Positions 1 through 64,000 of a stretch of 64,000 nucleotides of DNA are shown in pieces. A model generated the notes under the pieces. That model searched no databases and was not told the DNA's origin. It was given only the letters and a program-made list of their open reading frames with translations. A program made the translations under genes and the position numbers. Origin of the DNA: Pseudosulfitobacter pseudonitzschiae (GTDB lineage Bacteria; Pseudomonadota; Alphaproteobacteria; Rhodobacterales; Rhodobacteraceae); assembly GCF_900129395.1 (NCBI RefSeq), contig NZ_FQVP01000010.1, forward strand, positions 1 through 64,000, given 5' to 3'. The stretch's first letter is position 1, and the number at the start of each line of letters is the position of its first letter.

Positions 1-69
1 ACTACTGCATGGCGGCGCTTTCGTCCAACATATAGTGCACAAAGCGCCCCACCTTACCACTCTCCACTA

Positions 70-96
70 TGTCCAATAAGTTTGCATTATCGGACG
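70..96. other. tyrosine recombinase core site, copy 1
   Basis: A dyad with 10-bp arms TGTCCAATAA and TTATCGGACG around the 7-bp spacer GTTTGCA. The arms and spacer have the size of a dif/XerCD or Flp-like strand-exchange site. A near-identical site lies at 11179-11205 in opposite spacer orientation, each just upstream of a homologous tyrosine recombinase gene. The dyad and its duplication are read directly; its role as a recombination site is inferred. Confidence 0.7.
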
Positions 97-118
97 TATG
101 TGGAATAGGCTTAGAAAC

Positions 119-1267
119 ATGAGCACAACTCCCAGAATCCAGCCCTCAGAGCACGAAAAACCGAACTCAGCGTCCATGGATGCGGCCACCGAAGACGAGG
201 TCGACGAGAGCGTGTCTCCGGAAGAGCATGAGATTGCCCTGCCCTCTCATGTGGCGGGATCCGGCACACTCGATCGGCTGGTCGACACCGCCCGCGACTA
301 TGCCAAGGCCTCGACAGCCGAGAACACCAATAAGGCCTACGCCGCCGACTGGAAGCACTTCGCGCGCTGGTGCAGACTGAAAGGAACAGATCCCATTCCT
401 CCGTCGCCCGAATTGGTTGGGCTCTATTTGGCAGATCTCGCGGCGCCGACGGACTCCTCCCCTCCGCAGTCGGCGTTCCGACCTCTCTCGGTCACGACCA
501 TCGAGCGTCGCTTGTCCGGGTTGTCGTGGAATTACACGCAGCGCGGGTTCACGCTCGATCGTAAAGACCGCCACATCGCCACCGTTCTTGCCGGGATCAA
601 ACGCAAGCACGCGCGTCCACCAGCTCAGAAAGAAGCCATCATGCCCGAGGACATCCTCGCCATGGTCGCCACCCTGCCCTTCGATCTGCGTGGGCTACGG
701 GACCGGGCGATCCTGCTTTTGGGGTTTGCCGGCGGTCTCCGCCGTTCCGAAATCGTCAGCCTCGATGTCGGCAAGGACGATACCCCCGACAGCGGAGGTT
801 GGATCGAAGTTCTTGACGGCAATGATGGCGGGGGCGTCGTACTGACCCTGAACGCCAAGACCGGCTGGCGTGAAGTTGAGATCGGGCGCGGATCCTCAGA
901 GCAGACCTGTCCCGTGCATGCGTTGGAACAGTGGCTGCACTTTGCCAAGATCGACTTCGGACCCGTGTTCGTGCGCACCTCGCGCGACGGCAAGCGCGCC
1001 CTGGAGGCGCGGCTTAATGACAAACACGTCGCCCGACTCATCAAGGCCACAGTTCTCAAAAGCGGCATTCGCGCGGAGCTGCCCGAAAAGCAACGTCTGG
1101 CCCTGTTCTCTGGCCACTCCCTGCGCGCCGGGCTCGCCAGTTCTGCAGAGGTTGACGAGCGCTACGTTCAGAAACAGCTTGGGCACACCTCCGCCGAAAT
1201 GACCCGCCGCTATCAACGCCGACGCGACCGCTTCCGCGTGAATCTCACCAAGGCCGCCGGGCTTTGA
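119..1267 (+). CDS. tyrosine-type site-specific recombinase (copy 1)
   Basis: About 382 aa. The family cuts and rejoins DNA at paired core sites through a tyrosine nucleophile. An N-terminal SAM-like core-binding region (about residues 50-170) is followed by the catalytic domain. Visible catalytic signatures are an arginine in GGLRRSE, HSLRAG, LGHTS, and the terminal tyrosine in RRYQRR (about residue 365). ATG 119 was preferred to ATG 98 because GGAATAGG precedes it and the resulting length matches the paralogue at 10029-11126. The two proteins are clearly homologous along their length. It could be a plasmid dimer resolvase, an inversion enzyme or the integrase of an integrated element. Confidence 0.88.
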   Translation: MSTTPRIQPSEHEKPNSASMDAATEDEVDESVSPEEHEIALPSHVAGSGTLDRLVDTARDYAKASTAENTNKAYAADWKHFARWCRLKGTDPIPPSPELVGLYLADLAAPTDSSPPQSAFRPLSVTTIERRLSGLSWNYTQRGFTLDRKDRHIATVLAGIKRKHARPPAQKEAIMPEDILAMVATLPFDLRGLRDRAILLLGFAGGLRRSEIVSLDVGKDDTPDSGGWIEVLDGNDGGGVVLTLNAKTGWREVEIGRGSSEQTCPVHALEQWLHFAKIDFGPVFVRTSRDGKRALEARLNDKHVARLIKATVLKSGIRAELPEKQRLALFSGHSLRAGLASSAEVDERYVQKQLGHTSAEMTRRYQRRRDRFRVNLTKAAGL

Positions 1268-1488
1268 AATCCGTTCAAACCCACTGTTCCCGTGAAACGC
1301 TTAGGTGAAATTTCTGCGCCTGGCTTACAGCTTACCGCTTCAATTGAAATCGGGAGTTAAACGCGACAAACGGTCGATTGGTGACGTGATCCCTATTTGC
1401 AAAGAGCCAGAGAAGGGGAAGCCCGGGTGCCGGGCTTGAAAGGATAGAGAGAGTCTCATCCGGGTCCGGCGTGACAAGGATCCTGACC

Positions 1489-3060
1489 ATGGCCAAGAAC
1501 ACGACCCGCCCGAAACCCACCACCGCGAAAAAGACCGAAGCCGCCGGATCGACCGCTCCCGACGGCGCCGCCGACATCCGGATGATTCCGCTCGACCAGC
1601 TGGAGCCGAGCCCTCTCAACGTCCGCAAGGTTGCGGCAAGCGCGAGCGATGACGCAGAACTTCTTGCCAGCATTCGCGAGACCGGTATCAAGCAGAACCT
1701 GGTGGTTCATGCGCTGTCTGAGACACGTTTTGCCGTCGATGCGGGCGGTCGTCGCCTCAAGGCGCTGAAACAACTCGCCGAGGACGGTGTGATCCCCGCA
1801 GACCACCCGGTGCCCTGCCTCGTTGAAGACGAGCGCAACGCCGTCCTCACCTCCGCCACGGAAAACCTTCAGCGCGCGGCCATGCACCTCGCTGACCAAT
1901 TCGAGTCCTTCGATAAGTTGATCGGCGAGGGGCGCAGCGAGGACGAAGTTGCACTTAAGTTCGGCGTCTCCGTCGATCTGGTGCGCCGCCGTTTGAAACT
2001 CGCCCGTGTTGCGCCCGAGATCATCGAACATTTTCGTACGGGCAATCTGACCCTCGAATGCGTCATGGCCTTCACCCTCACCGACGATCATGATCGTCAG
2101 TTGGCGGTGTGGAACGTGGTGAAGGGCGGCTATCACATCCATCCGCAAAGTATCAAACGCCACCTGACTGAGACCGCGCATTCGGCGAACTCGGCCCTTG
2201 GGCGCTTTGTCGGCATCGAGGCATACGAGGCGGCGGGAGGTGTTCTGCTCCGCGATCTCTTCGATGACCGCGCCAGCGCCCATATGGAAAACCCCGAGCT
2301 CCTCGAGCGTCTCGCCATCGAGAAACTGAAGGCTGCGGCAAAACCCTTGGAGGCGGCGTGGAAATGGGTCGAGGTACATCTATCGGTGGATTACGGCGCG
2401 TTTCGCAGTTTCGGGCGGGTCTATCCGCAGGACATTGAACCCGATCCGGCCCTGCTCGCCGAAGAGGAACGTCTGATTGCGCGCGAGGAAGAACTGGCAT
2501 CGCAGAATGACGGTGAGGACTGGACTGACGCGGAGACCGAAGAATACTACGCCATCGAGCCGCGGCTCCGCGAGATCGAGGCCTTGCAGCGCGAACGGCA
2601 ACCTTACGCAGACGAAGATCGCGCTATCGCCGGTGTCGTTCTGACCATCGGCCATGACGGGGCGCTGCGTGTCGAGAAGGGCCTCGTGCGTCCCGAGGAT
2701 ATTCCAGCCGCACCCGAGCCTGACGAGACCACCGCAGATGCAGATGGCGCGCCCTACCCTTCCCGCCCGCATGTGACGCCGCCGACCTCATCGACACCGG
2801 TTCCGACCTCCGAGCCGGCGGCAACTTTGCGCAAGGCGGACGGTATTTCGGCAAGCCTGGCCGACGATCTTCGCGCGACGCGTCAGCACATCCTGCGGGC
2901 GCATCTGGCGGCGGATTTCGAGATGGCGTTCGACGCGATGCTCTACGCGCTCTGCGAGCAGGCACTGGGACGCTCCTACAACAACGAGGCACTCGACATC
3001 TCGATCCGGCCCTTCCAGGCGCAAAACTGGACCTGTCGCGGTTTGGTGCCGCTCCTTTGA
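1489..3060 (+). CDS. ParB-like nuclease-domain protein, C-terminus truncated
   Basis: About 523 aa. An N-terminal ParB/Spo0J-type domain is visible (IRMIPLDQLEPSPLNVRK, then an IRETGIKQNLVV box) and is followed by a helix-turn-helix region. Such long ParB-like proteins are common accessory genes on Rhodobacterales plasmids and are distinct from the true RepB. ATG 1489 follows AAGGA with good spacing. The last residues (from about 3034) are not family-like. They are encoded by what looks like the left end of an IS3-type element, so the gene probably lost its C-terminus to an insertion. Whether the shortened protein still works is unknown. Confidence 0.75.
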   Translation: MAKNTTRPKPTTAKKTEAAGSTAPDGAADIRMIPLDQLEPSPLNVRKVAASASDDAELLASIRETGIKQNLVVHALSETRFAVDAGGRRLKALKQLAEDGVIPADHPVPCLVEDERNAVLTSATENLQRAAMHLADQFESFDKLIGEGRSEDEVALKFGVSVDLVRRRLKLARVAPEIIEHFRTGNLTLECVMAFTLTDDHDRQLAVWNVVKGGYHIHPQSIKRHLTETAHSANSALGRFVGIEAYEAAGGVLLRDLFDDRASAHMENPELLERLAIEKLKAAAKPLEAAWKWVEVHLSVDYGAFRSFGRVYPQDIEPDPALLAEEERLIAREEELASQNDGEDWTDAETEEYYAIEPRLREIEALQRERQPYADEDRAIAGVVLTIGHDGALRVEKGLVRPEDIPAAPEPDETTADADGAPYPSRPHVTPPTSSTPVPTSEPAATLRKADGISASLADDLRATRQHILRAHLAADFEMAFDAMLYALCEQALGRSYNNEALDISIRPFQAQNWTCRGLVPLL

Positions 3061-3172
3061 TAGCATAATGTGCAGCAAAGGAGACGAACTATGGGCACAG
3101 GAAGAACGGATGAATTTCGCAGAGACGCGGTGCGAATTGCACTGACCAGCGGGCTTACACGGCGTCAGGTTT
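3034..3172 (+). mobile_element. IS3-family left-end remnant
   Basis: Short relic: a leader with a clear AAAGGAG ribosome site followed by the first roughly 26 codons of an IS3 orfA-type transposase. It interrupts the end of the ParB-like gene and then breaks off abruptly. No right end or orfB is present nearby, and both boundaries are approximate. Confidence 0.55.
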
Positions 3173-3267
3173 ATCTCCGGCACGGCGAGGACGCCCCCGA
3201 TCTGCCGCAAAGGGCCCCTGCCCTGCTCGCGAAGATCACTGACAATCGGGGGCAGGTCACCGGATGA
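3091..3267 (+). pseudogene. IS3 orfA transposase 5' fragment
   Basis: The product starts MGTGRTDEFRRDAVRIALT, the typical N-terminal helix of IS3-family OrfA (DNA-binding HTH). Similarity stops after the TRRQV motif near 3170, and the remaining codons read into unrelated DNA until a chance stop. It is non-functional as a transposase and useful only as a scar of past insertion. Confidence 0.6.
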
Positions 3268-3282
3268 GCGCCAGCCCCCTCT

Positions 3283-4176
3283 GTGACGCCCGACAGGGCA
3301 AAGGTTCCGCAGGTTCGATCTGATCCCGTTTGGATTTCGGGAGCGATGGACCGGCGGGTCGGGGCAGAGCGCCCCCTGCCCCAGCCCGACGAGGTTGACC
3401 TCGCCATGGCGACACTGTTCGAGACCACCATCGGCCTCCTTACGGGCAGCCAGTTGGAGGACAATCTCGAAGAGTTGCTCTGGTCGCTCACCTCGATCTT
3501 CCATCGCCGGCTTGCCCATATCCAGAAGCTTCTCGACGACAGTGAATTCGAGGTCCGGGAAAGTCTGGCAATCCAGGACGGATCCGAGGTTGCCTCAGTC
3601 GAGCTCGAGCGCCTCCAGATGATCGGGCTCAAACTCTGGGACCACCGCGACGCCTTCGAACAGATGCGCGACCTGGCCGTAGATCGCTTCTCGGCTGCCA
3701 CAGGCTCACCCTGGTTGCCCCGCACCGGATCCAAGGTTTCCCATCGCGGCTTGACTTCTGCGGTGGTGGACAGCCGGGCCTATCTCTCGGCCAAGCGCCG
3801 CAAGGAGACCGAGGTCCACTGCCCCGAAGGCACGCGGATCGCGTTTTCGGGCGGGGACTATAACGCCTTCGATCTGATCTGGTCCGTCCTCGACGCCACT
3901 CATGCGAAATACCCCGACATGGTGCTCTTGCACGGAGGCACGCCCAAGGGCGCCGAGATGATCGCGGCCCGCTGGGCAGATACGCGGGGAATCACCCAAG
4001 TGGTTTTCAAGCCGGACTGGAAGAGCCACGGCAAGGCCGCTCCCTTCAAGCGCAACGACAAGATGCTCGAGACCATGCCGCAGGGCCTGATCGCCACGCC
4101 CGGTTCGGGTATCACCGAGAACATCGTCGACAAGGCCCGCAAGCTCGGGATCCGTATCAAGAGGATCGGGGCTTAG
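3283..4176 (+). CDS. DUF2493 domain-containing protein
   Basis: 297 aa from GTG 3283; ATG 3346 (after GGGAG) and ATG 3406 are alternative starts. The C-terminal third carries the DUF2493 signature (RIAFSGGDYN, then VLLHGGTPKGAE), a Rossmann-like fold related to the SLOG/YspA group that is thought to bind nucleotide-type ligands. No biochemical role is established. Genes of this type recur beside ParB-like, DUF736 and ArdC genes on Rhodobacterales plasmids, as here. The N-terminus looks shorter than usual, so the decay that hit the upstream gene may also have removed its original 5' end. Confidence 0.72.
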   Translation: MTPDRAKVPQVRSDPVWISGAMDRRVGAERPLPQPDEVDLAMATLFETTIGLLTGSQLEDNLEELLWSLTSIFHRRLAHIQKLLDDSEFEVRESLAIQDGSEVASVELERLQMIGLKLWDHRDAFEQMRDLAVDRFSAATGSPWLPRTGSKVSHRGLTSAVVDSRAYLSAKRRKETEVHCPEGTRIAFSGGDYNAFDLIWSVLDATHAKYPDMVLLHGGTPKGAEMIAARWADTRGITQVVFKPDWKSHGKAAPFKRNDKMLETMPQGLIATPGSGITENIVDKARKLGIRIKRIGA

Positions 4177-4184
4177 GCCCCGGT

Positions 4185-4478
4185 TCACGCACCGCGGAGC
4201 AGATCTTGCACCACGGATGGTTTCTTGGCGATCAATGCCAGCAGAACCTGGGCCGGACCCGTCGGGTGCCTGCGCCCATGCTCCCAGTTCAAGAGCGTGC
4301 CCTTTGCCACGCCAATGCTCTTGGCGAACTCGGCTTGAGAGAGGCCAGTCCGTTGACGGACTTCGGCAACATCGACCTCTGCAACGGAAACTTCGTGCAC
4401 CTTCGTGCCTGCCAAATCGCCATTTGCGAACGCCAGAGCCTCTTCCAGTCCCTTGGAGATGGATTCGAATGCAGTCAT
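4185..4478 (-). CDS. HTH antitoxin, HigA/NadS-like
   Basis: 97 aa. An N-terminal helical segment precedes a Cro/C1-type helix-turn-helix (TGLSQAEFAKSIGVAKGTLL, then NWEHGRRHPTGPA), the hallmark of NadS/HigA-like antitoxins. It lies downstream of, and overlaps by 4 bp, the RelE/HigB-like toxin gene, so the order is toxin first, as in higBA loci. It probably neutralises the toxin and represses the shared promoter upstream of the toxin, and helps maintain the plasmid. Confidence 0.83.
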   Translation of the reverse strand: MTAFESISKGLEEALAFANGDLAGTKVHEVSVAEVDVAEVRQRTGLSQAEFAKSIGVAKGTLLNWEHGRRHPTGPAQVLLALIAKKPSVVQDLLRGA

Positions 4479-4816
4479 GTTGCGTCTCCATATTTCGCGA
4501 TAAGCGCCTTGCTCATCCCTACCGCGGCGGCCTGTTCGGTCTTCGACAGGTTGGCCTTCTCGTTCTTGGCGAAGACCGTGATCAGGAAGATTGGCATATG
4601 GGTCCCACCAAAAACATACACCGTTCTAAAGCCACCACTCTTGCCGCCCCCTTCTCTTGGGATGCGGACCTTGCGCAGACCGCCTCCGAGAGAGACACCA
4701 GTCTCCGGATTGGCAGCAATGAAGTTGATCGCAGCCTCGCGTTCGTCTTCCGACAAGATTGCCTTGGCCCGTCTTTGGAATTCGGGCAGTTCAACCACTG
4801 TCTGCAATCGTGTCAT
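4475..4816 (-). CDS. RelE/HigB-family toxin
   Basis: About 113 aa starting MTRLQTVVELPEFQRRAK. It has RelE/ParE-fold features: N-terminal helices, a GGGLRKVRIP strand, FRTVYVF and a C-terminal LSKTEQ...L helix. Members of this family are usually ribosome-dependent mRNA interferases or gyrase-type poisons; which applies here cannot be read. ATG 4816 is preceded by GGGACAAGAG; ATG 4828 is an alternative. The open frame extends further upstream but that stretch lacks protein-like character. It is paired with the antitoxin gene at 4185-4478. Confidence 0.8.
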   Translation of the reverse strand: MTRLQTVVELPEFQRRAKAILSEDEREAAINFIAANPETGVSLGGGLRKVRIPREGGGKSGGFRTVYVFGGTHMPIFLITVFAKNEKANLSKTEQAAAVGMSKALIAKYGDAT

Positions 4817-4828
4817 CTCTTGTCCCAT

Positions 4829-5225
4829 ATAGGTTTCAGTGGTGTGTGTGTCAATGACGTATAGCCCATTCGCTAGGAGGGCAAGACGACATCTGATGCG
4901 TGAACCGGAGCCACTGTGTCCTTGCTTCTGCGTTCGCGCCGTGGGGGCTGTCGTGAGGGCCTGAAGGGTTGCAGCCGCTTGAACCTGCCTGATCGTCGTG
5001 CCGCATGGACAGATACCGAGTTTCGTATATGGCCATGGCGGCCTTCGTTCTGCTTGAGTGCTGCCGCATGGGATCCGCAGATGAGTGTGCATGTGGGCAG
5101 GAACTCGGCAATGGTGAGCGATCTGGGAACTGGCTAATTTCAGGTTCGACGTATGCCGTGTTCCTGATCGGTCTCGAAAATGGCTCTGAAACTTTTTGGC
5201 GGTTCTCCTCGGCTGTTCACCACCT
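4829..5225. other. intergenic region upstream of toxin and DUF736 copy A
   Basis: About 400 bp with only shadow reading frames. It should hold the minus-strand promoter of the toxin-antitoxin pair. No known gene, terminator or insertion sequence was recognised. Confidence 0.4.
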
Positions 5226-5774
5226 TCATTCGCGGCCACCGCAATTCTCTTAATGTGTCGCGTTGCATGACATGCTGGTCGCAGCTGTCGTCCCGTCCAC
5301 AAAGGTTGTCGCCGATCTTTTTCCCCTGCCCCTGCGGGTCATTCCGCGCGGATCAAAAAGACCGGCGCCTGCCCCTCTCCGCTGCGCTTCGCCTTCGGTG
5401 TTGCCGGGCCTTGGCCAGCTGCAAGGAGAAGAGCAATGACCACGAACTGCATCAAATTCACCAGCGACGACATCGAAACCGCAAAAGGTATAGGCTCCAT
5501 CTCGACCCTGACCTTCGACCTCGACATCACGGTCGAACCCGTCGCGAGCTCGAATCCCATGGCCCCCACGCACCGCGTTCTCGGCCGCTCTCCGCGCGGC
5601 AAGCTGGTCGAGTGCGGCGGCATCTGGAAGAAGCAGAACAAGGAGACCGGCGCCGACTACTACACGCTGACCATTCGCGACCACGGCTTCAACGCCAACC
5701 TCGGCAAGGCCGCGAACCAGGATGATCTGTCCCTGCAGGCCATCATCCCCTGGGGTCCCAAAGACGCCGCCTAA
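5226..5774 (+). repeat. long direct repeat, copy A (DUF736 gene plus leader)
   Basis: Closely matches 33258-33834. Identity is high from the shared GTTGCATGACATGCTGGTCG box (5263; 33296) through the DUF736 stop codon, then ends abruptly; the two terminators are unrelated. Copy B carries 26 extra bases just before the ribosome site, bounded by a short CAAGG repeat. The leader is conserved almost as well as the coding part. Confidence 0.85.
5436..5774 (+). CDS. DUF736 family protein (copy A)
   Basis: 112 aa. A compact beta-rich protein typical of DUF736 (THRVLGRSPRGKLVECGGIW, then WKKQNKETGADYYTLT). The family is abundant on alphaproteobacterial plasmids and integrative elements; its biochemical function is unknown. 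A strong AAGGAGAAGAG ribosome site precedes ATG 5436. The second copy at 33496-33834 differs at only a few residues (for example DDIETAKGI versus ADFETAKGV), so the duplication is recent or kept similar by gene conversion. Confidence 0.85.
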   Translation: MTTNCIKFTSDDIETAKGIGSISTLTFDLDITVEPVASSNPMAPTHRVLGRSPRGKLVECGGIWKKQNKETGADYYTLTIRDHGFNANLGKAANQDDLSLQAIIPWGPKDAA

Positions 5775-5780
5775 GCCAAA

Positions 5781-5808
5781 GAATCGGCCGGGTTGCTCCG
5801 GCCGATTC
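5781..5808 (+). terminator. hairpin after DUF736 copy A
   Basis: Perfect 11-bp arms GAATCGGCCGG and CCGGCCGATTC with a 6-base loop, seven bases after the stop codon. The T-run is weak (CCTTTCT), so termination efficiency is uncertain. Confidence 0.65.
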
Positions 5809-6264
5809 CCATCCTTTCTACTAATATCTGTGTTTCAGGCTACCTTCCGCTGATGCGATTTGGTTGCCACAATTGGCTCGGCTTAAGAGCTTCGTCCCGG
5901 CGACGTTTTTCAAACTTACGACGCAAGCCACAGGGTCCCTCGTCCCGATTGGAAAGCGAACTTACAGCAAAGTATCGGCAGTTTGACAGCCGTGCAAATC
6001 TATAAATGCCTTTAATATCAAAGCTGTAAGCGTATCCGTCGCGCGAGCTGCATGATCAAATGTGGGCACGCGCGTGCGAGGAAATCTAGATGTTGGGCTG
6101 TGGTGTGACTAGGTCACTACCTTTTGCGACGCCACCTAACGTCAACATCTAGGCGGGTCAGAGTTGCGAGCAGAGCAATAATCGTTGTGAAGACTCATTT
6201 TTCCGTGTAGATGACACTTTAAAGAGCGAATTCGCTGAAAAAGCGATATTTAGAGGGCGGGCAG
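5809..6264 (+). promoter_or_regulatory. repABC upstream control region with nested inverted repeats
   Basis: No gene. It contains one copy of the 15-mer TTTGACAGCCGTGCA (5982-5996) that recurs twice between repA and repB. It also has a perfect 10-bp inverted repeat CTAGATGTTG (6086-6095) / CAACATCTAG (6143-6152), which encloses a second dyad GTGAC-TAG-GTCAC (6105-6117). These are plausible sites for RepA autoregulation or RepB binding; the assignment is inferred from position. Confidence 0.5.
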
Positions 6265-7476
6265 ATGAGAGAAAGGTCTTTTGAGACTGATACGAAGGAT
6301 CAACCCTTCGATGAGATCATTCTCCAGCAGGGGGAGCTGATCTCTGATCGCCTCAACATGTTGCGGCAAGAGCAGTATCCTCCGGACGCTCAAAAAGGTC
6401 TACGTCAGTTTTCCTTGGCGGAAGTTGCCTACTACCTTGGTGTAACGCAGTCGACAATCAAGAAGCTCCACCTAGAAGGTAAGGGGCCCGATCCCGAAAC
6501 CTCGTCGTCGGGAAGGCGTAGTTATTCAGCCGAGCAAATGCTCGAACTGCGGGCGTATTTGGACAAGCATGGTCGGCCTGGAAAGCGGCGGTATGTGCCC
6601 CATCGGCGTGAAGGTGAGGAACTGCACGTAGTTTCTGTCGTCAACTTCAAAGGCGGGTCCGGGAAGACGACTACTGCGGCTCATCTGGCTCAGCATTTGG
6701 CGCTGAAAGGGCATCGTGTGCTGGCGATCGATCTTGACCCGCAGGCATCACTGACAGCTCTGCATGGCATTCAGCCAGAGCTCGATAATGTTCCATCGCT
6801 CTACGAAACGCTCCGCTACGATGATCAACGCAAGCCAATTACCGAAGTAATCCGACCAACGAACTTTCCTAACCTTGATATCGTGCCTGCAAGTTTGGAA
6901 CTTCAAGAGTATGAGTACGATACCCCCGTTGCCTTGACGAGCAGCGACCCCCACGAGGGGCGGCTTTTCTTCACTCGGATCTCTAAGGCGCTCGACGAAG
7001 TCGATGATCGCTATGATGTCGTGGTGATCGATTGCCCACCGCAGCTTGGCTATCTCACGCTGACCGCACTGACAGCCTCGTCGTCAGTCATCGTCACCGT
7101 CCACCCACAGATGCTGGACGTTATGTCGATGAGTCAGTTTCTGCTCATGCTTGGCGGAATCATGAAGACAATACGGGAAGCTGGCGCGAACATGCGGCTG
7201 AAGTGGTTTCGCTATCTGGTCACCAGGTTTGAACCCACTGATGGCCCTCAAAAGCAGATGGTCGGGTTCCTGCAGGCGATGTTCCCGAACCAGATGCTTA
7301 CCGCGCCTGTATTGAAATCCACGGCGATTTCCGACGCTGGGATTACTAAACAGACACTCTACGAGGTCGAGCGCTCCCAGTTTGTTCGCACAACCTATGA
7401 CCGGGCAATCACTTCACTAAACGACGTGAACGATGAGGTTTCGGAGCTGATCCACAAAGCATGGGGGCGCGAATGA
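6265..7476 (+). CDS. repA: RepA, ParA-type partition ATPase of repABC
   Basis: 403 aa. An N-terminal winged HTH-like segment (LAEVAYYLGVTQSTIKKL, about residues 51-69) precedes a deviant Walker A box KGGSGKTT (129-136), the Walker A' DLDPQAS region and the Walker B VVIDCPPQLG. RepA moves plasmid copies apart with RepB and represses the repABC promoter in this family. It is first of three co-directional genes, followed by repB after about 100 bp that contain two direct repeats. The length is normal for RepA. Confidence 0.95.
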   Translation: MRERSFETDTKDQPFDEIILQQGELISDRLNMLRQEQYPPDAQKGLRQFSLAEVAYYLGVTQSTIKKLHLEGKGPDPETSSSGRRSYSAEQMLELRAYLDKHGRPGKRRYVPHRREGEELHVVSVVNFKGGSGKTTTAAHLAQHLALKGHRVLAIDLDPQASLTALHGIQPELDNVPSLYETLRYDDQRKPITEVIRPTNFPNLDIVPASLELQEYEYDTPVALTSSDPHEGRLFFTRISKALDEVDDRYDVVVIDCPPQLGYLTLTALTASSSVIVTVHPQMLDVMSMSQFLLMLGGIMKTIREAGANMRLKWFRYLVTRFEPTDGPQKQMVGFLQAMFPNQMLTAPVLKSTAISDAGITKQTLYEVERSQFVRTTYDRAITSLNDVNDEVSELIHKAWGRE

Positions 7477-7483
7477 CTACGTC

Positions 7484-7553
7484 TTTGACAGCCGTGCAGA
7501 TTGTTAGTTTTGACAGCCGTGCAGACCGCCGTTTGTCCAGAGTGTGCACGGCT
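7484..7553 (+). repeat. iteron-like repeats between repA and repB (parS candidate)
   Basis: Two perfect copies of TTTGACAGCCGTGCA (7484-7498, 7509-7523) spaced 25 bp start to start. A partial inverted copy TGCACGGCT follows at 7545-7553, and a third perfect copy lies upstream of repA at 5982-5996. RepB-type partition proteins bind small repeated sites within repABC loci, so these are the best centromere candidates in the window. Confidence 0.6.
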
Positions 7554-7579
7554 ATGATCGCCCAGAAGGAGATAGCTCG

Positions 7580-8575
7580 ATGGCTCGTAAAGACCTCCTG
7601 AAAAGTGTGATGGCCAGTTCTTCCGAGCAGCCGAAAGACTCTGGCCGATCAGGCTATGCGATGCGCGGCGCGTCAAAGTCCATGAAAGTCTCGATTGACA
7701 ATCTCGCCGAAAATTCGAAGCGCTTGCTCGAAGGGGAAACCATCGTCGAAATCGATCCCCAATTGATCGATGTGTCCTTCGTCTCGGATCGTCTCAGCGA
7801 CGACGACGAGGCTTTCAACGAGCTGAAGGAGTCGATTGCAGCTGGTCGCCAGGACACTCCAGTACTGCTTCGCCCGCACCCGGATCTGGCCGGGCGCTAT
7901 ATGATCGTCTTTGGCCATCGGCGAGTGCGAGTGGCGTCAGCCCTTGGCCGGACAGTTCGCGCTGTCGTCAAACCAATGGACGATGTGGCGCACATTCTCG
8001 CCCAAGGGCAAGAGAACACGGCGCGCGCGGATCTCTCATTCATCGAGAAGGCGCTTTTCGCGAAAAGCCTCCTTGATATGGGGCAGGCGAAGGATGTGAT
8101 CCAGTCGGCTCTGACCATTGATGGAACGCTGTTGTCACGCATGTTGTCTGTCGCGCAGAACATCCCGAGGCACGTGATTGAGCGGATCGGTCCCGCCAAG
8201 CAGATTGGCCGTGACCGCTGGGAGGATTTCAAGAAGCTGGCTTCGGAGTCTGCGAACCAGAAGGTCCTTGAAGGTGCCTTGGAACTCGAGGGGCTTCACG
8301 AGCTGGATAGCGATGCAAGGTTCGAGCTCCTGCACAGCAGACTGGCAGAGGTGGGCAGGACACCCAAGCGCAGAAAGACGCGCGTGGCACCCAAGAAGCG
8401 CACCTGGACCGCCGGCAAAGGCCGCATCAAAGGGGTCATCGGCCGGTCCGGGAGAGCATTCAGTATTTCGCTGACAGCACAGGATTCAACCGAGTTCGGA
8501 GACTTTCTCTCCGGTCGACTGGATCAGCTCTACAGCGAATTCCTCGCAACAAAAGAGGAGCAGTCGGAACAATGA
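7580..8575 (+). CDS. repB: RepB, ParB-type partition protein of repABC
   Basis: About 331 aa from ATG 7580, which follows a strong AGAAGGAGAT; GTG 7544 is much less likely. Visible are the ParB N-terminal domain with the VLLRPHP and FGHRRVRVA boxes, an HTH region after SFIEKALFAKSLLDMGQ, and a basic C-terminal part. RepB binds the centromere and, with RepA, segregates the plasmid. The gene is followed by a 160-bp intergenic inc region and repC. Confidence 0.93.
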   Translation: MARKDLLKSVMASSSEQPKDSGRSGYAMRGASKSMKVSIDNLAENSKRLLEGETIVEIDPQLIDVSFVSDRLSDDDEAFNELKESIAAGRQDTPVLLRPHPDLAGRYMIVFGHRRVRVASALGRTVRAVVKPMDDVAHILAQGQENTARADLSFIEKALFAKSLLDMGQAKDVIQSALTIDGTLLSRMLSVAQNIPRHVIERIGPAKQIGRDRWEDFKKLASESANQKVLEGALELEGLHELDSDARFELLHSRLAEVGRTPKRRKTRVAPKKRTWTAGKGRIKGVIGRSGRAFSISLTAQDSTEFGDFLSGRLDQLYSEFLATKEEQSEQ

Positions 8576-8735
8576 TCTAGGCAAAAGAAAAGCCCCCAAG
8601 CAGCGTGGCCTGAGAGCTAATCTGAAAAGTTTGGTCGCTTAGAAGATACCTCTCCCACGAATCACTGTCAACGATGAACGCTTTTGAGCGAACGGCTTTC
8701 TTTTGCCTCCACATAACCGGAGGTGAGATACAGGC
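8576..8735 (-). ncRNA. repB-repC intergenic region, probable ctRNA/incompatibility locus
   Basis: In repABC plasmids this interval encodes a small counter-transcribed RNA opposite to repC that limits RepC synthesis. Seen here: a long inverted repeat GGCAAAAGAAAAGCC (8580-8594) / GGCTTTCTTTTGCC (8694-8707), and a small hairpin CGCT-TTTG-AGCG (8679-8690). The minus-strand copy of the left arm ends in a T-rich tract suitable for termination. The exact RNA ends are not determinable. A strong repC ribosome site GGAGGTGA lies at 8719-8726. Confidence 0.55.
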
Positions 8736-10016
8736 ATGAAATATACAGGTTGGCGCAAGCCGACACCGGGTCTTGGGGTTGCTGAGCAGCTTGCCCAAGC
8801 CGGTGAACGGGTAGCAGTACCCAAGACACGAGCATTTGTCGCGCTCAAGCGCGTTGGGGCGCATATTGGCCTGAAGGCCGGCGACATGATGCTCCTCGAT
8901 ACACTGGGGGCCTTCACACAGGCCCAGGACTGGGAAGAGGGGCAGCGCCCGATCGTCTGGGCCTCGAACGCCTATCTGATGGAACAGACGGGCTATTCAC
9001 TGTCTGCCCTCAAGCGCCATGCGCGGCGTCTGGCGGAGATCGGTGTGATCTCCTTCCAGGATAGCACCAATGGCAAGCGGTGGGGCCGCAGGGACGCTGA
9101 GGGGCGTATCGTCGAGGCCTACGGCTTCGACCTGTCGCCGCTTTCGGCCCGAGTCGAAGAGTTCGAAGAGCTGCAGGCCGAGTTGCAGGTCGAGCGCGAT
9201 CTCTGCCAGCGCCTGAAGCGTCAGATCACGGTGGCGCGCCGAATGATCCGTGCTCGGATCGAGGCGGCCCTCAGCAGCGCGCTGCGCGGGCCTTGGAGGC
9301 AATTCACAGGTGTTTTCGAGGAGCTTCTGGACCGGCTTCCGCGCCGTCATGAAGCCTCAGAGCAGTTGGAGCGGCTACTGTCGTGGTTCAAGGATCTCCA
9401 GGAACGGGTCGAGGCGGCCTACCTCAAAGCGATAGGCGCGGTGAAACCTGTGGAAAACACCGATGACAAAGATGTCGAAGTCACGAAAAAGACTCAAGAT
9501 ATGAACCCCAGGGAGGTCATTTCCGAACCCCATATACTAACTACAAATCAACTTAATCCTGTAACTAGTAATTCCTCAAAAAACGAGGAAGCGGCGGGTG
9601 TGGTCCCCAATGCGCCACCCGAAGAGCGGATTGATAGGGATCTGGAAGACTGGGTTGCAGAGGTGCGCAAGAAGCGGACGGCCCTCGATCTGCCGACAAT
9701 CATGCGAGCTTGTCCGGAATTTGCCTCCTGGGCGCGCAACATGGGAGGGTTCCTCAACGATTGGGGCGATCTGCATCGGGTTGCAGGGCAACTCAGGCCG
9801 ATGATCGGGATCTCAGAACATGCCTGGAACGTGGCCCAGGACCGAATGGGCACACAGGTAGCCACGGCAGCCTTTGCACTCGTCTTCGAGAAGCACAGCG
9901 CGGGCGAGGTTGCCTCGCCGGGCGGCTATCTGCGGGGTATGGTCGAGAAAGCCGGGGCAGGGGAACTGCATCTTGAGCGCAGCTTCTACGGCAGGCTCAG
10001 CGGGCAGGCGGCGTGA
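8736..10016 (+). CDS. repC: RepC replication initiator
   Basis: 426 aa. It matches RepC in its N-terminal winged-helix DNA-binding half (RVGAHIGLKAGDMMLLDTL; SLSALKRHARRLAEIGVI) and variable C-terminal half. RepC is the replication initiator of repABC plasmids and acts at an origin inside its own gene. ATG 8736 has a good GGAGGTGA nine bases upstream. The coding sequence is interrupted in composition, not frame, by a strikingly AT-rich stretch near 9455-9595. Confidence 0.94.
   Translation: MKYTGWRKPTPGLGVAEQLAQAGERVAVPKTRAFVALKRVGAHIGLKAGDMMLLDTLGAFTQAQDWEEGQRPIVWASNAYLMEQTGYSLSALKRHARRLAEIGVISFQDSTNGKRWGRRDAEGRIVEAYGFDLSPLSARVEEFEELQAELQVERDLCQRLKRQITVARRMIRARIEAALSSALRGPWRQFTGVFEELLDRLPRRHEASEQLERLLSWFKDLQERVEAAYLKAIGAVKPVENTDDKDVEVTKKTQDMNPREVISEPHILTTNQLNPVTSNSSKNEEAAGVVPNAPPEERIDRDLEDWVAEVRKKRTALDLPTIMRACPEFASWARNMGGFLNDWGDLHRVAGQLRPMIGISEHAWNVAQDRMGTQVATAAFALVFEKHSAGEVASPGGYLRGMVEKAGAGELHLERSFYGRLSGQAA
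9455..9595. other. putative oriV within repC
   Basis: A sharply AT-rich segment (9530-9585 is mostly A/T, with runs such as AACTACAAATCAACTTAATC) inside otherwise GC-rich repC. In characterised repABC plasmids the replication origin lies in such an AT-rich tract within repC. The composition is seen; the origin function is inferred. Confidence 0.6.
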
Positions 10017-10028
10017 TAGGGCAGGGGC

Positions 10029-11126
10029 TCAGAGACCGGCGGCCTTGGTCAGGTTCATCCGGAACCTGTCGCCCCGGCGCTGGTAGCGGCGGGTCATCTC
10101 GGAGGAAGCGTGGCCGAGGTGTTTCTGGACATAACACTCGTCGACTTCGGCAGAGCTGGCGAGACCGGCGCGCAGCGAATGACCGGAAAACATCGCCAGG
10201 CGCTCTTTCTCGGGTAGTTCGGATCGGATGCTCGCGTCGAGCACGGTGCGCTTGATCAGCCGCGCGACGTGCTTGTCGTTCAGGCGCGTTTCGGATGCCT
10301 TTTTGCCATCGCCCGAGGGGCCGACGAAGATTGGACCGAAGTCGATCTTCGCGAAGTGCAGCCATTGCTCGAGCGTGTACACCGGACAGGTTTGATCCTT
10401 GGACCCGCGGCCGATCTCGACCTCGCGCCAGCCAGTCTTGGCGTTCAGGGTGAGGAGGGCACCCTTGTCGAAGATCTCGATCCAACCGCCCGAATCTGGC
10501 GTGTCGTCCTTGTGCACGTCGAGGCTGACGATTTCCGAGCGCCGGAGGCCGCCAGCATAACCCAAAAGCAAGATCGCCCGTTCCCGCAGGCCGCGCAGAT
10601 CGTAGGGCAGGGTGGCCACCATCGCGAGAATGTCCTCGGCCAGGATCGCTTCCTTCTGCACCGGCGTGCGCGCGTGTTTGCGTTTGATCCCGGCCAGCAC
10701 GGTGGCGATGTGGCGGTTCTTGCGATCGAGGGCGAAGCCACGCTGGGCGTAGTTCCATGCGAGACCCGACAGGCGCCGGTCGATGGTACTGACCGATAGG
10801 GCAGGGGAGGGGCCCGAACCGGACGCTAGGTCTGCAACATAGAGCCCGATCATTTCGTGCGGCGGGGGCAGAGGCTCTGCGCCTTTAATCCGACACCACC
10901 GCGCGAAATGCGCCCAATCCTTGGTATAGGCTTTCAGCGTATTGTCAGAAGCAGCGGCGCGCGCATAATCTCGGGCGGCGTCGACCAGGCGATCAAGGCT
11001 GCCGGATCCTACGACGTGGGCGGGTAGGTAGATGTCGTCGCTTTTTTCTTGATCGCTGTCGCCGTTCTGAGCGATACGAAACGCATCAGAGTTTGATGAT
11101 GTCGACTTCTCGTCCTCTGAGGCCAT
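10029..11126 (-). CDS. tyrosine-type site-specific recombinase (copy 2)
   Basis: 365 aa. Homologous over nearly the whole length to the recombinase at 119-1267 (shared blocks include HIATVLAGIKRKHAR, LNAKTGWREVEIGRGS and HSLRAGLASSAEVDE). The catalytic residues are intact: GGLRRSE, HSLRAG, LGHAS and the tyrosine in RRYQRR (about residue 348). It points towards repC, opposite to copy 1, so the pair brackets the replication module as inverted genes. Its core site lies 53 bp upstream (11179-11205). Two divergent but intact copies suggest retained function, perhaps as alternative or heteromeric partners. Confidence 0.9.
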   Translation of the reverse strand: MASEDEKSTSSNSDAFRIAQNGDSDQEKSDDIYLPAHVVGSGSLDRLVDAARDYARAAASDNTLKAYTKDWAHFARWCRIKGAEPLPPPHEMIGLYVADLASGSGPSPALSVSTIDRRLSGLAWNYAQRGFALDRKNRHIATVLAGIKRKHARTPVQKEAILAEDILAMVATLPYDLRGLRERAILLLGYAGGLRRSEIVSLDVHKDDTPDSGGWIEIFDKGALLTLNAKTGWREVEIGRGSKDQTCPVYTLEQWLHFAKIDFGPIFVGPSGDGKKASETRLNDKHVARLIKRTVLDASIRSELPEKERLAMFSGHSLRAGLASSAEVDECYVQKHLGHASSEMTRRYQRRGDRFRMNLTKAAGL

Positions 11127-11178
11127 TTTCCAGTGAATCCAGCGATGAAATTGAACTGTCTCGCAGCATATCTTTTTG

Positions 11179-11205
11179 TGTCCGATAATGCAAACTTATC
11201 GGACA
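11179..11205. other. tyrosine recombinase core site, copy 2
   Basis: Perfect 10-bp inverted arms TGTCCGATAA and TTATCGGACA around spacer TGCAAAC. The site at 70-96 has the same arms with two substitutions and the reverse-complement spacer GTTTGCA. The two sites therefore face opposite ways, which favours inversion of the 11-kb segment between them over excision. Confidence 0.72.
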
Positions 11206-11635
11206 TAAGATTAACCCCTTATGTGGGGCGGTTTCTCTATACCATTGTACATAAAAGCGCCGTCGCAGAATAGTGTTGGGGCTTGCCCTATCAGCCCACA
11301 GTTATCTCCGACGACTTAAACAGCCTACCCAAGTTACTCGCATGGGTCACCTCCGGATGGGTGGAAACACTTTAAACTGTGACATTTCGGATTGCGGCCG
11401 CCCAGATGAACGGGCTTCTTGTTTGGTCGTCCTGAATCGTAACCTTTGTTTGCGACCAAACTTAATATGCGGTCCGAATTACCGCGGCTAGCTCTGTTTA
11501 CGACGATCACATCATACTTTGCTGTTCAACCTCGAGAGAGTTGGTTGTAACGGGTCAAAGATCGATTAAGGTAGAGTTCTGATTTACGCGGAACCAGCAA
11601 AGATCTGCCCCACGGTCCCCGGCCCCACCAGAGAC
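11206..11635. other. intergenic region between recombinase and bioM
   Basis: About 430 bp without a convincing gene. A perfect 9-bp inverted repeat GTTTGGTCG (11421-11429) / CGACCAAAC (11453-11461) is present; its role is unknown. I looked for a BioR-type operator (TTATMKATAA-like) upstream of bioM and did not find one. Confidence 0.4.
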
Positions 11636-12394
11636 GTGCTATTGAGCCTACACCCCACCTCACTGACTGACCGTTCCGCTGAATTGCTGCTTGATGGTGT
11701 TGCACTGCGCCTGTCCGGGCGCGTGGTGCTGGAAGGGCTGTCGTTTTCTGCCGACGAACGGCGGATCGGCATTGTCGGGCGCAACGGGTCGGGCAAGACG
11801 TCGTTGGCGCGGCTGATTGCGGGCTTGATTGCGCCTAGCGCCGGGCAGATCACCATTGCGGCCACGGATATGGCGCGCGACCGCAAGGCGGCGCTGCGCA
11901 GTGTCGGTATTCTGTTCCAGAATCCCGATCATCAGATTATCTTTCCAACCGTGTCCGAAGAAGTCGGCTTTGGCCTGACTCAGCTTGGCCATGACAAGGC
12001 AGAGGTGGCGCGACAGACCGGCGCGATTTTGCAGCGCTTTGGCAAGGGGCATTGGGCCGACGCCGCCACCCACAGCTTGTCGCAGGGGCAAAAGCAGCTG
12101 GTCTGCCTGATGGCGGTGCTGGCGATGCGGCCCGCGCTGATTGTGCTGGACGAACCCTATTCCGGTCTGGACATTCCGACACGGCGGCAGCTGATGCGCT
12201 ATGTCGACAGGGTCGAGGCCAGTGTTGTGCTGATTTCACATGATCCGGCAACACTTATGGGGTTTGACCGGGTGATCTGGCTGGATCAGGGCAAGATCCG
12301 CGATGACGGCCCGGCGGCGCGGGTTCTGCCCGTGTTCGAGGCACAGATGCGGGCATGGGGGGAAGAGGATGATCTCACTCACCTCGCCGGTTAG
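11636..12394 (+). CDS. bioM: BioM, ECF-type biotin transporter ATPase
   Basis: 252 aa from GTG 11636. ABC ATPase with Walker A GRNGSGKTS (about 48-56), Q-loop region LFQNPDHQ, signature LSQGQKQL, Walker B LIVLDEP and the H-loop LISHDP. Together with BioN and BioY it forms a membrane complex importing biotin, the arrangement known from Rhodobacter capsulatus. It overlaps bioN by 26 bp. The cytoplasmic ATPase drives the T-component BioN; BioY binds the substrate. Confidence 0.9.
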   Translation: MLLSLHPTSLTDRSAELLLDGVALRLSGRVVLEGLSFSADERRIGIVGRNGSGKTSLARLIAGLIAPSAGQITIAATDMARDRKAALRSVGILFQNPDHQIIFPTVSEEVGFGLTQLGHDKAEVARQTGAILQRFGKGHWADAATHSLSQGQKQLVCLMAVLAMRPALIVLDEPYSGLDIPTRRQLMRYVDRVEASVVLISHDPATLMGFDRVIWLDQGKIRDDGPAARVLPVFEAQMRAWGEEDDLTHLAG

Positions 12395-12968
12395 GATATG
12401 GGCCCACGACATGCGGGCAGGCGTCAAGCTGGGCCTCTTGTCGCTGGCCACGGTGGCGCTGTTTGCCAGTGAAAGCCCGCTTGTGCTGGGTGGCGCTGCG
12501 CTGGGTGTCGGGGCGCTGTACCTTACGGGTGGCGCGCGGTTTGCCCGCGCGGGGCTGGACGGGCTGCGTATGCTGTGGCCGTTTTTGGTGGTGATCGCGC
12601 TCTGGCACGGGGTGACGGGACAGATCGAGGCGGGGGTGGCCGTGACGATGCGGCTGCTGACGGCGGTGGCGCTGGCGAATTTTGTCACCATGACCACGCA
12701 GCTTTCGGATATGATTGCGGTGATGTCATGGCTGTTGACGCCGCTGCGACGTCTGGGCTTGTCGACCCGCGCGCTGGAACTGTCGGTGGCGCTGGTGGTG
12801 CGTTTTGCACCGGTGCTGGCGCAAAAGGGCGGGCGGTTGACCGAATCCTGGCGGGCGCGGTCGCCGCGCCGGGCCGGATGGAAAATCGTGACACCGTTGG
12901 CGGCGCTGGCCATCGACGATGCGGAATATGTCGCCGAGGCACTGCGCGCGCGCGGTGGTATGGAATAG
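12369..12968 (+). CDS. bioN: BioN, ECF transporter transmembrane protein
   Basis: About 199 aa from ATG 12369 (MISLTSPVRIW), inside the end of bioM. Several hydrophobic helices are visible, followed by the cytoplasmic SWRARSPRR region and ALRARGG near the C-terminus, which correspond to the Ala-Arg-Gly coupling motifs of ECF T-components. It links BioM ATP hydrolysis to BioY. The longer frame starting at 12303 lacks a sensible N-terminus. Confidence 0.88.
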   Translation: MISLTSPVRIWAHDMRAGVKLGLLSLATVALFASESPLVLGGAALGVGALYLTGGARFARAGLDGLRMLWPFLVVIALWHGVTGQIEAGVAVTMRLLTAVALANFVTMTTQLSDMIAVMSWLLTPLRRLGLSTRALELSVALVVRFAPVLAQKGGRLTESWRARSPRRAGWKIVTPLAALAIDDAEYVAEALRARGGME

Positions 12969-12998
12969 AAGACCTTCAAACCAGAACAGGACCTACCT

Positions 12999-13541
12999 AT
13001 GGAACGTAACCTTGCCCTTGTTGCCATGTTTGCCGCACTGATTGCAGCACTTGGCCTGATCCCAAAACTGACGCTAGGCTTTGGCGTGCCGATCACTGCG
13101 CAGACCATGGGTGTGATGCTGTGCGGCACCGTGCTGGGCGCGCGACGCGGGGCGTTGGCGGTGCTGTTGTTTCTGGCACTGGTGGCACTTGGTTTGCCGT
13201 TGCTGGCAGGCGGGCGCGGCGGGCTTGGCGTCTTTGCAACACCTTCGGTCGGGTTTCTGGTGGGCTGGCCGGTTGCGGCCTTTGTCACCGGTCTGATCGT
13301 GCAGAACTGGCGTGGGAATCTGGCGGTTGTCTCTGCCGTGGCCTCGGTGCTGGGCGGTATCGTGGTGCTGTATGGCTTTGGCGTGGTGGGCATGGCGTTT
13401 ATGCTGGATAAGACGCTGGCCGAGGCCGCGCTGCTGGTCACCGCCTTTATTCCGGGCGATGTGCTCAAGGCGGTTCTGGCCGGTGGCATCACCTCGGGGC
13501 TGGCCAAGGCACGGCCCAACAGCATCCTGTCGCGCGGATGA
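12999..13541 (+). CDS. bioY: BioY, biotin-binding S-component
   Basis: 180 aa, strongly hydrophobic with about six membrane segments. It carries BioY-like motifs (PITAQTMGVMLCG near the N-terminus, GGRGGLGVFATPSVGFLVGW, FIPGDVLKAVLA). BioY captures biotin at the outer face of the membrane and delivers it through BioMN. It follows bioN after 30 bp and overlaps the nitroreductase gene by 4 bp, so bioMNY and that gene form one transcript. Confidence 0.92.
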   Translation: MERNLALVAMFAALIAALGLIPKLTLGFGVPITAQTMGVMLCGTVLGARRGALAVLLFLALVALGLPLLAGGRGGLGVFATPSVGFLVGWPVAAFVTGLIVQNWRGNLAVVSAVASVLGGIVVLYGFGVVGMAFMLDKTLAEAALLVTAFIPGDVLKAVLAGGITSGLAKARPNSILSRG

Positions 13542-14221
13542 GTGAAACCGAGGCCCTGCTGCTGCACCGCCGTTCGGTGCGGGGTTTCCTGCCCGATGCG
13601 GTGCCGGTGGCAGACCTTGTGCGCATCCTGCGGGTGGCCCGTGCCGCCCCCAGCGGGGCCAATCTGCAACCCGGTCGGTTCCATGTGCTGACCGGCGCGC
13701 CGCTGGACGCGCTTGCCGGCGCGCTGGAGGGCGCGGTGCGGGACGGGCGGCCCGAAGTGGCGCAGTATTCCTATTTTCCGCAACCGATGCCTGCCGATCT
13801 CAAGGCGAAACAGCGCGCGGCGGGCTTTGCGCTGTATCAGGCGCTTGGCATCGGGCGGCGGGATGTTGCAGCGCGGCGCGCGCAGTTCACTGCCAACTAC
13901 CGGTTTTTTGGCGCGCCGGTGGGGATTGTGGTGACGATCCACCCCGAGATGGGCAAGGGCTGTTTCATGGATCTTGGCATGGCTCTGATGGGGCTGATGA
14001 CCGGGGCCGAGGCCTTGGGATACGCCACCTGCGGCATCGGAGCACTGGCCAATCACGGTGATGTCGCCCATGCGCATCTGGGGCTTGGGGCCGACGAAAT
14101 GGTGGTTTGTGGCATCGCATTGGGGCGGGCCGACCCGCAGGCGGCAGTGAACACCGTCAGAACCGAACGCGACCCTTTGGACAGTTACGCGACCTTCAGC
14201 GGCTTTGACCAGACGCCATAA
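13538..14221 (+). CDS. nitroreductase-family flavoprotein
   Basis: 227 aa. Typical features are the N-terminal LLHRRSVRGF segment and APSGANLQP (FMN-phosphate binding), a central domain, and LGYATCGIGAL near the C-terminus. The family uses FMN and NAD(P)H to reduce nitro compounds, quinones or enones; the substrate here is unknown. It overlaps the end of bioY and converges with, and overlaps by 26 bp, the thiolase gene. Its place in a bioMNY transcript is suggestive but does not define a biotin role. Confidence 0.85.
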   Translation: MSETEALLLHRRSVRGFLPDAVPVADLVRILRVARAAPSGANLQPGRFHVLTGAPLDALAGALEGAVRDGRPEVAQYSYFPQPMPADLKAKQRAAGFALYQALGIGRRDVAARRAQFTANYRFFGAPVGIVVTIHPEMGKGCFMDLGMALMGLMTGAEALGYATCGIGALANHGDVAHAHLGLGADEMVVCGIALGRADPQAAVNTVRTERDPLDSYATFSGFDQTP

Positions 14222-15308
14222 GCAGTGCAGTGCCCAACCCGCCGGCGGCGGCGATGGCGGTTAGGCCGCTGCCGCCGGTGCGACGCAACTCATGAAACAG
14301 GCGCACCGCGTTGATCGCACCCGACGCACCAATCGGGTGGCCTCGGGCCAGTGCGCCGCCTCCGGGATTGACCACGGCGGGGGCAATGCCGGTCAGCCGG
14401 ACACAGGCCATGGCCTGCACGGCATAGGCTTCCATTACTTCGGCCACAGACAGGTCGGTGGCTTTCAGGCTGTGGCGGGCCAGAATGGTGTTGATGGCCG
14501 CAACCGGCGCGACGCCGGGACTTTCGGGCCGGTCGCCCAGCGTGACGCCGCCCAGCAGTGAAACACCCGTGGCCCCCAGACGCGCCGCGACCCGGTCCGA
14601 TACCAGAATGCAAAAGGCCGCCGCATCCGCCGCCACCGCCGCATTGGCCGCGCTGATCGTCCCGACCAACTGCGGCGCGCGGGCGCAAAGCCGTGTGTTC
14701 AGCGTGCGGGCAAAGGCATCTTTGGAAAGCCCGCGGAGCGGCAGGATTTCACCGGTTGGCGGGGCGGCCAATGCCTTGCGGTGGCTTTCGATGGCCCAGG
14801 CGTCCTGTTCGGCGCGGCTGATGCCCAGATCGGTGGCCAGCGCATCGGCGGCGGCGTCCATATCGGGGTCACGCGCGGGCCACGGTGCAAAGGGCGGGCG
14901 GTCATAGGGTTGTGGCGGGCCTCCGTCGGGATCGGTGCGCAGGCGCAGGGGACGGCGGGAATAGGATTCGACACCGCCCGCCGCGACCACATTGGCCTGA
15001 CCCGACGCAATCAGGGCCGAGGCCAGCAACAGCGCATCCAGCCCACCGCAGCATTGCCGGTCGATGCTGAGGCCTGCAACGCGTTCGGGCAGACCGGCGG
15101 CAAGGGCAACCATCCGCGCCGGATTGCCACCGCCGCCAAGGGCATTGCCGGCAATCACCTCGTCGATGGCATCGGGTGTCAGCCCTGCGGAAGCAATCGC
15201 CGCCTGCAACACCGGCGCACCCAGATCGTGCAGCGCGAAACGGGCCAACGCGCCACCGCGCGGTGCCGCTGGCGAACGGATGGCCGACAGGATTTGCACC
15301 CCGCTCAT
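14196..15308 (-). CDS. thiolase-family acyltransferase (YhfS-like)
   Basis: About 370 aa from ATG 15308 (MSGVQILSAIRSP). Thiolase hallmarks: active-site cysteine in DRQCCGGLDALLLA (about residue 83), GGGALARGHPIGASGA with catalytic His, and a C-terminal glycine-rich loop IAAAGGLGTALL. The second catalytic cysteine of classical thiolases (CxG) is not evident; AAAGG occupies that place, so the chemistry may differ from standard thiolysis. Its start overlaps the acyl-CoA ligase gene by 4 bp. The ligase-thiolase pair next to bioY recalls yhfT-yhfS-yhfU(bioY) of Bacillus subtilis. Confidence 0.82.
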   Translation of the reverse strand: MSGVQILSAIRSPAAPRGGALARFALHDLGAPVLQAAIASAGLTPDAIDEVIAGNALGGGGNPARMVALAAGLPERVAGLSIDRQCCGGLDALLLASALIASGQANVVAAGGVESYSRRPLRLRTDPDGGPPQPYDRPPFAPWPARDPDMDAAADALATDLGISRAEQDAWAIESHRKALAAPPTGEILPLRGLSKDAFARTLNTRLCARAPQLVGTISAANAAVAADAAAFCILVSDRVAARLGATGVSLLGGVTLGDRPESPGVAPVAAINTILARHSLKATDLSVAEVMEAYAVQAMACVRLTGIAPAVVNPGGGALARGHPIGASGAINAVRLFHELRRTGGSGLTAIAAAGGLGTALLMASGQSR

Positions 15309-16609
15309 GTGCGGTCCTCCACCAGCGCGGCAATGGCCCGCATGTCCGGTTTGCCCGAGGCCAGCAGCGGAAAGTCGGGCAGGGCAATCACCTGGCGCGG
15401 GGCCGCCAGCGGGCCAAAGGCGGCGCGGCACTGGGCGATCACCTCTTGCGCCTGACCAGCATCCGGCTGCCCCGCGATCACCGCAACCAGAACCGTGCCG
15501 CGCAGGTCGTCGGGCAGGGGCATCACCGCGCAATGGGGAATATCGGGGCGGCTTTGCAACAGCACCTCGATGTCTTCGGGAAAGACGTTCTGACCTGCGA
15601 TGGTGACCATGCGGCTGTGCCGCCCGGCAACAAAGACATGGCCTGCGTTGTCGATGCGCCCCAACTCGCCCACAGTGACAAAGCCGTCGTGCCAGCGGGT
15701 GTCGCTACTGTGCCCTTCGGCATAGCCGTCAAACAGATAGGGGCTACGGACCCAGAGTTCGCCGGTGCCATCGACCGGATTGCGGATGTCGATCTCGACT
15801 CCCGGATAGGCCTTGCCGACCGCGCCGTCAGGGCCGGTGCCGTCTCCCCAAGCGATAAAACTGGTTTCCGAGGTGCCGTAAAATTCGGTCACGGTGGCCT
15901 GCGGGCAAAGCGCGGCAAGACGGCTGCGCAGGCCCTGCGGCATGCGTCCGCCGCCGCTCAGGATTTGGCGCAGCGATGGGATTTGTCCGCCTGCATCACA
16001 GAGCAGGCGCAATTGGGTTGGCGTGGCATAAAGCACTGTCGCGCCTGCACGGGCCAACTGTGCGACCTGTGCACGCGGGCGCAATTCTGCCAGCAGGTGC
16101 AGGTCGGCGTCCAGATGCGCGGCCTCGACGATGGCAAACAGCGCAAGCGAATGCGACGGCAGGCTTAGGACGCCGTAGACATCGCGGGCGGACAGGTTGA
16201 AGCGGTTCCGGCTGATTTCAAAGCTGGCAATCCACGAACGATGACTGCGCCGGATCGCTTTGGCCGGGCCGGTGGTGCCGCCCGAGCGGCTGTGAAACAG
16301 GCCCGGTTTTCCGGGGTCTGAGGGCAACACGTCGATCCCGTCCGGGCCGACCGAGAAATCGTGACCGCCGCGGATGGCTTGCCGCAGGGTGTGGATTTCG
16401 GCCTCGTAGGCAGGGGGGTGTGAGGTCTGGACATCGAGGGGGATGCCCTGCACGAACAGGCGCGTCGCATCGCTCCAGCGGAAGCGGTCGTTCGCCACGT
16501 TTGTTTGTTCCGGATGGTCGCGAGAAGGCTTTGCGGCGTTTTGCATCGGGCTCTGGGGGTTGGGGGCGCTGGCCCGCACAATAGACTGATTTCGCAGTGT
16601 TGGTATCAT
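15305..16609 (-). CDS. AMP-dependent acyl-CoA synthetase/ligase (YhfT-like)
   Basis: About 434 aa; the start is uncertain (ATG 16609, or ATG/GTG about 60-100 bases further in). ANL-superfamily motifs: SGGTTGPAKAI (phosphate loop), TEFYGTSETS, GELWVRSPYLFDGY, VGELGRIDNAGH, and the C-terminal catalytic lysine in SGKPDMRA. The protein is shorter than most ligases. It would activate a carboxylic acid as acyl-AMP/acyl-CoA for the downstream thiolase. By analogy with biotin-linked yhfT genes a pimelate-related or biotin-salvage substrate is possible, but this is inference from neighbourhood. Confidence 0.82.
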   Translation of the reverse strand: MIPTLRNQSIVRASAPNPQSPMQNAAKPSRDHPEQTNVANDRFRWSDATRLFVQGIPLDVQTSHPPAYEAEIHTLRQAIRGGHDFSVGPDGIDVLPSDPGKPGLFHSRSGGTTGPAKAIRRSHRSWIASFEISRNRFNLSARDVYGVLSLPSHSLALFAIVEAAHLDADLHLLAELRPRAQVAQLARAGATVLYATPTQLRLLCDAGGQIPSLRQILSGGGRMPQGLRSRLAALCPQATVTEFYGTSETSFIAWGDGTGPDGAVGKAYPGVEIDIRNPVDGTGELWVRSPYLFDGYAEGHSSDTRWHDGFVTVGELGRIDNAGHVFVAGRHSRMVTIAGQNVFPEDIEVLLQSRPDIPHCAVMPLPDDLRGTVLVAVIAGQPDAGQAQEVIAQCRAAFGPLAAPRQVIALPDFPLLASGKPDMRAIAALVEDRT

Positions 16610-16662
16610 CTCCCGGTGCGCAATGGCAAATGTGAGTGTTTCATGCGCGCGATTGGTTGACG

Positions 16663-17550
16663 TCAGGCGGGTTCAGGCATTTTGTCGGACCCAGTTGGCA
16701 GGTCGGATCCAACCTTGACCGGTAGATTGTCGATCAACCGGACCCCGTTCAGCCAAGCCGCCACGAACAGACGCCCGGGACGGTCCGCCGACATCAGCGG
16801 CTGCAAGTCGGGATCGCCACGCAATTCAAAATAGTCGACTGCGTCAAAGCCTGCGGCGCGCAGGGTCTGACGGGCGGTATCAAGCGCCTGCGCGACGCTT
16901 TCGCCACGGGCGATTGCATTGGCCGCGTCGTCGAGCGCGCGGCCGAGACCGGGCGCCACGTTCCGCGCTTGCGGTTCAAGTCGCAGATTACGCGAAGCCA
17001 TGGCAAGGCCGGCATCCTCGCGGACTGTGGGGCAGGCGACAATTTCGGTTTTCAAATCAAGGTCAGCGACAACACGACGAACCACCTGAAGCTGCTGGAA
17101 GTCTTTTTCTCCGAAGAACGTGAAATCGGCGTCGGTCTGTAGCAGCAGCTTGGTCACGACGGTCGCCACGCCATCGAAGTGACCGGGCCGGTCGCCGCCG
17201 CACAGTCCGGCGCTGACACCGGACACGGAAATCGTCGTGGAGAAATCTGTGGGGTATATTTCCTCGGGCTCTGGGATATAGAGCACGTCAATTTCAAGTG
17301 GCCCGAGTATGCGGGCATCGCTGTCTTCGGTTTTGGGGTATTTTGCCAGATCTTCGGGATTGTTGAACTGACGCGGGTTGACGAAGATCGTCACGATAAC
17401 GCGGTCGGCGCGGCTAAGGGCGGCCTTGACCAGGCTCAGGTGTCCATCATGCAGCGCACCCATCGTCAGAACCACACCAATCGTGTCCCCCGTCTGGTGC
17501 CAGTTTTTTGTCAGGTCACGCAGCTCGGACTTGCGGCGGATGATTTTCAT
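16663..17550 (-). CDS. panC: pantothenate synthetase
   Basis: 295 aa. Joins pantoate and beta-alanine with ATP to give pantothenate. Visible motifs: [16 protein letters not shown] with the HxGH nucleotide-binding signature (about 30-45), [17 protein letters not shown], and MASRNLRL, the counterpart of the KMSKS-like loop. Cytoplasmic. Its start overlaps panB by 4 bp (ATGA), so the two are translated together. Length is normal. Confidence 0.95.
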
Positions 17551-18374
17551 GACGTTGATCCTTGATCCGTAAAGATGTGTTCGGCGGCGGGAAAGGTGCG
17601 CGCGCGGACTTCGGCGGCATAGGTTTGGATGGCTGTGGATGCATCTGCGGCCAGATGGGCATAGCGTTTGACGAACTTTGGTTTGAATTCGTCGAACAGG
17701 CCCAGCATGTCATCAATCACCAGGATCTGGCCGTCGCATCCTGCTGACGCACCGATCCCGACCGTGGGAATTGCAATCTGGGCCGTAATGGTATCGGCCA
17801 AAGCGGCAGGCACCTTTTCCAGAACCACAGAAAACGCACCGGCATCCGTAACGGCTTGGGCGTCGTCCCGAATACGCGCTGCATCTGTTCCACGGCCTTG
17901 CACCTTGTAGCCGCCAATGGCGTTTACCGCCTGCGGGGTCAGCCCGATATGCGCCATCACGGGGATGCCGCGTTCGGTGAGAAACCGGATCGTATCGACC
18001 ATGTGGCGTCCACCCTCCAGTTTGACGGCACCGGCGCCGGTGTCAGCCATCAGCCGTGCGGCGTTGCGAAACGCCTGGACCGGGCTTTCTTCGTAGCTGC
18101 CAAAAGGCATATCGATCACCATCAAGGCCCGTTTGATGCCCCGCGCCACGGCACGCCCGTGCAAGGTCATCATTTCCATGGTCACATCGAGGGTTGAGGT
18201 CAGACCGTGCAGCACCATCCCCACACTGTCGCCCACCAACACAAGATCGCAGTGTTCATCCGCGAGTTTTGCCACCGGTGTGGTATAGGCGGTCAGACAA
18301 ACCAGGGGCGTCGAACCTTTGCGGGCAAGAATATCGGCGGCGTTCAACGCTTTGATCTGTGCAGGTCGGCTCAT
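17547..18374 (-). CDS. panB: 3-methyl-2-oxobutanoate hydroxymethyltransferase
   Basis: About 275 aa from ATG 18374 ([11 protein letters not shown]). First committed step of pantothenate synthesis: transfers a hydroxymethyl group from methylene-tetrahydrofolate to 2-oxoisovalerate. Motifs: [25 protein letters not shown] (metal-binding Asp), [15 protein letters not shown] and [18 protein letters not shown]. The TTG-initiated extension at 18386 is less likely. Forms panB-panC; neither panD nor panE is in this window. Confidence 0.95.
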
Positions 18375-18477
18375 CTCAACATCCAAAGTTTACGTTAGGG
18401 CAACTCACTAAGAGGCTCCGGGGCACTTTGCAAGTGCAGCGTAATATTATTGCGCTAACATCGCGATGCTTTGCTGA

Positions 18478-19326
18478 TTAGAAGTCCAGCCCGATGTCGA
18501 GCGTCTGTGCGGAATGTGTCAGCGCTCCTGACGAGATATAATCGACGCCGGTCGCTGCGACCTCGGCGATGCGGTCGATGCGCATGTTGCCCGAGGCTTC
18601 TAGCACCAGACGACCGGCATTGATCTTGACAGCATCCCGCAAGGTTAGCGTGTCCATGTTGTCCAGCAGGACCACGTCCGCGCCGCCTTCGTCCAGCACC
18701 TCTTGCAACTGGTCGAGCCGGTCGACTTCAATTTCGGTTCTGACCATATGCGACGCCTGGGCCTTTACGGCTTGCAACACAGTCCGGATACCGCCCGCAG
18801 CGGCAATGTGGTTGTCCTTGATCATGATCGCATCCGAGAGGGAGAACCGGTGATTGAACCCACCGCCGTGCAGCACGGCCTGCTTTTCGACCAGTCGCAA
18901 ACCTGGCGTGGTTTTGCGGGTGCAGGTGATGCGCGTGGCGGTGCCTTTTGTTTCGGCCACAAAGCTGGCGGTCAAAGTGGCGATGCCCGAAAGACGGCCG
19001 ACAAAGTTCAGCGCCACCCGCTCGGCCGATAGGATAGAAGCGGCGCGGCCTTCGATTTGCATCAGCACATCACCCGACGCGATGCTGTCACCGTCGCTTT
19101 TGTGGGCGGTGACTTTCAGGTCCGGGTCAATCAGCCGAAACGCCAGCGCCGCGATTTGTATGCCTGACAGCACACCGTCGGCGCGTGCATTCAAGCGTGC
19201 TGTATAGTGTGTATCAGCGGGGATCACCGTGCGCGTGGTGATGTCGCCATAGGTGCCCAGGTCTTCCATCAATGCGGCGCGGACCAACGGTTCAAGAATG
19301 AGGTCGGGCAGGGGGGCTTGGGTCAT
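18478..19326 (-). CDS. nadC: quinolinate phosphoribosyltransferase
   Basis: 282 aa. Converts quinolinate and PRPP to nicotinate mononucleotide, the last step specific to de novo NAD synthesis. Motifs: LMEDLGTYGDITT near the N-terminus, TRKTTPGLRLVEKQAV, GGGFNHRFSLSDAIMIKDNH, VLLDNMD, LEASGNM and ISSGALTHS. Overlaps the upstream nadB by 4 bp, giving the order nadA-nadB-nadC on the minus strand. Confidence 0.95.
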   Translation of the reverse strand: MTQAPLPDLILEPLVRAALMEDLGTYGDITTRTVIPADTHYTARLNARADGVLSGIQIAALAFRLIDPDLKVTAHKSDGDSIASGDVLMQIEGRAASILSAERVALNFVGRLSGIATLTASFVAETKGTATRITCTRKTTPGLRLVEKQAVLHGGGFNHRFSLSDAIMIKDNHIAAAGGIRTVLQAVKAQASHMVRTEIEVDRLDQLQEVLDEGGADVVLLDNMDTLTLRDAVKINAGRLVLEASGNMRIDRIAEVAATGVDYISSGALTHSAQTLDIGLDF

Positions 19327-20885
19327 GTCGTCTCCAGTGGCGCGGAAAAACGCGCTTGGGTGAGTGTGAGAAAGGAGCGCGCGCCGGTTGCGCCGTCGCA
19401 GTCGGGATGGTCAGACCGGAAATGCGCCCCGCGGCTTTCGCGCCGGTTCAGCGCGGCGGTCGTAATCAGCGTTGCGGTTGCGGTCATATTTGCCAAGGCG
19501 GTGCAATCGGGTTGGTCCGCTTCGATTGTGGCGATCTCGTTCAGGGTCCGCTGTAGCCCTTGGGCCGTGCGGATCACGCCTGCGCCATGCGTCATCGTTT
19601 GGCGTAGCCGGTTCACCAGGTCGCTGCGCGGTGCTGTTGTGGGGGGCAGGTCAGGCAGGGTGACAGCTGCCTGTTTCATTGCAACAGGTCCAAGGACGGC
19701 ATCCATGTCAATCGCTGCGCGCCGCCCGTAGACCAGGGCTTCGAGCAGGCCATTCGATGCCAGCCGGTTCGCACCGTGCAATCCGGTCGATGCCGCCTCG
19801 CCGCAGGCCCAATGTCCTTCCAGCGATGTGCGCCCCGCCGCATCTGTGGCAACGCCACCCATATGGTAATGGGCCGCGGCTGCCACGGGGATCGGGGTGA
19901 CCAGCGGGTCCAGTCCCGATTGTTGGCAGGCCGTCGCGACAGCGGGAAAATCGCGCAACAATCGTGCGCCCAAGGCCGTGCGCGTGTCCAGGGCAGGGGC
20001 CAGACCGGCCTGCGATTGGGCAAAGACCGCACGGGCCACGATGTCGCGCGGGGCCAGTTCGGCGTCGGGGTGGGCCTCTTGCATGAACCGGATGCCGTGG
20101 CGGTTGATCAGGATGGCCCCTTCGCCCCGCAGGGCTTCGGTGGCCAATGGGGCGGGGTCCAGACCGCAGTCGATGGCCGTGGGGTGAAACTGCACGTATT
20201 CGGCATCTGCGATCACCGCGCCGGCCCGTGCGGCCATGCCGATCACCTGACCGCGCACACGCGGCGGATTGGTTGTCAGCGCGAACAAGCCGCCAGAGCC
20301 GCCGCCCGCCAGCAACACGGCGGCCCCACGGATCAGACACGGCGCGGATTGACCGTTGGTGCAGTGCACCACCTCGACGCCGCAGACGGCGCCGTTTGCC
20401 ATTTCAAGGCCGGTGGCCATCACACCCTCCAGGATCTGAATATGTGGGGCGGCGCGCACCTGTGCGGTGAGGGCGCGCATGATTTCGGCCCCGGCCTGAT
20501 CGCCCCGCACGCGTACCACGCGAGCAAAGGAATGCGCCGCCTCGCGCGACATGACGTATCCACCTTTGGGAGTCCGGTCGAAGAGGGTGCCAAGTTCAGT
20601 CAGGTCCAGAATATGCATCCGCGCCTCATTGGCCGCAGCGTGTGCGACCTGTGCGTCCACCGTGCCTGCACCAGCCTGCACCGTGTCGCGGGCATGGGCG
20701 GCGGCGCTGTCTGCCGGATGCATCGCCGCGGCCACGCCGCCTTGCGCCCAGGTCGAGGATGCGCCTTGTCCCAACGGTTCTGGCGAGATCATCAACACCG
20801 GGCGGGGTGCCAGATGCAGCGCTGCATACTGCGCTGCCAGCCCCGCGCCGACGATGACAAGGCGACCCGTGTTGATACGCTTCAT
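19323..20885 (-). CDS. nadB: L-aspartate oxidase
   Basis: About 520 aa from ATG 20885. FAD flavoprotein that oxidises aspartate to iminoaspartate for NadA. Seen: dinucleotide-binding VIVGAGLAAQYAALHLAP, SSTWAQGGVAAAM, the substrate/FAD segment QFHPTAID, HYHMGGVATDAAGRTS, and GLHGANRLASNGLLEALVYG. The C-terminus is somewhat reduced compared with E. coli NadB. Only 4 bp separate it from nadA, and it overlaps nadC. Confidence 0.95.
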   Translation of the reverse strand: MKRINTGRLVIVGAGLAAQYAALHLAPRPVLMISPEPLGQGASSTWAQGGVAAAMHPADSAAAHARDTVQAGAGTVDAQVAHAAANEARMHILDLTELGTLFDRTPKGGYVMSREAAHSFARVVRVRGDQAGAEIMRALTAQVRAAPHIQILEGVMATGLEMANGAVCGVEVVHCTNGQSAPCLIRGAAVLLAGGGSGGLFALTTNPPRVRGQVIGMAARAGAVIADAEYVQFHPTAIDCGLDPAPLATEALRGEGAILINRHGIRFMQEAHPDAELAPRDIVARAVFAQSQAGLAPALDTRTALGARLLRDFPAVATACQQSGLDPLVTPIPVAAAAHYHMGGVATDAAGRTSLEGHWACGEAASTGLHGANRLASNGLLEALVYGRRAAIDMDAVLGPVAMKQAAVTLPDLPPTTAPRSDLVNRLRQTMTHGAGVIRTAQGLQRTLNEIATIEADQPDCTALANMTATATLITTAALNRRESRGAHFRSDHPDCDGATGARSFLTLTQARFSAPLETT

Positions 20886-20889
20886 GCGA

Positions 20890-21942
20890 TCAGCCGGCCA
20901 ACTGCCGGGACAGATCAATCATGCGCTCTACGGCGATGCGCGCCTTGTCTGCCACGGCTGCATCCACTTCGACCGCCCCCTGCATTGTGTGCAGGGTCCA
21001 CAGCACTTTTTCGAGTGTGATCTTTTTCATGTAAGGGCACATGTTGCATGGCCCCACGAAGTCTACGTCCGGCAGGCTATCGGAAATATTCGAGGCCATT
21101 GAGCATTCGGTTACCAGCATTGCTTTGGCGGGGCGTTCGCGTTCCACATAAGCGATGATGCCGCTGGTTGAGCCTGAAAAATCCGCAGCTTCCACGACTT
21201 CAGGCGGGCATTCCGGGTGCGCGATGATGCGGGTGTCGGGGTTGTATGTGCGGAAATCGTTCAGATCCTGTGCGGTGAAACGTTCATGCACGATACAGGC
21301 GCCATCCCACCAGACAATGCGTTTGTGTGGCACCTGTTTGGCGACGTTCTGCGCCAGATATTTGTCCGGTGTCATGATCACCGTATCGCTTTGCTGTGCT
21401 GCGACGATCTGCGCGGCATTGGACGAGGTACAACAGATGTCAGACGCGGCTTTGACCTCAGCCGTGGTGTTCACATAGGTGACCACAGGCGCACCGGGAT
21501 ATTGCGTGCGCATCTGTGCGATGCCGTCTGCCGTGATACTTTCGGCCAGCGAGCAGCCTGCTTCCATATCAGGGATCAGCACAGTCTTGGAGGGGTTCAA
21601 GATCTTCGACGTTTCGGCCATGAAATGCACACCGCATTGCACGATGACATCGGCCTCGACCTTTGTTGCCTCGATCGCCAGTTGCAGGCTGTCGCCGACA
21701 ACGTCGGCGATGCCGTGGTAGATCTCGGGGGTCATGTAGTTGTGGGCTAGGATCACTGCATTGCGCTGTTTCTTCAGCGTGTTGATCGCGACCACATAGG
21801 GGGCGAAGATCGCCCAGTCGGGCGGCGAGATCACCCGCTCCATCTTGCTGTAAATCCCGGCATGTGCCGCCGCCAGTTCGGCGGATGGGGCAAGATCGTA
21901 GTGATGGGCAAGTTCGGTGCGCAGCGCGGTCTGATCAAGCAA
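20890..21942 (-). CDS. nadA: quinolinate synthase
   Basis: 350 aa. Condenses iminoaspartate with dihydroxyacetone phosphate to quinolinate using a [4Fe-4S] cluster. Seen: VILAHNYMTPEIYHGIAD, GVHFMAETSKILNP, CSLAES, CCTSSNA, and the CxxC in GPCNMCPYMK, which together supply the conserved cluster cysteines. First gene of the nadABC operon; the upstream 270 bp hold candidate operators (22038-22085). Cytoplasmic and oxygen-sensitive in known cases. Confidence 0.95.
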   Translation of the reverse strand: MLDQTALRTELAHHYDLAPSAELAAAHAGIYSKMERVISPPDWAIFAPYVVAINTLKKQRNAVILAHNYMTPEIYHGIADVVGDSLQLAIEATKVEADVIVQCGVHFMAETSKILNPSKTVLIPDMEAGCSLAESITADGIAQMRTQYPGAPVVTYVNTTAEVKAASDICCTSSNAAQIVAAQQSDTVIMTPDKYLAQNVAKQVPHKRIVWWDGACIVHERFTAQDLNDFRTYNPDTRIIAHPECPPEVVEAADFSGSTSGIIAYVERERPAKAMLVTECSMASNISDSLPDVDFVGPCNMCPYMKKITLEKVLWTLHTMQGAVEVDAAVADKARIAVERMIDLSRQLAG

Positions 21943-22037
21943 GTGCTAAATATCCTCGGGTTATTACAGCCCATTCCGGGCAGAGCGGTCGAACCGGCAA
22001 CGTTGAGATTTCCGGTGGTGGGATGTTTAGGGGGCGG

Positions 22038-22085
22038 CTTACGTAAGGGCAAGCGAGTAACGGTGGCGCGATCCGAATGATCGCG
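22038..22085. promoter_or_regulatory. palindromes between nadA and the Dabb gene
   Basis: Two perfect dyads lie between the divergent genes: CTTACGTAAG (22038-22047), and CGCGATC-CGAAT-GATCGCG with 7-bp arms (22067-22085). Their position, about 100-145 bp upstream of nadA, suits an operator. The motif TTACGTAAGGGCAA beside the first dyad resembles TTACGTTAGGGCAA upstream of panB (about 18389-18402), which may point to shared promoter elements. No named regulator can be assigned. Confidence 0.45.
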
Positions 22086-22211
22086 TACCTTAGGTCGTGG
22101 GTCCATCTGTTGGGTTGCTCCGGCGGGTTTTGAAGGAAAGTGGCGCGCTTGCCTCTGCAAAGCTGTAAGGGCAAAAGAGGCTTCCATGACCTTCACCTAA
22201 GGACAAAGAAA

Positions 22212-22496
22212 TTGATCCGGCACATCGTCTTTTTTACTGCCAAATCCGAACGCGACGTCACGGACATTTTAGAGGGACTTTCGATCCTGAAAGAGATTCC
22301 CCATGCATTGAAGTTGGAAGTGACAGCGAACCGGAAGACCGATCCTATCAGCCAAGAAGTTGACGTGGTTGTATACGGCGAATTCGAGGATTCCGCAGCA
22401 CTCGATGCCTACAAAGCGCATGATATTTATCAAGCTTCCATACGCCGGGTACGTCCATTGCGTGAACTGCGGTTCGCTGCTGATTTCGAAGCATGA
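22212..22496 (+). CDS. Dabb (stress-responsive A/B barrel) domain protein
   Basis: 94 aa from TTG 22212, supported by AAGGACAAAG upstream. The sequence (IRHIVFFTAK at the start, a VTANRKTDPISQEVDVVVYG strand pair, DAYKAHDIYQA) has the ferredoxin-like dimeric alpha/beta-barrel pattern of Dabb proteins. The fold occurs in stress proteins and small cyclases or oxygenases; no substrate can be assigned. Monocistronic. Confidence 0.72.
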   Translation: MIRHIVFFTAKSERDVTDILEGLSILKEIPHALKLEVTANRKTDPISQEVDVVVYGEFEDSAALDAYKAHDIYQASIRRVRPLRELRFAADFEA

Positions 22497-22832
22497 AGGC
22501 GCGCGGAGGGTATCCCGTCGTTTACTGATGGGTCAGGAAGAGTTCAACTGCGTGACGGGTTAGAAATGACTGACGCGGGATGAACGGCTTTCCAATCTGC
22601 GATTGCCCGATGAAGCGGCCCATATGGGCTGGCGTCGATCTTTCAACGGGTTGCTTAGGGGGAGCCGTGCTTTATAACATCCTTCGGGCGAGGTGCTCTT
22701 TGAGAGCGCGTGTGCTTTGAGCCGACGAACTTACGGGTTTGCGGTCACGTTGTTACATTCATCTGATGCGGTATGTGGGTATAGATGTGCGGATCATCTA
22801 CTGTCCGGGCAAGCCCAGTGAGGAGACTTTCG
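22497..22832. other. intergenic region
   Basis: About 340 bp with no recognisable gene, repeat or hairpin of note. It presumably carries the promoter of the small gene at 22833. Confidence 0.35.
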
Positions 22833-23030
22833 ATGAAACAATCTATTCTGCACGAACTGAAGAAACGAGGTGCTGTCAGCCCCATGGAAGCGGTTTCACC
22901 GGAAGTTATTCAGGAAAGCCTAGCAGTGGAGCCAGCGCAGTTTGCTGCGGTTTTATCTGAGCTCACAGATTTTGAGCAGGTAGGCATGGTCGCAGGTGAG
23001 ATCTATCTACGAGACACGTCATGCTTATAG
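22833..23030 (+). CDS. small hypothetical protein
   Basis: 65 aa (MKQSILHELKKRGAVSPMEA at the N-terminus) with GAGGAGAC upstream of ATG 22833. The pattern of short helices (LKKRGAVSPMEA, PAQFAAVLSELTDFEQVGMV) resembles a winged-helix-like small protein, but no family is recognised. The ribosome site and codon usage support a real gene. Confidence 0.5.
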   Translation: MKQSILHELKKRGAVSPMEAVSPEVIQESLAVEPAQFAAVLSELTDFEQVGMVAGEIYLRDTSCL

Positions 23031-23524
23031 CCGATACAAAATAGGTGGTCTGTTCTATGACGATGCTCTGCAAGCGCGTCACCATTTATTGCCCAAGAGT
23101 TATCCCCAAAAAGTGGGGGTAACTCTGTTGATGAAATCAGCCTTGGGGAAGCCAGCTTGGGCGCGCTCTTGGGTGCTTGAATTTTAAGCATTTGTGACAG
23201 ATGCGGCGCGCGGTTGGCCGCGATTGCGTTGATTTCCACGCAGAATTGACACCGGGGGTCGGGCAAAAATTTGGACAGTTTTCACAGCTTAAAGCGTCCC
23301 GCCCAAAACGATCGCCGGGATCGAGGCTGCACACATGATCCGAAAGAAAGCCCGGACAGCGTCTCATTTTTAGGTGATGCTGCCTCCAATGCTGCGATGT
23401 AATCTTCCCATGCGAACAGACCTTTAAACTGATCGTTCACGACGGTGCCAGAAGCATGGATATGTGGCTTTCAATGGCGTCATACGGACCCCCGACTAAG
23501 CATAGATATTCACTTTCTTCCCGT
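23031..23524. other. intergenic region with possible coding relic
   Basis: About 490 bp without a supported gene. A minus-strand reading frame from about 23478 to 23291 gives protein-like sequence (GTVVNDQFKGLFAWEDYIAA) but lacks a proper start and ends in low-quality sequence. It may be a gene fragment; the family was not recognised. Confidence 0.35.
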
Positions 23525-24415
23525 TCATGATTGGTCGTCTTTCGATTGCGGTTTGTGGCGCATTGCGGTGACCGCGGCCGGCATCAGAAATCCCGCCAAC
23601 GTTTCAACCACCCCCGGCAACGGCCCCGGGTCGAAGGAGACGTCTCGAATGAAAGCCGCCCACTGGCGCTGCTTGGCTTCGTCTTTACTGAACGCGGCGG
23701 TCAACGCATCTGGGGCCTCTGTCGGAACGGCCGTATCGCGCCGTTCAAATGTCGCCGCGATTGCGCGGCCGAGTTGCGCTTCGTCAAACTCGAATGATCG
23801 GCTGAGCAACCAGACGTCATAATAGTCCTTGATCCTCGTATTGGTGAGGCCGAGGGCCACCATCGCCTGGAATTTCTCCGCGACGACGGTTTCGCGCGCA
23901 TACCCCCGGAGCGGCGCAGTCGGCATGTCGAGAAGCCCAGGCAGATCAAGAATCTGTGGTTCGGGCTCCATGGCATCGCCAAACCCGACATCGACGCTGA
24001 TCGAAACCCGGGCACCACCAACATTAGCGGTGGTCTTGATCCGCAGCCCTCCATACTCGGTGTCTTCGCGGATACGTCCAATCTGCGCACCGTCGGCGTC
24101 AAATTGGACACCGTCCGGTGCGTCCCCTGCGAAGATGTCTTTGAAAACGCCAAGAACGGCGCTTGGGTCAGGATCTCCGTGGCCCAGTAGATCGACATCA
24201 CGGGTGCCGCGAAAGGGTTCGTCGAACCAAGCCATCAACAAAACAGCACCTTTGAGAACGAAACGTTCGGCATGCGCAGACTTTGCTAAGCGATAGAGCA
24301 AACGCTCATTGGCATAGCGTGTGAGGACAAGCTGATAGTTTTGTTCGCTGTCTTTGCTGATCTTGAGCAGCCGCGCGCGAACCGACGCGCCCATATTCTT
24401 GATCTCTCTAACCAT
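23525..24415 (-). CDS. AbiEii-type nucleotidyltransferase toxin
   Basis: About 296 aa from ATG 24415 (MVREIKNMGASVRARL). AbiEii/AbiGii nucleotidyltransferase pattern: YANERLLYRLAKS, FVLKGAVLLMAW, and the metal-binding motif FRGTRDVDLLG. Members are GTP-binding toxins of type IV toxin-antitoxin / abortive-infection systems, and some modify tRNA. It overlaps the AbiEi gene by 8 bp, the standard AbiE order of antitoxin first. Likely roles are plasmid addiction and phage defence. Confidence 0.85.
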   Translation of the reverse strand: MVREIKNMGASVRARLLKISKDSEQNYQLVLTRYANERLLYRLAKSAHAERFVLKGAVLLMAWFDEPFRGTRDVDLLGHGDPDPSAVLGVFKDIFAGDAPDGVQFDADGAQIGRIREDTEYGGLRIKTTANVGGARVSISVDVGFGDAMEPEPQILDLPGLLDMPTAPLRGYARETVVAEKFQAMVALGLTNTRIKDYYDVWLLSRSFEFDEAQLGRAIAATFERRDTAVPTEAPDALTAAFSKDEAKQRQWAAFIRDVSFDPGPLPGVVETLAGFLMPAAVTAMRHKPQSKDDQS

Positions 24416-25022
24416 TCGCCGTGAGCGCCTCGAGATACGGGCGGACGATTGTGGAGACGCCGCCGCTGGCCGCCGAGCGTGCAATCTCTGCCGGTGTAGC
24501 CTTGCGCTGTCTCAGCGCCTCCTGAAGCCCCTCCAGAGCAACCGATTGACCAACCGACCGCCTATGCCGAAAGCAATCGGCGATGGTTTTGGCGACAGCG
24601 AAGACCTTGACCGGGACACCTTCAATCGATGTCGTCTTGACGTCTTGGGCCAGGAGAGTGTCCGTGAACCGAACGATGCGCAGCGCTGGCTCATCCTGCG
24701 GGGACCAATCGTTCTTGCCGATTGCCATCCAGACAGACCGAGGCAGTTGATCGGTGAGCTCGTGAAACGCGAGCGCGGATGTAAGGCAGACAACACCTTT
24801 GGGAACACGCTTCGCCGCTTCGGCAAGGCTGTGATTGGCATCCAGCGGCGCATCCGGTAGTTGATATAGTCCTCGCGCCAGCCGAATTACATCGCCATCG
24901 TCCCGCATCCGGCCGATGGTCGCAGCCGTGATGCCCGCCGACTTGAATTCAGACAGCCGGACGATGCCCCTATCCCAGAGCATCTCTTTTGCTTGTTCAC
25001 GCTGTGTTTTGCGCCCCGGCAT
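24408..25022 (-). CDS. AbiEi-family antitoxin/transcriptional regulator
   Basis: About 204 aa from ATG 25022 (MPGRKTQREQAKEML). N-terminal winged helix (GIVRLSEFKSAGITAATIGR), then the YQLP and VCLTSALAFHEL segments typical of AbiEi. In studied systems the N-terminal domain represses the operon by binding inverted repeats and the C-terminal domain counters AbiEii. Upstream gene of the abiE pair. Confidence 0.85.
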   Translation of the reverse strand: MPGRKTQREQAKEMLWDRGIVRLSEFKSAGITAATIGRMRDDGDVIRLARGLYQLPDAPLDANHSLAEAAKRVPKGVVCLTSALAFHELTDQLPRSVWMAIGKNDWSPQDEPALRIVRFTDTLLAQDVKTTSIEGVPVKVFAVAKTIADCFRHRRSVGQSVALEGLQEALRQRKATPAEIARSAASGGVSTIVRPYLEALTANG

Positions 25023-25220
25023 TGATATCAAACCACCGATCTCTGGATCTATGTTATGAGGTTTAGTATCATAGCCACAGCTTCCGGTAAAGTCAGTCCG
25101 GTGGTCGAAAGCGTAAACTTACAAAGGAGTTCAGAACACGCACTTGATCCAAACCAGCCCCGTCTCAGGAAACCTCAGCTGTCTACGCACGCTCACGACG
25201 CCATTCGGAGACCCGCAGAG

Positions 25221-25421
25221 TCATCCCTGCAAAATGACCTCATCCGGGAGTGCCTGACGAGCTCGTTGTGCAGGATCAAAGCCAAGGCCCGCCCATGCAG
25301 CAGTAAAATCTATGGGATGGGGCCGCCCCTTACGCTGGAGATTGAAGACGAGCGCGACCGGGAGAAGGATCAGGAAGACGAGAAGTATCGTGATATCGAC
25401 CTCGATTCGGGCCTCAGTCAC
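25221..25421 (-). CDS. small membrane protein, hypothetical
   Basis: 66 aa with one clear transmembrane segment (ITILLVFLILLPVALVF, about residues 10-28) and a short cytoplasmic tail. It overlaps by 8 bp the end of the gene at 25414-25752, suggesting a two-gene unit. No family recognised. Moderate confidence because the protein is short. Confidence 0.45.
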   Translation of the reverse strand: MTEARIEVDITILLVFLILLPVALVFNLQRKGRPHPIDFTAAWAGLGFDPAQRARQALPDEVILQG

Positions 25422-25752
25422 TGAAGAGGCGATGAGAGGTCGTTTCCCCGTTCTTCATGGGAATGCTCGCCTGAAAGAACCCGACACCAACAAGGAATGA
25501 AATCACGCCGGTTGCCGTCTTGAATTCGCGCACCCTGATCGCATTCTGCGTCACGCGCGTTCTGGCAGTGACAAGGATTTTCGCCTGCCCATCACTCCCA
25601 ACCGTCCGCATGATCCACAGGCCGTACCAGCTTGGTCCCTTGCGTTCAGGATCGGCTTTGCACAGCACTTCGACCGTGTGTCCCTCCTCAGCAAGTGCCC
25701 GAAGGCCTTGTTCGGTGGTGACGTTTAGTTCGAGGTCAATCGTCTGGTTCAT
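25414..25752 (-). CDS. hypothetical protein
   Basis: About 112 aa from ATG 25752 (MNQTIDLELNVTTEQGLRAL). Predicted beta-rich, with a WYGLWIMRTV block and a hydrophobic GVISFLVGVGFFQA segment near the C-terminus that could touch the membrane. Cotranscribed with the small membrane protein gene. Not recognised. Confidence 0.5.
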   Translation of the reverse strand: MNQTIDLELNVTTEQGLRALAEEGHTVEVLCKADPERKGPSWYGLWIMRTVGSDGQAKILVTARTRVTQNAIRVREFKTATGVISFLVGVGFFQASIPMKNGETTSHRLFSD

Positions 25753-26243
25753 CGCGCATACCAACAGAAACAATGATGGTCGTCTTGTGCCTGAATCTAA
25801 CAAAGGCATCAATCGTATATTATCGAGTTAGATATGGCTCGATGGAGTTCAGTGATCCCGGCAGTGCGCCGGTATCGCTTTGAGCGATAGACAGGGCTGG
25901 GGATCGACGGGCTGACGCCCGCTCACCCCGGCCCTGACAGTTTCCAAATCCTGTTGATCCGCCTGCCATCCTGGCAGGTCCGAGAAAACCGGCAAGCGCC
26001 GCCCCAAGGCGTCGGTTCCGGTCGAGAATTCCGGTTCCTCCCACGCGCGAGGCGCGCGGTTCCCTCCCAAATTCACGCCCTCCACCCGGTTGTCACGGCC
26101 CTGCCAGGCCGCAGGACGGGCTTTGCCCTTACCTGCTCTGCCCTTCGGAATGCATGGGCATTCCAAAGATCAGAACAGGAAGGCCCGCCCATCGGCGGAA
26201 AGGGAAAGAGACCCGGCCCGCGTCACTCTAAGGAGGGTCACAA
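25753..26243 (+). promoter_or_regulatory. structured leader upstream of ardC
   Basis: About 490 bp without a gene but rich in short inverted repeats, including perfect GGAATGC-ATGG-GCATTCC (26147-26164) and GC-rich dyads around 25890-25930. Such folded DNA ahead of an antirestriction gene could act as a single-strand promoter during plasmid entry; that is inference. A strong AAGGAGGG ribosome site ends the region. Confidence 0.45.
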
Positions 26244-27128
26244 ATGACCGCAGAGAAGTTTGACGTTTATTCCTATGTCACCAATCAGATCATCGCGCAG
26301 ATCGAGGCGGGGACGCCGCCTTGGCGCAAGCCGTGGACCGGCGGAGGAGGAGGGGTCAGCTTGCCGGAACGGTTCAATGGCGAAGCCTATCGGGGCATCA
26401 ATATTCTGATGCTTTGGGCCACGGCGATGGCTAAGGACTACAGCTCAGCACGCTGGATGACGTTCAATCAGGCCAAGCAGCTCGGGGGTCATGTCCGCAA
26501 AGGTGAGAAATCCGCAACCGTCGTGAAATACGGCACCGTTGAGCGTGAGGACGAGAACGGCGAGGAACGCCAGATCCCCTATGCCAAAGCCTACCGCGTG
26601 TTCAATGCCGACCAGATCGAGGGCTTGCCCGCTGAATTCTACATCTTGCCCGATCCGCCCCGTGATCTTGGCACCGTGGCCGACCCCGCGTTGGAGGCGT
26701 TCTTTGCAGCGAGTGGCGCTCAGATCGACGTGACCGAAGAGCCGCGCGCCTATTACAACATCAAGACCGACCGCATTCACATGCCGCCGATTGGCACCTT
26801 TCACAGGGCCGCAGGGTATTACGGCACCTTGGCGCATGAGCTGACCCACTGGACAGGGGCGACAAAGCGGCTGGACCGCTTGGGCCGGTTCAACGACCGC
26901 AAGGCCTACGCGTTCGAGGAGCTGGTCGCGGAAATCGGAAACTGCATGCTTTGCGCGCAGATCGGGGTAGAGCCTGAGTTCGACCAGAGCGCTGCCTATG
27001 TCGAAGGATGGCTTGAGGCGATGAAAGAAGACAGCCGCGCAATATTTCGGGCAGCCTCGGAGGCGCAGAAGGCCGTGGATTACATCATGGACCGCACCGC
27101 ACAGGCCGACCGGATGGCCGCCGAGTAA
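26244..27128 (+). CDS. ardC: ArdC-family antirestriction protein
   Basis: 294 aa. N-terminal ArdC single-stranded-DNA-binding domain (YVTNQIIAQIEAGTPPWRKP, then NGEAYRGINILMLW) and a C-terminal zinc metallopeptidase-like domain with HELTH (198-202) and a downstream FEELVAEIG glutamate. ArdC-type proteins protect incoming plasmid DNA from host restriction and bind ssDNA. It lies about 9 kb from the predicted oriT on the side that enters first, transcribed from the transferred strand as template. A terminator follows. Confidence 0.88.
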   Translation: MTAEKFDVYSYVTNQIIAQIEAGTPPWRKPWTGGGGGVSLPERFNGEAYRGINILMLWATAMAKDYSSARWMTFNQAKQLGGHVRKGEKSATVVKYGTVEREDENGEERQIPYAKAYRVFNADQIEGLPAEFYILPDPPRDLGTVADPALEAFFAASGAQIDVTEEPRAYYNIKTDRIHMPPIGTFHRAAGYYGTLAHELTHWTGATKRLDRLGRFNDRKAYAFEELVAEIGNCMLCAQIGVEPEFDQSAAYVEGWLEAMKEDSRAIFRAASEAQKAVDYIMDRTAQADRMAAE

Positions 27129-27153
27129 CAGCCCGCACCACTGAAATAATCGA

Positions 27154-27182
27154 GGCCCCCGTCAGCAAGTGGGGGTCTTTTT
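27154..27182 (+). terminator. rho-independent terminator of ardC
   Basis: CCCCC (27156-27160) pairs with GGGGG (27171-27175) around a 10-base loop and is followed by TCTTTTT. It lies 28 bases after the stop codon. Confidence 0.75.
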
Positions 27183-27223
27183 GCGTTGTGGCGTGATCGT
27201 GGGCGTGGACGGTTTCAGGGTGA

Positions 27224-27261
27224 CCTGTCGGCGGGCAACCTGAAGGCCACCCGCCGACAGG
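27224..27261. repeat. perfect 12-bp inverted repeat
   Basis: CCTGTCGGCGGG (27224-27235) and CCCGCCGACAGG (27250-27261) with a 14-base loop. No T-run follows. It could be a backup terminator or a protein site near the junction with the thiamine operon. Confidence 0.6.
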
Positions 27262-27398
27262 CCCGGCGCTTCGCGCGGACGCCCCAAGGGCGAGGGCGAC
27301 GTAATGTCTGCTGTAGCTTCAATGCTTCAGATCGCGTATTTCTTCATTGGAAGCTATGCATAGCCCACCCGGACAAGTGGCAAACCTTCGGCCACGTG

Positions 27399-27653
27399 CT
27401 AATGCTGGTTGGGTTGATAGCTGACCGCAATGTCGCCCCGGCCAGCCGCAACCAGTTTCGGCGGGGCGGACGGATCAGCGGGTGGGATAATCTCGACCTC
27501 AAGGCCTTGATCGGCGAAATAGCCCAGCTCCTTGACCACGATGATCGGGCGGTGATCGGATTTGATGAACCAGTCCAGCAACACGGTCATTTTGTTTTGT
27601 GCCAATGCTGGCGTTGCGACCAATAGCGCCGCAGCGGTGATGAGGTATTTCAT
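27399..27653 (-). pseudogene. thiY: thiY 5' fragment (HMP transporter binding protein)
   Basis: Signal peptide MKYLITAAALLVATPALAQ followed by the start of a ThiY/NMT1-like pyrimidine-binding protein (TVLLDWFIKSDHRPIIVV). Homology stops at SYQP and a stop codon follows three residues later; full-length relatives are about 300 aa or more. ATG 27653 follows AAGGAAA. It is the last gene of the thi operon, cut by a recombination boundary near 27405. Unlikely to function in HMP uptake. Confidence 0.75.
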
Positions 27654-27663
27654 ATGGGTTTCC

Positions 27664-28620
27664 TTACCCTCCGAGTGCGAGAAGTTTGATCTCCCCCTGC
27701 CAATGTTGTGAAAGCCGCTCCGCCGCCTGCCAGGCGCGAAGGCCCGACCGACAGGCCAGAACGGCGCGTTGGGTGTCGTGTGGTGTGGGGCCGTCTGGTC
27801 CAAAATCGGATACGGCATGGCGTGTGGCGCGCGGCAGGTCCGGGCCAGGCTCTCCCTGAGAGCGCAGGTCGATCAGAAAATCGGCTCCGGTGATGTCGCA
27901 GGGTGCAATAAAGGCCGGGCTGGGCGCGGGATCGACGGCTGTGTCAAAGCGGAACCCGCCGAACCGTAGCGTGGCGGCATCGTAGCTCACAAGCTGACCC
28001 AAGCCGCGCATGTCGCCCGTCAGGACCGCCATCGCCATTTGCGCTTGAAGGCTGCCGATCACGCCGACGCTCGGCCCCAGCACACCATCCGTGTCGCAAG
28101 ATCCAAGTTGGTCCGGCAGATCCGGAAACACCGCGCGCAAGCCCGGTTTGCCGCCACAAAAGCCGCCGACATAGCCGTCGCGCCCCACCACGCTGGCGCA
28201 GATCAGCGGCTGGCCCGTGCCAAGGCAATGATCGGACGCGATATAGCTCACCGCAAAGCTGTCCGCACAATCAAGAACCAGCGTCATGCCTTTAGACAGC
28301 GCCGCAATATTGGCCGGGTCGACGCGATGGTGAACTGGTTCAATGGTGGTGTCAGGGTTCAATGCGGCCATCGCGGTGGCAATCACGTCGACCTTGGGCC
28401 GACCAATATCCGCCTCGCGAAACAGCGTCTGGCGGTGCAGGTTGGACAGGCTAACCACATCTGCATCCGCAATTCGAATATGCCCGACCCCACCGCCCAC
28501 GAGGTATTGCATCACAGGGGCGGCCAGACCGCCACCGCCAATCACAAGCACCGAAGCGCTGGCAAGACGCGCCTGCGCGCCATTTCCCAGGACAGCCGTT
28601 TGGCGGGCGTAGCGGCTCAT
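27664..28620 (-). CDS. thiF: ThiF/MoeB-family adenylyltransferase with rhodanese-like tail
   Basis: 318 aa. Adenylates the C-terminus of the sulfur carrier ThiS. Seen: [17 protein letters not shown] (ATP-binding), [14 protein letters not shown], and a C-terminal rhodanese-like segment ([26 protein letters not shown]) whose cysteine in ACRSG could carry sulfur. The CxxC zinc pairs of some MoeB proteins are not evident. It overlaps thiE by 4 bp. Confidence 0.88.
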
Positions 28621-29213
28621 CCGCAGACCTCAAGCCACGCTTTGACGCGGTTCTCAGGGTCGTCATGCAGCGTGATATCCGTCACCGCCGAGACCACATC
28701 CGCCCCGGCTTCGAATGCCCCCGTTGCGCGGTCCGTACTCATCCCGCCAATGGCGACAAGCGGGATGTCCCCCACAAGCGCCTTCCACACGCTCAGCTTT
28801 TCAATACCCTGCTGATGCCATTTCATCTTTTTCAGGATCGTCGGATATATCGGACCAAGGGCCACATAGTCGGGCTGCAACACCAGCGCGCGGGCCAACT
28901 CGGCCTTGTCATGGGTAGAGACCCCTAGCTTGAGACCCGCGGTCCGGATTGCCGTCACATCTGCCGCGTTAAGATCCTCTTGACCCAGATGGACCCAGTC
29001 GCAGCCCAGCTCGATGGCCAGCTGCCAATGGTCATTGACCACCAGCACAGCCCCATGAGCCGCGCAGAGTTCACGCGCTTCGCTCAGTTGGGCGCGCAGC
29101 GCGTCTTCGGGTTTGTCCTTCAGGCGCATCTGCACCAGCTTGATCCCCAAGGGCAGCATCCGCCGTAGCCATGCCACATCGTCGAAAATCGGGTAAAAGC
29201 GAGGCAGCATCAT
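28617..29213 (-). CDS. thiE: thiamine phosphate synthase
   Basis: 198 aa. Couples HMP-PP with the thiazole phosphate to give thiamine phosphate. Features: VQMRLKDKP (pyrophosphate-binding), [41 protein letters not shown] and VAIGGMS. Overlaps thiG and thiF by 4 bp each. Cytoplasmic TIM-barrel enzyme; length is normal. Confidence 0.93.
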
Positions 29214-29980
29214 AGCATGGCCTTTCCAAAGACAGGAGTCGACGGGGCCGCCATATCGCGCGCGTCCATCGGATCGGCGCGGGCGGCCAGCGCGCCAGCC
29301 TCCACTGCAAGGCCAAAGGCCTGTGCCATCGCCGCAGGGTCGCCCGCTTTTGCGACGGCGGTGTTCAGCAAAACGGCGTCATAGCCCAGCTCCAGCGCGT
29401 GGGCGGCTTGCGACGGTAAGCCCAGCCCTGCATCGACCACCAACGGAATGTCGGGAAAATGCGCCCGCAAGCTGCGCAGCCCGTAGATGTTGTTCAGGCC
29501 CAGCCCTGTACCGATGGGCGCGCCCCATGGCATCAACACCTTGCAGCCCACTTCCACCAGCTGCTCGCACAGCACCAGATCCTCGGTGCAATAGGGGAAC
29601 ACCTCGAACCCGTCCTCGGCCAGCTGTGCCGCCGCGTCGACCAGGCCGAACGGGTCAGGTTGCAGCGTGTCCGCATGGCCAATGACCTCCAGCTTGATCC
29701 AGTTGGTGTCGAACAATTCCCGCGCCATCTGTGCCGTGGTCACGGCCTCGCGCACGGAATAGCAGCCGGCCGTGTTGGGTAGCACCGCGACGCCCAGATC
29801 GCGAATCAACGCCCAGAAATCCTGCCCTGCCTGATCGCCGCCCGCCTCGCGGCGCACAGACACTGTCGCGATCCCCGCGCCGGAGCGGCGAAACGCCTCC
29901 GCCAACACAGCCGGAGAGGGGTATTGCGCGGTGCCCAGCATCAGCCGCGATGTCACTTCGGTGCCGTAAAACGTAGGCAT
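29210..29980 (-). CDS. thiG: thiazole synthase
   Basis: About 256 aa from ATG 29980 ([20 protein letters not shown]). Forms the thiazole ring from deoxyxylulose phosphate, dehydroglycine and ThiS-thiocarboxylate. The Schiff-base lysine is in [17 protein letters not shown], with [14 protein letters not shown] and [19 protein letters not shown] further on. Two bases separate it from thiS. The open frame extends upstream into thiS but starts properly here. Confidence 0.94.
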
Positions 29981-29981
29981 G

Positions 29982-30179
29982 CTATCCTCCTTGTCGGGGG
30001 GCGACGATTTCGACGCGGTCACCCTCCTGCAAGCTGCGATCCGCGCGCTGTTGTTTGGGCACGAACCCCTCGTTGACGGACGTAGCGACCTTGGCCGCGC
30101 CCTTTCCAAGCGCATCCAGCAGCGCCGCCAGCGTGGACGCGCCGGTCTCAAGCGCCTCACCGTTCACGATAATCTTCAT
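29982..30179 (-). CDS. thiS: sulfur carrier protein ThiS
   Basis: 65 aa, ubiquitin-like beta-grasp protein ending in the required Gly-Gly (APRQGG). ThiF adenylates this tail, which then carries sulfur to ThiG. Overlaps the end of thiO by 23 bp. Confidence 0.92.
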
Positions 30180-31137
30180 ACCAAACCTCCGGTATCTTGC
30201 CCTCCAGCACCAGATCCACCGTCATCTGCGCCAAAGCCGGTGCAAGCAGAAACCCGTGCCGAAACAGGCCATTTGCGTAAATCACATCCCCAATCCGCCG
30301 AATGCGGGGCTGGTTGTCGGGAAAGGCGGGGCGTGCATCGACGCCGATCTCCAGCAGCTCCGCCTCGCCAAAGGCGGGGTGCAGGGCGTAGGCCGCATTC
30401 ATCAATTCCATGACGGACCGCAGGGTGGCCCGGCTGCGCTCGCCGGTTTCAATCTGCGTGGCGCCCAACATGAACACCCCGTCGCCGCGCGGCACAATAT
30501 AAAGCGGAAACCGCGGATGAAGCAGTCGAACGGGCCGCGACAGCGTCACGTCCGTGCAGCGGACCACAAGCATCTCGCCTTTCACGCCGCGTAAATCTGT
30601 GAGGGTGTCACGCGCAACAAGGCCACGGCAGTCAATCACCTGACCCGCGATATCACCGCCAAAACGCACGCCCCGTTGCGCAAGCCTCGCATGCAAAGCC
30701 GTCAGGGTCGCGCGGGGGTCAAGATGGCCTTCATCCGCCAAAAACAACGCCTTGGAATAGCGCTCTGCCAGATGCGGCTCCTGCTCGGCGATCTGCGTTT
30801 TCGGCAGGGTGGCAGCACGCGGCGCACGCCGCGCAAACGTCGCCAGATCGCTTTGATCGCGATTAAGTGCGACTACAAGCGTCCCCGCATGATGGACCGC
30901 CGCCCCTTGGCTTTCCCACCACCCGGCGGCCTTGCGGCCTTGGCGCACGATCTCAGGCTCTGCGCTCACCCCTTCGCAATCAGGCGCCAGCATGCCACCG
31001 GCCCACCACGAACAGGCATGACCGCCGGGCGCCCCTTTTGGGTCAATGACCGTGACCCGCGCGCCGCGAGACGACAGTTCGGCAGCCATGGCAAGGCCAC
31101 ACACACCGCCACCAAGGATGGTGAAAGGGCCGCTCAT
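30157..31137 (-). CDS. thiO: glycine oxidase ThiO
   Basis: About 326 aa from ATG 31137 ([20 protein letters not shown]). FAD-dependent oxidase producing iminoglycine for the thiazole ring. Dinucleotide-binding [21 protein letters not shown], then [18 protein letters not shown] and the C-terminal [15 protein letters not shown] loop are typical of the ThiO/DAO family. Overlaps thiD by 4 bp. Confidence 0.92.
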
Positions 31138-31913
31138 GGCCAAAGCGCGTGAAAGTGGTGAACCGGCCCATGGCCTTGCCCAACATGCAGCCCATCTGCA
31201 TGCAAGATCGCCTGATGCAGCCACGTATGGGCCCGCAATACCGCATCGTTCAATTCCATGCCCTGAGCCAACCCCGCCGCGATGGCCGAGGAATAGGAAC
31301 ACCCCGTGCCATGGGTGTTGCGTGTGTTCACACGTTGGGCCGAAATTTCCTGCGTGCCCGTTTGCGAAACAAGCTGATCCATACAAACTGCCCCATTCGC
31401 ATGCCCGCCCTTCATCAAAACCGCCCCGACGCCAAGCTTCAAAAGCGCGTTCGCCTGTGCGTCGGCGCTACCTTCGCCGACCAGTTTCGCAGCTTCAGGC
31501 AGGTTCGGTGTCAGCAGGGTCGCGCGGCCAAACAGCAAAGATGTCAAAGCGTCAATCGCGCTATCTGCCAGCAGCATATCCCCTGATTTGGCGACCATTA
31601 CCGGGTCCAGCACAATCGGGCCGTCATAGCCCGCCAGCGCCTCCGCCACCGCCGCGATCAGCAACGGGGTCCCCAGCATCCCGATCTTGATCGCGTCAAT
31701 TTCGATATCGTCCAAAACCGCCCTGATCTGCGCCGCAACCACGCCATCGGGGACCGGGTGAATAGCCGTAACCGCCTGCGTATTCTGCGCGGTCACCGCC
31801 GTGACCACTGACGCCCCATAGACACCCATCGCTGAAAACGCCTTGAGGTCCGCCTGAATACCAGCCCCGCCACCGGAATCGGACCCGGCAATCGTTAACG
31901 CCTTAGCCACCAT
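31134..31913 (-). CDS. thiD: hydroxymethylpyrimidine (phosphate) kinase
   Basis: About 259 aa from ATG 31913 (MVAKALTIAGSDSGGGAGIQ). Phosphorylates HMP and HMP-P. Ribokinase-fold motifs: GSDSGGGAGIQADLK, GASVVTAVTAQNT, VLDPVMVAKSG, TPNLPEA, and the catalytic NTHGTGCSYSSA. First gene of the thi operon, directly below a TPP riboswitch. With no thiC in the operon and thiY broken, HMP must come from elsewhere. Confidence 0.94.
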   Translation of the reverse strand: MVAKALTIAGSDSGGGAGIQADLKAFSAMGVYGASVVTAVTAQNTQAVTAIHPVPDGVVAAQIRAVLDDIEIDAIKIGMLGTPLLIAAVAEALAGYDGPIVLDPVMVAKSGDMLLADSAIDALTSLLFGRATLLTPNLPEAAKLVGEGSADAQANALLKLGVGAVLMKGGHANGAVCMDQLVSQTGTQEISAQRVNTRNTHGTGCSYSSAIAAGLAQGMELNDAVLRAHTWLHQAILHADGLHVGQGHGPVHHFHALWP

Positions 31914-31985
31914 GTCGCCGCCCCTTGGTTCAAGGATCAGGATGGCAAAGTGAGGAAAGGCCAATGCGGACGAGAGCTCCGCAAG

Positions 31986-32070
31986 CTGTTCCCTCCGCCG
32001 GTCCTAACCGGTTCAGGTTCAATGGGTTTGCAGCGCGTGCATCTCAGCCCGGTTAGGGCACCCCAACAGT
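31986..32070 (-). ncRNA. TPP riboswitch (THI element)
   Basis: On the minus strand the conserved blocks appear in order: GGGGTGCCC, GGCTGAGATG, CCCATTGAACCTGA, CCGGTTAG and the 3' AGGGAACAG. This is the classic thiamine-pyrophosphate aptamer, about 70 bases upstream of thiD. It should turn the thi operon down when TPP is plentiful. Confidence 0.93.
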
Positions 32071-33257
32071 TGTGCCCTTATCGTTAGATTGATCGCGCAT
32101 ATGCGTCAAATGGATAAATGATCTCAGATGACCTGCTCTGACCGGTTCCAAAAATGAGCTTTGAAAGAGGTGGTGAGCCGGGACTATGGGCTCTCTACCA
32201 AGCGAGAAGAAACGGCTTCCTATCGCTGGGATGGATGACTGCTTTTTGCATGCCTTAATAACGCAAGTCTTTTTGCCCCTGCAGCGATTTTCGTGCTGCA
32301 TTACACACGCAGCGAGAAACGAAGATCACCGGGTTGGGCTCAATCCAGACCTTCGCCGCAACTGGCACGAACGGCTGCTGTTGGACTAAAACCTCTGGTC
32401 AGAACGTGTGAGACTAATATGGTCCTTTGCGTCTGTGTCACAAACGCAGGGTTTTGACCAATTTGGTCGGCTAATTTGACGTTTGGCATGCGTCTATTGA
32501 AGAACCGCTACTCAGGACAAAACAACCCGTCTGAGGCATCTTCTGCGATACCCGTCCCGATATTGGCCCACTTAGCGTAAATCAAGCGAACCGAATGTTT
32601 GGTGACTTGAGCGTTGGTTGATAGTTGCCTTACCTTTCCGCCACGTGGGTCATAGAGACCGCGGATGCTTTTCTCACTCAATTATCCCCACCTGATGATC
32701 TGGGCCCGTCCTGCCCTCTGATCAGGACCGCGCCCTAGTCGGTCGGCTGCACGCATCCGCCCTCCCCGAGCTAAAACGCCGCCTCTCCCTGCGACGGCTG
32801 GTCGTGGCAACGCTTCATCTCGGCCGTTCCAGTTACGGTCGCTGGGGCGGGCAAGTGACATCATTGATCTCGTACCTCGCGTCTCGGCCGGTGTTGTTCC
32901 TCGCTTTGTCGGACATGCTGTGCTCCCAATCTTCCTGGGTCGCAAACGGTTTTAGACACTCGGTGGATTGCATTGGCCCCAGCCGACAGAAGGCCGGTGA
33001 TTGTCGTGATGCGCGGATCGCAGGTTATCGGGGTGCCGTAGAGGGTCCGTTAGAAATCCGGGTGAGTCGAGCACGGTATCGATGCTTCGACGGTCTTCCT
33101 GCTGCTCTTCCAGACAACACACATCGCGTTACCATGGAAACCAGCCGACGCGGCACGTGAGCCTGGGTCAGGGAAAAGCTCTGACTCGCCCGGATCCGGA
33201 TCGGTGCAAGAAGACAGAGAAGACACCCCCCCGCAGCATCTCTGTCTGCAGTTCACA
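32071..33257. other. gene-poor region
   Basis: About 1.2 kb without a convincing gene. Short frames on both strands do not share a protein-like pattern. A minus-strand stretch near 32850-32930 reads MSDKARNNTGRDARYEINDV in one frame and soon breaks, which looks like a decayed gene start. The promoter of the thi operon lies at its left edge. Confidence 0.4.
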
Positions 33258-33834
33258 TTTCCTTCGTGGCCACCGCACTTCTCCCTCTGTCTGAGTTGCA
33301 TGACATGCTGGTCGCAGCTGTCGTCCCGTCCACAAAGGTTGTCACCGATCTTTTTCCCCTGCCCCTGCGGGCCATTCCGCGCGGAGCAAAAAGACCGGCG
33401 CCTGCCCCTCTCCGCTCACGCTTCGCCTTCGGTGTGGCCGGGCCTTGGCCAGCTGCAAGGTGACCATCATTGCAACGCAAACAAGGAGAAGAGCAATGAC
33501 CACGAACTGCATCAAATTCACCAGCGCCGACTTTGAGACCGCCAAGGGCGTCGGCTCCATCTCGACCCTGACCTTTGACCTCGACATCACGGTCGAACCC
33601 GTCGCGAGCACGAACCCGATGGCCCCCACACACCGCGTCCTCGGGCGCTCCCCGCGTGGCAAGCTGGTCGAGTGCGGCGGCATCTGGAAGAAGCAGAACA
33701 AGGAGACCGGCGCCGACTACTACACGCTGACCATCCGCGATCACGGCTTTAACGCCAACCTCGGCAAGGCCGCCAACCAGGATGATCTGTCTTTGCAGGC
33801 CGTCATCCCCTGGGGTCCCAAAGAGGCCGCCTAA
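33258..33834 (+). repeat. long direct repeat, copy B (DUF736 gene plus leader)
   Basis: Second copy of the 5226-5774 repeat, same orientation. Compared with copy A it has 26 extra bases before the ribosome site, bounded by CAAGG, and scattered substitutions. Similarity ends at the stop codon. Confidence 0.85.
33496..33834 (+). CDS. DUF736 family protein (copy B)
   Basis: 112 aa starting MTTNCIKFTSADFETAKGVG, almost identical to copy A at 5436-5774. ATG 33496 is preceded by AAGGAGAAGAG. Function unknown. It lies about 1.6 kb from the predicted nic site on the side that enters the recipient first, and is transcribed with the transferred strand as template, so early expression after conjugation is plausible. 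Confidence 0.85.
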   Translation: MTTNCIKFTSADFETAKGVGSISTLTFDLDITVEPVASTNPMAPTHRVLGRSPRGKLVECGGIWKKQNKETGADYYTLTIRDHGFNANLGKAANQDDLSLQAVIPWGPKEAA

Positions 33835-33841
33835 GCCATCG

Positions 33842-33868
33842 GCCAGACCGCTTCGGCGGTCTGGCTTT
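33842..33868 (+). terminator. terminator of DUF736 copy B
   Basis: Perfect 10-bp stem GCCAGACCGC / GCGGTCTGGC closed by a TTCG tetraloop and followed by TTT. Unrelated in sequence to the hairpin after copy A. Confidence 0.8.
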
Positions 33869-34571
33869 CCTCGTCCTGAGGGGTGGCCTCCGGCTTGGGC
33901 CCGAGACTGGTGTCCGAAGGATGTGGCATATTTCGGACGCGGACGCAGAGGCGGGGCGTCAGACCGGATAGGTCGCGGATGCGGGCTCCGATCATTCAGT
34001 TAATTGACAGCGTGGATCACGCGCGGCGGAGGCTGAACCGAAAGTCAGCAGGGAGAACTGGCAGCCCGCTGAGCGAGGCAAGCGCACCCTTTCTCTCATT
34101 CGAGCAACCCGCGCCTAGGTCGTGTTGGCGGAGCTGCCAGGGGCGCCGAAATCACCCTGTGCCGCGAGGGTGGAAACCGCAAACCAACGTCATGCTACCG
34201 AGGGCAACGTATCACGTGAAGGTCACCGCCGTGCGCCTTTCCGTCGACTTGTTGGCCTCAGAGATCGCTAGCCCGGGGTCGAGCGGTCAGCAACGCCGGG
34301 GGCAAGTTTCTGGACGGCTGGCGCTTTACGTTTGATTAGCCTCGAAACACGCTGCCTCTCGCCTGTGGCTCGAACGCGTGTTTCGAACATCATTGTTCTT
34401 TTGAAAACGTAAAGCACCGTGACGCCTTGAGCGCTGCGGTGCATCGCTCACAACAAACCTGCCCCCGGCGTGCTCCATTTCATTCCGCCCCGTGCCGGGT
34501 GCAGCCCGCTCTCATGCCCCCGGTCTTTTCCACGATCCGTTTGGGCGACGATCGTTGGGCCGGATCGCACC
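33869..34571. other. intergenic region with nested palindromes
   Basis: About 700 bp without a supported gene. It contains the nested inverted repeat described at 34320-34418. The rest shows only shadow frames. Confidence 0.4.
34320..34418. repeat. nested inverted repeats
   Basis: Outer arms GGCGCTTTACGTTT (34320-34333) and AAAACGTAAAGCACC (34404-34418); inner perfect 11-bp arms TCGAAACACGC (34342-34352) and GCGTGTTTCGA (34376-34386); a third small dyad GAACA-TCAT-TGTTC (34385-34398). It could fold into a long cruciform. Candidates are an accessory part of oriT, a resolution site or a replication element; none is proven. Confidence 0.6.
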
Positions 34572-34748
34572 ATGACACTCGAACAATCCATCGACCTCGC
34601 CGAACTGCAAGCCGAAATGGTCTTCGATGCCTACCTCGCCGCCTTTGATGAAGACGCCCATCCCGAGACTCTCGACAGCCTCGAGACCGAGGCTCTGATC
34701 GCCCGCAGCCGCTACGACGATCTGCGCAATCAGGGATTAGGTCACTGA
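34572..34748 (+). CDS. small acidic hypothetical protein
   Basis: 58 aa (MTLEQSIDLAELQAEMVFDA at the N-terminus), helical and acidic. It has a plausible protein-like composition and a GC-rich hairpin follows. No clear ribosome site. Not recognised; possibly an early-entering leading-region gene because it sits about 0.4 kb from the predicted nic site. Confidence 0.45.
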   Translation: MTLEQSIDLAELQAEMVFDAYLAAFDEDAHPETLDSLETEALIARSRYDDLRNQGLGH

Positions 34749-34756
34749 CCCAGACA

Positions 34757-34784
34757 CCCCTGCGGGTCTTCGGATCCGCAGGGG
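34757..34784 (+). terminator. hairpin after the 58-aa gene
   Basis: Perfect 9-bp arms CCCCTGCGG and CCGCAGGGG. No T-run follows, so termination is uncertain. Confidence 0.5.
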
Positions 34785-35058
34785 TCTGACGTCGACTCTC
34801 AGAAGCATCGTGCCGCCCTCAGAGGGTATGATCCGCGTCATCCCGCGCGGGTCGTTTTCGTGTTCCTGGCGCTCGATCCGTGACCGGCTCGGGCGCTCGG
34901 TTTGCCTTTCGTCGCGTGCGTCTTGAACACAAGTTTCGGAAGCTTTTTCGAACTGGTTGTCCTGCATCCACGAGGGCGGGACCCGTTCCGTGTCGCGCCG
35001 CGACGAGGGGTCTTGATCGCGTCCAATGGCAGCAAAAATATACATCATTCAAAACGTA
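34785..35058. other. intergenic left flank of oriT
   Basis: No gene seen. Composition becomes more AT-rich towards 35035-35100, as is common around origins of transfer. Confidence 0.4.
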
Positions 35059-35128
35059 ATATTGCGCAATATGATTTATTGAGTTATAAACGAAGGAGAG
35101 AAGGAAGACGTTGGCAGGATATGGCCAA
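35059..35128 (-). other. oriT: putative oriT with T-DNA-border-like nic site
   Basis: TGGCAGGATAT at 35112-35122 is identical to the first 11 bases of the nopaline Ti left border and matches the VirD2/IncP nic core (ATATCCTG|C on the minus strand). It is flanked by short inverted arms TTGGC (35111-35115) and GCCAA (35124-35128). A perfect 14-bp palindrome ATATTGCGCAATAT lies at 35059-35072, a likely accessory-protein site. The locus sits immediately upstream of the relaxosome and relaxase genes, as expected for oriT. Predicted cut: minus strand between 35115 and 35114. Confidence 0.75.
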
Positions 35129-35160
35129 TGTTTACACATTTTGTCCGAGGGGTCTGACCC

Positions 35161-35781
35161 GTGCCGAGGCCAGCGAAAAACCTGAAGCTCGAGCAGCGCA
35201 TCGAAGTGGCGCGGCGCTTTGCTGCGGGCGAGAGCGCGAAGGATCTGGCGGCGGCGTTTGGCATCTCTCCGCGCCATGTGAACAGGCTCGCGAAAGAAGA
35301 GGCGGGCGAGGGCATCACGGTGCGCGATCCGAGCGAGACGGTGGCATTCCGGGCCAGCCGATCCGAGCTCGAAGCCTTCGATGCGGAGTGGTGCGAACGG
35401 GGCTATGCCAACCGGTCGCAGGCGCTCAATGCAGTGCTGCGCGGACGGTGCGGTTTCCTCGATGTACCGCGTGATCTGGTCGCGGAGTTCTGTGCCGCGT
35501 GGCGTCAGGCGAAGGATGTGAGCGACGCCGGGTTGTTACTCGCCAAGGCGGTCCATCGTGGTCGGCTGGAGGTTTCGGAGGCGGATCGCGCGGTACTGAT
35601 CGAGATCCTTGATCTGGCGCAGTCCATGAGCCGTGAGATGGGCCGGATGAAGGATGCGGCGCAGGCACTGCGTCAACAGGAGTGGCCGCAAAAGGAAGAA
35701 GGGCAGGGGGCGGAGAATGAAGTTCTGGAGGACAGCCCGCGCACGATCGAGCGCGGATTGAGGCTCGTCAAGAATGGTTGA
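35161..35781 (+). CDS. relaxosome accessory DNA-binding protein (putative)
   Basis: 206 aa from GTG 35161. An N-terminal helix-turn-helix (RRFAAGESAKDLAAAFGISP, residues about 18-37) is followed by a ribbon-helix-helix-like stretch (ETVAFRASRSELEAFDAEWC, then GYANRSQALNAVLRGRCG) reminiscent of MobC/VirD1-type auxiliary proteins. It overlaps the relaxase gene by 8 bp and starts about 40 bp after the nic site. Its likely job is to bind oriT and help the relaxase open the strands. Function is inferred from motif and position. Confidence 0.7.
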   Translation: MPRPAKNLKLEQRIEVARRFAAGESAKDLAAAFGISPRHVNRLAKEEAGEGITVRDPSETVAFRASRSELEAFDAEWCERGYANRSQALNAVLRGRCGFLDVPRDLVAEFCAAWRQAKDVSDAGLLLAKAVHRGRLEVSEADRAVLIEILDLAQSMSREMGRMKDAAQALRQQEWPQKEEGQGAENEVLEDSPRTIERGLRLVKNG

Positions 35782-37702
35782 TCCGCTCGCCCTCTACACC
35801 TCGGTCATGGGCAGGCTCTGGGAGGATGAGCGCATCCGGGGTCAGGCCGGGGCGCGGATCGACGCGCGGCTGGCGGGCCGTCGACAGGGGCGGAGTTTTG
35901 CGCGCGTCGGATCCCTGTCGGCGCGCAACGCGCTGAAGGCCGCATCGGGCCAGAGCCAGGCGGCAGTTTTCAAACGGATTCGGGCGGGGGGCTGCAAGAC
36001 GAGAGGAAGCCTCGGGGCGCAGCTCTCCTACATCAACGACAAGGCGGTCTACACCTACTCGACGATGACCAACGCGCTGACCGACGCGGAGGTCCTGACC
36101 GACGAGCAGAAGGAATACATCATCGAGGACTGGGCCGGGACATGGCGCGGCTCGACCAAGCTCGGTTTCACCTCGCACATGCTGCTGTCCTTCCCGACAG
36201 ACGTGACGGTCGACCAGGTGCGCGACATCGCGATGGACTGGGCGGAGCATTTCTTTGAGAGCGGCGAATACGGCGATCAGTGGGACTATGTACTCGCGGT
36301 CCATGACGACCGGGCGCACAAACACGCCCATATCATTCTGAACAATCGCGGGGTCGAGAAGGGCTCCTGGTTTTCCTGCTGGGCCGAAGGCGTGATGTCG
36401 CCGCAGCTCATGCGGGAGAAGCAGGCCGAGATCGCTGAAGGCTATGGCGTGATGCTCGACGCCACCACCCGGCTCGAGCGCGGCATCTTCGAGAAGCCCG
36501 CCGAGATCGAGGAAATCTACCGCGCCAAGGAAGAGGCCCGCCTGCCGCGCGAAATCGTCATGACCGCCGGGGAATCCGCCATCGCCCACGCGCAGGTGGT
36601 GGGCTTCGCCAAGGACTACAAGAACCTCGCCGACCTGCTGGACCGGATGGACCGGCGCCACATGGCGCGCGCCGTGCGCGGCATGGCGGACGGTCTCGGC
36701 TCTGGCACGCCGTGGAACTTCACCGAAGGAGAGATAGACATGAAGGACATCAGGACCGTCGGTGATGCGATCGACTATTCCGAACGCACGATCGAGGCGC
36801 TGCGGCTCAAGGCCGAGGAACTGGACCCGACCGAGCGCGCTGCCTTCGAAGCCAAGGCCGCGCCGGTCATTGCTGACCTGTCGCAGATGGTGCCCGACCC
36901 AGAGCTGCGCACACGCTTTGGCAAACAGCTCGAGGAACCCTATCCGCCGGTGGCGGGCAGCGACGCGCTGATCGCCACCTTTCAGTTCGGCAATGACGAG
37001 GGGTTGCGCGACGTGCTCGAGCGCGCCGAAGAAGCAGGCATGGACAGCGAGGAACTGGTGGCCCGGATCGCTGCCGGCGGTACGCGCAACTACGGCATGG
37101 CGCAGGACTGGGTCGAGCGGGACATGAACGCGGTGCTGGTGAAGGACGGGCTCAGCGTGGAGTCGGCTACCGATGACCAGCTTGATGCCGCGCTGGAGAA
37201 GGTCGACGGGGTGATGGACGCCCTGATGGAACGCGCCAAGGAACTTGGCGTCGAGATCGGCCGGACCCTCACGGACGAAGAACAGGGGGTCCTGCCGCTT
37301 ATCGACGAAGACGACCGGACGCCTAATCCCTACCTGCAGGACCTCGCTGACATGCTGCGCGATGGCAAGCTCACCGAAGAGCAGGAGGAGACGGTCGAGC
37401 GGACCCTGCAATCCGAGCTCTTCAAGGAGCTGGGGGAGGAAGGCTTGGCCGAACTTCGGCGCGGCAACTACGAGGTGTTGGATGCGGCACTGCCAAGCAA
37501 GCTCGACCAGATCACCGTCACGCAGGAATTTCTCGAAATGACCTTCGAAGAAAGGGGCGATCAGGTCTTCACCGATCGCGCCGCCGGGTTGCAGCAGGAC
37601 AAGGCGACCGAGGTGGCGCGGATGCGAGGTCAGCAGGAGGCGCAGCAGTTGGGGCGTGATCTTGGCCGCGACCGCGGACTTGATGACGAGATGGAATTCT
37701 AA
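35774..37702 (+). CDS. VirD2/MobP-like relaxase
   Basis: 642 aa. The N-terminal third has the relaxase core: LSYINDKAVYTY (candidate nucleophilic tyrosines Y86/Y93/Y95) and the metal-binding histidine cluster in AVHDDRAHKHAHIILNN (H177, H182, H184, H186). The long acidic C-terminal part is helical, with no known enzymatic motif; it may interact with the coupling protein. The enzyme nicks oriT, stays on the 5' end and pilots the strand through the T4SS. The shadow frame on the opposite strand is not a gene. Confidence 0.88.
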   Translation: MVDPLALYTSVMGRLWEDERIRGQAGARIDARLAGRRQGRSFARVGSLSARNALKAASGQSQAAVFKRIRAGGCKTRGSLGAQLSYINDKAVYTYSTMTNALTDAEVLTDEQKEYIIEDWAGTWRGSTKLGFTSHMLLSFPTDVTVDQVRDIAMDWAEHFFESGEYGDQWDYVLAVHDDRAHKHAHIILNNRGVEKGSWFSCWAEGVMSPQLMREKQAEIAEGYGVMLDATTRLERGIFEKPAEIEEIYRAKEEARLPREIVMTAGESAIAHAQVVGFAKDYKNLADLLDRMDRRHMARAVRGMADGLGSGTPWNFTEGEIDMKDIRTVGDAIDYSERTIEALRLKAEELDPTERAAFEAKAAPVIADLSQMVPDPELRTRFGKQLEEPYPPVAGSDALIATFQFGNDEGLRDVLERAEEAGMDSEELVARIAAGGTRNYGMAQDWVERDMNAVLVKDGLSVESATDDQLDAALEKVDGVMDALMERAKELGVEIGRTLTDEEQGVLPLIDEDDRTPNPYLQDLADMLRDGKLTEEQEETVERTLQSELFKELGEEGLAELRRGNYEVLDAALPSKLDQITVTQEFLEMTFEERGDQVFTDRAAGLQQDKATEVARMRGQQEAQQLGRDLGRDRGLDDEMEF

Positions 37703-37718
37703 GGGGGAGATGACCACC

Positions 37719-39647
37719 ATGACCAAGACACTTCCCCTTTGGGCAGCGCTCCTCTTCGGCGTGATCTGCGGCGCCGTCATTGGCACCATCGTTGCCGCCT
37801 TCTACCTGACCCTTGCCCTGAAAACCGGGTTTCAGAGTTTCGACATGCTGGCGCTCTGGAAGGCCGGCACCGCGACACGCGCGGCGCATCCCGAGGCCTT
37901 CAAGGTCGGGTTTGGCGCTGTCGGCTTCGGCGCAATCGGCCTCGGCGCCCTGGCGCTGGCCTGGACCTGGAAGAAGGAGCGCGACGACTACGGATCGGCC
38001 CATTGGCAGACCAAGGCGGAGCTGAAGAAGAACGACATGTTACAGGCGCCGGGCAAGGGCTTCGTCTGTGGCAAGCTTGGCGCGCCGACCTCGAAGGCCG
38101 AGTTCATCTCCTCGACCACGATCCCGCATGTGATGATGGTGGCGCCGACCCGTGCGGGTAAGGGCGTCGGCTTTGTGATCCCGAATCTCTTGGGTTTCGC
38201 AGGCTCGGTTGTGGTGCTCGATGTGAAGGGCGAGAACTTCGAGAAGACCGCCCGGCTTCGGGCGCTGAACGGAGACGAGGTCTATCGTTTCAGCCCCTTC
38301 GACTGGGCCAACGCCACGCACCGCTACAACCCTCTGGCGCGGATCGCCAAGGCCCCGAGCTTCGCGCAGCGCTTCACCGAGGTCTCAATCTTGGCCGACC
38401 TCTTCCTCGACAAGGACAACAAGCAACTCGACACCTTCTCCGAAGCCGGCAAGTCGATCTTTGTCGCCGCCTGTCTGCTGGCGATCCAGCGCGGCACGCC
38501 GAACCTTGGCGAGGTAAACAAGATCGTCGCCGGGGGCGAGTACAAGAACGCGCAATACAAGACCTATGCCGACGAGGCCGAAGAAGACATCCTGCGCGAG
38601 CTGTGGACCAACGCGGCCTCAGCCTCGTCGCGGCTGCTGACCTCGAACATCCAGGCACTGATGACCGCCGGTCTCAAGCAATGGGACAACCCGGCGGTGC
38701 GCTCGGCCACACAAGACAGCGACTTTGATTTCTCGACCTTCCGGAAAACCCCGCAGTCGCTCTATATCGCCGTGTCCGAAGATCACATCGCGACCCTCGC
38801 CCCGCTCCTGCGTCTGATGTTCGCCGACCTTATCGCCTCGATCCGCCTGAACGAGCCCGGCCCCGATGAGCCCTGGCCCGTCATGATGATGATCGATGAG
38901 TTCCAGCAGATGGGGGCGATGCCCTATCTTGAACGCGCGATCCATTCTCTGGCAAGCTATGGCGGCCGCGTCGCGATGATCGCGCAGTCGCTGGCTTCGC
39001 TCGACCGGATCTACGGGCCCGAGGGGCGCGAAAGCCTCGAGAACGGGGCAGGGCTGAAGCTCTATATCACCCCGCGGGACCAGCGCACCGTGAAGGAGGT
39101 CTCGGCCGCCGTCGGGAGCACCACCCGTGAGGCGGTCACCCGAATGTACGGGCGCAACAAAGGGTTTCTCGGCGCGACCTCGACCTCGGCGCGGCTGGAA
39201 GAGCGGCCTCTGCTCTCTGAGACTGAAGCGCGCTTGATGGATCCAGATGAGGTCATCATCCTCGCCTCGCCCCAGCACCCGATCAAGGCGAGCCGGATCA
39301 AGTATTACGACGATCCGTTCTTCGTGGACATGCTGGCTCGGCAGGACGGCAAGCCGTTTCCTTATCCGCCGAGTGTGCAGGGCGTGGGGCCTTGGAATGG
39401 AATAGTGGGCGGAGATGGCGGTGGTGACGATGTTGGCGCTGATGAGCCAGTGAAACCAGCGGAATGTGAGCCTGTCCGGGATCGCTCGCAGCGCCGTGAG
39501 GCGCGCGCGATGAGCGTTATGGCGATAGAGGCCGGGCGCGGGCATCCTGAGCCGGAGACGCTCGAGCGGGCAGCGGCTGCGCCGAAGGAATGGGAGGCGG
39601 CGCTCGACCGGCAGGAGGATCTGGTCGAGGAACTGTTAGGTGGGTGA
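37719..39647 (+). CDS. virD4: VirD4/TraG-family type IV coupling protein
   Basis: About 642 aa from ATG 37719, nine bases after AAGGGGGAG; ATG 37710 is too close to that site. Two N-terminal membrane helices (about 7-33 and 62-84), Walker A APTRAGKG (142-149), Walker B MMMIDEFQQMG, and IAQSLASLDRIYG are typical. The inner-membrane ATPase brings the relaxase-DNA complex to the VirB channel. Third gene of the mobilisation operon; the virB genes lie 8 kb away, separated by cargo. Confidence 0.93.
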   Translation: MTKTLPLWAALLFGVICGAVIGTIVAAFYLTLALKTGFQSFDMLALWKAGTATRAAHPEAFKVGFGAVGFGAIGLGALALAWTWKKERDDYGSAHWQTKAELKKNDMLQAPGKGFVCGKLGAPTSKAEFISSTTIPHVMMVAPTRAGKGVGFVIPNLLGFAGSVVVLDVKGENFEKTARLRALNGDEVYRFSPFDWANATHRYNPLARIAKAPSFAQRFTEVSILADLFLDKDNKQLDTFSEAGKSIFVAACLLAIQRGTPNLGEVNKIVAGGEYKNAQYKTYADEAEEDILRELWTNAASASSRLLTSNIQALMTAGLKQWDNPAVRSATQDSDFDFSTFRKTPQSLYIAVSEDHIATLAPLLRLMFADLIASIRLNEPGPDEPWPVMMMIDEFQQMGAMPYLERAIHSLASYGGRVAMIAQSLASLDRIYGPEGRESLENGAGLKLYITPRDQRTVKEVSAAVGSTTREAVTRMYGRNKGFLGATSTSARLEERPLLSETEARLMDPDEVIILASPQHPIKASRIKYYDDPFFVDMLARQDGKPFPYPPSVQGVGPWNGIVGGDGGGDDVGADEPVKPAECEPVRDRSQRREARAMSVMAIEAGRGHPEPETLERAAAAPKEWEAALDRQEDLVEELLGG

Positions 39648-39720
39648 AGGCCTGACCATGACGCGATCGGCCCTTTGCTGCCGTCCAGCTATAGGATGCG
39701 ATGCTGCATCCGGAGCCCGC

Positions 39721-40443
39721 TAGAGCGTGTTGCGGCCTATTCGATTCAGGATTCCCACGGGATTTGATCTGTGATTCCCTGGCGCGTCCTGCGCAGCCTC
39801 GGCCTGACACACAAAAAAAGACCTCCAAGCCGCCGAACAGAAGCGGCCTGATGTCCAGCAGGCTCGCCATATCTGGATCACGCGGCGTCAGCATTTCATG
39901 CGCAACCTGTTGCCCCGCATCGGTTTCATCGACGAAACCTCCCTGAAGACGAACATGGTCAAGACCACCGGCTGGTCACTAAAAGGCGCGCGCCTGATCG
40001 ACCACGCGCCCTTCGGCCACTGGAAAACCCAGACATTCGTCGCCGCCCTGCGCCATGACCGGTTGGATGCCCCTTGGGTCATCAATGGTGTGATGAACGG
40101 CGAGCTGTTCGATCTTTACGTCGAGACCCAGTTGGCGCCAACTTTGCAGATCGGCGACGTGATCATCCTGGACAACCTGTCATCGCACAAAAGCCCGACT
40201 GCAGCGGCGGCACTGAAGGCTGTCGGCGCATGGTTTCTATTCCTTCCGCCCTATAGCCCGGACTTGAACCCTATCGAGATGGCGTTCGCAAAGCTCAAAG
40301 CCTTGATCCAGCGAGCCGCTGCCCGCACATACGATGAGCTGTGGCAGGCCGTCGGACATGTCTGCGACCTCTTCACCGAGGAGGAATGCTACAACTTCTT
40401 CAAGGCCGCAGGGTATGAAATCAATTGAACGCAACACGCTCTA
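39721..40443 (+). mobile_element. internally deleted IS630-family element
   Basis: Terminal inverted repeats TAGAGCGTGTTGCG (39721-39734) and CGCAACACGCTCTA (40430-40443) are perfect, and both ends carry the TA expected from IS630/mariner target duplication. The element is only 723 bp, whereas full members are usually over 1 kb, because the 5' part of the transposase gene is missing. The catalytic half remains. It lies at the left edge of the defence cargo. Confidence 0.85.
39780..40428 (+). pseudogene. IS630 transposase, N-terminus deleted and frameshifted
   Basis: The first frame reads WRVLRSLGLTHKK and then shifts at a run of seven A bases (near 39812) into KDLQAAEQKRPDVQQAR and the DDE domain. 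The catalytic acidic motifs FIDET, ILDNLSSHKS and PPYSPDLNPIEMAF are intact. The domain from ATG 39898 is continuous to 40428. The A7 tract could allow transcriptional slippage in the parent element, but here the DNA-binding N-terminus is absent, so the copy is probably inactive unless complemented. Confidence 0.8.
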
Positions 40444-40582
40444 GCAGTCATTCGCTGCACCTCCTATGACCAATTGTCTCGGAGGTTGGGTGTTTTGCGA
40501 TAGAATTGTTCTTTGCCCATTGGCTAAATGGTATAGCAATCAACAAAGGCACGACTTAACAATAGATTAGAAAAGGCTAGTT
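40444..40582 (+). promoter_or_regulatory. leader of the dCTP deaminase gene
   Basis: 139 bp between the IS630 end and the deaminase start. It contains a short dyad ACCTCC (40459-40464) / GGAGGT (40481-40486) and a promoter-like AT-rich stretch. In Vibrio avcID a regulatory RNA lies directly 5' of the deaminase gene; a similar RNA here is only a possibility, and the IS insertion limits the space. Confidence 0.35.
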
Positions 40583-42283
40583 ATGTTTGAGGTTGAATTT
40601 CAGATGGCTGAGACAAATGCTGCTTCGAACTTGGTAGAAACTGGAAATGGGCTGTCTGGTCAAACTCTGCTTGCAAAGCACCAGAGCAACGAACTCTTTG
40701 TCGCTATAGTAGGTCCAGCCGGTGCTGGATCTGGAACCGCTGCTAAACGCATCCAGTCTTTCTTTGAAGATGACTATCAATATGAGGCGGTGATCATCAA
40801 AGCCAGTTTGCTCATACACGATGCAGCGTTGAGCTTTGGCTTGGAAGTTCCAGAAAACGGAGCCAGGAAGAGCCTTGAGAGCATCACCAAAATGCAAGAC
40901 CGAGGAGATGACCTAAGAAAAGGAAATTACTCTGGAGGGACGGAAGATCATTCCGCGGTCGCCCGGTACATTCTGAAGAAGATCACCAGCGAAAGAGCGA
41001 GGATGCAGAAGGTGGAGGGCGCCTTAGAAGGTGGGGTCGAACCCGACGGGCGTAAACGCGTCTACATTATCGACTCCCTTCGTCACCCTGCGGAAGCGAA
41101 CCTCTTGCGTAGAGTATACCAGGACGCGTTTGCGTTGGTTGGGATCGTTTGCGACCCAGTGGTGCGCGAAAAACGAATCCGAGAGAACCTATTTGATCGC
41201 GCTGAGTGGGGCTCCACCGAGACGAAGGAGAGTGTTCGTCTTTTCCTCGAGAGGGATGAAGACGCACCAGAAAAATTTGGACAGCATGTGTCTGACACAT
41301 TTCATGAAGCTGATTTCTTTGTGGATAACTCCGCTGCTGGGGAGGACGATCTCAGCATCACTGGGATGAATGACCAATTGAAGCGGTTCGTCTCCTTGAT
41401 CGCGCAGGACCGCATCGTAAGGCCGACCATCGCAGAAACAGCTATGCACCATGCGAGAAGCGCTCAAATGAGAAGCGCGTGCCTTTCAAGACAGGTGGGT
41501 GCAGCCCTCGTTAACCAATCTGGAACTATTGTCTCCACAGGCACGAACGAAGCGCCTAAAGCAGGCGGAGGAGTCTACGGGGAAGATTTTGAGCCGTCGC
41601 ACCACAGCGATCATAGATGCGCTTTCAGAGAAACCGTGTTCTGCAGCAGTAACAAAGAGCAAAATCAAATTATCGAGGAGCTGATAGACGCATTTCCTGA
41701 ACTGACCTCGTCAGCAACCAGGGGTGACGTTTTGAAAAAAATCCGTGGTACGCGACTGGGAGGATTGATTGAATTCAGCCGGGCTGTGCACGCTGAAATG
41801 GATGCCATCCTTTCAGCCTCGCTAGCAGGGGTATCACCGAAAGGCTGTAGACTGTTTGTAACAACCTATCCTTGTCACTACTGTGCGCGCCACATTGTGG
41901 CGGCGGGCATTGATGAGGTTCAGTTCATTGAACCGTACCCAAAGAGTCGAGCTACGGCCCTTCACTCCGATGCAATCACCACAGAGTCCGACGATTGGGT
42001 GGCGCCCTCTGCGATCGAGAGCAGGCAAGTTCGTGGGCAAGCTGGGTTGCCGAGCGACGATGTCGCTCGATCAGAAGCGACATCAAAGGTACTTTTTAAG
42101 CCTTTTGTAGGTGTCTCTCCCCGAATGTATCGGCGAGTTTTCTTGAAAGACAGAGACTACAAAGATAAGATCACAGGCGAGCGACTAGGCGGGTCACCAG
42201 CTTGGGGCGGGCCGTTGGACAACTATAAAGTCTCGTACGTGACATTGGAGAGCAGATTGGGTCGAGAAGTGTCAGATGCGTAG
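40583..42283 (+). CDS. anti-phage dCTP deaminase-like protein (P-loop + deaminase)
   Basis: 566 aa. The N-terminal P-loop domain has GPAGAGSGT (44-52); the C-terminal cytidine/deoxycytidylate deaminase domain has H403-A-E405 and P-C-H-Y-C (C431, C434) as zinc-binding and catalytic residues. This two-domain architecture is that of the phage-defence dCTP deaminases (AvcD-type), which deplete dCTP/dCMP pools during infection. Start by AAAAGG upstream of ATG 40583; ATG 40604 is possible. G+C is clearly lower than in the plasmid backbone, suggesting transfer. It overlaps the next gene by 8 bp. Confidence 0.85.
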   Translation: MFEVEFQMAETNAASNLVETGNGLSGQTLLAKHQSNELFVAIVGPAGAGSGTAAKRIQSFFEDDYQYEAVIIKASLLIHDAALSFGLEVPENGARKSLESITKMQDRGDDLRKGNYSGGTEDHSAVARYILKKITSERARMQKVEGALEGGVEPDGRKRVYIIDSLRHPAEANLLRRVYQDAFALVGIVCDPVVREKRIRENLFDRAEWGSTETKESVRLFLERDEDAPEKFGQHVSDTFHEADFFVDNSAAGEDDLSITGMNDQLKRFVSLIAQDRIVRPTIAETAMHHARSAQMRSACLSRQVGAALVNQSGTIVSTGTNEAPKAGGGVYGEDFEPSHHSDHRCAFRETVFCSSNKEQNQIIEELIDAFPELTSSATRGDVLKKIRGTRLGGLIEFSRAVHAEMDAILSASLAGVSPKGCRLFVTTYPCHYCARHIVAAGIDEVQFIEPYPKSRATALHSDAITTESDDWVAPSAIESRQVRGQAGLPSDDVARSEATSKVLFKPFVGVSPRMYRRVFLKDRDYKDKITGERLGGSPAWGGPLDNYKVSYVTLESRLGREVSDA

Positions 42284-42794
42284 AGCGAACCTAACGCTCG
42301 TTCACGACGCATCCGAGGGTGAGGATGTTTCGCAGTCACGCGAACAATGGAGTTTTGAGAACGCCAAACAGTTGAGTCTGTTTGACGATTTCGAGCGCGA
42401 TTACTTGTTCGTTGTACCTATGAGTGAGATGGATTATTTCGGTTTTTCAAATCTGCTTGCCAACCAAAAACCAGTATCAATCATCGATACTCGAAAATAT
42501 CCTGATTTTTTCGGACTTTATAAATCTACCAAATCCGCATTAGATCATTTTAAAATGTCGCGAGTTGAGTACGTACATGCACCAGTAAGTTGGATAGCTC
42601 ATCGTGAGTCTGTAAACACTTGGACAGTTCGTTCGACACTGATTGAAGGCTTGTCGCGTGCTAAGAGTGTTTCAGTCCTTCATGGCCGATCATTTTTGCT
42701 CTTGATCTCCACAGACGAAATGAAGGTTTCTTGCACGGAAACATTTGCATCACTGCCCGACTTCGAAGATCATTGGCAACTGCAAGCTCTTTAA
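42276..42794 (+). CDS. unknown partner of the dCTP deaminase
   Basis: 172 aa (MRRANLTLVHDASEGEDVSQ at the N-terminus), low G+C. Its start overlaps the deaminase stop by 8 bp, so the two are translationally coupled. The central part (PVSIIDTRKYPDFFGLYKST, then VEYVHAPVSW) faintly resembles DUF488-like folds (a Val-Asp-x-Arg strand), but I do not regard this as an identification. Its tight coupling suggests a role in controlling or extending the deaminase defence. Confidence 0.65.
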   Translation: MRRANLTLVHDASEGEDVSQSREQWSFENAKQLSLFDDFERDYLFVVPMSEMDYFGFSNLLANQKPVSIIDTRKYPDFFGLYKSTKSALDHFKMSRVEYVHAPVSWIAHRESVNTWTVRSTLIEGLSRAKSVSVLHGRSFLLLISTDEMKVSCTETFASLPDFEDHWQLQAL

Positions 42795-42796
42795 GT

Positions 42797-43159
42797 TCAT
42801 CGTCCTCCACATTTGCTGTCGCGGCACCAGACCACATCGCCTTTCTTAAACCAGTAATGCGCTTTGCAGGCATTCCTTTGATGGATTGACGGCGACAAAG
42901 ACGCCCGACCAATCCAATCATAGGTGATGGTCCAACGTGGTGTGTGCTGTCTCATCATCGGCAGGCGCATGACATGCCCACAGGCTCCAGGACAGGACAG
43001 AACAGCCCATTTTGGGTTTTGTTTTGGGCCGACCACGTAGAGAGATGCGGGGTCCATGTCTGTAAGAGCGGGTTGTACGTCGACATGACGGATTTCAAAC
43101 TCTGGTTTGTCAACCAACCGGCACGTAATCAGCGCGCGACGGAAAACCTCTTTCCACAT
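42797..43159 (-). CDS. DUF6527-type protein
   Basis: About 120 aa from ATG 43159, one base after the JAB-E1 stop; a TTG at 43177 would add six residues. It contains a zinc-ribbon-like pattern: CPGACG, then NACKAHYWF and VVWCRDSKC. It resembles DUF6527 proteins that accompany bacterial ubiquitin-like (multi-ubiquitin) operons; the family assignment is from memory of the pattern and gene context. Function unknown. Last gene of the three-gene operon, converging with the deaminase unit. Confidence 0.65.
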   Translation of the reverse strand: MWKEVFRRALITCRLVDKPEFEIRHVDVQPALTDMDPASLYVVGPKQNPKWAVLSCPGACGHVMRLPMMRQHTPRWTITYDWIGRASLSPSIHQRNACKAHYWFKKGDVVWCRDSKCGGR

Positions 43160-43160
43160 A

Positions 43161-44552
43161 TCAAGACACCCGATCAAGAAACGGTGTTACATCTCCAAGA
43201 CCCCAGCACTCGATCTCGCTGCAGATTGGGCAATCCGGATCTGTTTTAGCGCCAGTCCGGCGGTCTTCGGGTACCTGAAACCGGCGTAATCTTTGGGTGA
43301 CAACGCCACCGTCGCCTCTAAAACCGGTCATCAACTGAAGGAGTTCTTCCATCGCCAGGGTCGCGACCGAAGTAGTCATAGAGATGAAGGCCGGCTCCGG
43401 ATCACCACCACCAAGAATGTAGCCCTCGTTCACCTGGAATGCGTAAGCCTCGGGATCCTTCGCGCGCAGCTCTTCTTCTCTCGCCCTCCGCGGATCGACG
43501 ATATTGCGGCACAACAAGCATGGGCTGCCCGGCCCCAGGCGCGTGACCCGACCGGTCATGTCTTTGACATCCACCTCACCCCGTTCGATGGCGAGCCCAA
43601 TATCAATGACGGGTAATTCATAAAAGTAGGCAAAGCGGTTGAGCAACAGCCGACTTGCGTGATCATCCGTGCAACAGAATATCACGTCTGCGCTTTTAAG
43701 GAGATCACGATGCGCGACATCCAAAAGGTTGCCTTGGATGCCAAGGGCGTTTGTATCCAGACCAAAACCGTTGAGATGCGCTGCGAGGACCGTCGCCTTG
43801 GGGGATCCGATATCCTTGACTGTCGCACCATAGAGGCGATGAAGGTTGGTCTCCTCAATTACATCCGGGTCCAAAATGACCGGCGACTGAACACCGGAGC
43901 GCGCCAACATGACCGAAAGAGGTGAGCCCGTACCACCAGCACCGACAATGAGCACCTTGAGCGATTGGAGCTGGGCATTAAACCCAGGGCCAAAAACCCG
44001 AGTTTGACGGTCCAATGCCTGCGTCTCCAGGATATCATCCTCATGAACGAAGCACTTGCGAAGCCTGTGGCCTGTGATGGTGACGGTTGCGGGATAAGAT
44101 GTATCGGGGTCAGTCCAGACACGCGCAAGCAACCGACCTGATGGCAAGGCCAGTAAGCTGACAAATGCACGCCCGGGTCCGCTTTTGTTGCGATGCGCGC
44201 GGCTGAGCGCAGCTTCGTTTTGATCATCCCGGCTCGAGAAGGCAGCATATCCACTTGGATGGCCATGCAAGAACCCGGGCACCAACTCGTCGAGCTGTGC
44301 CTGACCCAGAACTTTGACAAAGGAGCCAGTCTTGACCGTCAGATGCTTTTCTGACGAGGAGACGACATCGGTTTGCATGAGCGGCACGACCTTGTTCAGG
44401 ATATACCGGCGCGTGGCACGGCCTGTAACAGGATCACAATCAACATGGGCAACTCTGAAGAGAGTCCAGGCCCCTGCCTCCTTTTGTCCGTCGAAAGCTG
44501 TACTTTGGATCGTGTCGAGAAGGCGATGCGGTACGATGAGGTTAAAATCCAT
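43161..44552 (-). CDS. JAB deubiquitinase-like / E1 ThiF fusion
   Basis: About 463 aa from ATG 44552. The N-terminal part has a JAMM metalloprotease motif: H96-G-H98-P-S-G, then S106-x-x-D109. The C-terminal part is an E1-like adenylyltransferase: GAGGTGS (204-210), NLHRLYG (236-242), CTDDHAS, and zinc-type CLLC (345-348) and CPIC (441-444). One polypeptide could therefore process the Ubl C-terminus and activate it. Start overlaps the stop of the Ubl-E2 gene by one base (TGATG). Fusion of JAB and E1 domains occurs in prokaryotic Ub-like systems. Confidence 0.83.
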   Translation of the reverse strand: MDFNLIVPHRLLDTIQSTAFDGQKEAGAWTLFRVAHVDCDPVTGRATRRYILNKVVPLMQTDVVSSSEKHLTVKTGSFVKVLGQAQLDELVPGFLHGHPSGYAAFSSRDDQNEAALSRAHRNKSGPGRAFVSLLALPSGRLLARVWTDPDTSYPATVTITGHRLRKCFVHEDDILETQALDRQTRVFGPGFNAQLQSLKVLIVGAGGTGSPLSVMLARSGVQSPVILDPDVIEETNLHRLYGATVKDIGSPKATVLAAHLNGFGLDTNALGIQGNLLDVAHRDLLKSADVIFCCTDDHASRLLLNRFAYFYELPVIDIGLAIERGEVDVKDMTGRVTRLGPGSPCLLCRNIVDPRRAREEELRAKDPEAYAFQVNEGYILGGGDPEPAFISMTTSVATLAMEELLQLMTGFRGDGGVVTQRLRRFQVPEDRRTGAKTDPDCPICSEIECWGLGDVTPFLDRVS

Positions 44553-45454
44553 CACGCGGCCTCCGCGATCGCACGCTCGACGCGCTTGACCATCGTCCAG
44601 ATACCGTCTTTGCCTGAACGCCATTGTGAGTTGTGACGGGACCAGCGCTGCCAGTTGGTTCCACCGAAAACATGGGGGACGTCTGCACATTTTGGGAATG
44701 CGCCACTGGCCTTCAATCTCATCCACGGACTGCAGTAAAACATGTCCGGCGCAGTGTCGGGGTACCCGCTCGGCATCAGGATCAAAATGTCGACGCTGTC
44801 GGCGTCAAACTTGCCCGCAGGTAAGGGGTAGTTTTTCAAAATGACACCGGTTTGGCCACGGTCACTCATCTCGGCAAACGTTGCCAGACTTGAGGCAAGG
44901 TAGCTTTTGTCGCGGCGGGGAAGGACCCCGCCGGACGAAGCGTCACCAGCTGTTGTTTGTTCGATGACCGTAAAGAAGCGTTCCAGACCATCATCACTCA
45001 GATCGATGATCTGATCGTTGTTGATCGGAACGTCCTCACCGCCGCGAACCTCCTGCCAGAGAGCATATGTCGCCGGATCAACACCTGCGAGTTCTTTGAG
45101 CTTCAGGCCTGTGATCAGCTTTGTGCCCCATTCGATCCGCTGACCGTCGATCTCCAGACGGTAGGAAGCGGAGCTCTCGAAGGTCAAAAACCGCTCGGTT
45201 CCGCGACGGGTAAGATCAATGGTTTCATCAAGCTGGATTTCTTCAAATCGACCACCGCGCAGGATCAAAAAGATGAGATACTCATCGGTTGGGCGTTTGT
45301 CGGCGAGCGCCAGTAGTTGGCGACCCGTCGGTTTGGGATCTTCGATGTTGTAGCGGTCGTGATCGATCCGAACGCGGAAACGTGTTGCGGTTGGCTCATG
45401 GCGATCCTCAAGCGCGCAGCTCTCAAGATCAATAAAGTCATTTTGTGCGGACAT
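44552..45454 (-). CDS. multi-ubiquitin-domain / E2-like fusion
   Basis: About 300 aa from ATG 45454. Two tandem ubiquitin-like repeats (about 24-93 and 97-165; both end in the shared GTERFLTFE / GLERFFTVIE pattern), then an E2/UBC-like domain (about 178-300) with ILMPSGYPDTAPDMFYC and FGGTNWQRWSRHN. C241 and C256 are candidate catalytic cysteines. No terminal Gly-Gly ends the protein, so the Ubl may be used in cis or after processing. Upstream gene of the operon; its ribosome site lies in a predicted hairpin (45465-45507). Confidence 0.82.
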   Translation of the reverse strand: MSAQNDFIDLESCALEDRHEPTATRFRVRIDHDRYNIEDPKPTGRQLLALADKRPTDEYLIFLILRGGRFEEIQLDETIDLTRRGTERFLTFESSASYRLEIDGQRIEWGTKLITGLKLKELAGVDPATYALWQEVRGGEDVPINNDQIIDLSDDGLERFFTVIEQTTAGDASSGGVLPRRDKSYLASSLATFAEMSDRGQTGVILKNYPLPAGKFDADSVDILILMPSGYPDTAPDMFYCSPWMRLKASGAFPKCADVPHVFGGTNWQRWSRHNSQWRSGKDGIWTMVKRVERAIAEAA

Positions 45455-45464
45455 GACAGTGTCT

Positions 45465-45507
45465 CCTTTGTAGATGTCGTGGTGTTTACTGTTCGCACCT
45501 ACAAAGG
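45465..45507 (-). promoter_or_regulatory. Shine-Dalgarno-sequestering hairpin of the Ubl-E2 gene
   Basis: Perfect 9-bp inverted repeat CCTTTGTAG (45465-45473) / CTACAAAGG (45499-45507). In the minus-strand transcript the 3' arm includes the AAAGG of the AAAGGAG ribosome site for ATG 45454, so the folded form would hide it. This suggests post-transcriptional gating of the ubiquitin-like operon. Confidence 0.6.
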
Positions 45508-45617
45508 CTTGTGGTAGATGAGGTTTCGGACACCTGAAAAAAATATTTGAACCTGTCTGAATCACGTCGGTTGAAGCGCCTTGATTCATGCTGCTGCTTT
45601 GATTGGAGGGCACGAAA

Positions 45618-46205
45618 TTGGGGGCACATGAGCCTGTGACATATAAAGAGCCGGAAGAGCTTTATGATGAGTACTTGGCTTTGTCTCCCCGAGACAAAAA
45701 ACGCCTGACGCTTGTCGCAAAGAAATATGCGGCTTTTACCAAAGACCTGGAACCTGAGGACCTGATCCAGGAGGCCCTCATGAAGGTGTTTGAAGAAAAG
45801 CGCAGTTGTAAATCAGACTTGGACGTTTTCACGTTTTTGGCAGGTGCGATGCGTTCGCTTGCCAATAATCAAATAGAGATGCGCGCGCGTCGGCGTGACG
45901 CAAATATGTTGGAGGTACAGCATGCCAAATACGATCTACTCACTGAACACAGATCAAACCCAGACCACCTGAATGGGGAAGAAACCATTATTGATGAAGA
46001 AACGGAACGTGCGTTCCAGGACTTCCTCCTTGAGGCCTGCAATGGCTGTGAAAAAACCCAGCTCGTTTTGCTGGGCGGGTTTGATGGCCTGCGGGGCACG
46101 GACCTTTGTGAAACCGCAGGCGTGTCTAAACAGGAGCTTGCGACCATTCATCGGCGCATTGGGCGCATGATGGACAGATTTAAGAGAGAAAGGAGTGTGT
46201 CATGA
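45618..46205 (+). CDS. ECF-like RNA polymerase sigma factor
   Basis: About 195 aa from TTG 45618, seven bases after GGAGGG (45605-45610). Sigma-70 region 2 pattern (DLEPEDLIQEALMKVFEE, then FTFLAGAMRSLANNQIEMRA) and a C-terminal region-4-like HTH (GLRGTDLCETAGVSKQELAT). It is divergent from the Ubl operon with 163 bp between starts and heads a three-gene operon with 4-bp overlaps. It may direct transcription of one or both operons. Confidence 0.78.
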   Translation: MGAHEPVTYKEPEELYDEYLALSPRDKKRLTLVAKKYAAFTKDLEPEDLIQEALMKVFEEKRSCKSDLDVFTFLAGAMRSLANNQIEMRARRRDANMLEVQHAKYDLLTEHRSNPDHLNGEETIIDEETERAFQDFLLEACNGCEKTQLVLLGGFDGLRGTDLCETAGVSKQELATIHRRIGRMMDRFKRERSVS

Positions 46206-46618
46206 CAAAGAAGTCCAAGAGAGATGAGCTTTTCGATCTTGCTGACAATGTTGTCGATACAATCCTGAACATGTCGGACGAAGAGTTGGACGCCGAACTT
46301 GAACGGGAGGGTATCGCACCCGAAGATGCCGTCAAAGCCTTTGACAGTCTTGTCGATAGCGCGCGGATGAAGGCCGGACAAAAATCACTTCTGCGCGCGC
46401 GCGAAGAACTGGTCGCAGATAAACGATCAGCGCGCAGCTGCCGTCCGCGGTCGGCAGCGGAAGCGCGAGCGTTGGTTGAGCGTGCGGCAAAAGAACATCC
46501 ACAAATGACCCAAGCTGCAAGAAACGCGCAAAGCGGCGCTATGTCTGATAGTGATGTCTTTGATCTATTGGACGATCTTGAAGAGCTCGGATTCTCCTTC
46601 GGAGATGCAGAAACGTGA
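46202..46618 (+). CDS. helical protein of unknown function
   Basis: 138 aa, charged and predicted mostly helical (DELFDLADNVVDTILNMSDE near the N-terminus; VFDLLDDLEELGFSF near the end). Overlaps the sigma factor and the peptidase genes by 4 bp each. A plausible anti-sigma or adaptor protein cleaved by the downstream metallopeptidase, as in ImmA/ImmR-type switches; this is inference. Confidence 0.65.
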   Translation: MTKKSKRDELFDLADNVVDTILNMSDEELDAELEREGIAPEDAVKAFDSLVDSARMKAGQKSLLRAREELVADKRSARSCRPRSAAEARALVERAAKEHPQMTQAARNAQSGAMSDSDVFDLLDDLEELGFSFGDAET

Positions 46619-47424
46619 GGCGGCTTTCGCATGCAGAGCAGTATTTGATTGACTACGGGGTAACGAAACCGCGTCACATCGATCTGGAAGCTCTGGCGTG
46701 GACGATGGGGGCTAAGGTCAAGTACAAACGCTTGTCGTCTTGCGAAGCGAAGATTACCGGGCTTGGAGATCGCGCCATTATCACGATTGATGACAGCTCT
46801 GGCGACCGCCGTGCGCGGTTTTCACTCTCTCACGAGATCGGGCATTGGCAACGCCACAGAAACCAGATTCTGAGTTGTTCAAAGCAGGATATTGGTGGGG
46901 TAAATGGCCAGGGGGCGCATAAGGAGCGGGAGGCAGATCGTTATGCTGCGGACTTTATGATGCCCGCCTATCTGTATCGGCCGCTGATGCGTGAGTTCAA
47001 AAAGCCATCGTTCAAGTCGATTGACGCGTTGGCAGAGGAGTTCCAGGCAAGCCGCAAAGCCTCGGCACTACGCTATATCGATGTGGACAGATCTGAATCG
47101 ATGTTAATCTGTTTTGGGCCCAATGGACGCAAATGGTTTCGCGGCTCAAAGGATTGGCCGGACGAATGGGCACCCAAGCGTGACCACGACCCCGATAGCG
47201 GGGTTATGGAGTTATTGTTTGGGAAAACAACGCCGGGCGCGGATCGCTCTTTGGTGCCTGCAAGTGCGTTTTTTGGCCGGTACAGCGCAGAAAACCACAA
47301 TGTTTACGCACATTCCGTGATCTCGCGATCCCGCGGCGGCCAAACCGACGCAGAGGTTATGACTTTCATCGTTCCTCAAAACTCTGACATGTTTGATGAT
47401 GTCTATGCTTCTCGAGGTTGGTAA
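46615..47424 (+). CDS. ImmA/IrrE-family metallopeptidase
   Basis: 269 aa. Zinc-protease motif H73-E-I-G-H77 (LSHEIGHWQRH) with the downstream glutamate in KEREADRYAADFMMP. Relatives cleave regulators such as ImmR or DdrO. The C-terminal half (from about residue 160) is unassigned. As the last gene in the sigma-factor operon it probably acts on a partner of that operon or of the Ubl system. Confidence 0.82.
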   Translation: MRRLSHAEQYLIDYGVTKPRHIDLEALAWTMGAKVKYKRLSSCEAKITGLGDRAIITIDDSSGDRRARFSLSHEIGHWQRHRNQILSCSKQDIGGVNGQGAHKEREADRYAADFMMPAYLYRPLMREFKKPSFKSIDALAEEFQASRKASALRYIDVDRSESMLICFGPNGRKWFRGSKDWPDEWAPKRDHDPDSGVMELLFGKTTPGADRSLVPASAFFGRYSAENHNVYAHSVISRSRGGQTDAEVMTFIVPQNSDMFDDVYASRGW

Positions 47425-47581
47425 ACCTCGATCTCATCAAAAGGTGTGACAAGAGCATTGCTAAACAGTTCGATGAAAGCGCCTTATGGCGGTGAAGCAA
47501 TGTCTGCTTTCAACAACCTTGAAAAATTCTTTGCACTCGCAGCGGACTTCTGCTTTCCGCCCATCTTGTCAGAAGTACACT

Positions 47582-48559
47582 TCAGCCTGGCAAATAGCAC
47601 TCCGTGATCCCCCGCTTCCCCTCGGCCCGCCCAAGCTGGACAATTACGTCGATGGACTTCCGGATGTACTCCCGCACCTCGGCGAAGGTCAGAGGTGTGC
47701 CAGCCTGCAGAACCATGATCGCCAGCCGATCTATGGCCAGTGCGGCAGTCTCGGCGTGGATGGTCGAAACCGACCCCCCATGGCCGGTGTTGATCGCCTC
47801 GAGATAGGTCAGGGCCTCGGCCCCGCGCAGCTCGCCGACGATGATGCGGTCGGGGCGCATGCGGAGGGACGCCTGAAGGAGCGCATTGGCGCTGCGTTGC
47901 GATCCGGCCCCTCGGTCAGCCAGAAGGGCGACGGTATTGGGCTGGCTGGGGAAAAGCTCAAAGGCGTCTTCGATGGTGATCAGCCGTTCGTGCTCGCCCA
48001 CATGCGTCAGAAGGTGGCGGGCGAAGGTGGTCTTGCCGGTCGAGGTGCCGCCGCTGATCAGGACGTTTAGCCGAGCCTCGACAAGGGTCTGCAGCGCGGC
48101 CCCGAGGTTTTCCTCGGCGAGACTGGCGATGTTCTTCATCTTCTCGGCGCGGAGCGCATCGACCGAGACAGCCTTGCCGAAGAGATACGCCGGGGCGTAA
48201 TCCCTGACGCTGCCCGAGGCGAAGAGGCGGATGGTGATCGAGGCGCCGCGGTCTATGGCGGGCGGCACGGCGACCTGGACCCGAAGGGGACGACCTGCAT
48301 ATTCCACCTTGCCGGACACGAGAGGGTTCTTTTCAGAGACGCGGGCCTTGGCATCGCCGACGATGGTCTGGGCCATGTTGAGGGCTGTGGTCCGGTCTAC
48401 GGTCTGACCTTCGTGTCGCATGGTGGCGTCGCCCGCAACCTCGAGCCAGACCTTGCCGTCCGGGTTGATCGCGATCTCGACCACGTCGTCACGCCTTAGA
48501 AGGTCGCGGAACGGGTCGAGATATCGCTCGAGGTAAGAGGCTGGTGACGCCTGCTCCAT
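47582..48559 (-). CDS. virB11: VirB11 T4SS ATPase
   Basis: 325 aa. Hexameric traffic ATPase with Walker A GGTSTGKTT, an Asp box (LITIEDAFEL) and the His box GHGGSVSTIHA. It acts at the inner-membrane base of the VirB machine with VirB4 and VirD4. Last gene of the virB operon; the start overlaps the virB10 stop by one base. Confidence 0.95.
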   Translation of the reverse strand: MEQASPASYLERYLDPFRDLLRRDDVVEIAINPDGKVWLEVAGDATMRHEGQTVDRTTALNMAQTIVGDAKARVSEKNPLVSGKVEYAGRPLRVQVAVPPAIDRGASITIRLFASGSVRDYAPAYLFGKAVSVDALRAEKMKNIASLAEENLGAALQTLVEARLNVLISGGTSTGKTTFARHLLTHVGEHERLITIEDAFELFPSQPNTVALLADRGAGSQRSANALLQASLRMRPDRIIVGELRGAEALTYLEAINTGHGGSVSTIHAETAALAIDRLAIMVLQAGTPLTFAEVREYIRKSIDVIVQLGRAEGKRGITECYLPG

Positions 48560-49983
48560 CAGTAAATCACCACATCACGGTCCACGAGCACAGTGACCGA
48601 GGCCCCCTGGTCGACATAGATGGTCGGCGCGATGGAGACCTGATCGGCGATGACCGACCCGACCGTGTCCTGAAGGTCGCTGCCGACATCGCCCAGAACG
48701 ATGCTGGTCGTCTCGTTATTGGCACTTTCGGCTGCGACCGCTGGCGCGGCCCCGATCACGGAAATCAGCGCAGCCCCGCCGAAGCGCTCGGCGAACTTGG
48801 TATCGACGAGACCGGTGAGGCCCGAGCGGCCGAGTTGATCCCCGCCCACGGCGGCGATTTCCATCGAAGTGCCGTCCGGTGTCAGGACGCGGGTCCAGAG
48901 GATCAGGATACGCTTCTGATGCATCTCGATGCCGGAGCGGTATTGGCCGAAAAGGCGGGAGCCCCGGGGGATCAGGATCCGGTCCCCGGAAAACGCCGAA
49001 ACAGGCTCAGAGACGACCGCGACAACGGAGCCCGGCAGATCGCTGTTGATGGCGGTCTGGAGCGCGGCCTGGATGACGGACCCTTGGGTCAGGGTGCGCT
49101 CGGGATGAGTAAGACGGGCGGCCTCCTGCACTTCGAGCGGCCGCGCGGTCTGCAGGAACTGCTCATTGCCCGAGAGGACCGGCCCCCCGAGGCCAGCGGC
49201 AGCAGGATCGGCCACCGCCGCGCCGCTCGTACTCCCGCGCGGCCCGTGGGCATAGACCACGGCGGGGGATTTGATCTGCGCGGTCAGAAGCTCCTCGGCG
49301 ACCCGCTCAGCCTCGCGCTGGCGCTGCTCCTCTTCCTGGCGCTGGCGCTCTTCGAGAAGGCGTTGATCGGCGATCAAGCCCTCGCGGTCCAGCTCTGCCT
49401 CGAGCCCCTCGCGCTGCGCCCGCTCTGCATGGAGCATGGCTTGCAGCCCTTCAATGCGGGTCTCGGTCTGACGCTGCAGGTTGGCAAGTTCGGTTTCCTT
49501 TGCGGCGAGCGTCGCTTCGAGTGCTGCTTTTTGCTCGTCGAAGGCTTCCCGCAGGTCAGCAACGGCGGACTGGATTTCTGAATTTCGCGCGGCCTGGCTG
49601 GCGGCGAGGGCCTCGCGCAGTTTGGCGATTTCGGCCAGAACCTCAGCGCTTGCCTCCGGGGCAGGAGCGGCGGGCACGTCGAGCGCTTCCTCGGCGGCGA
49701 TCAGTGCGTCGTTGACCCTTTGCTCGGTCTCGTCGGGTGGGAACTCGAGCCGGCCGCCGGTACCGGGTCGGCGGTCCTGGAAGGTTTCGACATCGGAGGT
49801 CTCGAGTGCGCTGTCACCTTCTTGCAAACCGGTGGCCAGAAAATACGCAACCCCGGCCCCGCCAAGGGCGAGGGCGGCAGCGAGCGCACCAACCCCAAGA
49901 CTGTTGCCCCGGCGTTTGGATTTACCGCGTTGGCTGAATTGGTCGAGGCGGTCCTGAAGGTCGGGAGGGGGTTGATCGGCCAT
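48559..49983 (-). CDS. virB10: VirB10 T4SS core protein
   Basis: 474 aa. Short cytoplasmic N-terminus, one transmembrane helix (about residues 26-52), a long helical coiled-coil segment rich in Glu/Arg/Gln (about 95-230), and the C-terminal VirB10 beta-barrel (QAALQTAINSDLPGSVVAVV; ILIPRGSRLFGQYRSG). It links the inner and outer membranes. The long coiled-coil explains a length greater than the Ti VirB10. Confidence 0.94.
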   Translation of the reverse strand: MADQPPPDLQDRLDQFSQRGKSKRRGNSLGVGALAAALALGGAGVAYFLATGLQEGDSALETSDVETFQDRRPGTGGRLEFPPDETEQRVNDALIAAEEALDVPAAPAPEASAEVLAEIAKLREALAASQAARNSEIQSAVADLREAFDEQKAALEATLAAKETELANLQRQTETRIEGLQAMLHAERAQREGLEAELDREGLIADQRLLEERQRQEEEQRQREAERVAEELLTAQIKSPAVVYAHGPRGSTSGAAVADPAAAGLGGPVLSGNEQFLQTARPLEVQEAARLTHPERTLTQGSVIQAALQTAINSDLPGSVVAVVSEPVSAFSGDRILIPRGSRLFGQYRSGIEMHQKRILILWTRVLTPDGTSMEIAAVGGDQLGRSGLTGLVDTKFAERFGGAALISVIGAAPAVAAESANNETTSIVLGDVGSDLQDTVGSVIADQVSIAPTIYVDQGASVTVLVDRDVVIY

Positions 49984-49985
49984 GG

Positions 49986-50708
49986 TCAGTTGCTCACATA
50001 GATCGCGCTTTCGTCACGCCAGGCGCAGATCGCCTCATCGCCGATGCGCAACGTCCAATAGGTGTTTACCCCGAGCACCCGGACCGTGGTGCCTTGCTGG
50101 GTCCAGTTGACCGTGCGCTCGCGGCCTTGGTCATCGGCCTTGAAGAGGGCGGGTTGGCGACCGTTCTCCGGGAAAACGAAATACGTATAGCGCCCGTCGT
50201 CATAGATATGGCTGGGGCGGAAGTCGCCTTCCCCCGAGACGCGGTAATTGTAGTTGCGGGGCGCCTCGAACCCTTTTGGTTGGGTGGCACCTGCCGCGCG
50301 GCGTTCCTCGTCCGGGTAGCGGAAGCGGACTTCGAAGAACATGGCGGTGCGGTTCGGGATCGAGCCTTCACGCAGGTGGAAGGAATAGGTGCGCCGGTTG
50401 GTGATCACCGTCATATTGGTCGAGGCATTGACCACATGCGGCTTGATGGTCAGCACATTGCCAAGCTCGGGGATCGGGTCGACCTGGAAGCTTTCCGTGT
50501 CGCCGACAATCACCGCCTCAAAGCGTTCCCCCGCCCCGAAATGAATCGTTGTCGAATGGCGAAGATCGGTCTCGATCCGGTAGACCTGGTTTTCGTTATA
50601 GACGGCGGTGCGAATGCGGATATCGAGCGGGCCGCCCTGGGGCGTGGCCTCGGCGAGTGCGGTCATAGGGAAGGCAAGCGCCAGGAGGAGCGCGGGCAGG
50701 GATTTCAT
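49986..50708 (-). CDS. virB9: VirB9 T4SS outer-membrane complex protein
   Basis: 240 aa with signal peptide MKSLPALLLALAFPMTALA. TrbG/VirB9 pattern: IHFGAGERFEAVIVGDTESF, VTNRRTYSFHL, and the C-terminal FRPSHIYDDGRYTYFVFP segment. It forms the outer ring with VirB7 and VirB10. Two bases from virB10. Confidence 0.93.
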   Translation of the reverse strand: MKSLPALLLALAFPMTALAEATPQGGPLDIRIRTAVYNENQVYRIETDLRHSTTIHFGAGERFEAVIVGDTESFQVDPIPELGNVLTIKPHVVNASTNMTVITNRRTYSFHLREGSIPNRTAMFFEVRFRYPDEERRAAGATQPKGFEAPRNYNYRVSGEGDFRPSHIYDDGRYTYFVFPENGRQPALFKADDQGRERTVNWTQQGTTVRVLGVNTYWTLRIGDEAICAWRDESAIYVSN

Positions 50709-50713
50709 CTTGG

Positions 50714-51394
50714 TCAGTTCTCCAGGGTCTCGGCGTCGACGCGGTAGGAGGTCACCACGAAGCCCAAGGGGTTGGCCCAGACGTCCTGAAGGCGCTGGCG
50801 GGTTTCGGGTTGGAAGGCGTAGCCGACGGTGGCCACGTAAGACCGGGTGACGGTGCGCGTATCGCGGGGACGGCGCAGCGTGCGGGTGAAGCGGACCTGG
50901 GCCACGCCGCGCTCAATCTGGTTCACGGACTTGATGACCACCTCGATCTTGGCGTCGCGCCCGTAGACGGTGATCGGGTAGTCCTCATTGGTGGAGGACC
51001 AGAGATCGCGCAGCGTCCGGGCGGCATCGAGATCCGAGCGGTCGAGCACCGAGTTGATGCGTTGCTCGCCATCGGTCAGGTCATAGGTCTCGCGGTCATC
51101 AACATAGGCTACGAGATTGGCCTGGATGATGGCGTCACTTTCGGAAAGCGTGAGCGCCTGGACAGCCGCAACCCGGTCCATCTCGCCGGTTTCCTTGTCG
51201 ACCACGACCACGAAGGTCTCGGTCGTCTTGAGGGGAAAGAGGCTTGCGCCCGCGACCATGCCAGCGACGCCAACTAGCACGCCTGCGGCCGCGACGAACC
51301 ATGCAAAACGTTCGCGCCGCCGTGGCCCGTAGATGAAATCCGCCTCGAAAGCGTCGCGGTCGGGCGCGGAAGAACTGGGCACAGGCTTCTTCAA
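50714..51394 (-). CDS. virB8: VirB8 T4SS inner-membrane protein
   Basis: 226 aa. One transmembrane helix near residues 30-55, then a periplasmic NTF2-like domain (FVVVVDKETGEMDRVAAVQA; YDLTDGEQRINSVLDRSD; VRFTRTLRRPRDTRTVTRSY). Assembly factor of the channel. Five bases separate it from virB9. Confidence 0.92.
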   Translation of the reverse strand: MKKPVPSSSAPDRDAFEADFIYGPRRRERFAWFVAAAGVLVGVAGMVAGASLFPLKTTETFVVVVDKETGEMDRVAAVQALTLSESDAIIQANLVAYVDDRETYDLTDGEQRINSVLDRSDLDAARTLRDLWSSTNEDYPITVYGRDAKIEVVIKSVNQIERGVAQVRFTRTLRRPRDTRTVTRSYVATVGYAFQPETRQRLQDVWANPLGFVVTSYRVDAETLEN

Positions 51395-51395
51395 A

Positions 51396-52424
51396 TCAGT
51401 CGTCTTTCAAATCTGGTTTGCGGAAGGTCTTGGCGGCGGAGAGAAGCGCGCCGGGGCTTTGGCGGATCAACTCGCCGGTCTTGACCACGCCGACGTTCGC
51501 CATCTGGTTCAGCTCGTGGGGGGATTTTCCGGTGACGAGGCGCGAGGCGGCACCCGTGCCATATTGGCGCGTGTTCACGAAACCGTGCCGCGCGAGGCCG
51601 GTCAGACCCACCGCATTGGACGCAATGCCCACGACCCCGGTGAGGTTGGAGGCGATGTAGGGCACCGAGGCCATGATCCCGGCGCTGAGGATGAGGATCA
51701 CGAGGAAGGGCAGGATGAGGCTGACGGTTTCGACATCGTTTGGGTCGGCAGAGGCGTCCCCGATGGCTTCGGCGATGGCCACGATGATGCCGGCGGCCCC
51801 GGCCGCCGCGACGGGCATGAGCGCATAGCCGATGGTGGCGCGGCTCCAGGCCTCGAAGAGAGATTGGGTGGGTTTGAAGAGCGAGGTCACGATCATGAAG
51901 GGGGCGATCACGATCATCAGCGCGAAGACGATCTTAGCGAAGGCGATAATGCCTGCAGTGACGGCGGCGAAGACGGCGGAGAGGACGAAGAAGATGGCGC
52001 CCAGGACCGCGCCGAAGACCCAGCCCGCCCGGTCGCCGATCGTATCACCATAAGCGGTGATACGCGCGACCATATTGTCGAGGCTTTCATAGACTCCCGC
52101 CTCGTTGCCAGAGCCGGTGAGGGCAAGGATCGAGGCGCCGAGCGACTCAGGCACCTGCGTGACGATGCCATAGATGACGCTGAAATTGTCCCAACTCTGC
52201 GCAAATATCCCCACCAGCGCGACCTTGATTCCGAAGGCAAAGCCGGTGCCGAAGGGTAGGGGGCGAAGTTGCATGACTGCGTTAATCCCAAGGAGCACGA
52301 AGAGGAGTGTAGCGCCCGCCGAGATGACATTACCGACCGAGGCGGCCGAAGAGATAAAACCGTCCTGCGCCACAGTGTTCACCGCGGCGTCGACCTGGCT
52401 CAAGATGTCGCGAATGACTCCCAT
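51396..52424 (-). CDS. virB6: VirB6 T4SS inner-membrane protein
   Basis: 342 aa, polytopic with at least five hydrophobic segments and the TrbL/VirB6-type central region (FGIKVALVGIFAQSWDNFSV). It forms part of the inner-membrane pore. One base from virB8. Confidence 0.9.
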   Translation of the reverse strand: MGVIRDILSQVDAAVNTVAQDGFISSAASVGNVISAGATLLFVLLGINAVMQLRPLPFGTGFAFGIKVALVGIFAQSWDNFSVIYGIVTQVPESLGASILALTGSGNEAGVYESLDNMVARITAYGDTIGDRAGWVFGAVLGAIFFVLSAVFAAVTAGIIAFAKIVFALMIVIAPFMIVTSLFKPTQSLFEAWSRATIGYALMPVAAAGAAGIIVAIAEAIGDASADPNDVETVSLILPFLVILILSAGIMASVPYIASNLTGVVGIASNAVGLTGLARHGFVNTRQYGTGAASRLVTGKSPHELNQMANVGVVKTGELIRQSPGALLSAAKTFRKPDLKDD

Positions 52425-52859
52425 CTACTCCGCACAGGCCTCCGCAAGTTGGACTTCCAGCGCATCGGCCTTGGCGTAGAGGTCCAGCACCTTGAACGGC
52501 AGGCGCGGATTGTCCGAGGTTTGGAACCTGGGCAGGGCCTCCAGCGCCTGATCCCAAGTGAACTGATCAAGCAGGCAGGTACAGGTTTCAGAAGCGAGCG
52601 CCTCTTCGGCAATCAGGATGCGCAGGATCGCGCGGTAGCCATTGCGCAGGTAGGCGGTCTCGGCAAGATCTGAGGGCGATTTCGGGACCCGGCATGCATC
52701 CTCTTCATCCCGTGCGATTTCCATCGATGTGAAGGGCCGATCCTGACCCGCTGCCGCGTCGGGCAAGACGAGAATGCCGAGGGACAGAGTAAGCGAAAGG
52801 CCGAGAAGTCCGGCTTCCATCAAGGTGAAACGGCTCGGGATGCGTTTGGACATTCTCAT
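52425..52859 (-). CDS. exported T4SS-associated protein, hypothetical
   Basis: 144 aa with an N-terminal hydrophobic signal (LGLSLTLSLGILVLPDAAAG). The mature part has a CTCLLDQFTWDQ motif plus further cysteines. Lies between virB5 and virB6, overlapping virB5 by 4 bp. The gene is in the operon, so a periplasmic role in T4SS assembly is likely, but no family is assigned. Confidence 0.65.
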   Translation of the reverse strand: MRMSKRIPSRFTLMEAGLLGLSLTLSLGILVLPDAAAGQDRPFTSMEIARDEEDACRVPKSPSDLAETAYLRNGYRAILRILIAEEALASETCTCLLDQFTWDQALEALPRFQTSDNPRLPFKVLDLYAKADALEVQLAEACAE

Positions 52860-53623
52860 GGATCCACCGCCATCGAGCGGAACTTGCGCTCATCCGCGAG
52901 GGTCGCGGCATCGACGACGCCGAGTTGGCCGGCGCTGACGCCTTGCGCCGCTTCGAGCCGCCAGATCTGGGTCAGGATGATGCCGAGCTCGGCGGTGACG
53001 CGGGTATTGAGATCGACGGCGGCCTTCAGCCCGTCCTGATCGTCGATGAGCCCGACCATGGTTTCGAGCCGCTCGAGGCTTTGACCGGCTTCTTCATGGC
53101 TTTCCTGCGCGGCGACCGACAACATTGCGCTGGCCCCGGCGGAGGCGGCGATGCGGTTGTCGGCAGGCTGGTCGGAGCCCGAGAGCGTGCTCAGGCGTTC
53201 TGAGGTGAAACCGCTGCCCGACAGCACGCGCTCGACCGAGGCCGACAGTTCCGCGCCGGGATTGAAGCCGCCGAGGAAATCACCGCTGGCCAGTGACTGC
53301 GCGGTGTTGAGGGGCGCCACCAGCTTGCCACGCAGCGTGCGGAATTCCTCGACCGTGGCGAAGAGTTCACCCAACCCGCTGCCTTCGATCAGCGAGGTCA
53401 GTTGCGCCTCGAGGTTGGTCAGCTGCGACAGTTGGGTTTCCAACTCCAGCCGCATGGTGGCGAGCTGTTGCATCTGGACGTTCAGATCCTTGGCCATGTG
53501 TTCGAGCTGCGCCACGAACTGCTGTAGCGCAGAGCCGTCGAAAGTCGGCACACCCTGGGCCGAAACGGGCGAGGCGAGCCCGAGCGTTGTGACCGCGGCC
53601 ACGGTCAGGAGAAGATGTCTCAT
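52856..53623 (-). CDS. virB5: VirB5-like T4SS protein
   Basis: 255 aa with signal peptide (MRHLLLTVAAVTTLGLASPV). Mature protein is helical with heptad-like Gln/Leu repeats (about 40-80) and a C-terminal three-helix region, matching VirB5/TrbJ minor pilus proteins. It overlaps the transglycosylase gene by 4 bp. Confidence 0.82.
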   Translation of the reverse strand: MRHLLLTVAAVTTLGLASPVSAQGVPTFDGSALQQFVAQLEHMAKDLNVQMQQLATMRLELETQLSQLTNLEAQLTSLIEGSGLGELFATVEEFRTLRGKLVAPLNTAQSLASGDFLGGFNPGAELSASVERVLSGSGFTSERLSTLSGSDQPADNRIAASAGASAMLSVAAQESHEEAGQSLERLETMVGLIDDQDGLKAAVDLNTRVTAELGIILTQIWRLEAAQGVSAGQLGVVDAATLADERKFRSMAVDP

Positions 53624-54732
53624 TCGGGAACTCCCATCTGCATGAAGTCGCGCTCGGCCAGCCGGTCGGCGACGAGGTGCTGCGCATAGGACGCCTCGCG
53701 CTGCTGGTTTGCCGCCATCAGCCGGACGCGAAGGTTGAGGATGCGGCCGATCTCGGCCTTGGCGTAGGTGTTGAGCTCCCAGGCCGCCTTGGCATTGGGC
53801 TGCGCGTCGATCTGAAGGATGATCGCGCGGAGACGATTTATGACCTGTTCGGTGGTCGCCGAACTGTCGGCGGCGTAATAGGCGCCCGCCTCGGAGATGC
53901 TGGCATATTCGGCGAGCGCAAAGTCCGAGGGCGAGAGCGTGCCGAGCGCGTCGGCCCCGCCGATCACGGCGAGGTATTCGTTGTAGAACTTGGAGATGTT
54001 GCGCACATAGCCTTGGGTCTCGGCAAAGGGCGGCACCCCGCCGTATTCTATCACGCGTCCCGGCCCCGCGTTATAGGCCGCAAGCGCATGGGGGATGTTG
54101 CCGAAGCGGTTGAGCTGGGTGGTGATGTAGCGCGCGCCGCCGCGCAGGTTGTCTTTCACGTTATAGCGGTCGACGCCGAGGTCCGAGGCGGTGCCGGGCA
54201 TGAGCTGGGTCAATCCATAGGCTCCGACCGGGCTTTCGGCGGCGACGTTGAAGCGGCTTTCCTGCTTGATCAGGGCCTGGAAGAGGCAGCGCCATTGGGT
54301 GGACGAGAGACCCGCGCGGGCCACGCCGGGGGCACCTGCGAACTCGCCCGCAACCTCGACGATCATCATCTCGACAGTCTCGCGACCTTCACCGAAGAGG
54401 CGGCTGTTCATCGGGTTTGGATCGGTATTGGGATAGACCGCTGCCACCCCGAAATCCGCATTGCCTTCGAGTGCGCGGATATCGAAGCCGGGACCGGTGA
54501 TGGCCGCCGTCATCTCCTCGAGCACGCGCAACTGGTCGGCCTGGACATCGGCCAGAGAGGTCTCGGTGTGATCCTTGTCCTGCTGGACGCCCAGATCCTC
54601 GGCCAGATCCGTCACCCGCGCGATGGCACGACCGATCGCGGAATTGTCCTGTGTCGGCACACCTTGGGCGAGCGCGGGCAGGGCGCCAAGACCAAGGCAG
54701 AGCCCAGCGGATATAATCGCGGCGCAGTTCAT
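53620..54732 (-). CDS. VirB1-like lytic transglycosylase with extra C-terminal region
   Basis: 370 aa with signal peptide. Central SLT domain: LIKQESRFNVAAESPVGAYG (catalytic Glu), [31 protein letters not shown]. The C-terminal 100 residues are helical and resemble the tail of the neighbouring VirB5-like protein, so the protein may couple wall cutting with pilus assembly. It is one of two transglycosylases in this operon. Confidence 0.85.
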   Translation of the reverse strand: MNCAAIISAGLCLGLGALPALAQGVPTQDNSAIGRAIARVTDLAEDLGVQQDKDHTETSLADVQADQLRVLEEMTAAITGPGFDIRALEGNADFGVAAVYPNTDPNPMNSRLFGEGRETVEMMIVEVAGEFAGAPGVARAGLSSTQWRCLFQALIKQESRFNVAAESPVGAYGLTQLMPGTASDLGVDRYNVKDNLRGGARYITTQLNRFGNIPHALAAYNAGPGRVIEYGGVPPFAETQGYVRNISKFYNEYLAVIGGADALGTLSPSDFALAEYASISEAGAYYAADSSATTEQVINRLRAIILQIDAQPNAKAAWELNTYAKAEIGRILNLRVRLMAANQQREASYAQHLVADRLAERDFMQMGVPE

Positions 54733-54938
54733 TCCGGACGGGGCAGGGGCTCGAAGCTGCAGTCGGGCTCGGCCGCCTCCTGAGCCGGAGCGCCCATGGT
54801 CGAGAAGGTGAGCGTGGACCGCGTCACCTGCGGCGCGCCATTGCGCCCGAAGCAGGGCGAGGTCTGTTCGGTGTATGTCTCACACGCCGAAAGGACGCCT
54901 GCGGCGGCGCAAAGGACGAAGTGGGGCTTCAAACTCAT
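54729..54938 (-). CDS. virB7: VirB7-like lipoprotein
   Basis: 69 aa from ATG 54938, which overlaps the virB4 stop by 4 bp. A lipobox LSAC (about residues 16-19) marks a lipid-anchored outer-membrane protein. The position and size fit VirB7. The longer open frame upstream runs through virB4 in another frame and is not coding. Confidence 0.75.
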   Translation of the reverse strand: MSLKPHFVLCAAAGVLSACETYTEQTSPCFGRNGAPQVTRSTLTFSTMGAPAQEAAEPDCSFEPLPRPE

Positions 54939-57313
54939 GTCACATGTCTCCAGAAATCGGGATCGGAGCGCCAATCGGCAGGCACGCGGGCCTCTCCGGT
55001 GGCGCCGCCGCCAAGGATGGGGAGGAGGTCTCCAAGGGCCGAGAGATCGGCATCGACAAAGACGCTGTCGCCCGCCGAGCGCACGAGCGCGATGCGCTGG
55101 CCGATTGTGGGCTGCACGAGGAGGGCAGCCTCCTTGGCGTTTACGCGCAGAAAGTCGTAGTCGGAGATCGTGGCGCGATCGTTCGGGAAAAGGATCTGGG
55201 TCGGCACCGTCTCGACGATGGTCTTGCCGACGCGGCTGTCCCGCAGCTGGCTCGGATACTGCGTCATCATAATTACGACGCAGTTCATCTTGCGAAGTGT
55301 CACCAGCCAATTCTCGAGCCGTGCCCCGAAATACGGATCGTCCAGGAGCTTCCACGCCTCGTCGAGCACGATGATAGTGGGGTGGCGATCTTCGACCACG
55401 CGTTCGATCTGGCGGAAGATGTAGGAGAGCACCGCCATCCGCTCGGTGGTCATATCGAGAATCTCGGTCATGTCGAAGCCGATGATGTCGGAGGCCAGTT
55501 CAAGCCCGGCACCATGTTCCGGCTCGTCGAAGACCCAGCCATAGCGGCCGCCCGGGGCCCATTCGGCGACGCGGGACTGTAACTCGCCATCGTCGTCGAG
55601 TGACTGGAACAGGGTCTCGAAACTCGCGAAGCGTCTGAGCGAGCCCTCTGCATGGGCATTTTGCGCGACCGCGCTCTGGATGTGGCGGGATTGCTCGCCC
55701 GTCAGGGTTCCATTGCGCGTGAGAAGGGTCGCGAGCCAGTCCGAGAGCCAGGCGCGGCCGCGCTCGTCGATCTCGGTCATCAGCGGGTTGAGGCCCGTCT
55801 GCACGCCCGCGCGGATCTCGTTATAGCGACCTCCAAGCGCGCGAACGGCCATCTCGAGGCCGCGATCCTTGTCGAAGAAGAAGAGCCGCGCGCCGACCCG
55901 TTGCGCTTGGGCTGCGAGGAAAGCGGTGGTCAGCGTCTTGCCGGTGCCGGTGCGTCCCAGAACGAGGGTATGGCCAACGGTGGGTTCCTTGCCCGGGCTG
56001 CCTGGCTCGTGGAAGTTGAAGCGATAGCCCGAAGTGCCGACCGTCGGCAGCACAGAGATAGTCTGGCCCCAAGGCGACTGATCCGAGCCGCGTCCCTCGA
56101 CGCTGCCGTGAAGCGCCGCGAAATCGGCGAAGTTGATCGAGGAGATCGGCGTCTTGCGGGCGCGGTAGCCAAAGTTGCCGGGCGACTGCGCGAAGTAGGT
56201 GGCTTTCAGGGCCATGTTTTCGCGGACGATGACAGACATGATTTCCTGGCCCACGCGCTTGATCTGGGCGGCGGCGCGTTCCAGCGTGTCGCGGTCGGGC
56301 GCATAGACCGCGATGGAGAGGTGATGGTCGCCGAAGGCGATGCGGCCCGCCTCCTGGTCGTCGGCGGCTTGTCCGAGCTGTTCCCGCAAGGAGACGGCGG
56401 CATCGTCGGAGGCGTGCATCTGGCGGATGATCCGTTGGATGCGTTCGGCCATGATGTTGTTCGGAATCGGGCTGAAGGAGTTTGTGAGCACGATGTCGAG
56501 CGGCAGATCGAGCGCATCGAGCAGCGTGACGTCGGTGAGCGCCGGATAGGTTTTCATCGAGAAGAGCGCGCCGTATTTGACCGCACCTGTCACAGCGTCG
56601 GTCAAGGTGACAACGTCGCCGTCGAGGGTCGCGCGGCAATTGCTTAGGGTGTGCGAGAGGGGCAGAGCGCTTTGGCCGAAGGCGATTGGGGAAAAGCTGC
56701 CCGCGTTCAGTGTGTTGAGATAGCCCAGCCATTCACCGCCTGACTTCGTGAGCCTCACGGGATTGGCCGAGGCAAGCGCCACCTCGAAAAAGCCCATGAT
56801 CTCATTCAGCTCCTGCATGCGTGCCGCGCGATCTTTGACCCAGGCCTTGCGGGCCAGCGCGCGCAGCAGTGGAATCCGCGCCGAGATATCAGGCCGTCGG
56901 ATGACGCTGAGATAGAGCTGACGCTTGGCCGGGCGCAAATCTTTGACATGGGCTTGCCAGCGCGCATCAATCGCGGCTGCAAAGCTGTCCCCCTCGATGG
57001 GGCGCATTCCGAGGTCCTGCGGCACGGAGATGCGGTGGATGTAGAAGCCGAAGGCGTTGCCGGTCTGGGCGACGATGGCCGCAACCGCGCGTTTGAGCGC
57101 ATCGAGCTGGGCGTCTTCGCTGGTCATCGGGTTCAGACCATCAAGGCGCAGGGTCGCCATAAGGTCGCCTTCGCGCAGCACCATGACATCCTCATCCGCG
57201 AGCGCGAAATACGGCAAGTGTTCGGCCAGGTAGTTCTCCCGCGCGAACTCTCCACCGCCCGCTTGAAGCAGGGCGGGTCCGTGAGTGGAAAGTGTGCCCG
57301 CATCAAGCGCCAA
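54935..57313 (-). CDS. virB4: VirB4 T4SS ATPase
   Basis: About 792 aa from TTG 57313, eight bases after GGAGG; upstream codons in the frame overlap virB3. Walker A LGRTGTGKT, then DKDRGLEMAVRALGG, Walker B PTIIVLDEAWKLLDD and MMTQYPSQLRDS. The largest energising ATPase of the machine, needed for pilus biogenesis and transfer. Length is standard. Confidence 0.94.
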   Translation of the reverse strand: MALDAGTLSTHGPALLQAGGGEFARENYLAEHLPYFALADEDVMVLREGDLMATLRLDGLNPMTSEDAQLDALKRAVAAIVAQTGNAFGFYIHRISVPQDLGMRPIEGDSFAAAIDARWQAHVKDLRPAKRQLYLSVIRRPDISARIPLLRALARKAWVKDRAARMQELNEIMGFFEVALASANPVRLTKSGGEWLGYLNTLNAGSFSPIAFGQSALPLSHTLSNCRATLDGDVVTLTDAVTGAVKYGALFSMKTYPALTDVTLLDALDLPLDIVLTNSFSPIPNNIMAERIQRIIRQMHASDDAAVSLREQLGQAADDQEAGRIAFGDHHLSIAVYAPDRDTLERAAAQIKRVGQEIMSVIVRENMALKATYFAQSPGNFGYRARKTPISSINFADFAALHGSVEGRGSDQSPWGQTISVLPTVGTSGYRFNFHEPGSPGKEPTVGHTLVLGRTGTGKTLTTAFLAAQAQRVGARLFFFDKDRGLEMAVRALGGRYNEIRAGVQTGLNPLMTEIDERGRAWLSDWLATLLTRNGTLTGEQSRHIQSAVAQNAHAEGSLRRFASFETLFQSLDDDGELQSRVAEWAPGGRYGWVFDEPEHGAGLELASDIIGFDMTEILDMTTERMAVLSYIFRQIERVVEDRHPTIIVLDEAWKLLDDPYFGARLENWLVTLRKMNCVVIMMTQYPSQLRDSRVGKTIVETVPTQILFPNDRATISDYDFLRVNAKEAALLVQPTIGQRIALVRSAGDSVFVDADLSALGDLLPILGGGATGEARVPADWRSDPDFWRHVT

Positions 57314-57581
57314 AGCTGTCGCCTCCGTGCAGGGCCCGGTTCTTCGTCGGGCGCACCGATCCGTAGGAGACGCGCAGCACCTCGAAGAAATGCGGCTCGC
57401 GGTCAGCGACGAACCAGAGGAGCGGATAGGCAACGAGTCCGATCAGGAAGAAGACCATCGACTTCGTCCAGATGAACGGCAGAACGACCCCCGTCGCCAG
57501 CACCATGAGGTATCCGACAGGGAGACCCAGATACTTGGGCGGACGGGCGAGGCCTAGAAAGAGGGGGGATCGTTCTGCCAC
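57303..57581 (-). CDS. virB3: VirB3 T4SS inner-membrane protein
   Basis: About 92 aa from GTG 57581, preceded by AGGGAC. Starts MAERSPLFLGLARPPKYLGL, then two membrane helices (VGYLMVLATGVVLPF and KSMVFFLIGLVAYPLLWFV). Matches VirB3. Overlaps virB4 by 11 bp. Confidence 0.88.
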   Translation of the reverse strand: MAERSPLFLGLARPPKYLGLPVGYLMVLATGVVLPFIWTKSMVFFLIGLVAYPLLWFVADREPHFFEVLRVSYGSVRPTKNRALHGGDSFGA

Positions 57582-57713
57582 TTTGATGCGTCCCTGCTTA
57601 GAGTTGCAAGTGAATCCGCAGGTCGGCTCGAGGCAGCGTTTGCGCAGCACAACGCGTTCGAGTTGATCGCAGGATTCCGTTTTGCGGGATTGTCACAGTG
57701 ATGCTCCGGCACA

Positions 57714-57995
57714 TCAGGAGAAGCCGTCAACGATGGTGCCGGCCGAGAAGATTAGCACGATCCCGATGATGACGGATGCGAACCAGCCCCAGTTCAACCG
57801 CCCCATCATGCACATGAAACCGGTGCCAATGACGGCGAGCGTGGAGACCGCAATCCCGATCGGACCGGTCAGCGCGGCCTCGACGGTCTCGAGCATGGTC
57901 TGGATCGGAGACAAGTCTTGCGCGAGAGCTGGCGTGGCGAGTGTCGCCAGGGTTGTAGCGGCGGGCAAGAGGCGGCTGAGGCGATGTCTGAGCAT
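57714..57995 (-). CDS. virB2: VirB2 pilin
   Basis: 93 aa. Long signal peptide ending at ALA-QD, then two hydrophobic helices (IGIAVSTLAVIGTGFMCMMG and WFASVIIGIVLIFSAGTIV) joined by a basic loop, the pattern of VirB2/TrbC major pilins. Located between the first transglycosylase and virB3. Confidence 0.9.
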   Translation of the reverse strand: MLRHRLSRLLPAATTLATLATPALAQDLSPIQTMLETVEAALTGPIGIAVSTLAVIGTGFMCMMGRLNWGWFASVIIGIVLIFSAGTIVDGFS

Positions 57996-58012
57996 GCGGG
58001 AGTTCCCTCGTT

Positions 58013-58717
58013 TTACTGAAGATCGATGAGTACAGGCGCGCGGGCGGGCACCCGGTCTGCGACGCGGATGTCCGGCGCGGAAACGGGTGTGCCCGCCAGC
58101 CGGGATCGGATCCGGTGGATACGCGCGATGTAGTCGCGGGTCTCGGCGAAGGGCGGGACGCCCGAATACTCGACCACCCGGTGTGGCCCTGCATTATAGG
58201 CCGCCAGCGCCAAGTTGACGTCTTTGAAGGTGGCGAGCTGCGCGAGCAGGTAGCGCGCCGCGCCGTCGAGATTCTGGGAGGGGTCGCGCGGGTCAACACC
58301 GAGGGCATGGGCGGTGCCCGGCATCAACTGGCCCAAGCCATAGGCGCCCTTGGGGCTAACGGCAGTCGGATTGTAGCTGCTTTCGGCCTCGACGAGAGCG
58401 CGGAACAGGTTCTGCCAGTCGTCCGCATCGAGGCCAACTTGGCGCAGCACACGGTTGCCCCGATGTCGGACGGCAGTTGTCTGGATCAGGGCGAGTATCT
58501 CAGTGCGTGTGGCCGTTGAAGGGACAGATAGGGATAGGGACGCCGCCACGCTTTTGGCATTGCTGCCTTCCTCTACATCTGCCCATGGTGGCTTTCCCTC
58601 GTGAAACGTCCAGCCTGATGTTCTGGCCGAGCCGTCTCGCGCGAATGCGATGACGTCAGCTGCGCTCCTCGAGGGAGAGGCTGTAGTCAGAGCCAAAACG
58701 CAAATCGCGCCCGTCAC
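58013..58717 (-). CDS. lytic transglycosylase (VirB1-type)
   Basis: About 234 aa if GTG 58717 is the start ([19 protein letters not shown] forms a signal peptide); ATG 58780 is possible. SLT domain with [20 protein letters not shown] (catalytic Glu), [14 protein letters not shown] and [17 protein letters not shown]. It opens peptidoglycan for the T4SS. The gene overlaps the preceding one. Confidence 0.8.
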
Positions 58718-58970
58718 CGAACTCGTGATGATGTTTAAAGAGCCCTGGCCATATGTTGAAATATCGCGGTTCTGGCCCATGCGGGGTAATCCGGGTCGAG
58801 ACCAAGATGGCTTCGGGTTCGCCATCGCGCAGATAGATGCATTGGTAGCGCGGCTTGCCATCGTCCGTGAACCCCACGAGTTCATACCGGCAGCGGAACG
58901 CAATGCCCTTTTCGGACAAGTCTTTGACACCATCAATGGTGATCAGGATCTGGTTGCGCGCTATCGGCAT
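58656..58970 (-). CDS. first gene of the virB operon, hypothetical
   Basis: 104 aa ([20 protein letters not shown] at the N-terminus), soluble, beta-rich, with an H-rich [11 protein letters not shown] segment near the end. No family is recognised. It leads the virB operon and its ribosome site lies within a hairpin (58975-58995), so it may be a regulatory or early T4SS protein. Confidence 0.6.
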
Positions 58971-58974
58971 GTTC

Positions 58975-59065
58975 GGACTCTCCCTTTGAGAGTCCTTCTA
59001 TTTGGCCTGACCATCTTCATAAAGTCATATAGTGTCAATAAGACATATTGCAGAAAAAGACATAA
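58975..59065 (-). promoter_or_regulatory. virB operon control region: RBS hairpin and direct repeats
   Basis: Perfect 8-bp arms GGACTCTC (58975-58982) / GAGAGTCC (58988-58995) enclose CCTTT, placing the AAAGGGAGAG ribosome site of the first virB gene inside the hairpin. Further upstream are three near-identical repeats, AAGTCATAT, AAGACATAT and AAGACATAA (59022, 59040 and 59057), spaced 17-18 bp. These look like an operator array for a repressor or activator of the divergent genes. Confidence 0.55.
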
Positions 59066-59101
59066 TGTTGGTAACTGGGGCAACCAGATGAGGTATAGCA
59101 G

Positions 59102-59659
59102 ATGCGCAAACGGATCTTGGCCGCGACGATGAGTGCTGTTTCCGGGCTGGGTTTGTCACAACAAGCTCAGGCTTATGACATTGATTGCGCCATTATGCTT
59201 TGCATGGCGGGTGGCTTCCCACCAGGAGCGGTTTGTGCGCGTGCTTATCGCACAATGATTCGTCGAATCACACCCTGGCCGAGTTTGCCACCGTTCGGTG
59301 TATGCACCTTCGCTGCAGCTCCTGTGCAGCTTGGGGGAACAGGGGGGATGAGTGAAATTGACACCAGTTTACCTGAATATAATTGGCTAAACCGAACGCG
59401 TGTCATCTGGTGGCATATGTCCCGTGTAGGCGAACGCGAGGGAGGAGTGTCTTATAGTTGGACAATCAAGTCTTGTGATGGGGAGAATGAGCACTGCAGG
59501 GATCTCGAATCTGTGTTTTTCTCTGGCCTTCCGCGGGGCACGTTCAAAACGGAAAATGGTCAGGAAGTGATGAGGCCTACAGCCCATAGCCGCGGAGTGA
59601 TGATCGAGTTTGGTGATTATGAAGGCAGCATGTCCAAATCCGAATGGTTTTTCTACTAA
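59102..59659 (+). CDS. exported protein, T4SS-linked, hypothetical
   Basis: 185 aa with a signal peptide (MRKRILAATMSAVSGLGLSQ; cleavage near AQA). The mature N-terminus CAIMLCMAGGFPPGAVC is a cysteine-rich motif I have seen in conjugation-linked exported proteins; the remainder is unassigned. It is transcribed divergently from virB and shares the same operator-like repeats. Confidence 0.6.
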   Translation: MRKRILAATMSAVSGLGLSQQAQAYDIDCAIMLCMAGGFPPGAVCARAYRTMIRRITPWPSLPPFGVCTFAAAPVQLGGTGGMSEIDTSLPEYNWLNRTRVIWWHMSRVGEREGGVSYSWTIKSCDGENEHCRDLESVFFSGLPRGTFKTENGQEVMRPTAHSRGVMIEFGDYEGSMSKSEWFFY

Positions 59660-59853
59660 CTTGAGGGGCTGCTTGAAGTGATCAAGAACGGTCGCAATTC
59701 TACGTCTGAACCATTTGTATCAAAGGGAGTGATCTTCCAGGACCGCTCTACTAGGCCTGTGTTCCAGCGGTAGTCGGTGAAGGCATGAACAGACTCGCCA
59801 TCTTTCCACAGGTATCCCTCTTGAAAGGGTACGCCCATCTGCTTGGTCACCAT
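59656..59853 (-). CDS. small hypothetical protein
   Basis: 65 aa (MVTKQMGVPFQEGYLWKDGE at the N-terminus). Protein-like composition but no clear ribosome site and no recognised family; it could be a fragment. Converges with the 59102 gene, overlapping 4 bp at the stop codons. Confidence 0.35.
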   Translation of the reverse strand: MVTKQMGVPFQEGYLWKDGESVHAFTDYRWNTGLVERSWKITPFDTNGSDVELRPFLITSSSPSS

Positions 59854-60203
59854 CTTTAGACCACCTCAAAAATTTCTGACTCTGGAAATGGGTTGCGTGA
59901 AGCTGCCTCGATTCAATGACGTCAAGCCTATACTTTAGATACCAAGGGCTAGACAAAAGTTCAACTAATGCGGGAAGTTTTAAAGGTCAACCAGGCAAAA
60001 TTGAGTTTTACGATTTCAGTTTTTGGTTGTCGAATGCTGAGCCATCATTGGGAAACCCATCATACGGAAACGATCAGCAGGTTAAATTCAAGTTTAGGGG
60101 CGGTCTGGGTTAGTATAGCCTTTTCAAAGGCAACACATAATATATCCTACCTATAAGGTTAATTATGTAAGTTATTTTCCTGTTGTTGTGTTCACTGCGC
60201 GGA
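59854..60203. other. intergenic region
   Basis: About 350 bp with rather AT-rich sequence and no recognisable gene, repeat or promoter. Confidence 0.35.
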
Positions 60204-60587
60204 TTAGAAAACCCTGACCTGGGTGCCAACTTCTGCGAGATCGAACAACTCCGCAATGTGTTCGTTGTACAAACCGATGCAGCCGTTGGAAGACTGCCGC
60301 CCGATCTTGCGCGTGTCACCGGTTCCATGGATACGATAATACTGCCATGACAGATAAAGCGCATGCATGCCAAGAGGGTTATCCGGTCCGGGCGGCCAGT
60401 AGTCAGACCATTCAGGGTTGCGCTCTTTCATGGATGGTGTCGGTCTCCAACTCGGTCCTTCGACCTTGCGAACAACTTTCTTGTATCCTCGTCGGGTCAA
60501 TTCTTGCGAAGCAGGTACGCTCGACGGGTAGAGTTTGTATACGCTCTCGTCTTCAGACCAGTATTTCACCGCCCTCGAATCAATATC
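60204..60587 (-). pseudogene. L,D-transpeptidase (YkuD) C-terminal fragment
   Basis: Contains the YkuD end: NPLGMHALYLSWQYYRIHGT (catalytic-domain His) and SSNGCIGLYNEHIAELF (catalytic Cys). The N-terminal signal peptide and first strands are missing; an in-frame stop lies just upstream (60588-60590). A GTG at 60569 could start a 121-aa product, but it would lack export. Probably a relic. Confidence 0.7.
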
Positions 60588-61017
60588 TCATAGGATCGCC
60601 CCATGTGTGAGGTCCTCAAAATGGTCTTGCCATGGCTGGACCTGGAACGCAGAGGTGTTTCTGCGCACCGCAGTTCCTTCTGGCTCATTAAAAGACTGGG
60701 CTATTCACCAATGAAGGAAGACCGATAACAGCAGCAGATGCCGTCAATAGAAACTGTCTGCGATTTTGCATAACCTTACTTTCACTTTCCTCAGATTTTT
60801 TGCATTTTGGGACCTCTAGTAGCTAGAGGGTCAACTCCCCAAACATGACGTTTTTGTGAGGGATTTCAGAGAATCCGGCGCATGGCTTCAGGGTATGCGT
60901 CAAACTTCGCACGGTACTAATCTTCCAGACGCGGCTCTTCCGTAAATGCCGCGGAAGACCATTGCAATTATAGCTAGAGCGCTAACGAGGGCACAGAATA
61001 AGAAAATGACGCTGCAA
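60588..61017. other. intergenic region with an orphan MerR-type promoter
   Basis: About 430 bp without a gene. Contains the metal-type promoter at 60804-60834 and a small dyad CTTCCG / CGGAAG near 60926-60952. Confidence 0.4.
60804..60834 (-). promoter_or_regulatory. MerR-family type promoter (orphan)
   Basis: Minus strand: -35 TTGACC (60834-60829), 19-bp spacer with perfect 7-bp dyad CCTCTAG-TAG-CTAGAGG (60813-60829), -10 CAAAAT (60809-60804). The stretched 19-bp spacer with a dyad is the hallmark of MerR-regulated metal promoters. It points at the truncated L,D-transpeptidase, so its original target may be damaged. Confidence 0.65.
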
Positions 61018-61380
61018 TCACCTGTTGCGTACCCAAGCGATTGCCACATCCATTTCCGCCGTGTCGAAATGGCGGACTTCGGCCTTGGTCAGCAGATCGG
61101 CGAATCTAGTGCCCCACTCCATCAAAGCTCCCTCGCTAACCACAGCGACCCGACGAAAGTCATCCCTATGAGCTGTGTCGATCTTCAGATCTTCAAGCAG
61201 AGCAGACGGCCCATCGTAGCCTTCGAACCTTGTGAGATCGAGAACCAGGCCGGGCTTGCTCATCTCCTGAAAGCGCTCATGAAGCAGGGCGTGCATCTCT
61301 TTCAGGTCGCTCTCGCTGAGCTTGCCCTGACAGGCGAGGCCAATCGCTTCATCATGATCTGTCAGTGTCTCGGTGAACAT
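61018..61380 (-). CDS. SpoIIAA/STAS-like protein
   Basis: About 120 aa from ATG 61380 (MFTETLTDHDEAIGLACQGK). Pattern of SpoIIAA-like (DUF3478) proteins: a central LVLDLTRFEGYDGPSALLED strand-helix and RRVAVVSEGALMEW. These are small soluble proteins of uncertain role. Last gene of the metal-response operon, overlapping the CDF gene by 29 bp. Confidence 0.78.
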   Translation of the reverse strand: MFTETLTDHDEAIGLACQGKLSESDLKEMHALLHERFQEMSKPGLVLDLTRFEGYDGPSALLEDLKIDTAHRDDFRRVAVVSEGALMEWGTRFADLLTKAEVRHFDTAEMDVAIAWVRNR

Positions 61381-62317
61381 GGCTTTCCTCCTCTTCTTCG
61401 GGCTTGCCGTGACCGTAGAGGTCGGCATTTTCATGCGCGCGGTCTTCGTGTTCGAATTCCAAACTCGAATGGCCGATGCCGAAATCGTCCTTCAGCTGGT
61501 CCTTGATCGCGGCCTTGACCTTTTCGATTTGACCCCAGCCGTCAGCTGTCAGCACAACGTGGCAGTCCAGCGCCGCCTCTTGCTCCTGCATCTGCCACAG
61601 ATGCACGTGATGAACGTCCGCAACACCATCGACGCCCCGCATCGTCTCAACGACGGCTTCATTGGCGATGTCGGGTGGGCTGCCGAGCATCAACGTCCGG
61701 ATCGGACCGCCGATCTCGGTGAAAGCCAGATAGAGAATGTAAAGGGCGATGCCGATGGTGATCGCTGGGTCGACCCAACGCATGTCGTAGAGGAGGATAA
61801 GCGATCCGCCAATGATGACTGCCACGGAGGCCAAAGCATCCGATAGGTTGTGTAGGAAGAGCGCGCGGATGTTCACGCTGCCCTTCTGCATCGAATAGGT
61901 GAGCATCGCCGTCAGTGTGTCGATGAAAAGCGCGATGCCGCCTAGGATCACGACGGTCCATCCCGCCACTGCGGGCGGGTCGATCATGCGCATGCCACCC
62001 TCATAGATCAAGTAAAAGCCGATCAGGATCAGGGTCGTGTAGTTGATGAGGGCTGCAACGATTTCGACTCGCCCATAGCCGAAGGTCATCTGCTCGTCTG
62101 CGGGCCGTCGCGAGATTTTCCGGGCGGCAAAGGCGATCACCAATGACGCCATGTCCGAGAAATTGTGCAGCGCATCCGCGATCAGCGCCAAGCTCCCTGA
62201 CAGAATGCCGCCGACGATCTGCGCGACTGTCAGAAGGCCGTTGGCCCAGATGGCGATGGCGACCCGTTGATCACCAGATTCAGGATCGATGTGGGCGTGG
62301 CCGTGATCATGCGGCAC
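61352..62317 (-). CDS. cation diffusion facilitator (Zn/Cd/Co efflux)
   Basis: About 321 aa from GTG 62317, eight bases after AGGAG. CDF motifs: His-rich N-terminus, six membrane helices, the metal-site pairs ADALHNFSDM and HNLSDALASV, and a cytoplasmic C-terminal domain (HHVHLWQMQ). It exports divalent metals from the cytoplasm. Middle gene of a three-gene operon controlled by a MerR-type promoter. Confidence 0.92.
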   Translation of the reverse strand: MPHDHGHAHIDPESGDQRVAIAIWANGLLTVAQIVGGILSGSLALIADALHNFSDMASLVIAFAARKISRRPADEQMTFGYGRVEIVAALINYTTLILIGFYLIYEGGMRMIDPPAVAGWTVVILGGIALFIDTLTAMLTYSMQKGSVNIRALFLHNLSDALASVAVIIGGSLILLYDMRWVDPAITIGIALYILYLAFTEIGGPIRTLMLGSPPDIANEAVVETMRGVDGVADVHHVHLWQMQEQEAALDCHVVLTADGWGQIEKVKAAIKDQLKDDFGIGHSSLEFEHEDRAHENADLYGHGKPEEEEESHVHRDTDRS

Positions 62318-63077
62318 GATTTGTCTCCTCGTGGCTATGATTGGGCCGACTGAGACCCGGGACCCGTGGCAAAACTCCCCGGCGAATCGCACGCACCCGT
62401 GCATTCATCCATTGCCGAAGGACATGGCGATAGAGCAGGTCACGCGCGAATCCGAAGCTCTGGCGATATTTCAAATAAAAGTCGTCGGGTGCATCGAAGG
62501 TTCCGAAATCATTAATGATACCTGTTTTCTGAATGTAAGTGCTGCCGCCGCTCCAACTGACTGGTGGCGCGCTCAGGCAATCCGTTCCGGCCCCGTAGCC
62601 GCAAAGGCTTTCTGTGTCGCTGAACTCCTTCTGAAGCGTCTGCAAGAAGTGCGCGTCCAGAATGAAGCCTTCCAGATTGATCCATCCCTCATCGGTTTCG
62701 ACTTCGACCCATGAATGAAGGATTTCGGACGGTGCGAGGGGGTAGACCAATTCGGGCACCACGCCGCGCTGAAGCGCCTTGTGGATGGTGAAACCGTGCA
62801 GTCGGCAGCGAATGCCCACGCTGCGCAACAGTGCCATGAGAAGCGTACCTTTCGTGTTGCACTGCCCGTAACCATCCGCCAGTACCGCAGAGGCAGGAAT
62901 GTCGTCGGCGCGGTTGTAGCCGAAGGCAATCTCGTTTCGGACGAAATCGTAGATGGCCCCAATTCGGTTGTAACGGTGAAGTTCTGCCCAGCCGCGCTCT
63001 TCGATCAGTTTTGCTATTGAAGGCGCGTCAAAATCCAGCAGCCGGGTTTTGGCCAAATGAGGGTCGGCGGGGTTCAC
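62307..63077 (-). CDS. transglutaminase-like domain protein
   Basis: About 256 aa from GTG 63077, six bases after AGGAGATATT. Catalytic triad pattern: ADGYGQCNTKGTLLMALLRS (Cys), SWVEVETDEGW (His region), and a later Asp. Such proteins act as cysteine proteases or amidases. First gene in the operon with the CDF transporter; a link to metal resistance is inferred from context. Confidence 0.82.
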   Translation of the reverse strand: MNPADPHLAKTRLLDFDAPSIAKLIEERGWAELHRYNRIGAIYDFVRNEIAFGYNRADDIPASAVLADGYGQCNTKGTLLMALLRSVGIRCRLHGFTIHKALQRGVVPELVYPLAPSEILHSWVEVETDEGWINLEGFILDAHFLQTLQKEFSDTESLCGYGAGTDCLSAPPVSWSGGSTYIQKTGIINDFGTFDAPDDFYLKYRQSFGFARDLLYRHVLRQWMNARVRAIRRGVLPRVPGLSRPNHSHEETNRAA

Positions 63078-63106
63078 GGAATATCTCCTCGAATCGTTCA
63101 CAAGAC

Positions 63107-63137
63107 AATGTAGTTGCTACAGTCACTGTAGCTTCAA
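63107..63137 (-). promoter_or_regulatory. MerR-family promoter of the transglutaminase-CDF operon
   Basis: Minus strand: -35 TTGAAG (63137-63132), 19-bp spacer holding a perfect dyad GCTACAGT-C-ACTGTAGC (63116-63132), -10 TACATT (63112-63107). It lies 30 bp upstream of the operon start. The regulator is probably the MerR-type protein encoded at the right edge of the window. Confidence 0.8.
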
Positions 63138-63146
63138 GCCCCAATT

Positions 63147-63767
63147 TCAGGTCGTGTCCTTGGTCACCTGGTCGTCATTGTGCTTTGCCTTGTGGTGTTC
63201 ACCATGCGCGTCTTTCAGGATTCCGACGCCACCCCAGGCCGCGATACCGGCGACAATCACGCCCACCACAAGGTCCGGCCAGTTCGTACCGAGCCAGGCC
63301 ACGAGCCCTCCTGCGGCGACGATTCCGAGATTGGCCGCGAAGTCGTTCCAGCTGAATGTATTCGCCGCTCGGATGTTCACGTCTGGATCGCGAAGCCGCG
63401 CCAACAACCAGACGCAAAGTGCGTTGATCGCCGCCGCGACCAGCGCCATGATGATCATGATGGTGCCAATAGGATCCGATCCGCCAACGTAGCGGCGCCA
63501 GGCGTCATAAAGGATGCCAAGGGCGAAGAGGATCAGCAGTCCGCCCGAAACATTAGCCGCTCCGCGCTTCCATGTGGCGGAACGAGACAGTGCAAAGAGG
63601 CTGATTGCATAGACAAAACTATCCGACAGATTGTCGAGCCCATTGGCGATAAGCGCGCTTGAATCGCCGAATGCGCCCGAGGCGAAGAAAGCGATTGCCA
63701 GCCCGATGTTGAGAGCCAGCACGATCCAGAGTGTGCGTCTTTCCGATGCGTTCTTCTGCTCCGCCAT
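63147..63767 (-). CDS. second CDF-family cation transporter
   Basis: 206 aa with about six membrane helices and the metal-site motif SALIANGLDNLSDSFVYA plus NTFSWNDFAANLG. It is shorter than the classical CDF and lacks the cytoplasmic domain, but has a basic/His-rich tail (HGEHHKAKHND). Likely divalent-cation efflux. Follows the MerR gene in the same direction. Confidence 0.86.
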   Translation of the reverse strand: MAEQKNASERRTLWIVLALNIGLAIAFFASGAFGDSSALIANGLDNLSDSFVYAISLFALSRSATWKRGAANVSGGLLILFALGILYDAWRRYVGGSDPIGTIMIIMALVAAAINALCVWLLARLRDPDVNIRAANTFSWNDFAANLGIVAAGGLVAWLGTNWPDLVVGVIVAGIAAWGGVGILKDAHGEHHKAKHNDDQVTKDTT

Positions 63768-63850
63768 GCCGGGTGTCCCATTTCAGTGAATTGCCAATGA
63801 GTAACTAACACCGGGCTTTTTGTGTTCCGATCAAAGGTGGTCAAAATAGC

Positions 63851-64000
63851 TCAGGCGCCAATGTCCTCATGCTCTGTCAGGCATTCGGAATGGTCGCGCA
63901 GCACCTCGAGCACACGGCAATCAGAAGTCTGTCCGCCGCTGCACTCATGCACCATCCGCTTCAATTCCGTGCGCAGCGCCTCTAGCCGAGCCAGTCGTTG
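63851..64000 (-). CDS. MerR-family metal regulator, C-terminal end (partial)
   Basis: Only the last 49 codons lie in the window: a dimerisation coiled-coil (RLARLEALRTELKRM) and the metal-binding tail with cysteines in HECSGGQTSDCRVLEV and HSECLTEHE. This is the CadR/ZntR/PbrR-type C-terminus for Cd, Zn or Pb sensing. It likely controls the promoter at 63107-63137. Confidence 0.8.
   Translation of the reverse strand, partial: QRLARLEALRTELKRMVHECSGGQTSDCRVLEVLRDHSECLTEHEDIGA

Follow-up and report, generated by a model that had tools for sequence, protein, structure and literature searches.

Why should an operon for ubiquitin-like (Ubl) protein tagging be transcribed away from genes for a sigma factor, a small helical protein and a metallopeptidase, and do the two halves make one system? 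This question is raised by plasmid-like DNA from a marine bacterium, analyzed here as a window of 64,000 nucleotides (the whole stretch of DNA under study), in which a Ubl tagging operon lies divergent from a triad of genes encoding a sigma factor, a 138-aa protein and a peptidase, and in which type IV secretion genes flank the six-gene locus.

One precedent for a controller beside such operons is CapH-CapP, reportedly the subject of Lau et al. 2022. As outlined in excerpts of PMC13373217, PMC10904395 and PMC13273310, it consists of an HTH repressor, CapH, and an M78 peptidase, CapP; the excerpts of PMC13373217 also place CapW and CapK-CapS beside it as portable controllers of immune operons, all working by derepression.

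Six genes in two divergent operons

All six genes that the initial annotation had proposed were recovered at this place with family profiles and open reading frames (Table 1), and gene starts were corrected using the annotation of a near-identical plasmid, NZ_CP054602. The Ubl-E2 gene was confirmed, with its start at 45454 (300 aa) and not at 45613, the end of the long open reading frame. The start of the E1 fusion (44552) follows NZ_CP054602; the DUF6527 gene is unannotated on that plasmid, and we placed its start at the ATG at 43159. The sigma gene may begin at TTG 45618, which has GGAGG 8 bases upstream, or at GTG 45636, as annotated on NZ_CP054602. The claimed 4-bp overlaps are present at the sigma/138-aa and 138-aa/peptidase joints, and the joints on the minus strand are one 1-bp overlap and one 1-bp gap.

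Table 1. Features of the divergent locus, in coordinates of the window
Feature	Position	Strand	Remark
Payload gene 1: two Multi_ubiq (Ubl) domains and Prok-E2_E E2	44552..45454	-	
Payload gene 2: JAB and ThiF-type E1 fusion	43161..44552	-	
Payload gene 3: DUF6527	42797..43159	-	
Putative payload-facing promoter, TGTCCGA-N17-GCCTTT	45501..45532	-	Variant of TGTCCGA-N16/17-GCATAG; ~47 bp 5′ of Ubl-E2 ATG
Putative sigma-facing promoter, TGTCTGA-N17-GCCTTG	45554..45585	+	~33 bp 5′ of TTG 45618
ECF-type sigma factor	45618..46205	+	Alternative start GTG 45636
Helical protein of 138 aa; putative anti-sigma factor, putative substrate of the peptidase	46202..46618	+	
Candidate motif for cleavage or recognition, A105-A106-R107 in the 138-aa protein	46514..46522	+	
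CapP-like M78 metallopeptidase	46615..47424	+	

In the first gene of the operon facing the triad (hereafter the payload), two Multi_ubiq stretches (PF14452, 4e-39) are fused to Prok-E2_E (PF14462, 1e-45), and the Ubl/E2 junction carries GG (SSGG followed by VLPRR). The E1 fusion protein matches ThiF at 2e-38 and Prok-JAB only at 0.0014, under the Pfam cut-off, with the residues HxHx7SxxD, which we take to be the JAMM motif, intact; the third gene matches DUF6527 at 2e-19. Bub (bacterial ubiquitination-like) operons are made up of Ubl, E2, E1 and JAB genes. The same set occurs together here in one operon (JAB under the cut-off, with its motif intact), and by gene content the payload is a bacterial Ubl conjugation operon of Bub type. 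Exchangeable controllers are known for Bub operons according to excerpts of PMC13373217, where phage protection by these operons is said not to have been demonstrated; the controller in the window differs in being the sigma triad, and a defense role for its Ubl operon is plausible. A ThiF gene at 27664-28620, considered as a second E1, was dropped because it sits among thiamine genes.

One triad, many payloads

The same triad was found in 32 distinct loci, and its occurrence in the window is therefore more than chance; L012 and L070 were left out of this count because they duplicate the window and L021. When genome contigs were scanned with the sigma profile, all three genes were present at 10/10 loci among the matches listed, and the full triad was carried by 15 of the 21 plasmid records examined (out of 35 sigma matches). 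Absence of the pairing from other loci, which would have spoken against the initial annotation, was not seen: the triad and a Ubl operon occurred together in 9 of the 32 triad loci, window included; one of the nine, L071, is counted on the assumption of a circular contig, its Ubl operon (L137) lying at the opposite contig end.

The idea that the six genes form a single composite system, however, is not supported: 23 of the 32 triads face a non-Ubl payload, and such a sigma factor is missing from 14 of the 20 genomes of the order that encode a Multi_ubiq protein. The payloads comprise ten classes, among them Ubl, CBASS, Pycsar, Bil-like and OLD-like operons and unknown genes, so that in other bacteria the triad adjoins several different anti-phage systems; DUF3892 genes are also found facing triads. 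Since the triad faces ten payload classes, we regard it, judging from gene neighborhoods, as a portable controller and not as half of one composite system. No solved relative was found for a 478-aa gene of the Ubl locus L061, for which a proteasome-like reading had been considered.

A symmetrical promoter pair

Two copies of one promoter, TGTCCGA-N16/17-GCATAG, often stand back to back in the intergenic regions, one for each operon. With a threshold of at least 11/13 on the strict consensus and 200-bp search windows, 14 held-out triads gave 9 sites towards the sigma gene, 9 towards the payload and 6 in both directions (controls: 20/1400 on one strand, 0/1400 on both); L065 and L066 have payload sites outside the 200-bp windows, and these were scored as misses. 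A widened -10, applied to all 32 triads, gave 28 towards sigma, 22 towards the payload and 20 both (controls: 44/1280 on one strand, 0/1280 on both). At the locus itself both promoters fall short of the threshold on the strict consensus, at 10/13 each; only with the widened -10, which was partly fitted to the window's clade, do they rise to 12 and 13. A promoter of this type, the putative target of the sigma factor, stands upstream of the triad's own sigma gene in 9/14 held-out triads. Across the bacterium's own genome, the window-type pattern had 4 matches (2 at the locus) against 2 for a reversed control pattern, and we therefore claim no further sigma targets.

Over 31 loci, the two promoter halves of one locus agree at 16.5 of 23 positions, compared with 13.4 for halves from different loci (p<=5e-5). 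The input to this comparison was 32 loci (28 triads together with L059, L061, L062 and L068), with L072 lost on score; L058, L060, L067, L071 and L073 were not part of the test, and L063, whose sigma-side site was probably mis-picked, was kept. A payload-side promoter scoring at least 11 precedes 5 of 10 sigma-linked Ubl operons, those under 11/13 being L061, L067, L072, L073 and L074, compared with 0/15 of the Ubl operons with another or no recognized controller.

These observations bear on the possibility that the triad is an independent plasmid-borne stress-response or addiction module, lying beside payloads by chance on mobile elements. Such a module would suit the plasmid location of many triad loci, and also the 7 of 32 triads that face only small unknown genes, but the divergent layout and, often, the payload-facing promoter are kept across payload classes, the promoter halves co-vary within a locus, and the promoter is missing from the Ubl operons that have no triad. 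We consider this explanation very unlikely.

The sigma factor and the peptidase

In sequence searches the sigma factor matched Pfam Sigma70_r2 at 0.025 only and NCBIfam sigma70-ECF at 1e-6 (28.3 bits, under the cut-off of 42.9). Its structure model (pLDDT 78, pTM 0.45) retrieved sigma factors, mostly ECF, as top Foldseek matches, one of them at E<=0.001 (9a4r, 7e-4), with a TM of ~0.3 across both domains; 1or7, which we take to be a SigE-RseA-type ECF sigma/anti-sigma pair, was also among the matches. The model thus has a predicted sigma2-sigma4 fold, with sequence scores below the curated cut-offs. A fairly close homolog, L078 (5e-22), has neither partner nor promoter motif, and the same is true of L053 and L069 (~1e-22), which have helicase genes downstream. 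Viral contigs searched with the sigma factor of the window gave no relative, phage records searched with that of L010 gave no match, and the peptidase profile found 15 weak matches in viral contigs.

The peptidase gene matches Peptidase_M78 at 1e-10 and PADLOC capP at 5e-49, and its best solved relative is CapP (7t5t, 1e-11), with one of whose cysteines C88 aligns. Catalytic and switch-type residues (H73, E74, H77, E104, C43 and C88) are invariant in 32/32 triads. By sequence, it belongs to the CapP class of M78 peptidases, a kind of protease associated with sensing DNA damage.

The 138-aa protein and its A-x-R motif

What, then, would the peptidase cut? The 138-aa protein of the window matched no family above cut-off, and searches of Pfam, PDB sequences and PDB folds yielded no usable match for its family and no relative among known anti-sigma factors. 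An Ish1 identity, scoring 0.0004, below the cut-off, in 1/11 members, was dropped. When 390 genomes of the order were searched with its profile, five matched, each time with a sigma match adjacent.

Given the precedent of CapH-CapP, the 138-aa protein could be a CapH-like DNA-binding repressor acting over the intergenic region, with the sigma factor only assisting and the peptidase removing the repressor. CapH-CapP works by this logic (excerpts of PMC13373217), and CapH-CapP or HTH-M78 proteins take the triad's place beside other related Ubl operons. However, no HTH family was matched at E<=0.01 by any of the 11 helical-family members scanned, and the protein of the window gave no HTH or capH match; its model, which is helical, found nothing in Foldseek below E 1.5 (the weak matches include DNA-binding folds); and the conserved DNA resembles promoters, with a spacing of 16/17, and faces both ways. 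We consider a repressor unlikely; in our best model the proteins form a new family of putative anti-sigma factors.

A105 and R107 are the only two invariant residues of the helical family, present in 32/32 triads. The A-x-R triplet stands at the aligned place in 33/33 operons with the peptidase and in 0/4 without it, a peptidase-less set in which two operons are relatives and three simply have short proteins; in L061, one of the four, A-x-R triplets do occur at other positions, including VAARR. This pattern also bears on a scheme in which the sigma factor is the substrate, its cleavage by the peptidase activating or ending the response, and the 138-aa protein serves as the adaptor delivering it. 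The three genes occur together in all 32 loci under either scheme, so that co-occurrence cannot separate substrate from adaptor. Across the 32 triads, though, the sigma factor's only invariant residues are E52 and A53, whereas the only two of the helical family form A-x-R, which is absent from the aligned place in the operons that lack the peptidase. We judge the adaptor scheme distinctly unlikely.

Discussion

We think it probable that the triad is a portable, self-amplifying controller of neighboring operons that acts through cleavage of an anti-sigma factor. In this model, the ECF-type sigma factor would recognize both back-to-back promoters, one for the payload and one for its own operon, and at rest would be held by the 138-aa protein. 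The trigger of the peptidase would most likely be ssDNA from phage replication or DNA damage, releasing the C88 cysteine switch; the activated enzyme would cut the anti-sigma factor at A-x-R near its C-terminus, and the freed sigma factor would drive synthesis of more sigma factor and of the payload, here the Ubl conjugation pathway. The divergent promoter pair, its co-varying halves, the CapP-class peptidase and the tie between A-x-R and the peptidase all support this mechanism. Cleavage of an anti-sigma factor, as guessed in the initial annotation, is thus the best reading and has comparative support, apart from the single-system frame in which it was put.

SigE-RseA is an ECF sigma/anti-sigma pair activated by proteolysis. 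The triad resembles it in that the gene of an ECF-like sigma factor has a promoter in front of it and is followed directly by the gene of a putative inhibitor, but known anti-sigma families include no match for that protein, the peptidase resembles CapP, and the output would be a neighboring defense-type operon. With CapH-CapP the triad shares a CapP-class M78 peptidase with HExxH, the distal Glu and the aligned Cys, and a position adjoining exchangeable immune operons; in place of the HTH repressor CapH it has a helical protein of non-HTH type together with a sigma factor, and it would activate from a dedicated promoter pair where CapH-CapP derepresses. CapK-CapS and CapW are likewise portable regulators adjoining immune operons, but are built, according to excerpts of PMC13373217, from a kinase and a STAS-wHTH repressor and from a WYL repressor, respectively, with neither sigma factor nor peptidase. 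The ssDNA-activated M78-type peptidases of IrrE/PprI-DdrO and VapB52 have their cleavage sites in a loop containing Arg or close to an 'FR' motif (excerpts of PMC10904395 and PMC13273310); what they cut is either a repressor that binds DNA or the peptidase protein, and not, as proposed for the triad, a sigma factor's neighbor. Our literature search, which covered the key literature incompletely, found no printed description of a sigma-triad controller.

With somewhat more reserve, we lean towards viewing these triads as mobile "immunity sigma factors", in which an ECF sigma factor, a new anti-sigma factor and an ssDNA-activated CapP-like peptidase switch exchangeable payloads via a symmetrical promoter pair, that is, the CapH-CapP idea with the repressor swapped for a sigma/anti-sigma output. 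The model makes specific predictions, namely a cleavage motif and delimited promoter halves. If it is true, a sigma-based controller would add positive feedback and a searchable promoter signature, so that unknown defense operons, such as the small payloads and those with DUF3892, could be identified and classed by promoter, and bacterial ubiquitin-like conjugation would be coupled to a DNA-damage-type signal.

Gene content of the divergent operons

Two divergent operons lie within window 42797-47424 (see table), surrounded by type IV secretion genes. The sigma factor, Ubl-E2, and E1 proteins of the window are 99.5-100% identical to those encoded on a Pseudosulfitobacter pseudonitzschiae plasmid. 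Directly adjoining the ubiquitin-like (Ubl) operon are genes for an anti-phage dCTP deaminase (NF041025, 4.5e-126, above cut-off) and then a 172-aa protein with no family match, making up a small island of defence genes within the conjugation region. The more distant ThiF-like, thiamine phosphate synthase, and ThiO-like genes are ordinary thiamine biosynthesis genes and are outside the finding.

Coordinates of the genes discussed
Locus	Feature	Position	Strand
Window	DUF6527	42797-43159	minus
Window	JAB-E1	43161-44552	minus
Window	Two Multi_ubiq domains fused to Prok-E2_E E2 (Ubl-E2)	44552-45454	minus
Window	Sigma factor	45618-46205	plus
Window	138-aa protein	46202-46618	plus
Window	M78 peptidase	46615-47424	plus
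Window	dCTP deaminase, then 172-aa protein	40583-42794	plus
Window	Thiamine biosynthesis genes	27664-31386	minus
L061	Single-Ubl E2 fusion	4659-5330	
L061	478-aa protein	6532-7968	
L066	IS256 transposase	1933-3204	
L007	92-aa protein	5081-5359	

The three Ubl-E2 fusions compared carry GG at the joint (SSGG/V, QSGG/A, and QGGG/A, with the slash at the joint), the place at which free Ubls from related loci terminate with TTEGGAA or TTEGGAE, a correspondence that suggests trimming of Ubls by the JAB domain. Since the JAMM residues of the JAB domain are also intact, the window payload, judged from its sequence, looks able to act. Phage protection by bacterial ubiquitination-like (Bub) operons had not been demonstrated, according to the available portion of PMC13373217. 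The single-Ubl E2 fusion of L061, a Mesorhizobium locus, contains no cysteine, and its E2 part therefore cannot use a catalytic Cys. In the Celeribacter Ubl operon (L066), the transposase gene is located between E2 and E1.

The sigma factor, 138-aa protein, and peptidase are a unit

The three genes facing the payload form a unit, the triad. The sigma factor matched 12 plasmid records by tblastn, and all 7 that were opened (one of them a copy of the window; the 5 unopened are further Cereibacter records) encode the sigma factor, a 138-aa-family protein, and an M78 peptidase. A second sigma query matched 35 plasmid records; overall, the triad is present in 15 of the 21 plasmid records opened and absent from 6 (L053, L059-L062, and L069). 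A sigma profile scan of genome contigs gave at least 10 loci, with all three genes in each match listed. Of 390 genomes of the order (up to 10 candidates from each were scored), 8 had a match to the sigma profile and 5 to the 138-aa profile, and all five of the latter matches adjoin a sigma match.

Across all fetched DNA, the sigma factor matched at 47 distinct loci, 32 with all three genes by profile and 15 without; in L065-L068, which were found via the peptidase, its presence is by selection. At L068 the peptidase is present and the 138-aa-type protein was missed by the profile, while the contig of L074 ends soon after the sigma gene. L059-L062 have the second gene and lack the peptidase. 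Neither partner was found at seven loci (L075, L076, and L078-L082), six of which are distant sigma matches (1e-8 to 1e-6), the exception being L078 (5e-22). At L053 and L069, the gene directly after the sigma relative is a large helicase-related one, and these loci have neither the two partner proteins (138-aa protein and peptidase) nor the promoter motif described below.

The triad faces exchangeable payloads

Payloads of the 32 triads fall into ten classes: Ubl operons (9: window, L006, L021, L065-L067, and L071-L073, where the E1 match of L067 spans 96 residues only and the adjacency at L071 presumes a circular contig, its operon, L137, lying at the opposite end of that contig), small genes (7; DUF2188 and unknown genes, with an IS21 element between at L058), CBASS (6), Bil-like E1 operons, DUF6791-E1, and DUF3892 (2 each), and Pycsar (PycC, 1e-232), E1-JAB with patatin, an OLD/Gabija-like ATPase, and Beta_protein (1 each). 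The label of L026 is based on a ThiF match. Only CBASS and Pycsar are established defence systems; the other classes are likely or unknown ones.

On a quick controller tree, these classes require 14 changes, compared with a minimum of 9 and a shuffled mean of 20.4, and none of 200 shuffles had as few. The payloads have therefore been inherited in part and exchanged repeatedly. Ubl operons occupy three places on the tree, two of them forced by well-supported branches. Eight triad loci (L007-L010 and L022-L025) with otherwise differing payloads, CBASS among them, share a 92-aa protein without a Pfam match as the first payload-side gene, and this protein may belong to the controller.

A divergent promoter pair

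In the 19 loci examined first, TGTCCGA-N16/17-GCATAG was seen between the operons in opposite directions. At a threshold of at least 11 of 13 positions, 13 of these discovery loci have a sigma-facing copy, 8 a payload-facing copy, and 7 both (controls: 6/1900 on one strand, 0/1900 on both). Among 14 held-out triads outside the consensus, some of them related to discovery loci (L021 to L006; L022/L024 to L007/L009), the counts were 9, 9, and 6, respectively (control windows: 20/1400 and 0/1400). Six sigma operons without the full triad by profile gave 4, 2, and 2, and seven further triad-less sigma homologues gave none. With a widened -10 (GCMTWK), 28 of all 32 triads have a sigma-facing copy, 22 a payload-facing copy, and 20 both (controls: 44/1280; both strands, 0/1280).

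The two halves are more alike within a locus than between loci (16.5 vs 13.4 matching positions out of 23; p<=5e-5 by permutation over 31 loci). Both halves have spacers of equal length in 30 of 31 loci, and both figures are inflated by related loci. In the window, both halves have the GCCTT form of the -10, scoring 10 and 10 against the strict consensus and 12 and 13 against the widened one; the window-type pattern, derived from these sites, occurs exactly twice in 64 kb, both times here. At the same threshold with the widened -10, a payload-side promoter precedes 5 of 10 sigma-linked Ubl operons (four of the five are discovery loci) and none of 15 other Ubl operons. Among these 15 are L127 and L128, with Ubl genes that share about 90% identity with their L065/L067 counterparts.

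Components of the controller

Sequence comparison gives only weak scores for the sigma factor. Its predicted model (pLDDT 78, pTM 0.45) has sigma factors, mostly ECF (SigH, SigL, SigE, and AlgU), as leading PDB matches, of which a single one reaches E<=0.001; TM is about 0.3. The top match of the peptidase profile is CapP (7t5t, 1e-11), followed by IrrE; H73, E74, H77, E104, C43, and C88 are invariant in 32/32 triads, and C88 aligns to a CapP cysteine. The accessible part of PMC13273310 describes a cysteine-switch loop in CapP, and, for VapB52, activation by ssDNA and a zinc ion coordinated by two His, one Glu, and one Cys. DdrO is cut in an Arg-containing loop, stimulated by ssDNA (PMC10904395, as far as available).

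The 138-aa family is very divergent, with A105 and R107 the sole invariant residues; in the predicted model both lie at the start of a short helix (residues 104-110), within a stretch of mean pLDDT 69. The second genes of four peptidase-less sigma operons, L060 and L062 being relatives, lack A-x-R at the aligned place: three of the proteins (79, 87, and 96 aa) have it nowhere, and that of L061 has A-F-K there and A-x-R triplets elsewhere. L068, with a peptidase, has LAAR. For these reasons, A-x-R is probably the cleavage or recognition site, the peptidase-less operons available for comparison being few. Sigma binding probably falls to the N-terminal part, which the short versions retain. In L061, the sigma gene of the Ubl operon is followed by genes for 131-aa and 478-aa proteins instead of a peptidase; the latter, with no Pfam match or solved relative found, starts like an Ntn-hydrolase or proteasome subunit, by eye only.

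A proposed sigma-based immune controller

Multi_ubiq occurs in 20 of the 390 genomes, and the sigma factor adjoins it in 6 (at the edge of a contig in one of these, and across contig ends in another). The comparison also covered the Ubl loci in the remaining 14 genomes and an additional locus from one genome (G082). At L123, where the Ubl genes share 55-64% identity with their L065/L067 counterparts, the operon faces capP (PADLOC, 5e-57), which follows what by eye looks like an HTH protein gene; at L129 the Ubl operon faces capH (1.5e-7) and capP. M78 proteins of PD-Lambda-2 type (HTH-M78 where Pfam was run) face the operons of L126, L127, L133, and L136; no controller was recognized at the remaining loci examined for one. 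Because related Ubl operons face one or the other, the sigma triad appears to be an alternative to CapH-CapP before related payloads.

In our reading, the triad is a version of CapH-CapP built on a sigma factor. Much as the initial annotation had supposed, the peptidase, once activated, would cut the putative anti-sigma factor (the 138-aa protein) and release the sigma factor, which would then drive payload expression. Positive feedback would be a further result of the release. In the available portion of PMC13373217, CapW or CapH-CapP accompanies 219 of 544 Bub operons, and CapK-CapS accompanies 59, with no mention there of a sigma factor as controller. Among the papers listed, judged by their titles and the opening of their abstracts, none recognizably describes a sigma-factor immune controller, and an earlier mention may exist. 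We rate the triad as belonging to a known kind, the proteolytic immune controllers, with the output stage and the putative anti-sigma family as what is new.
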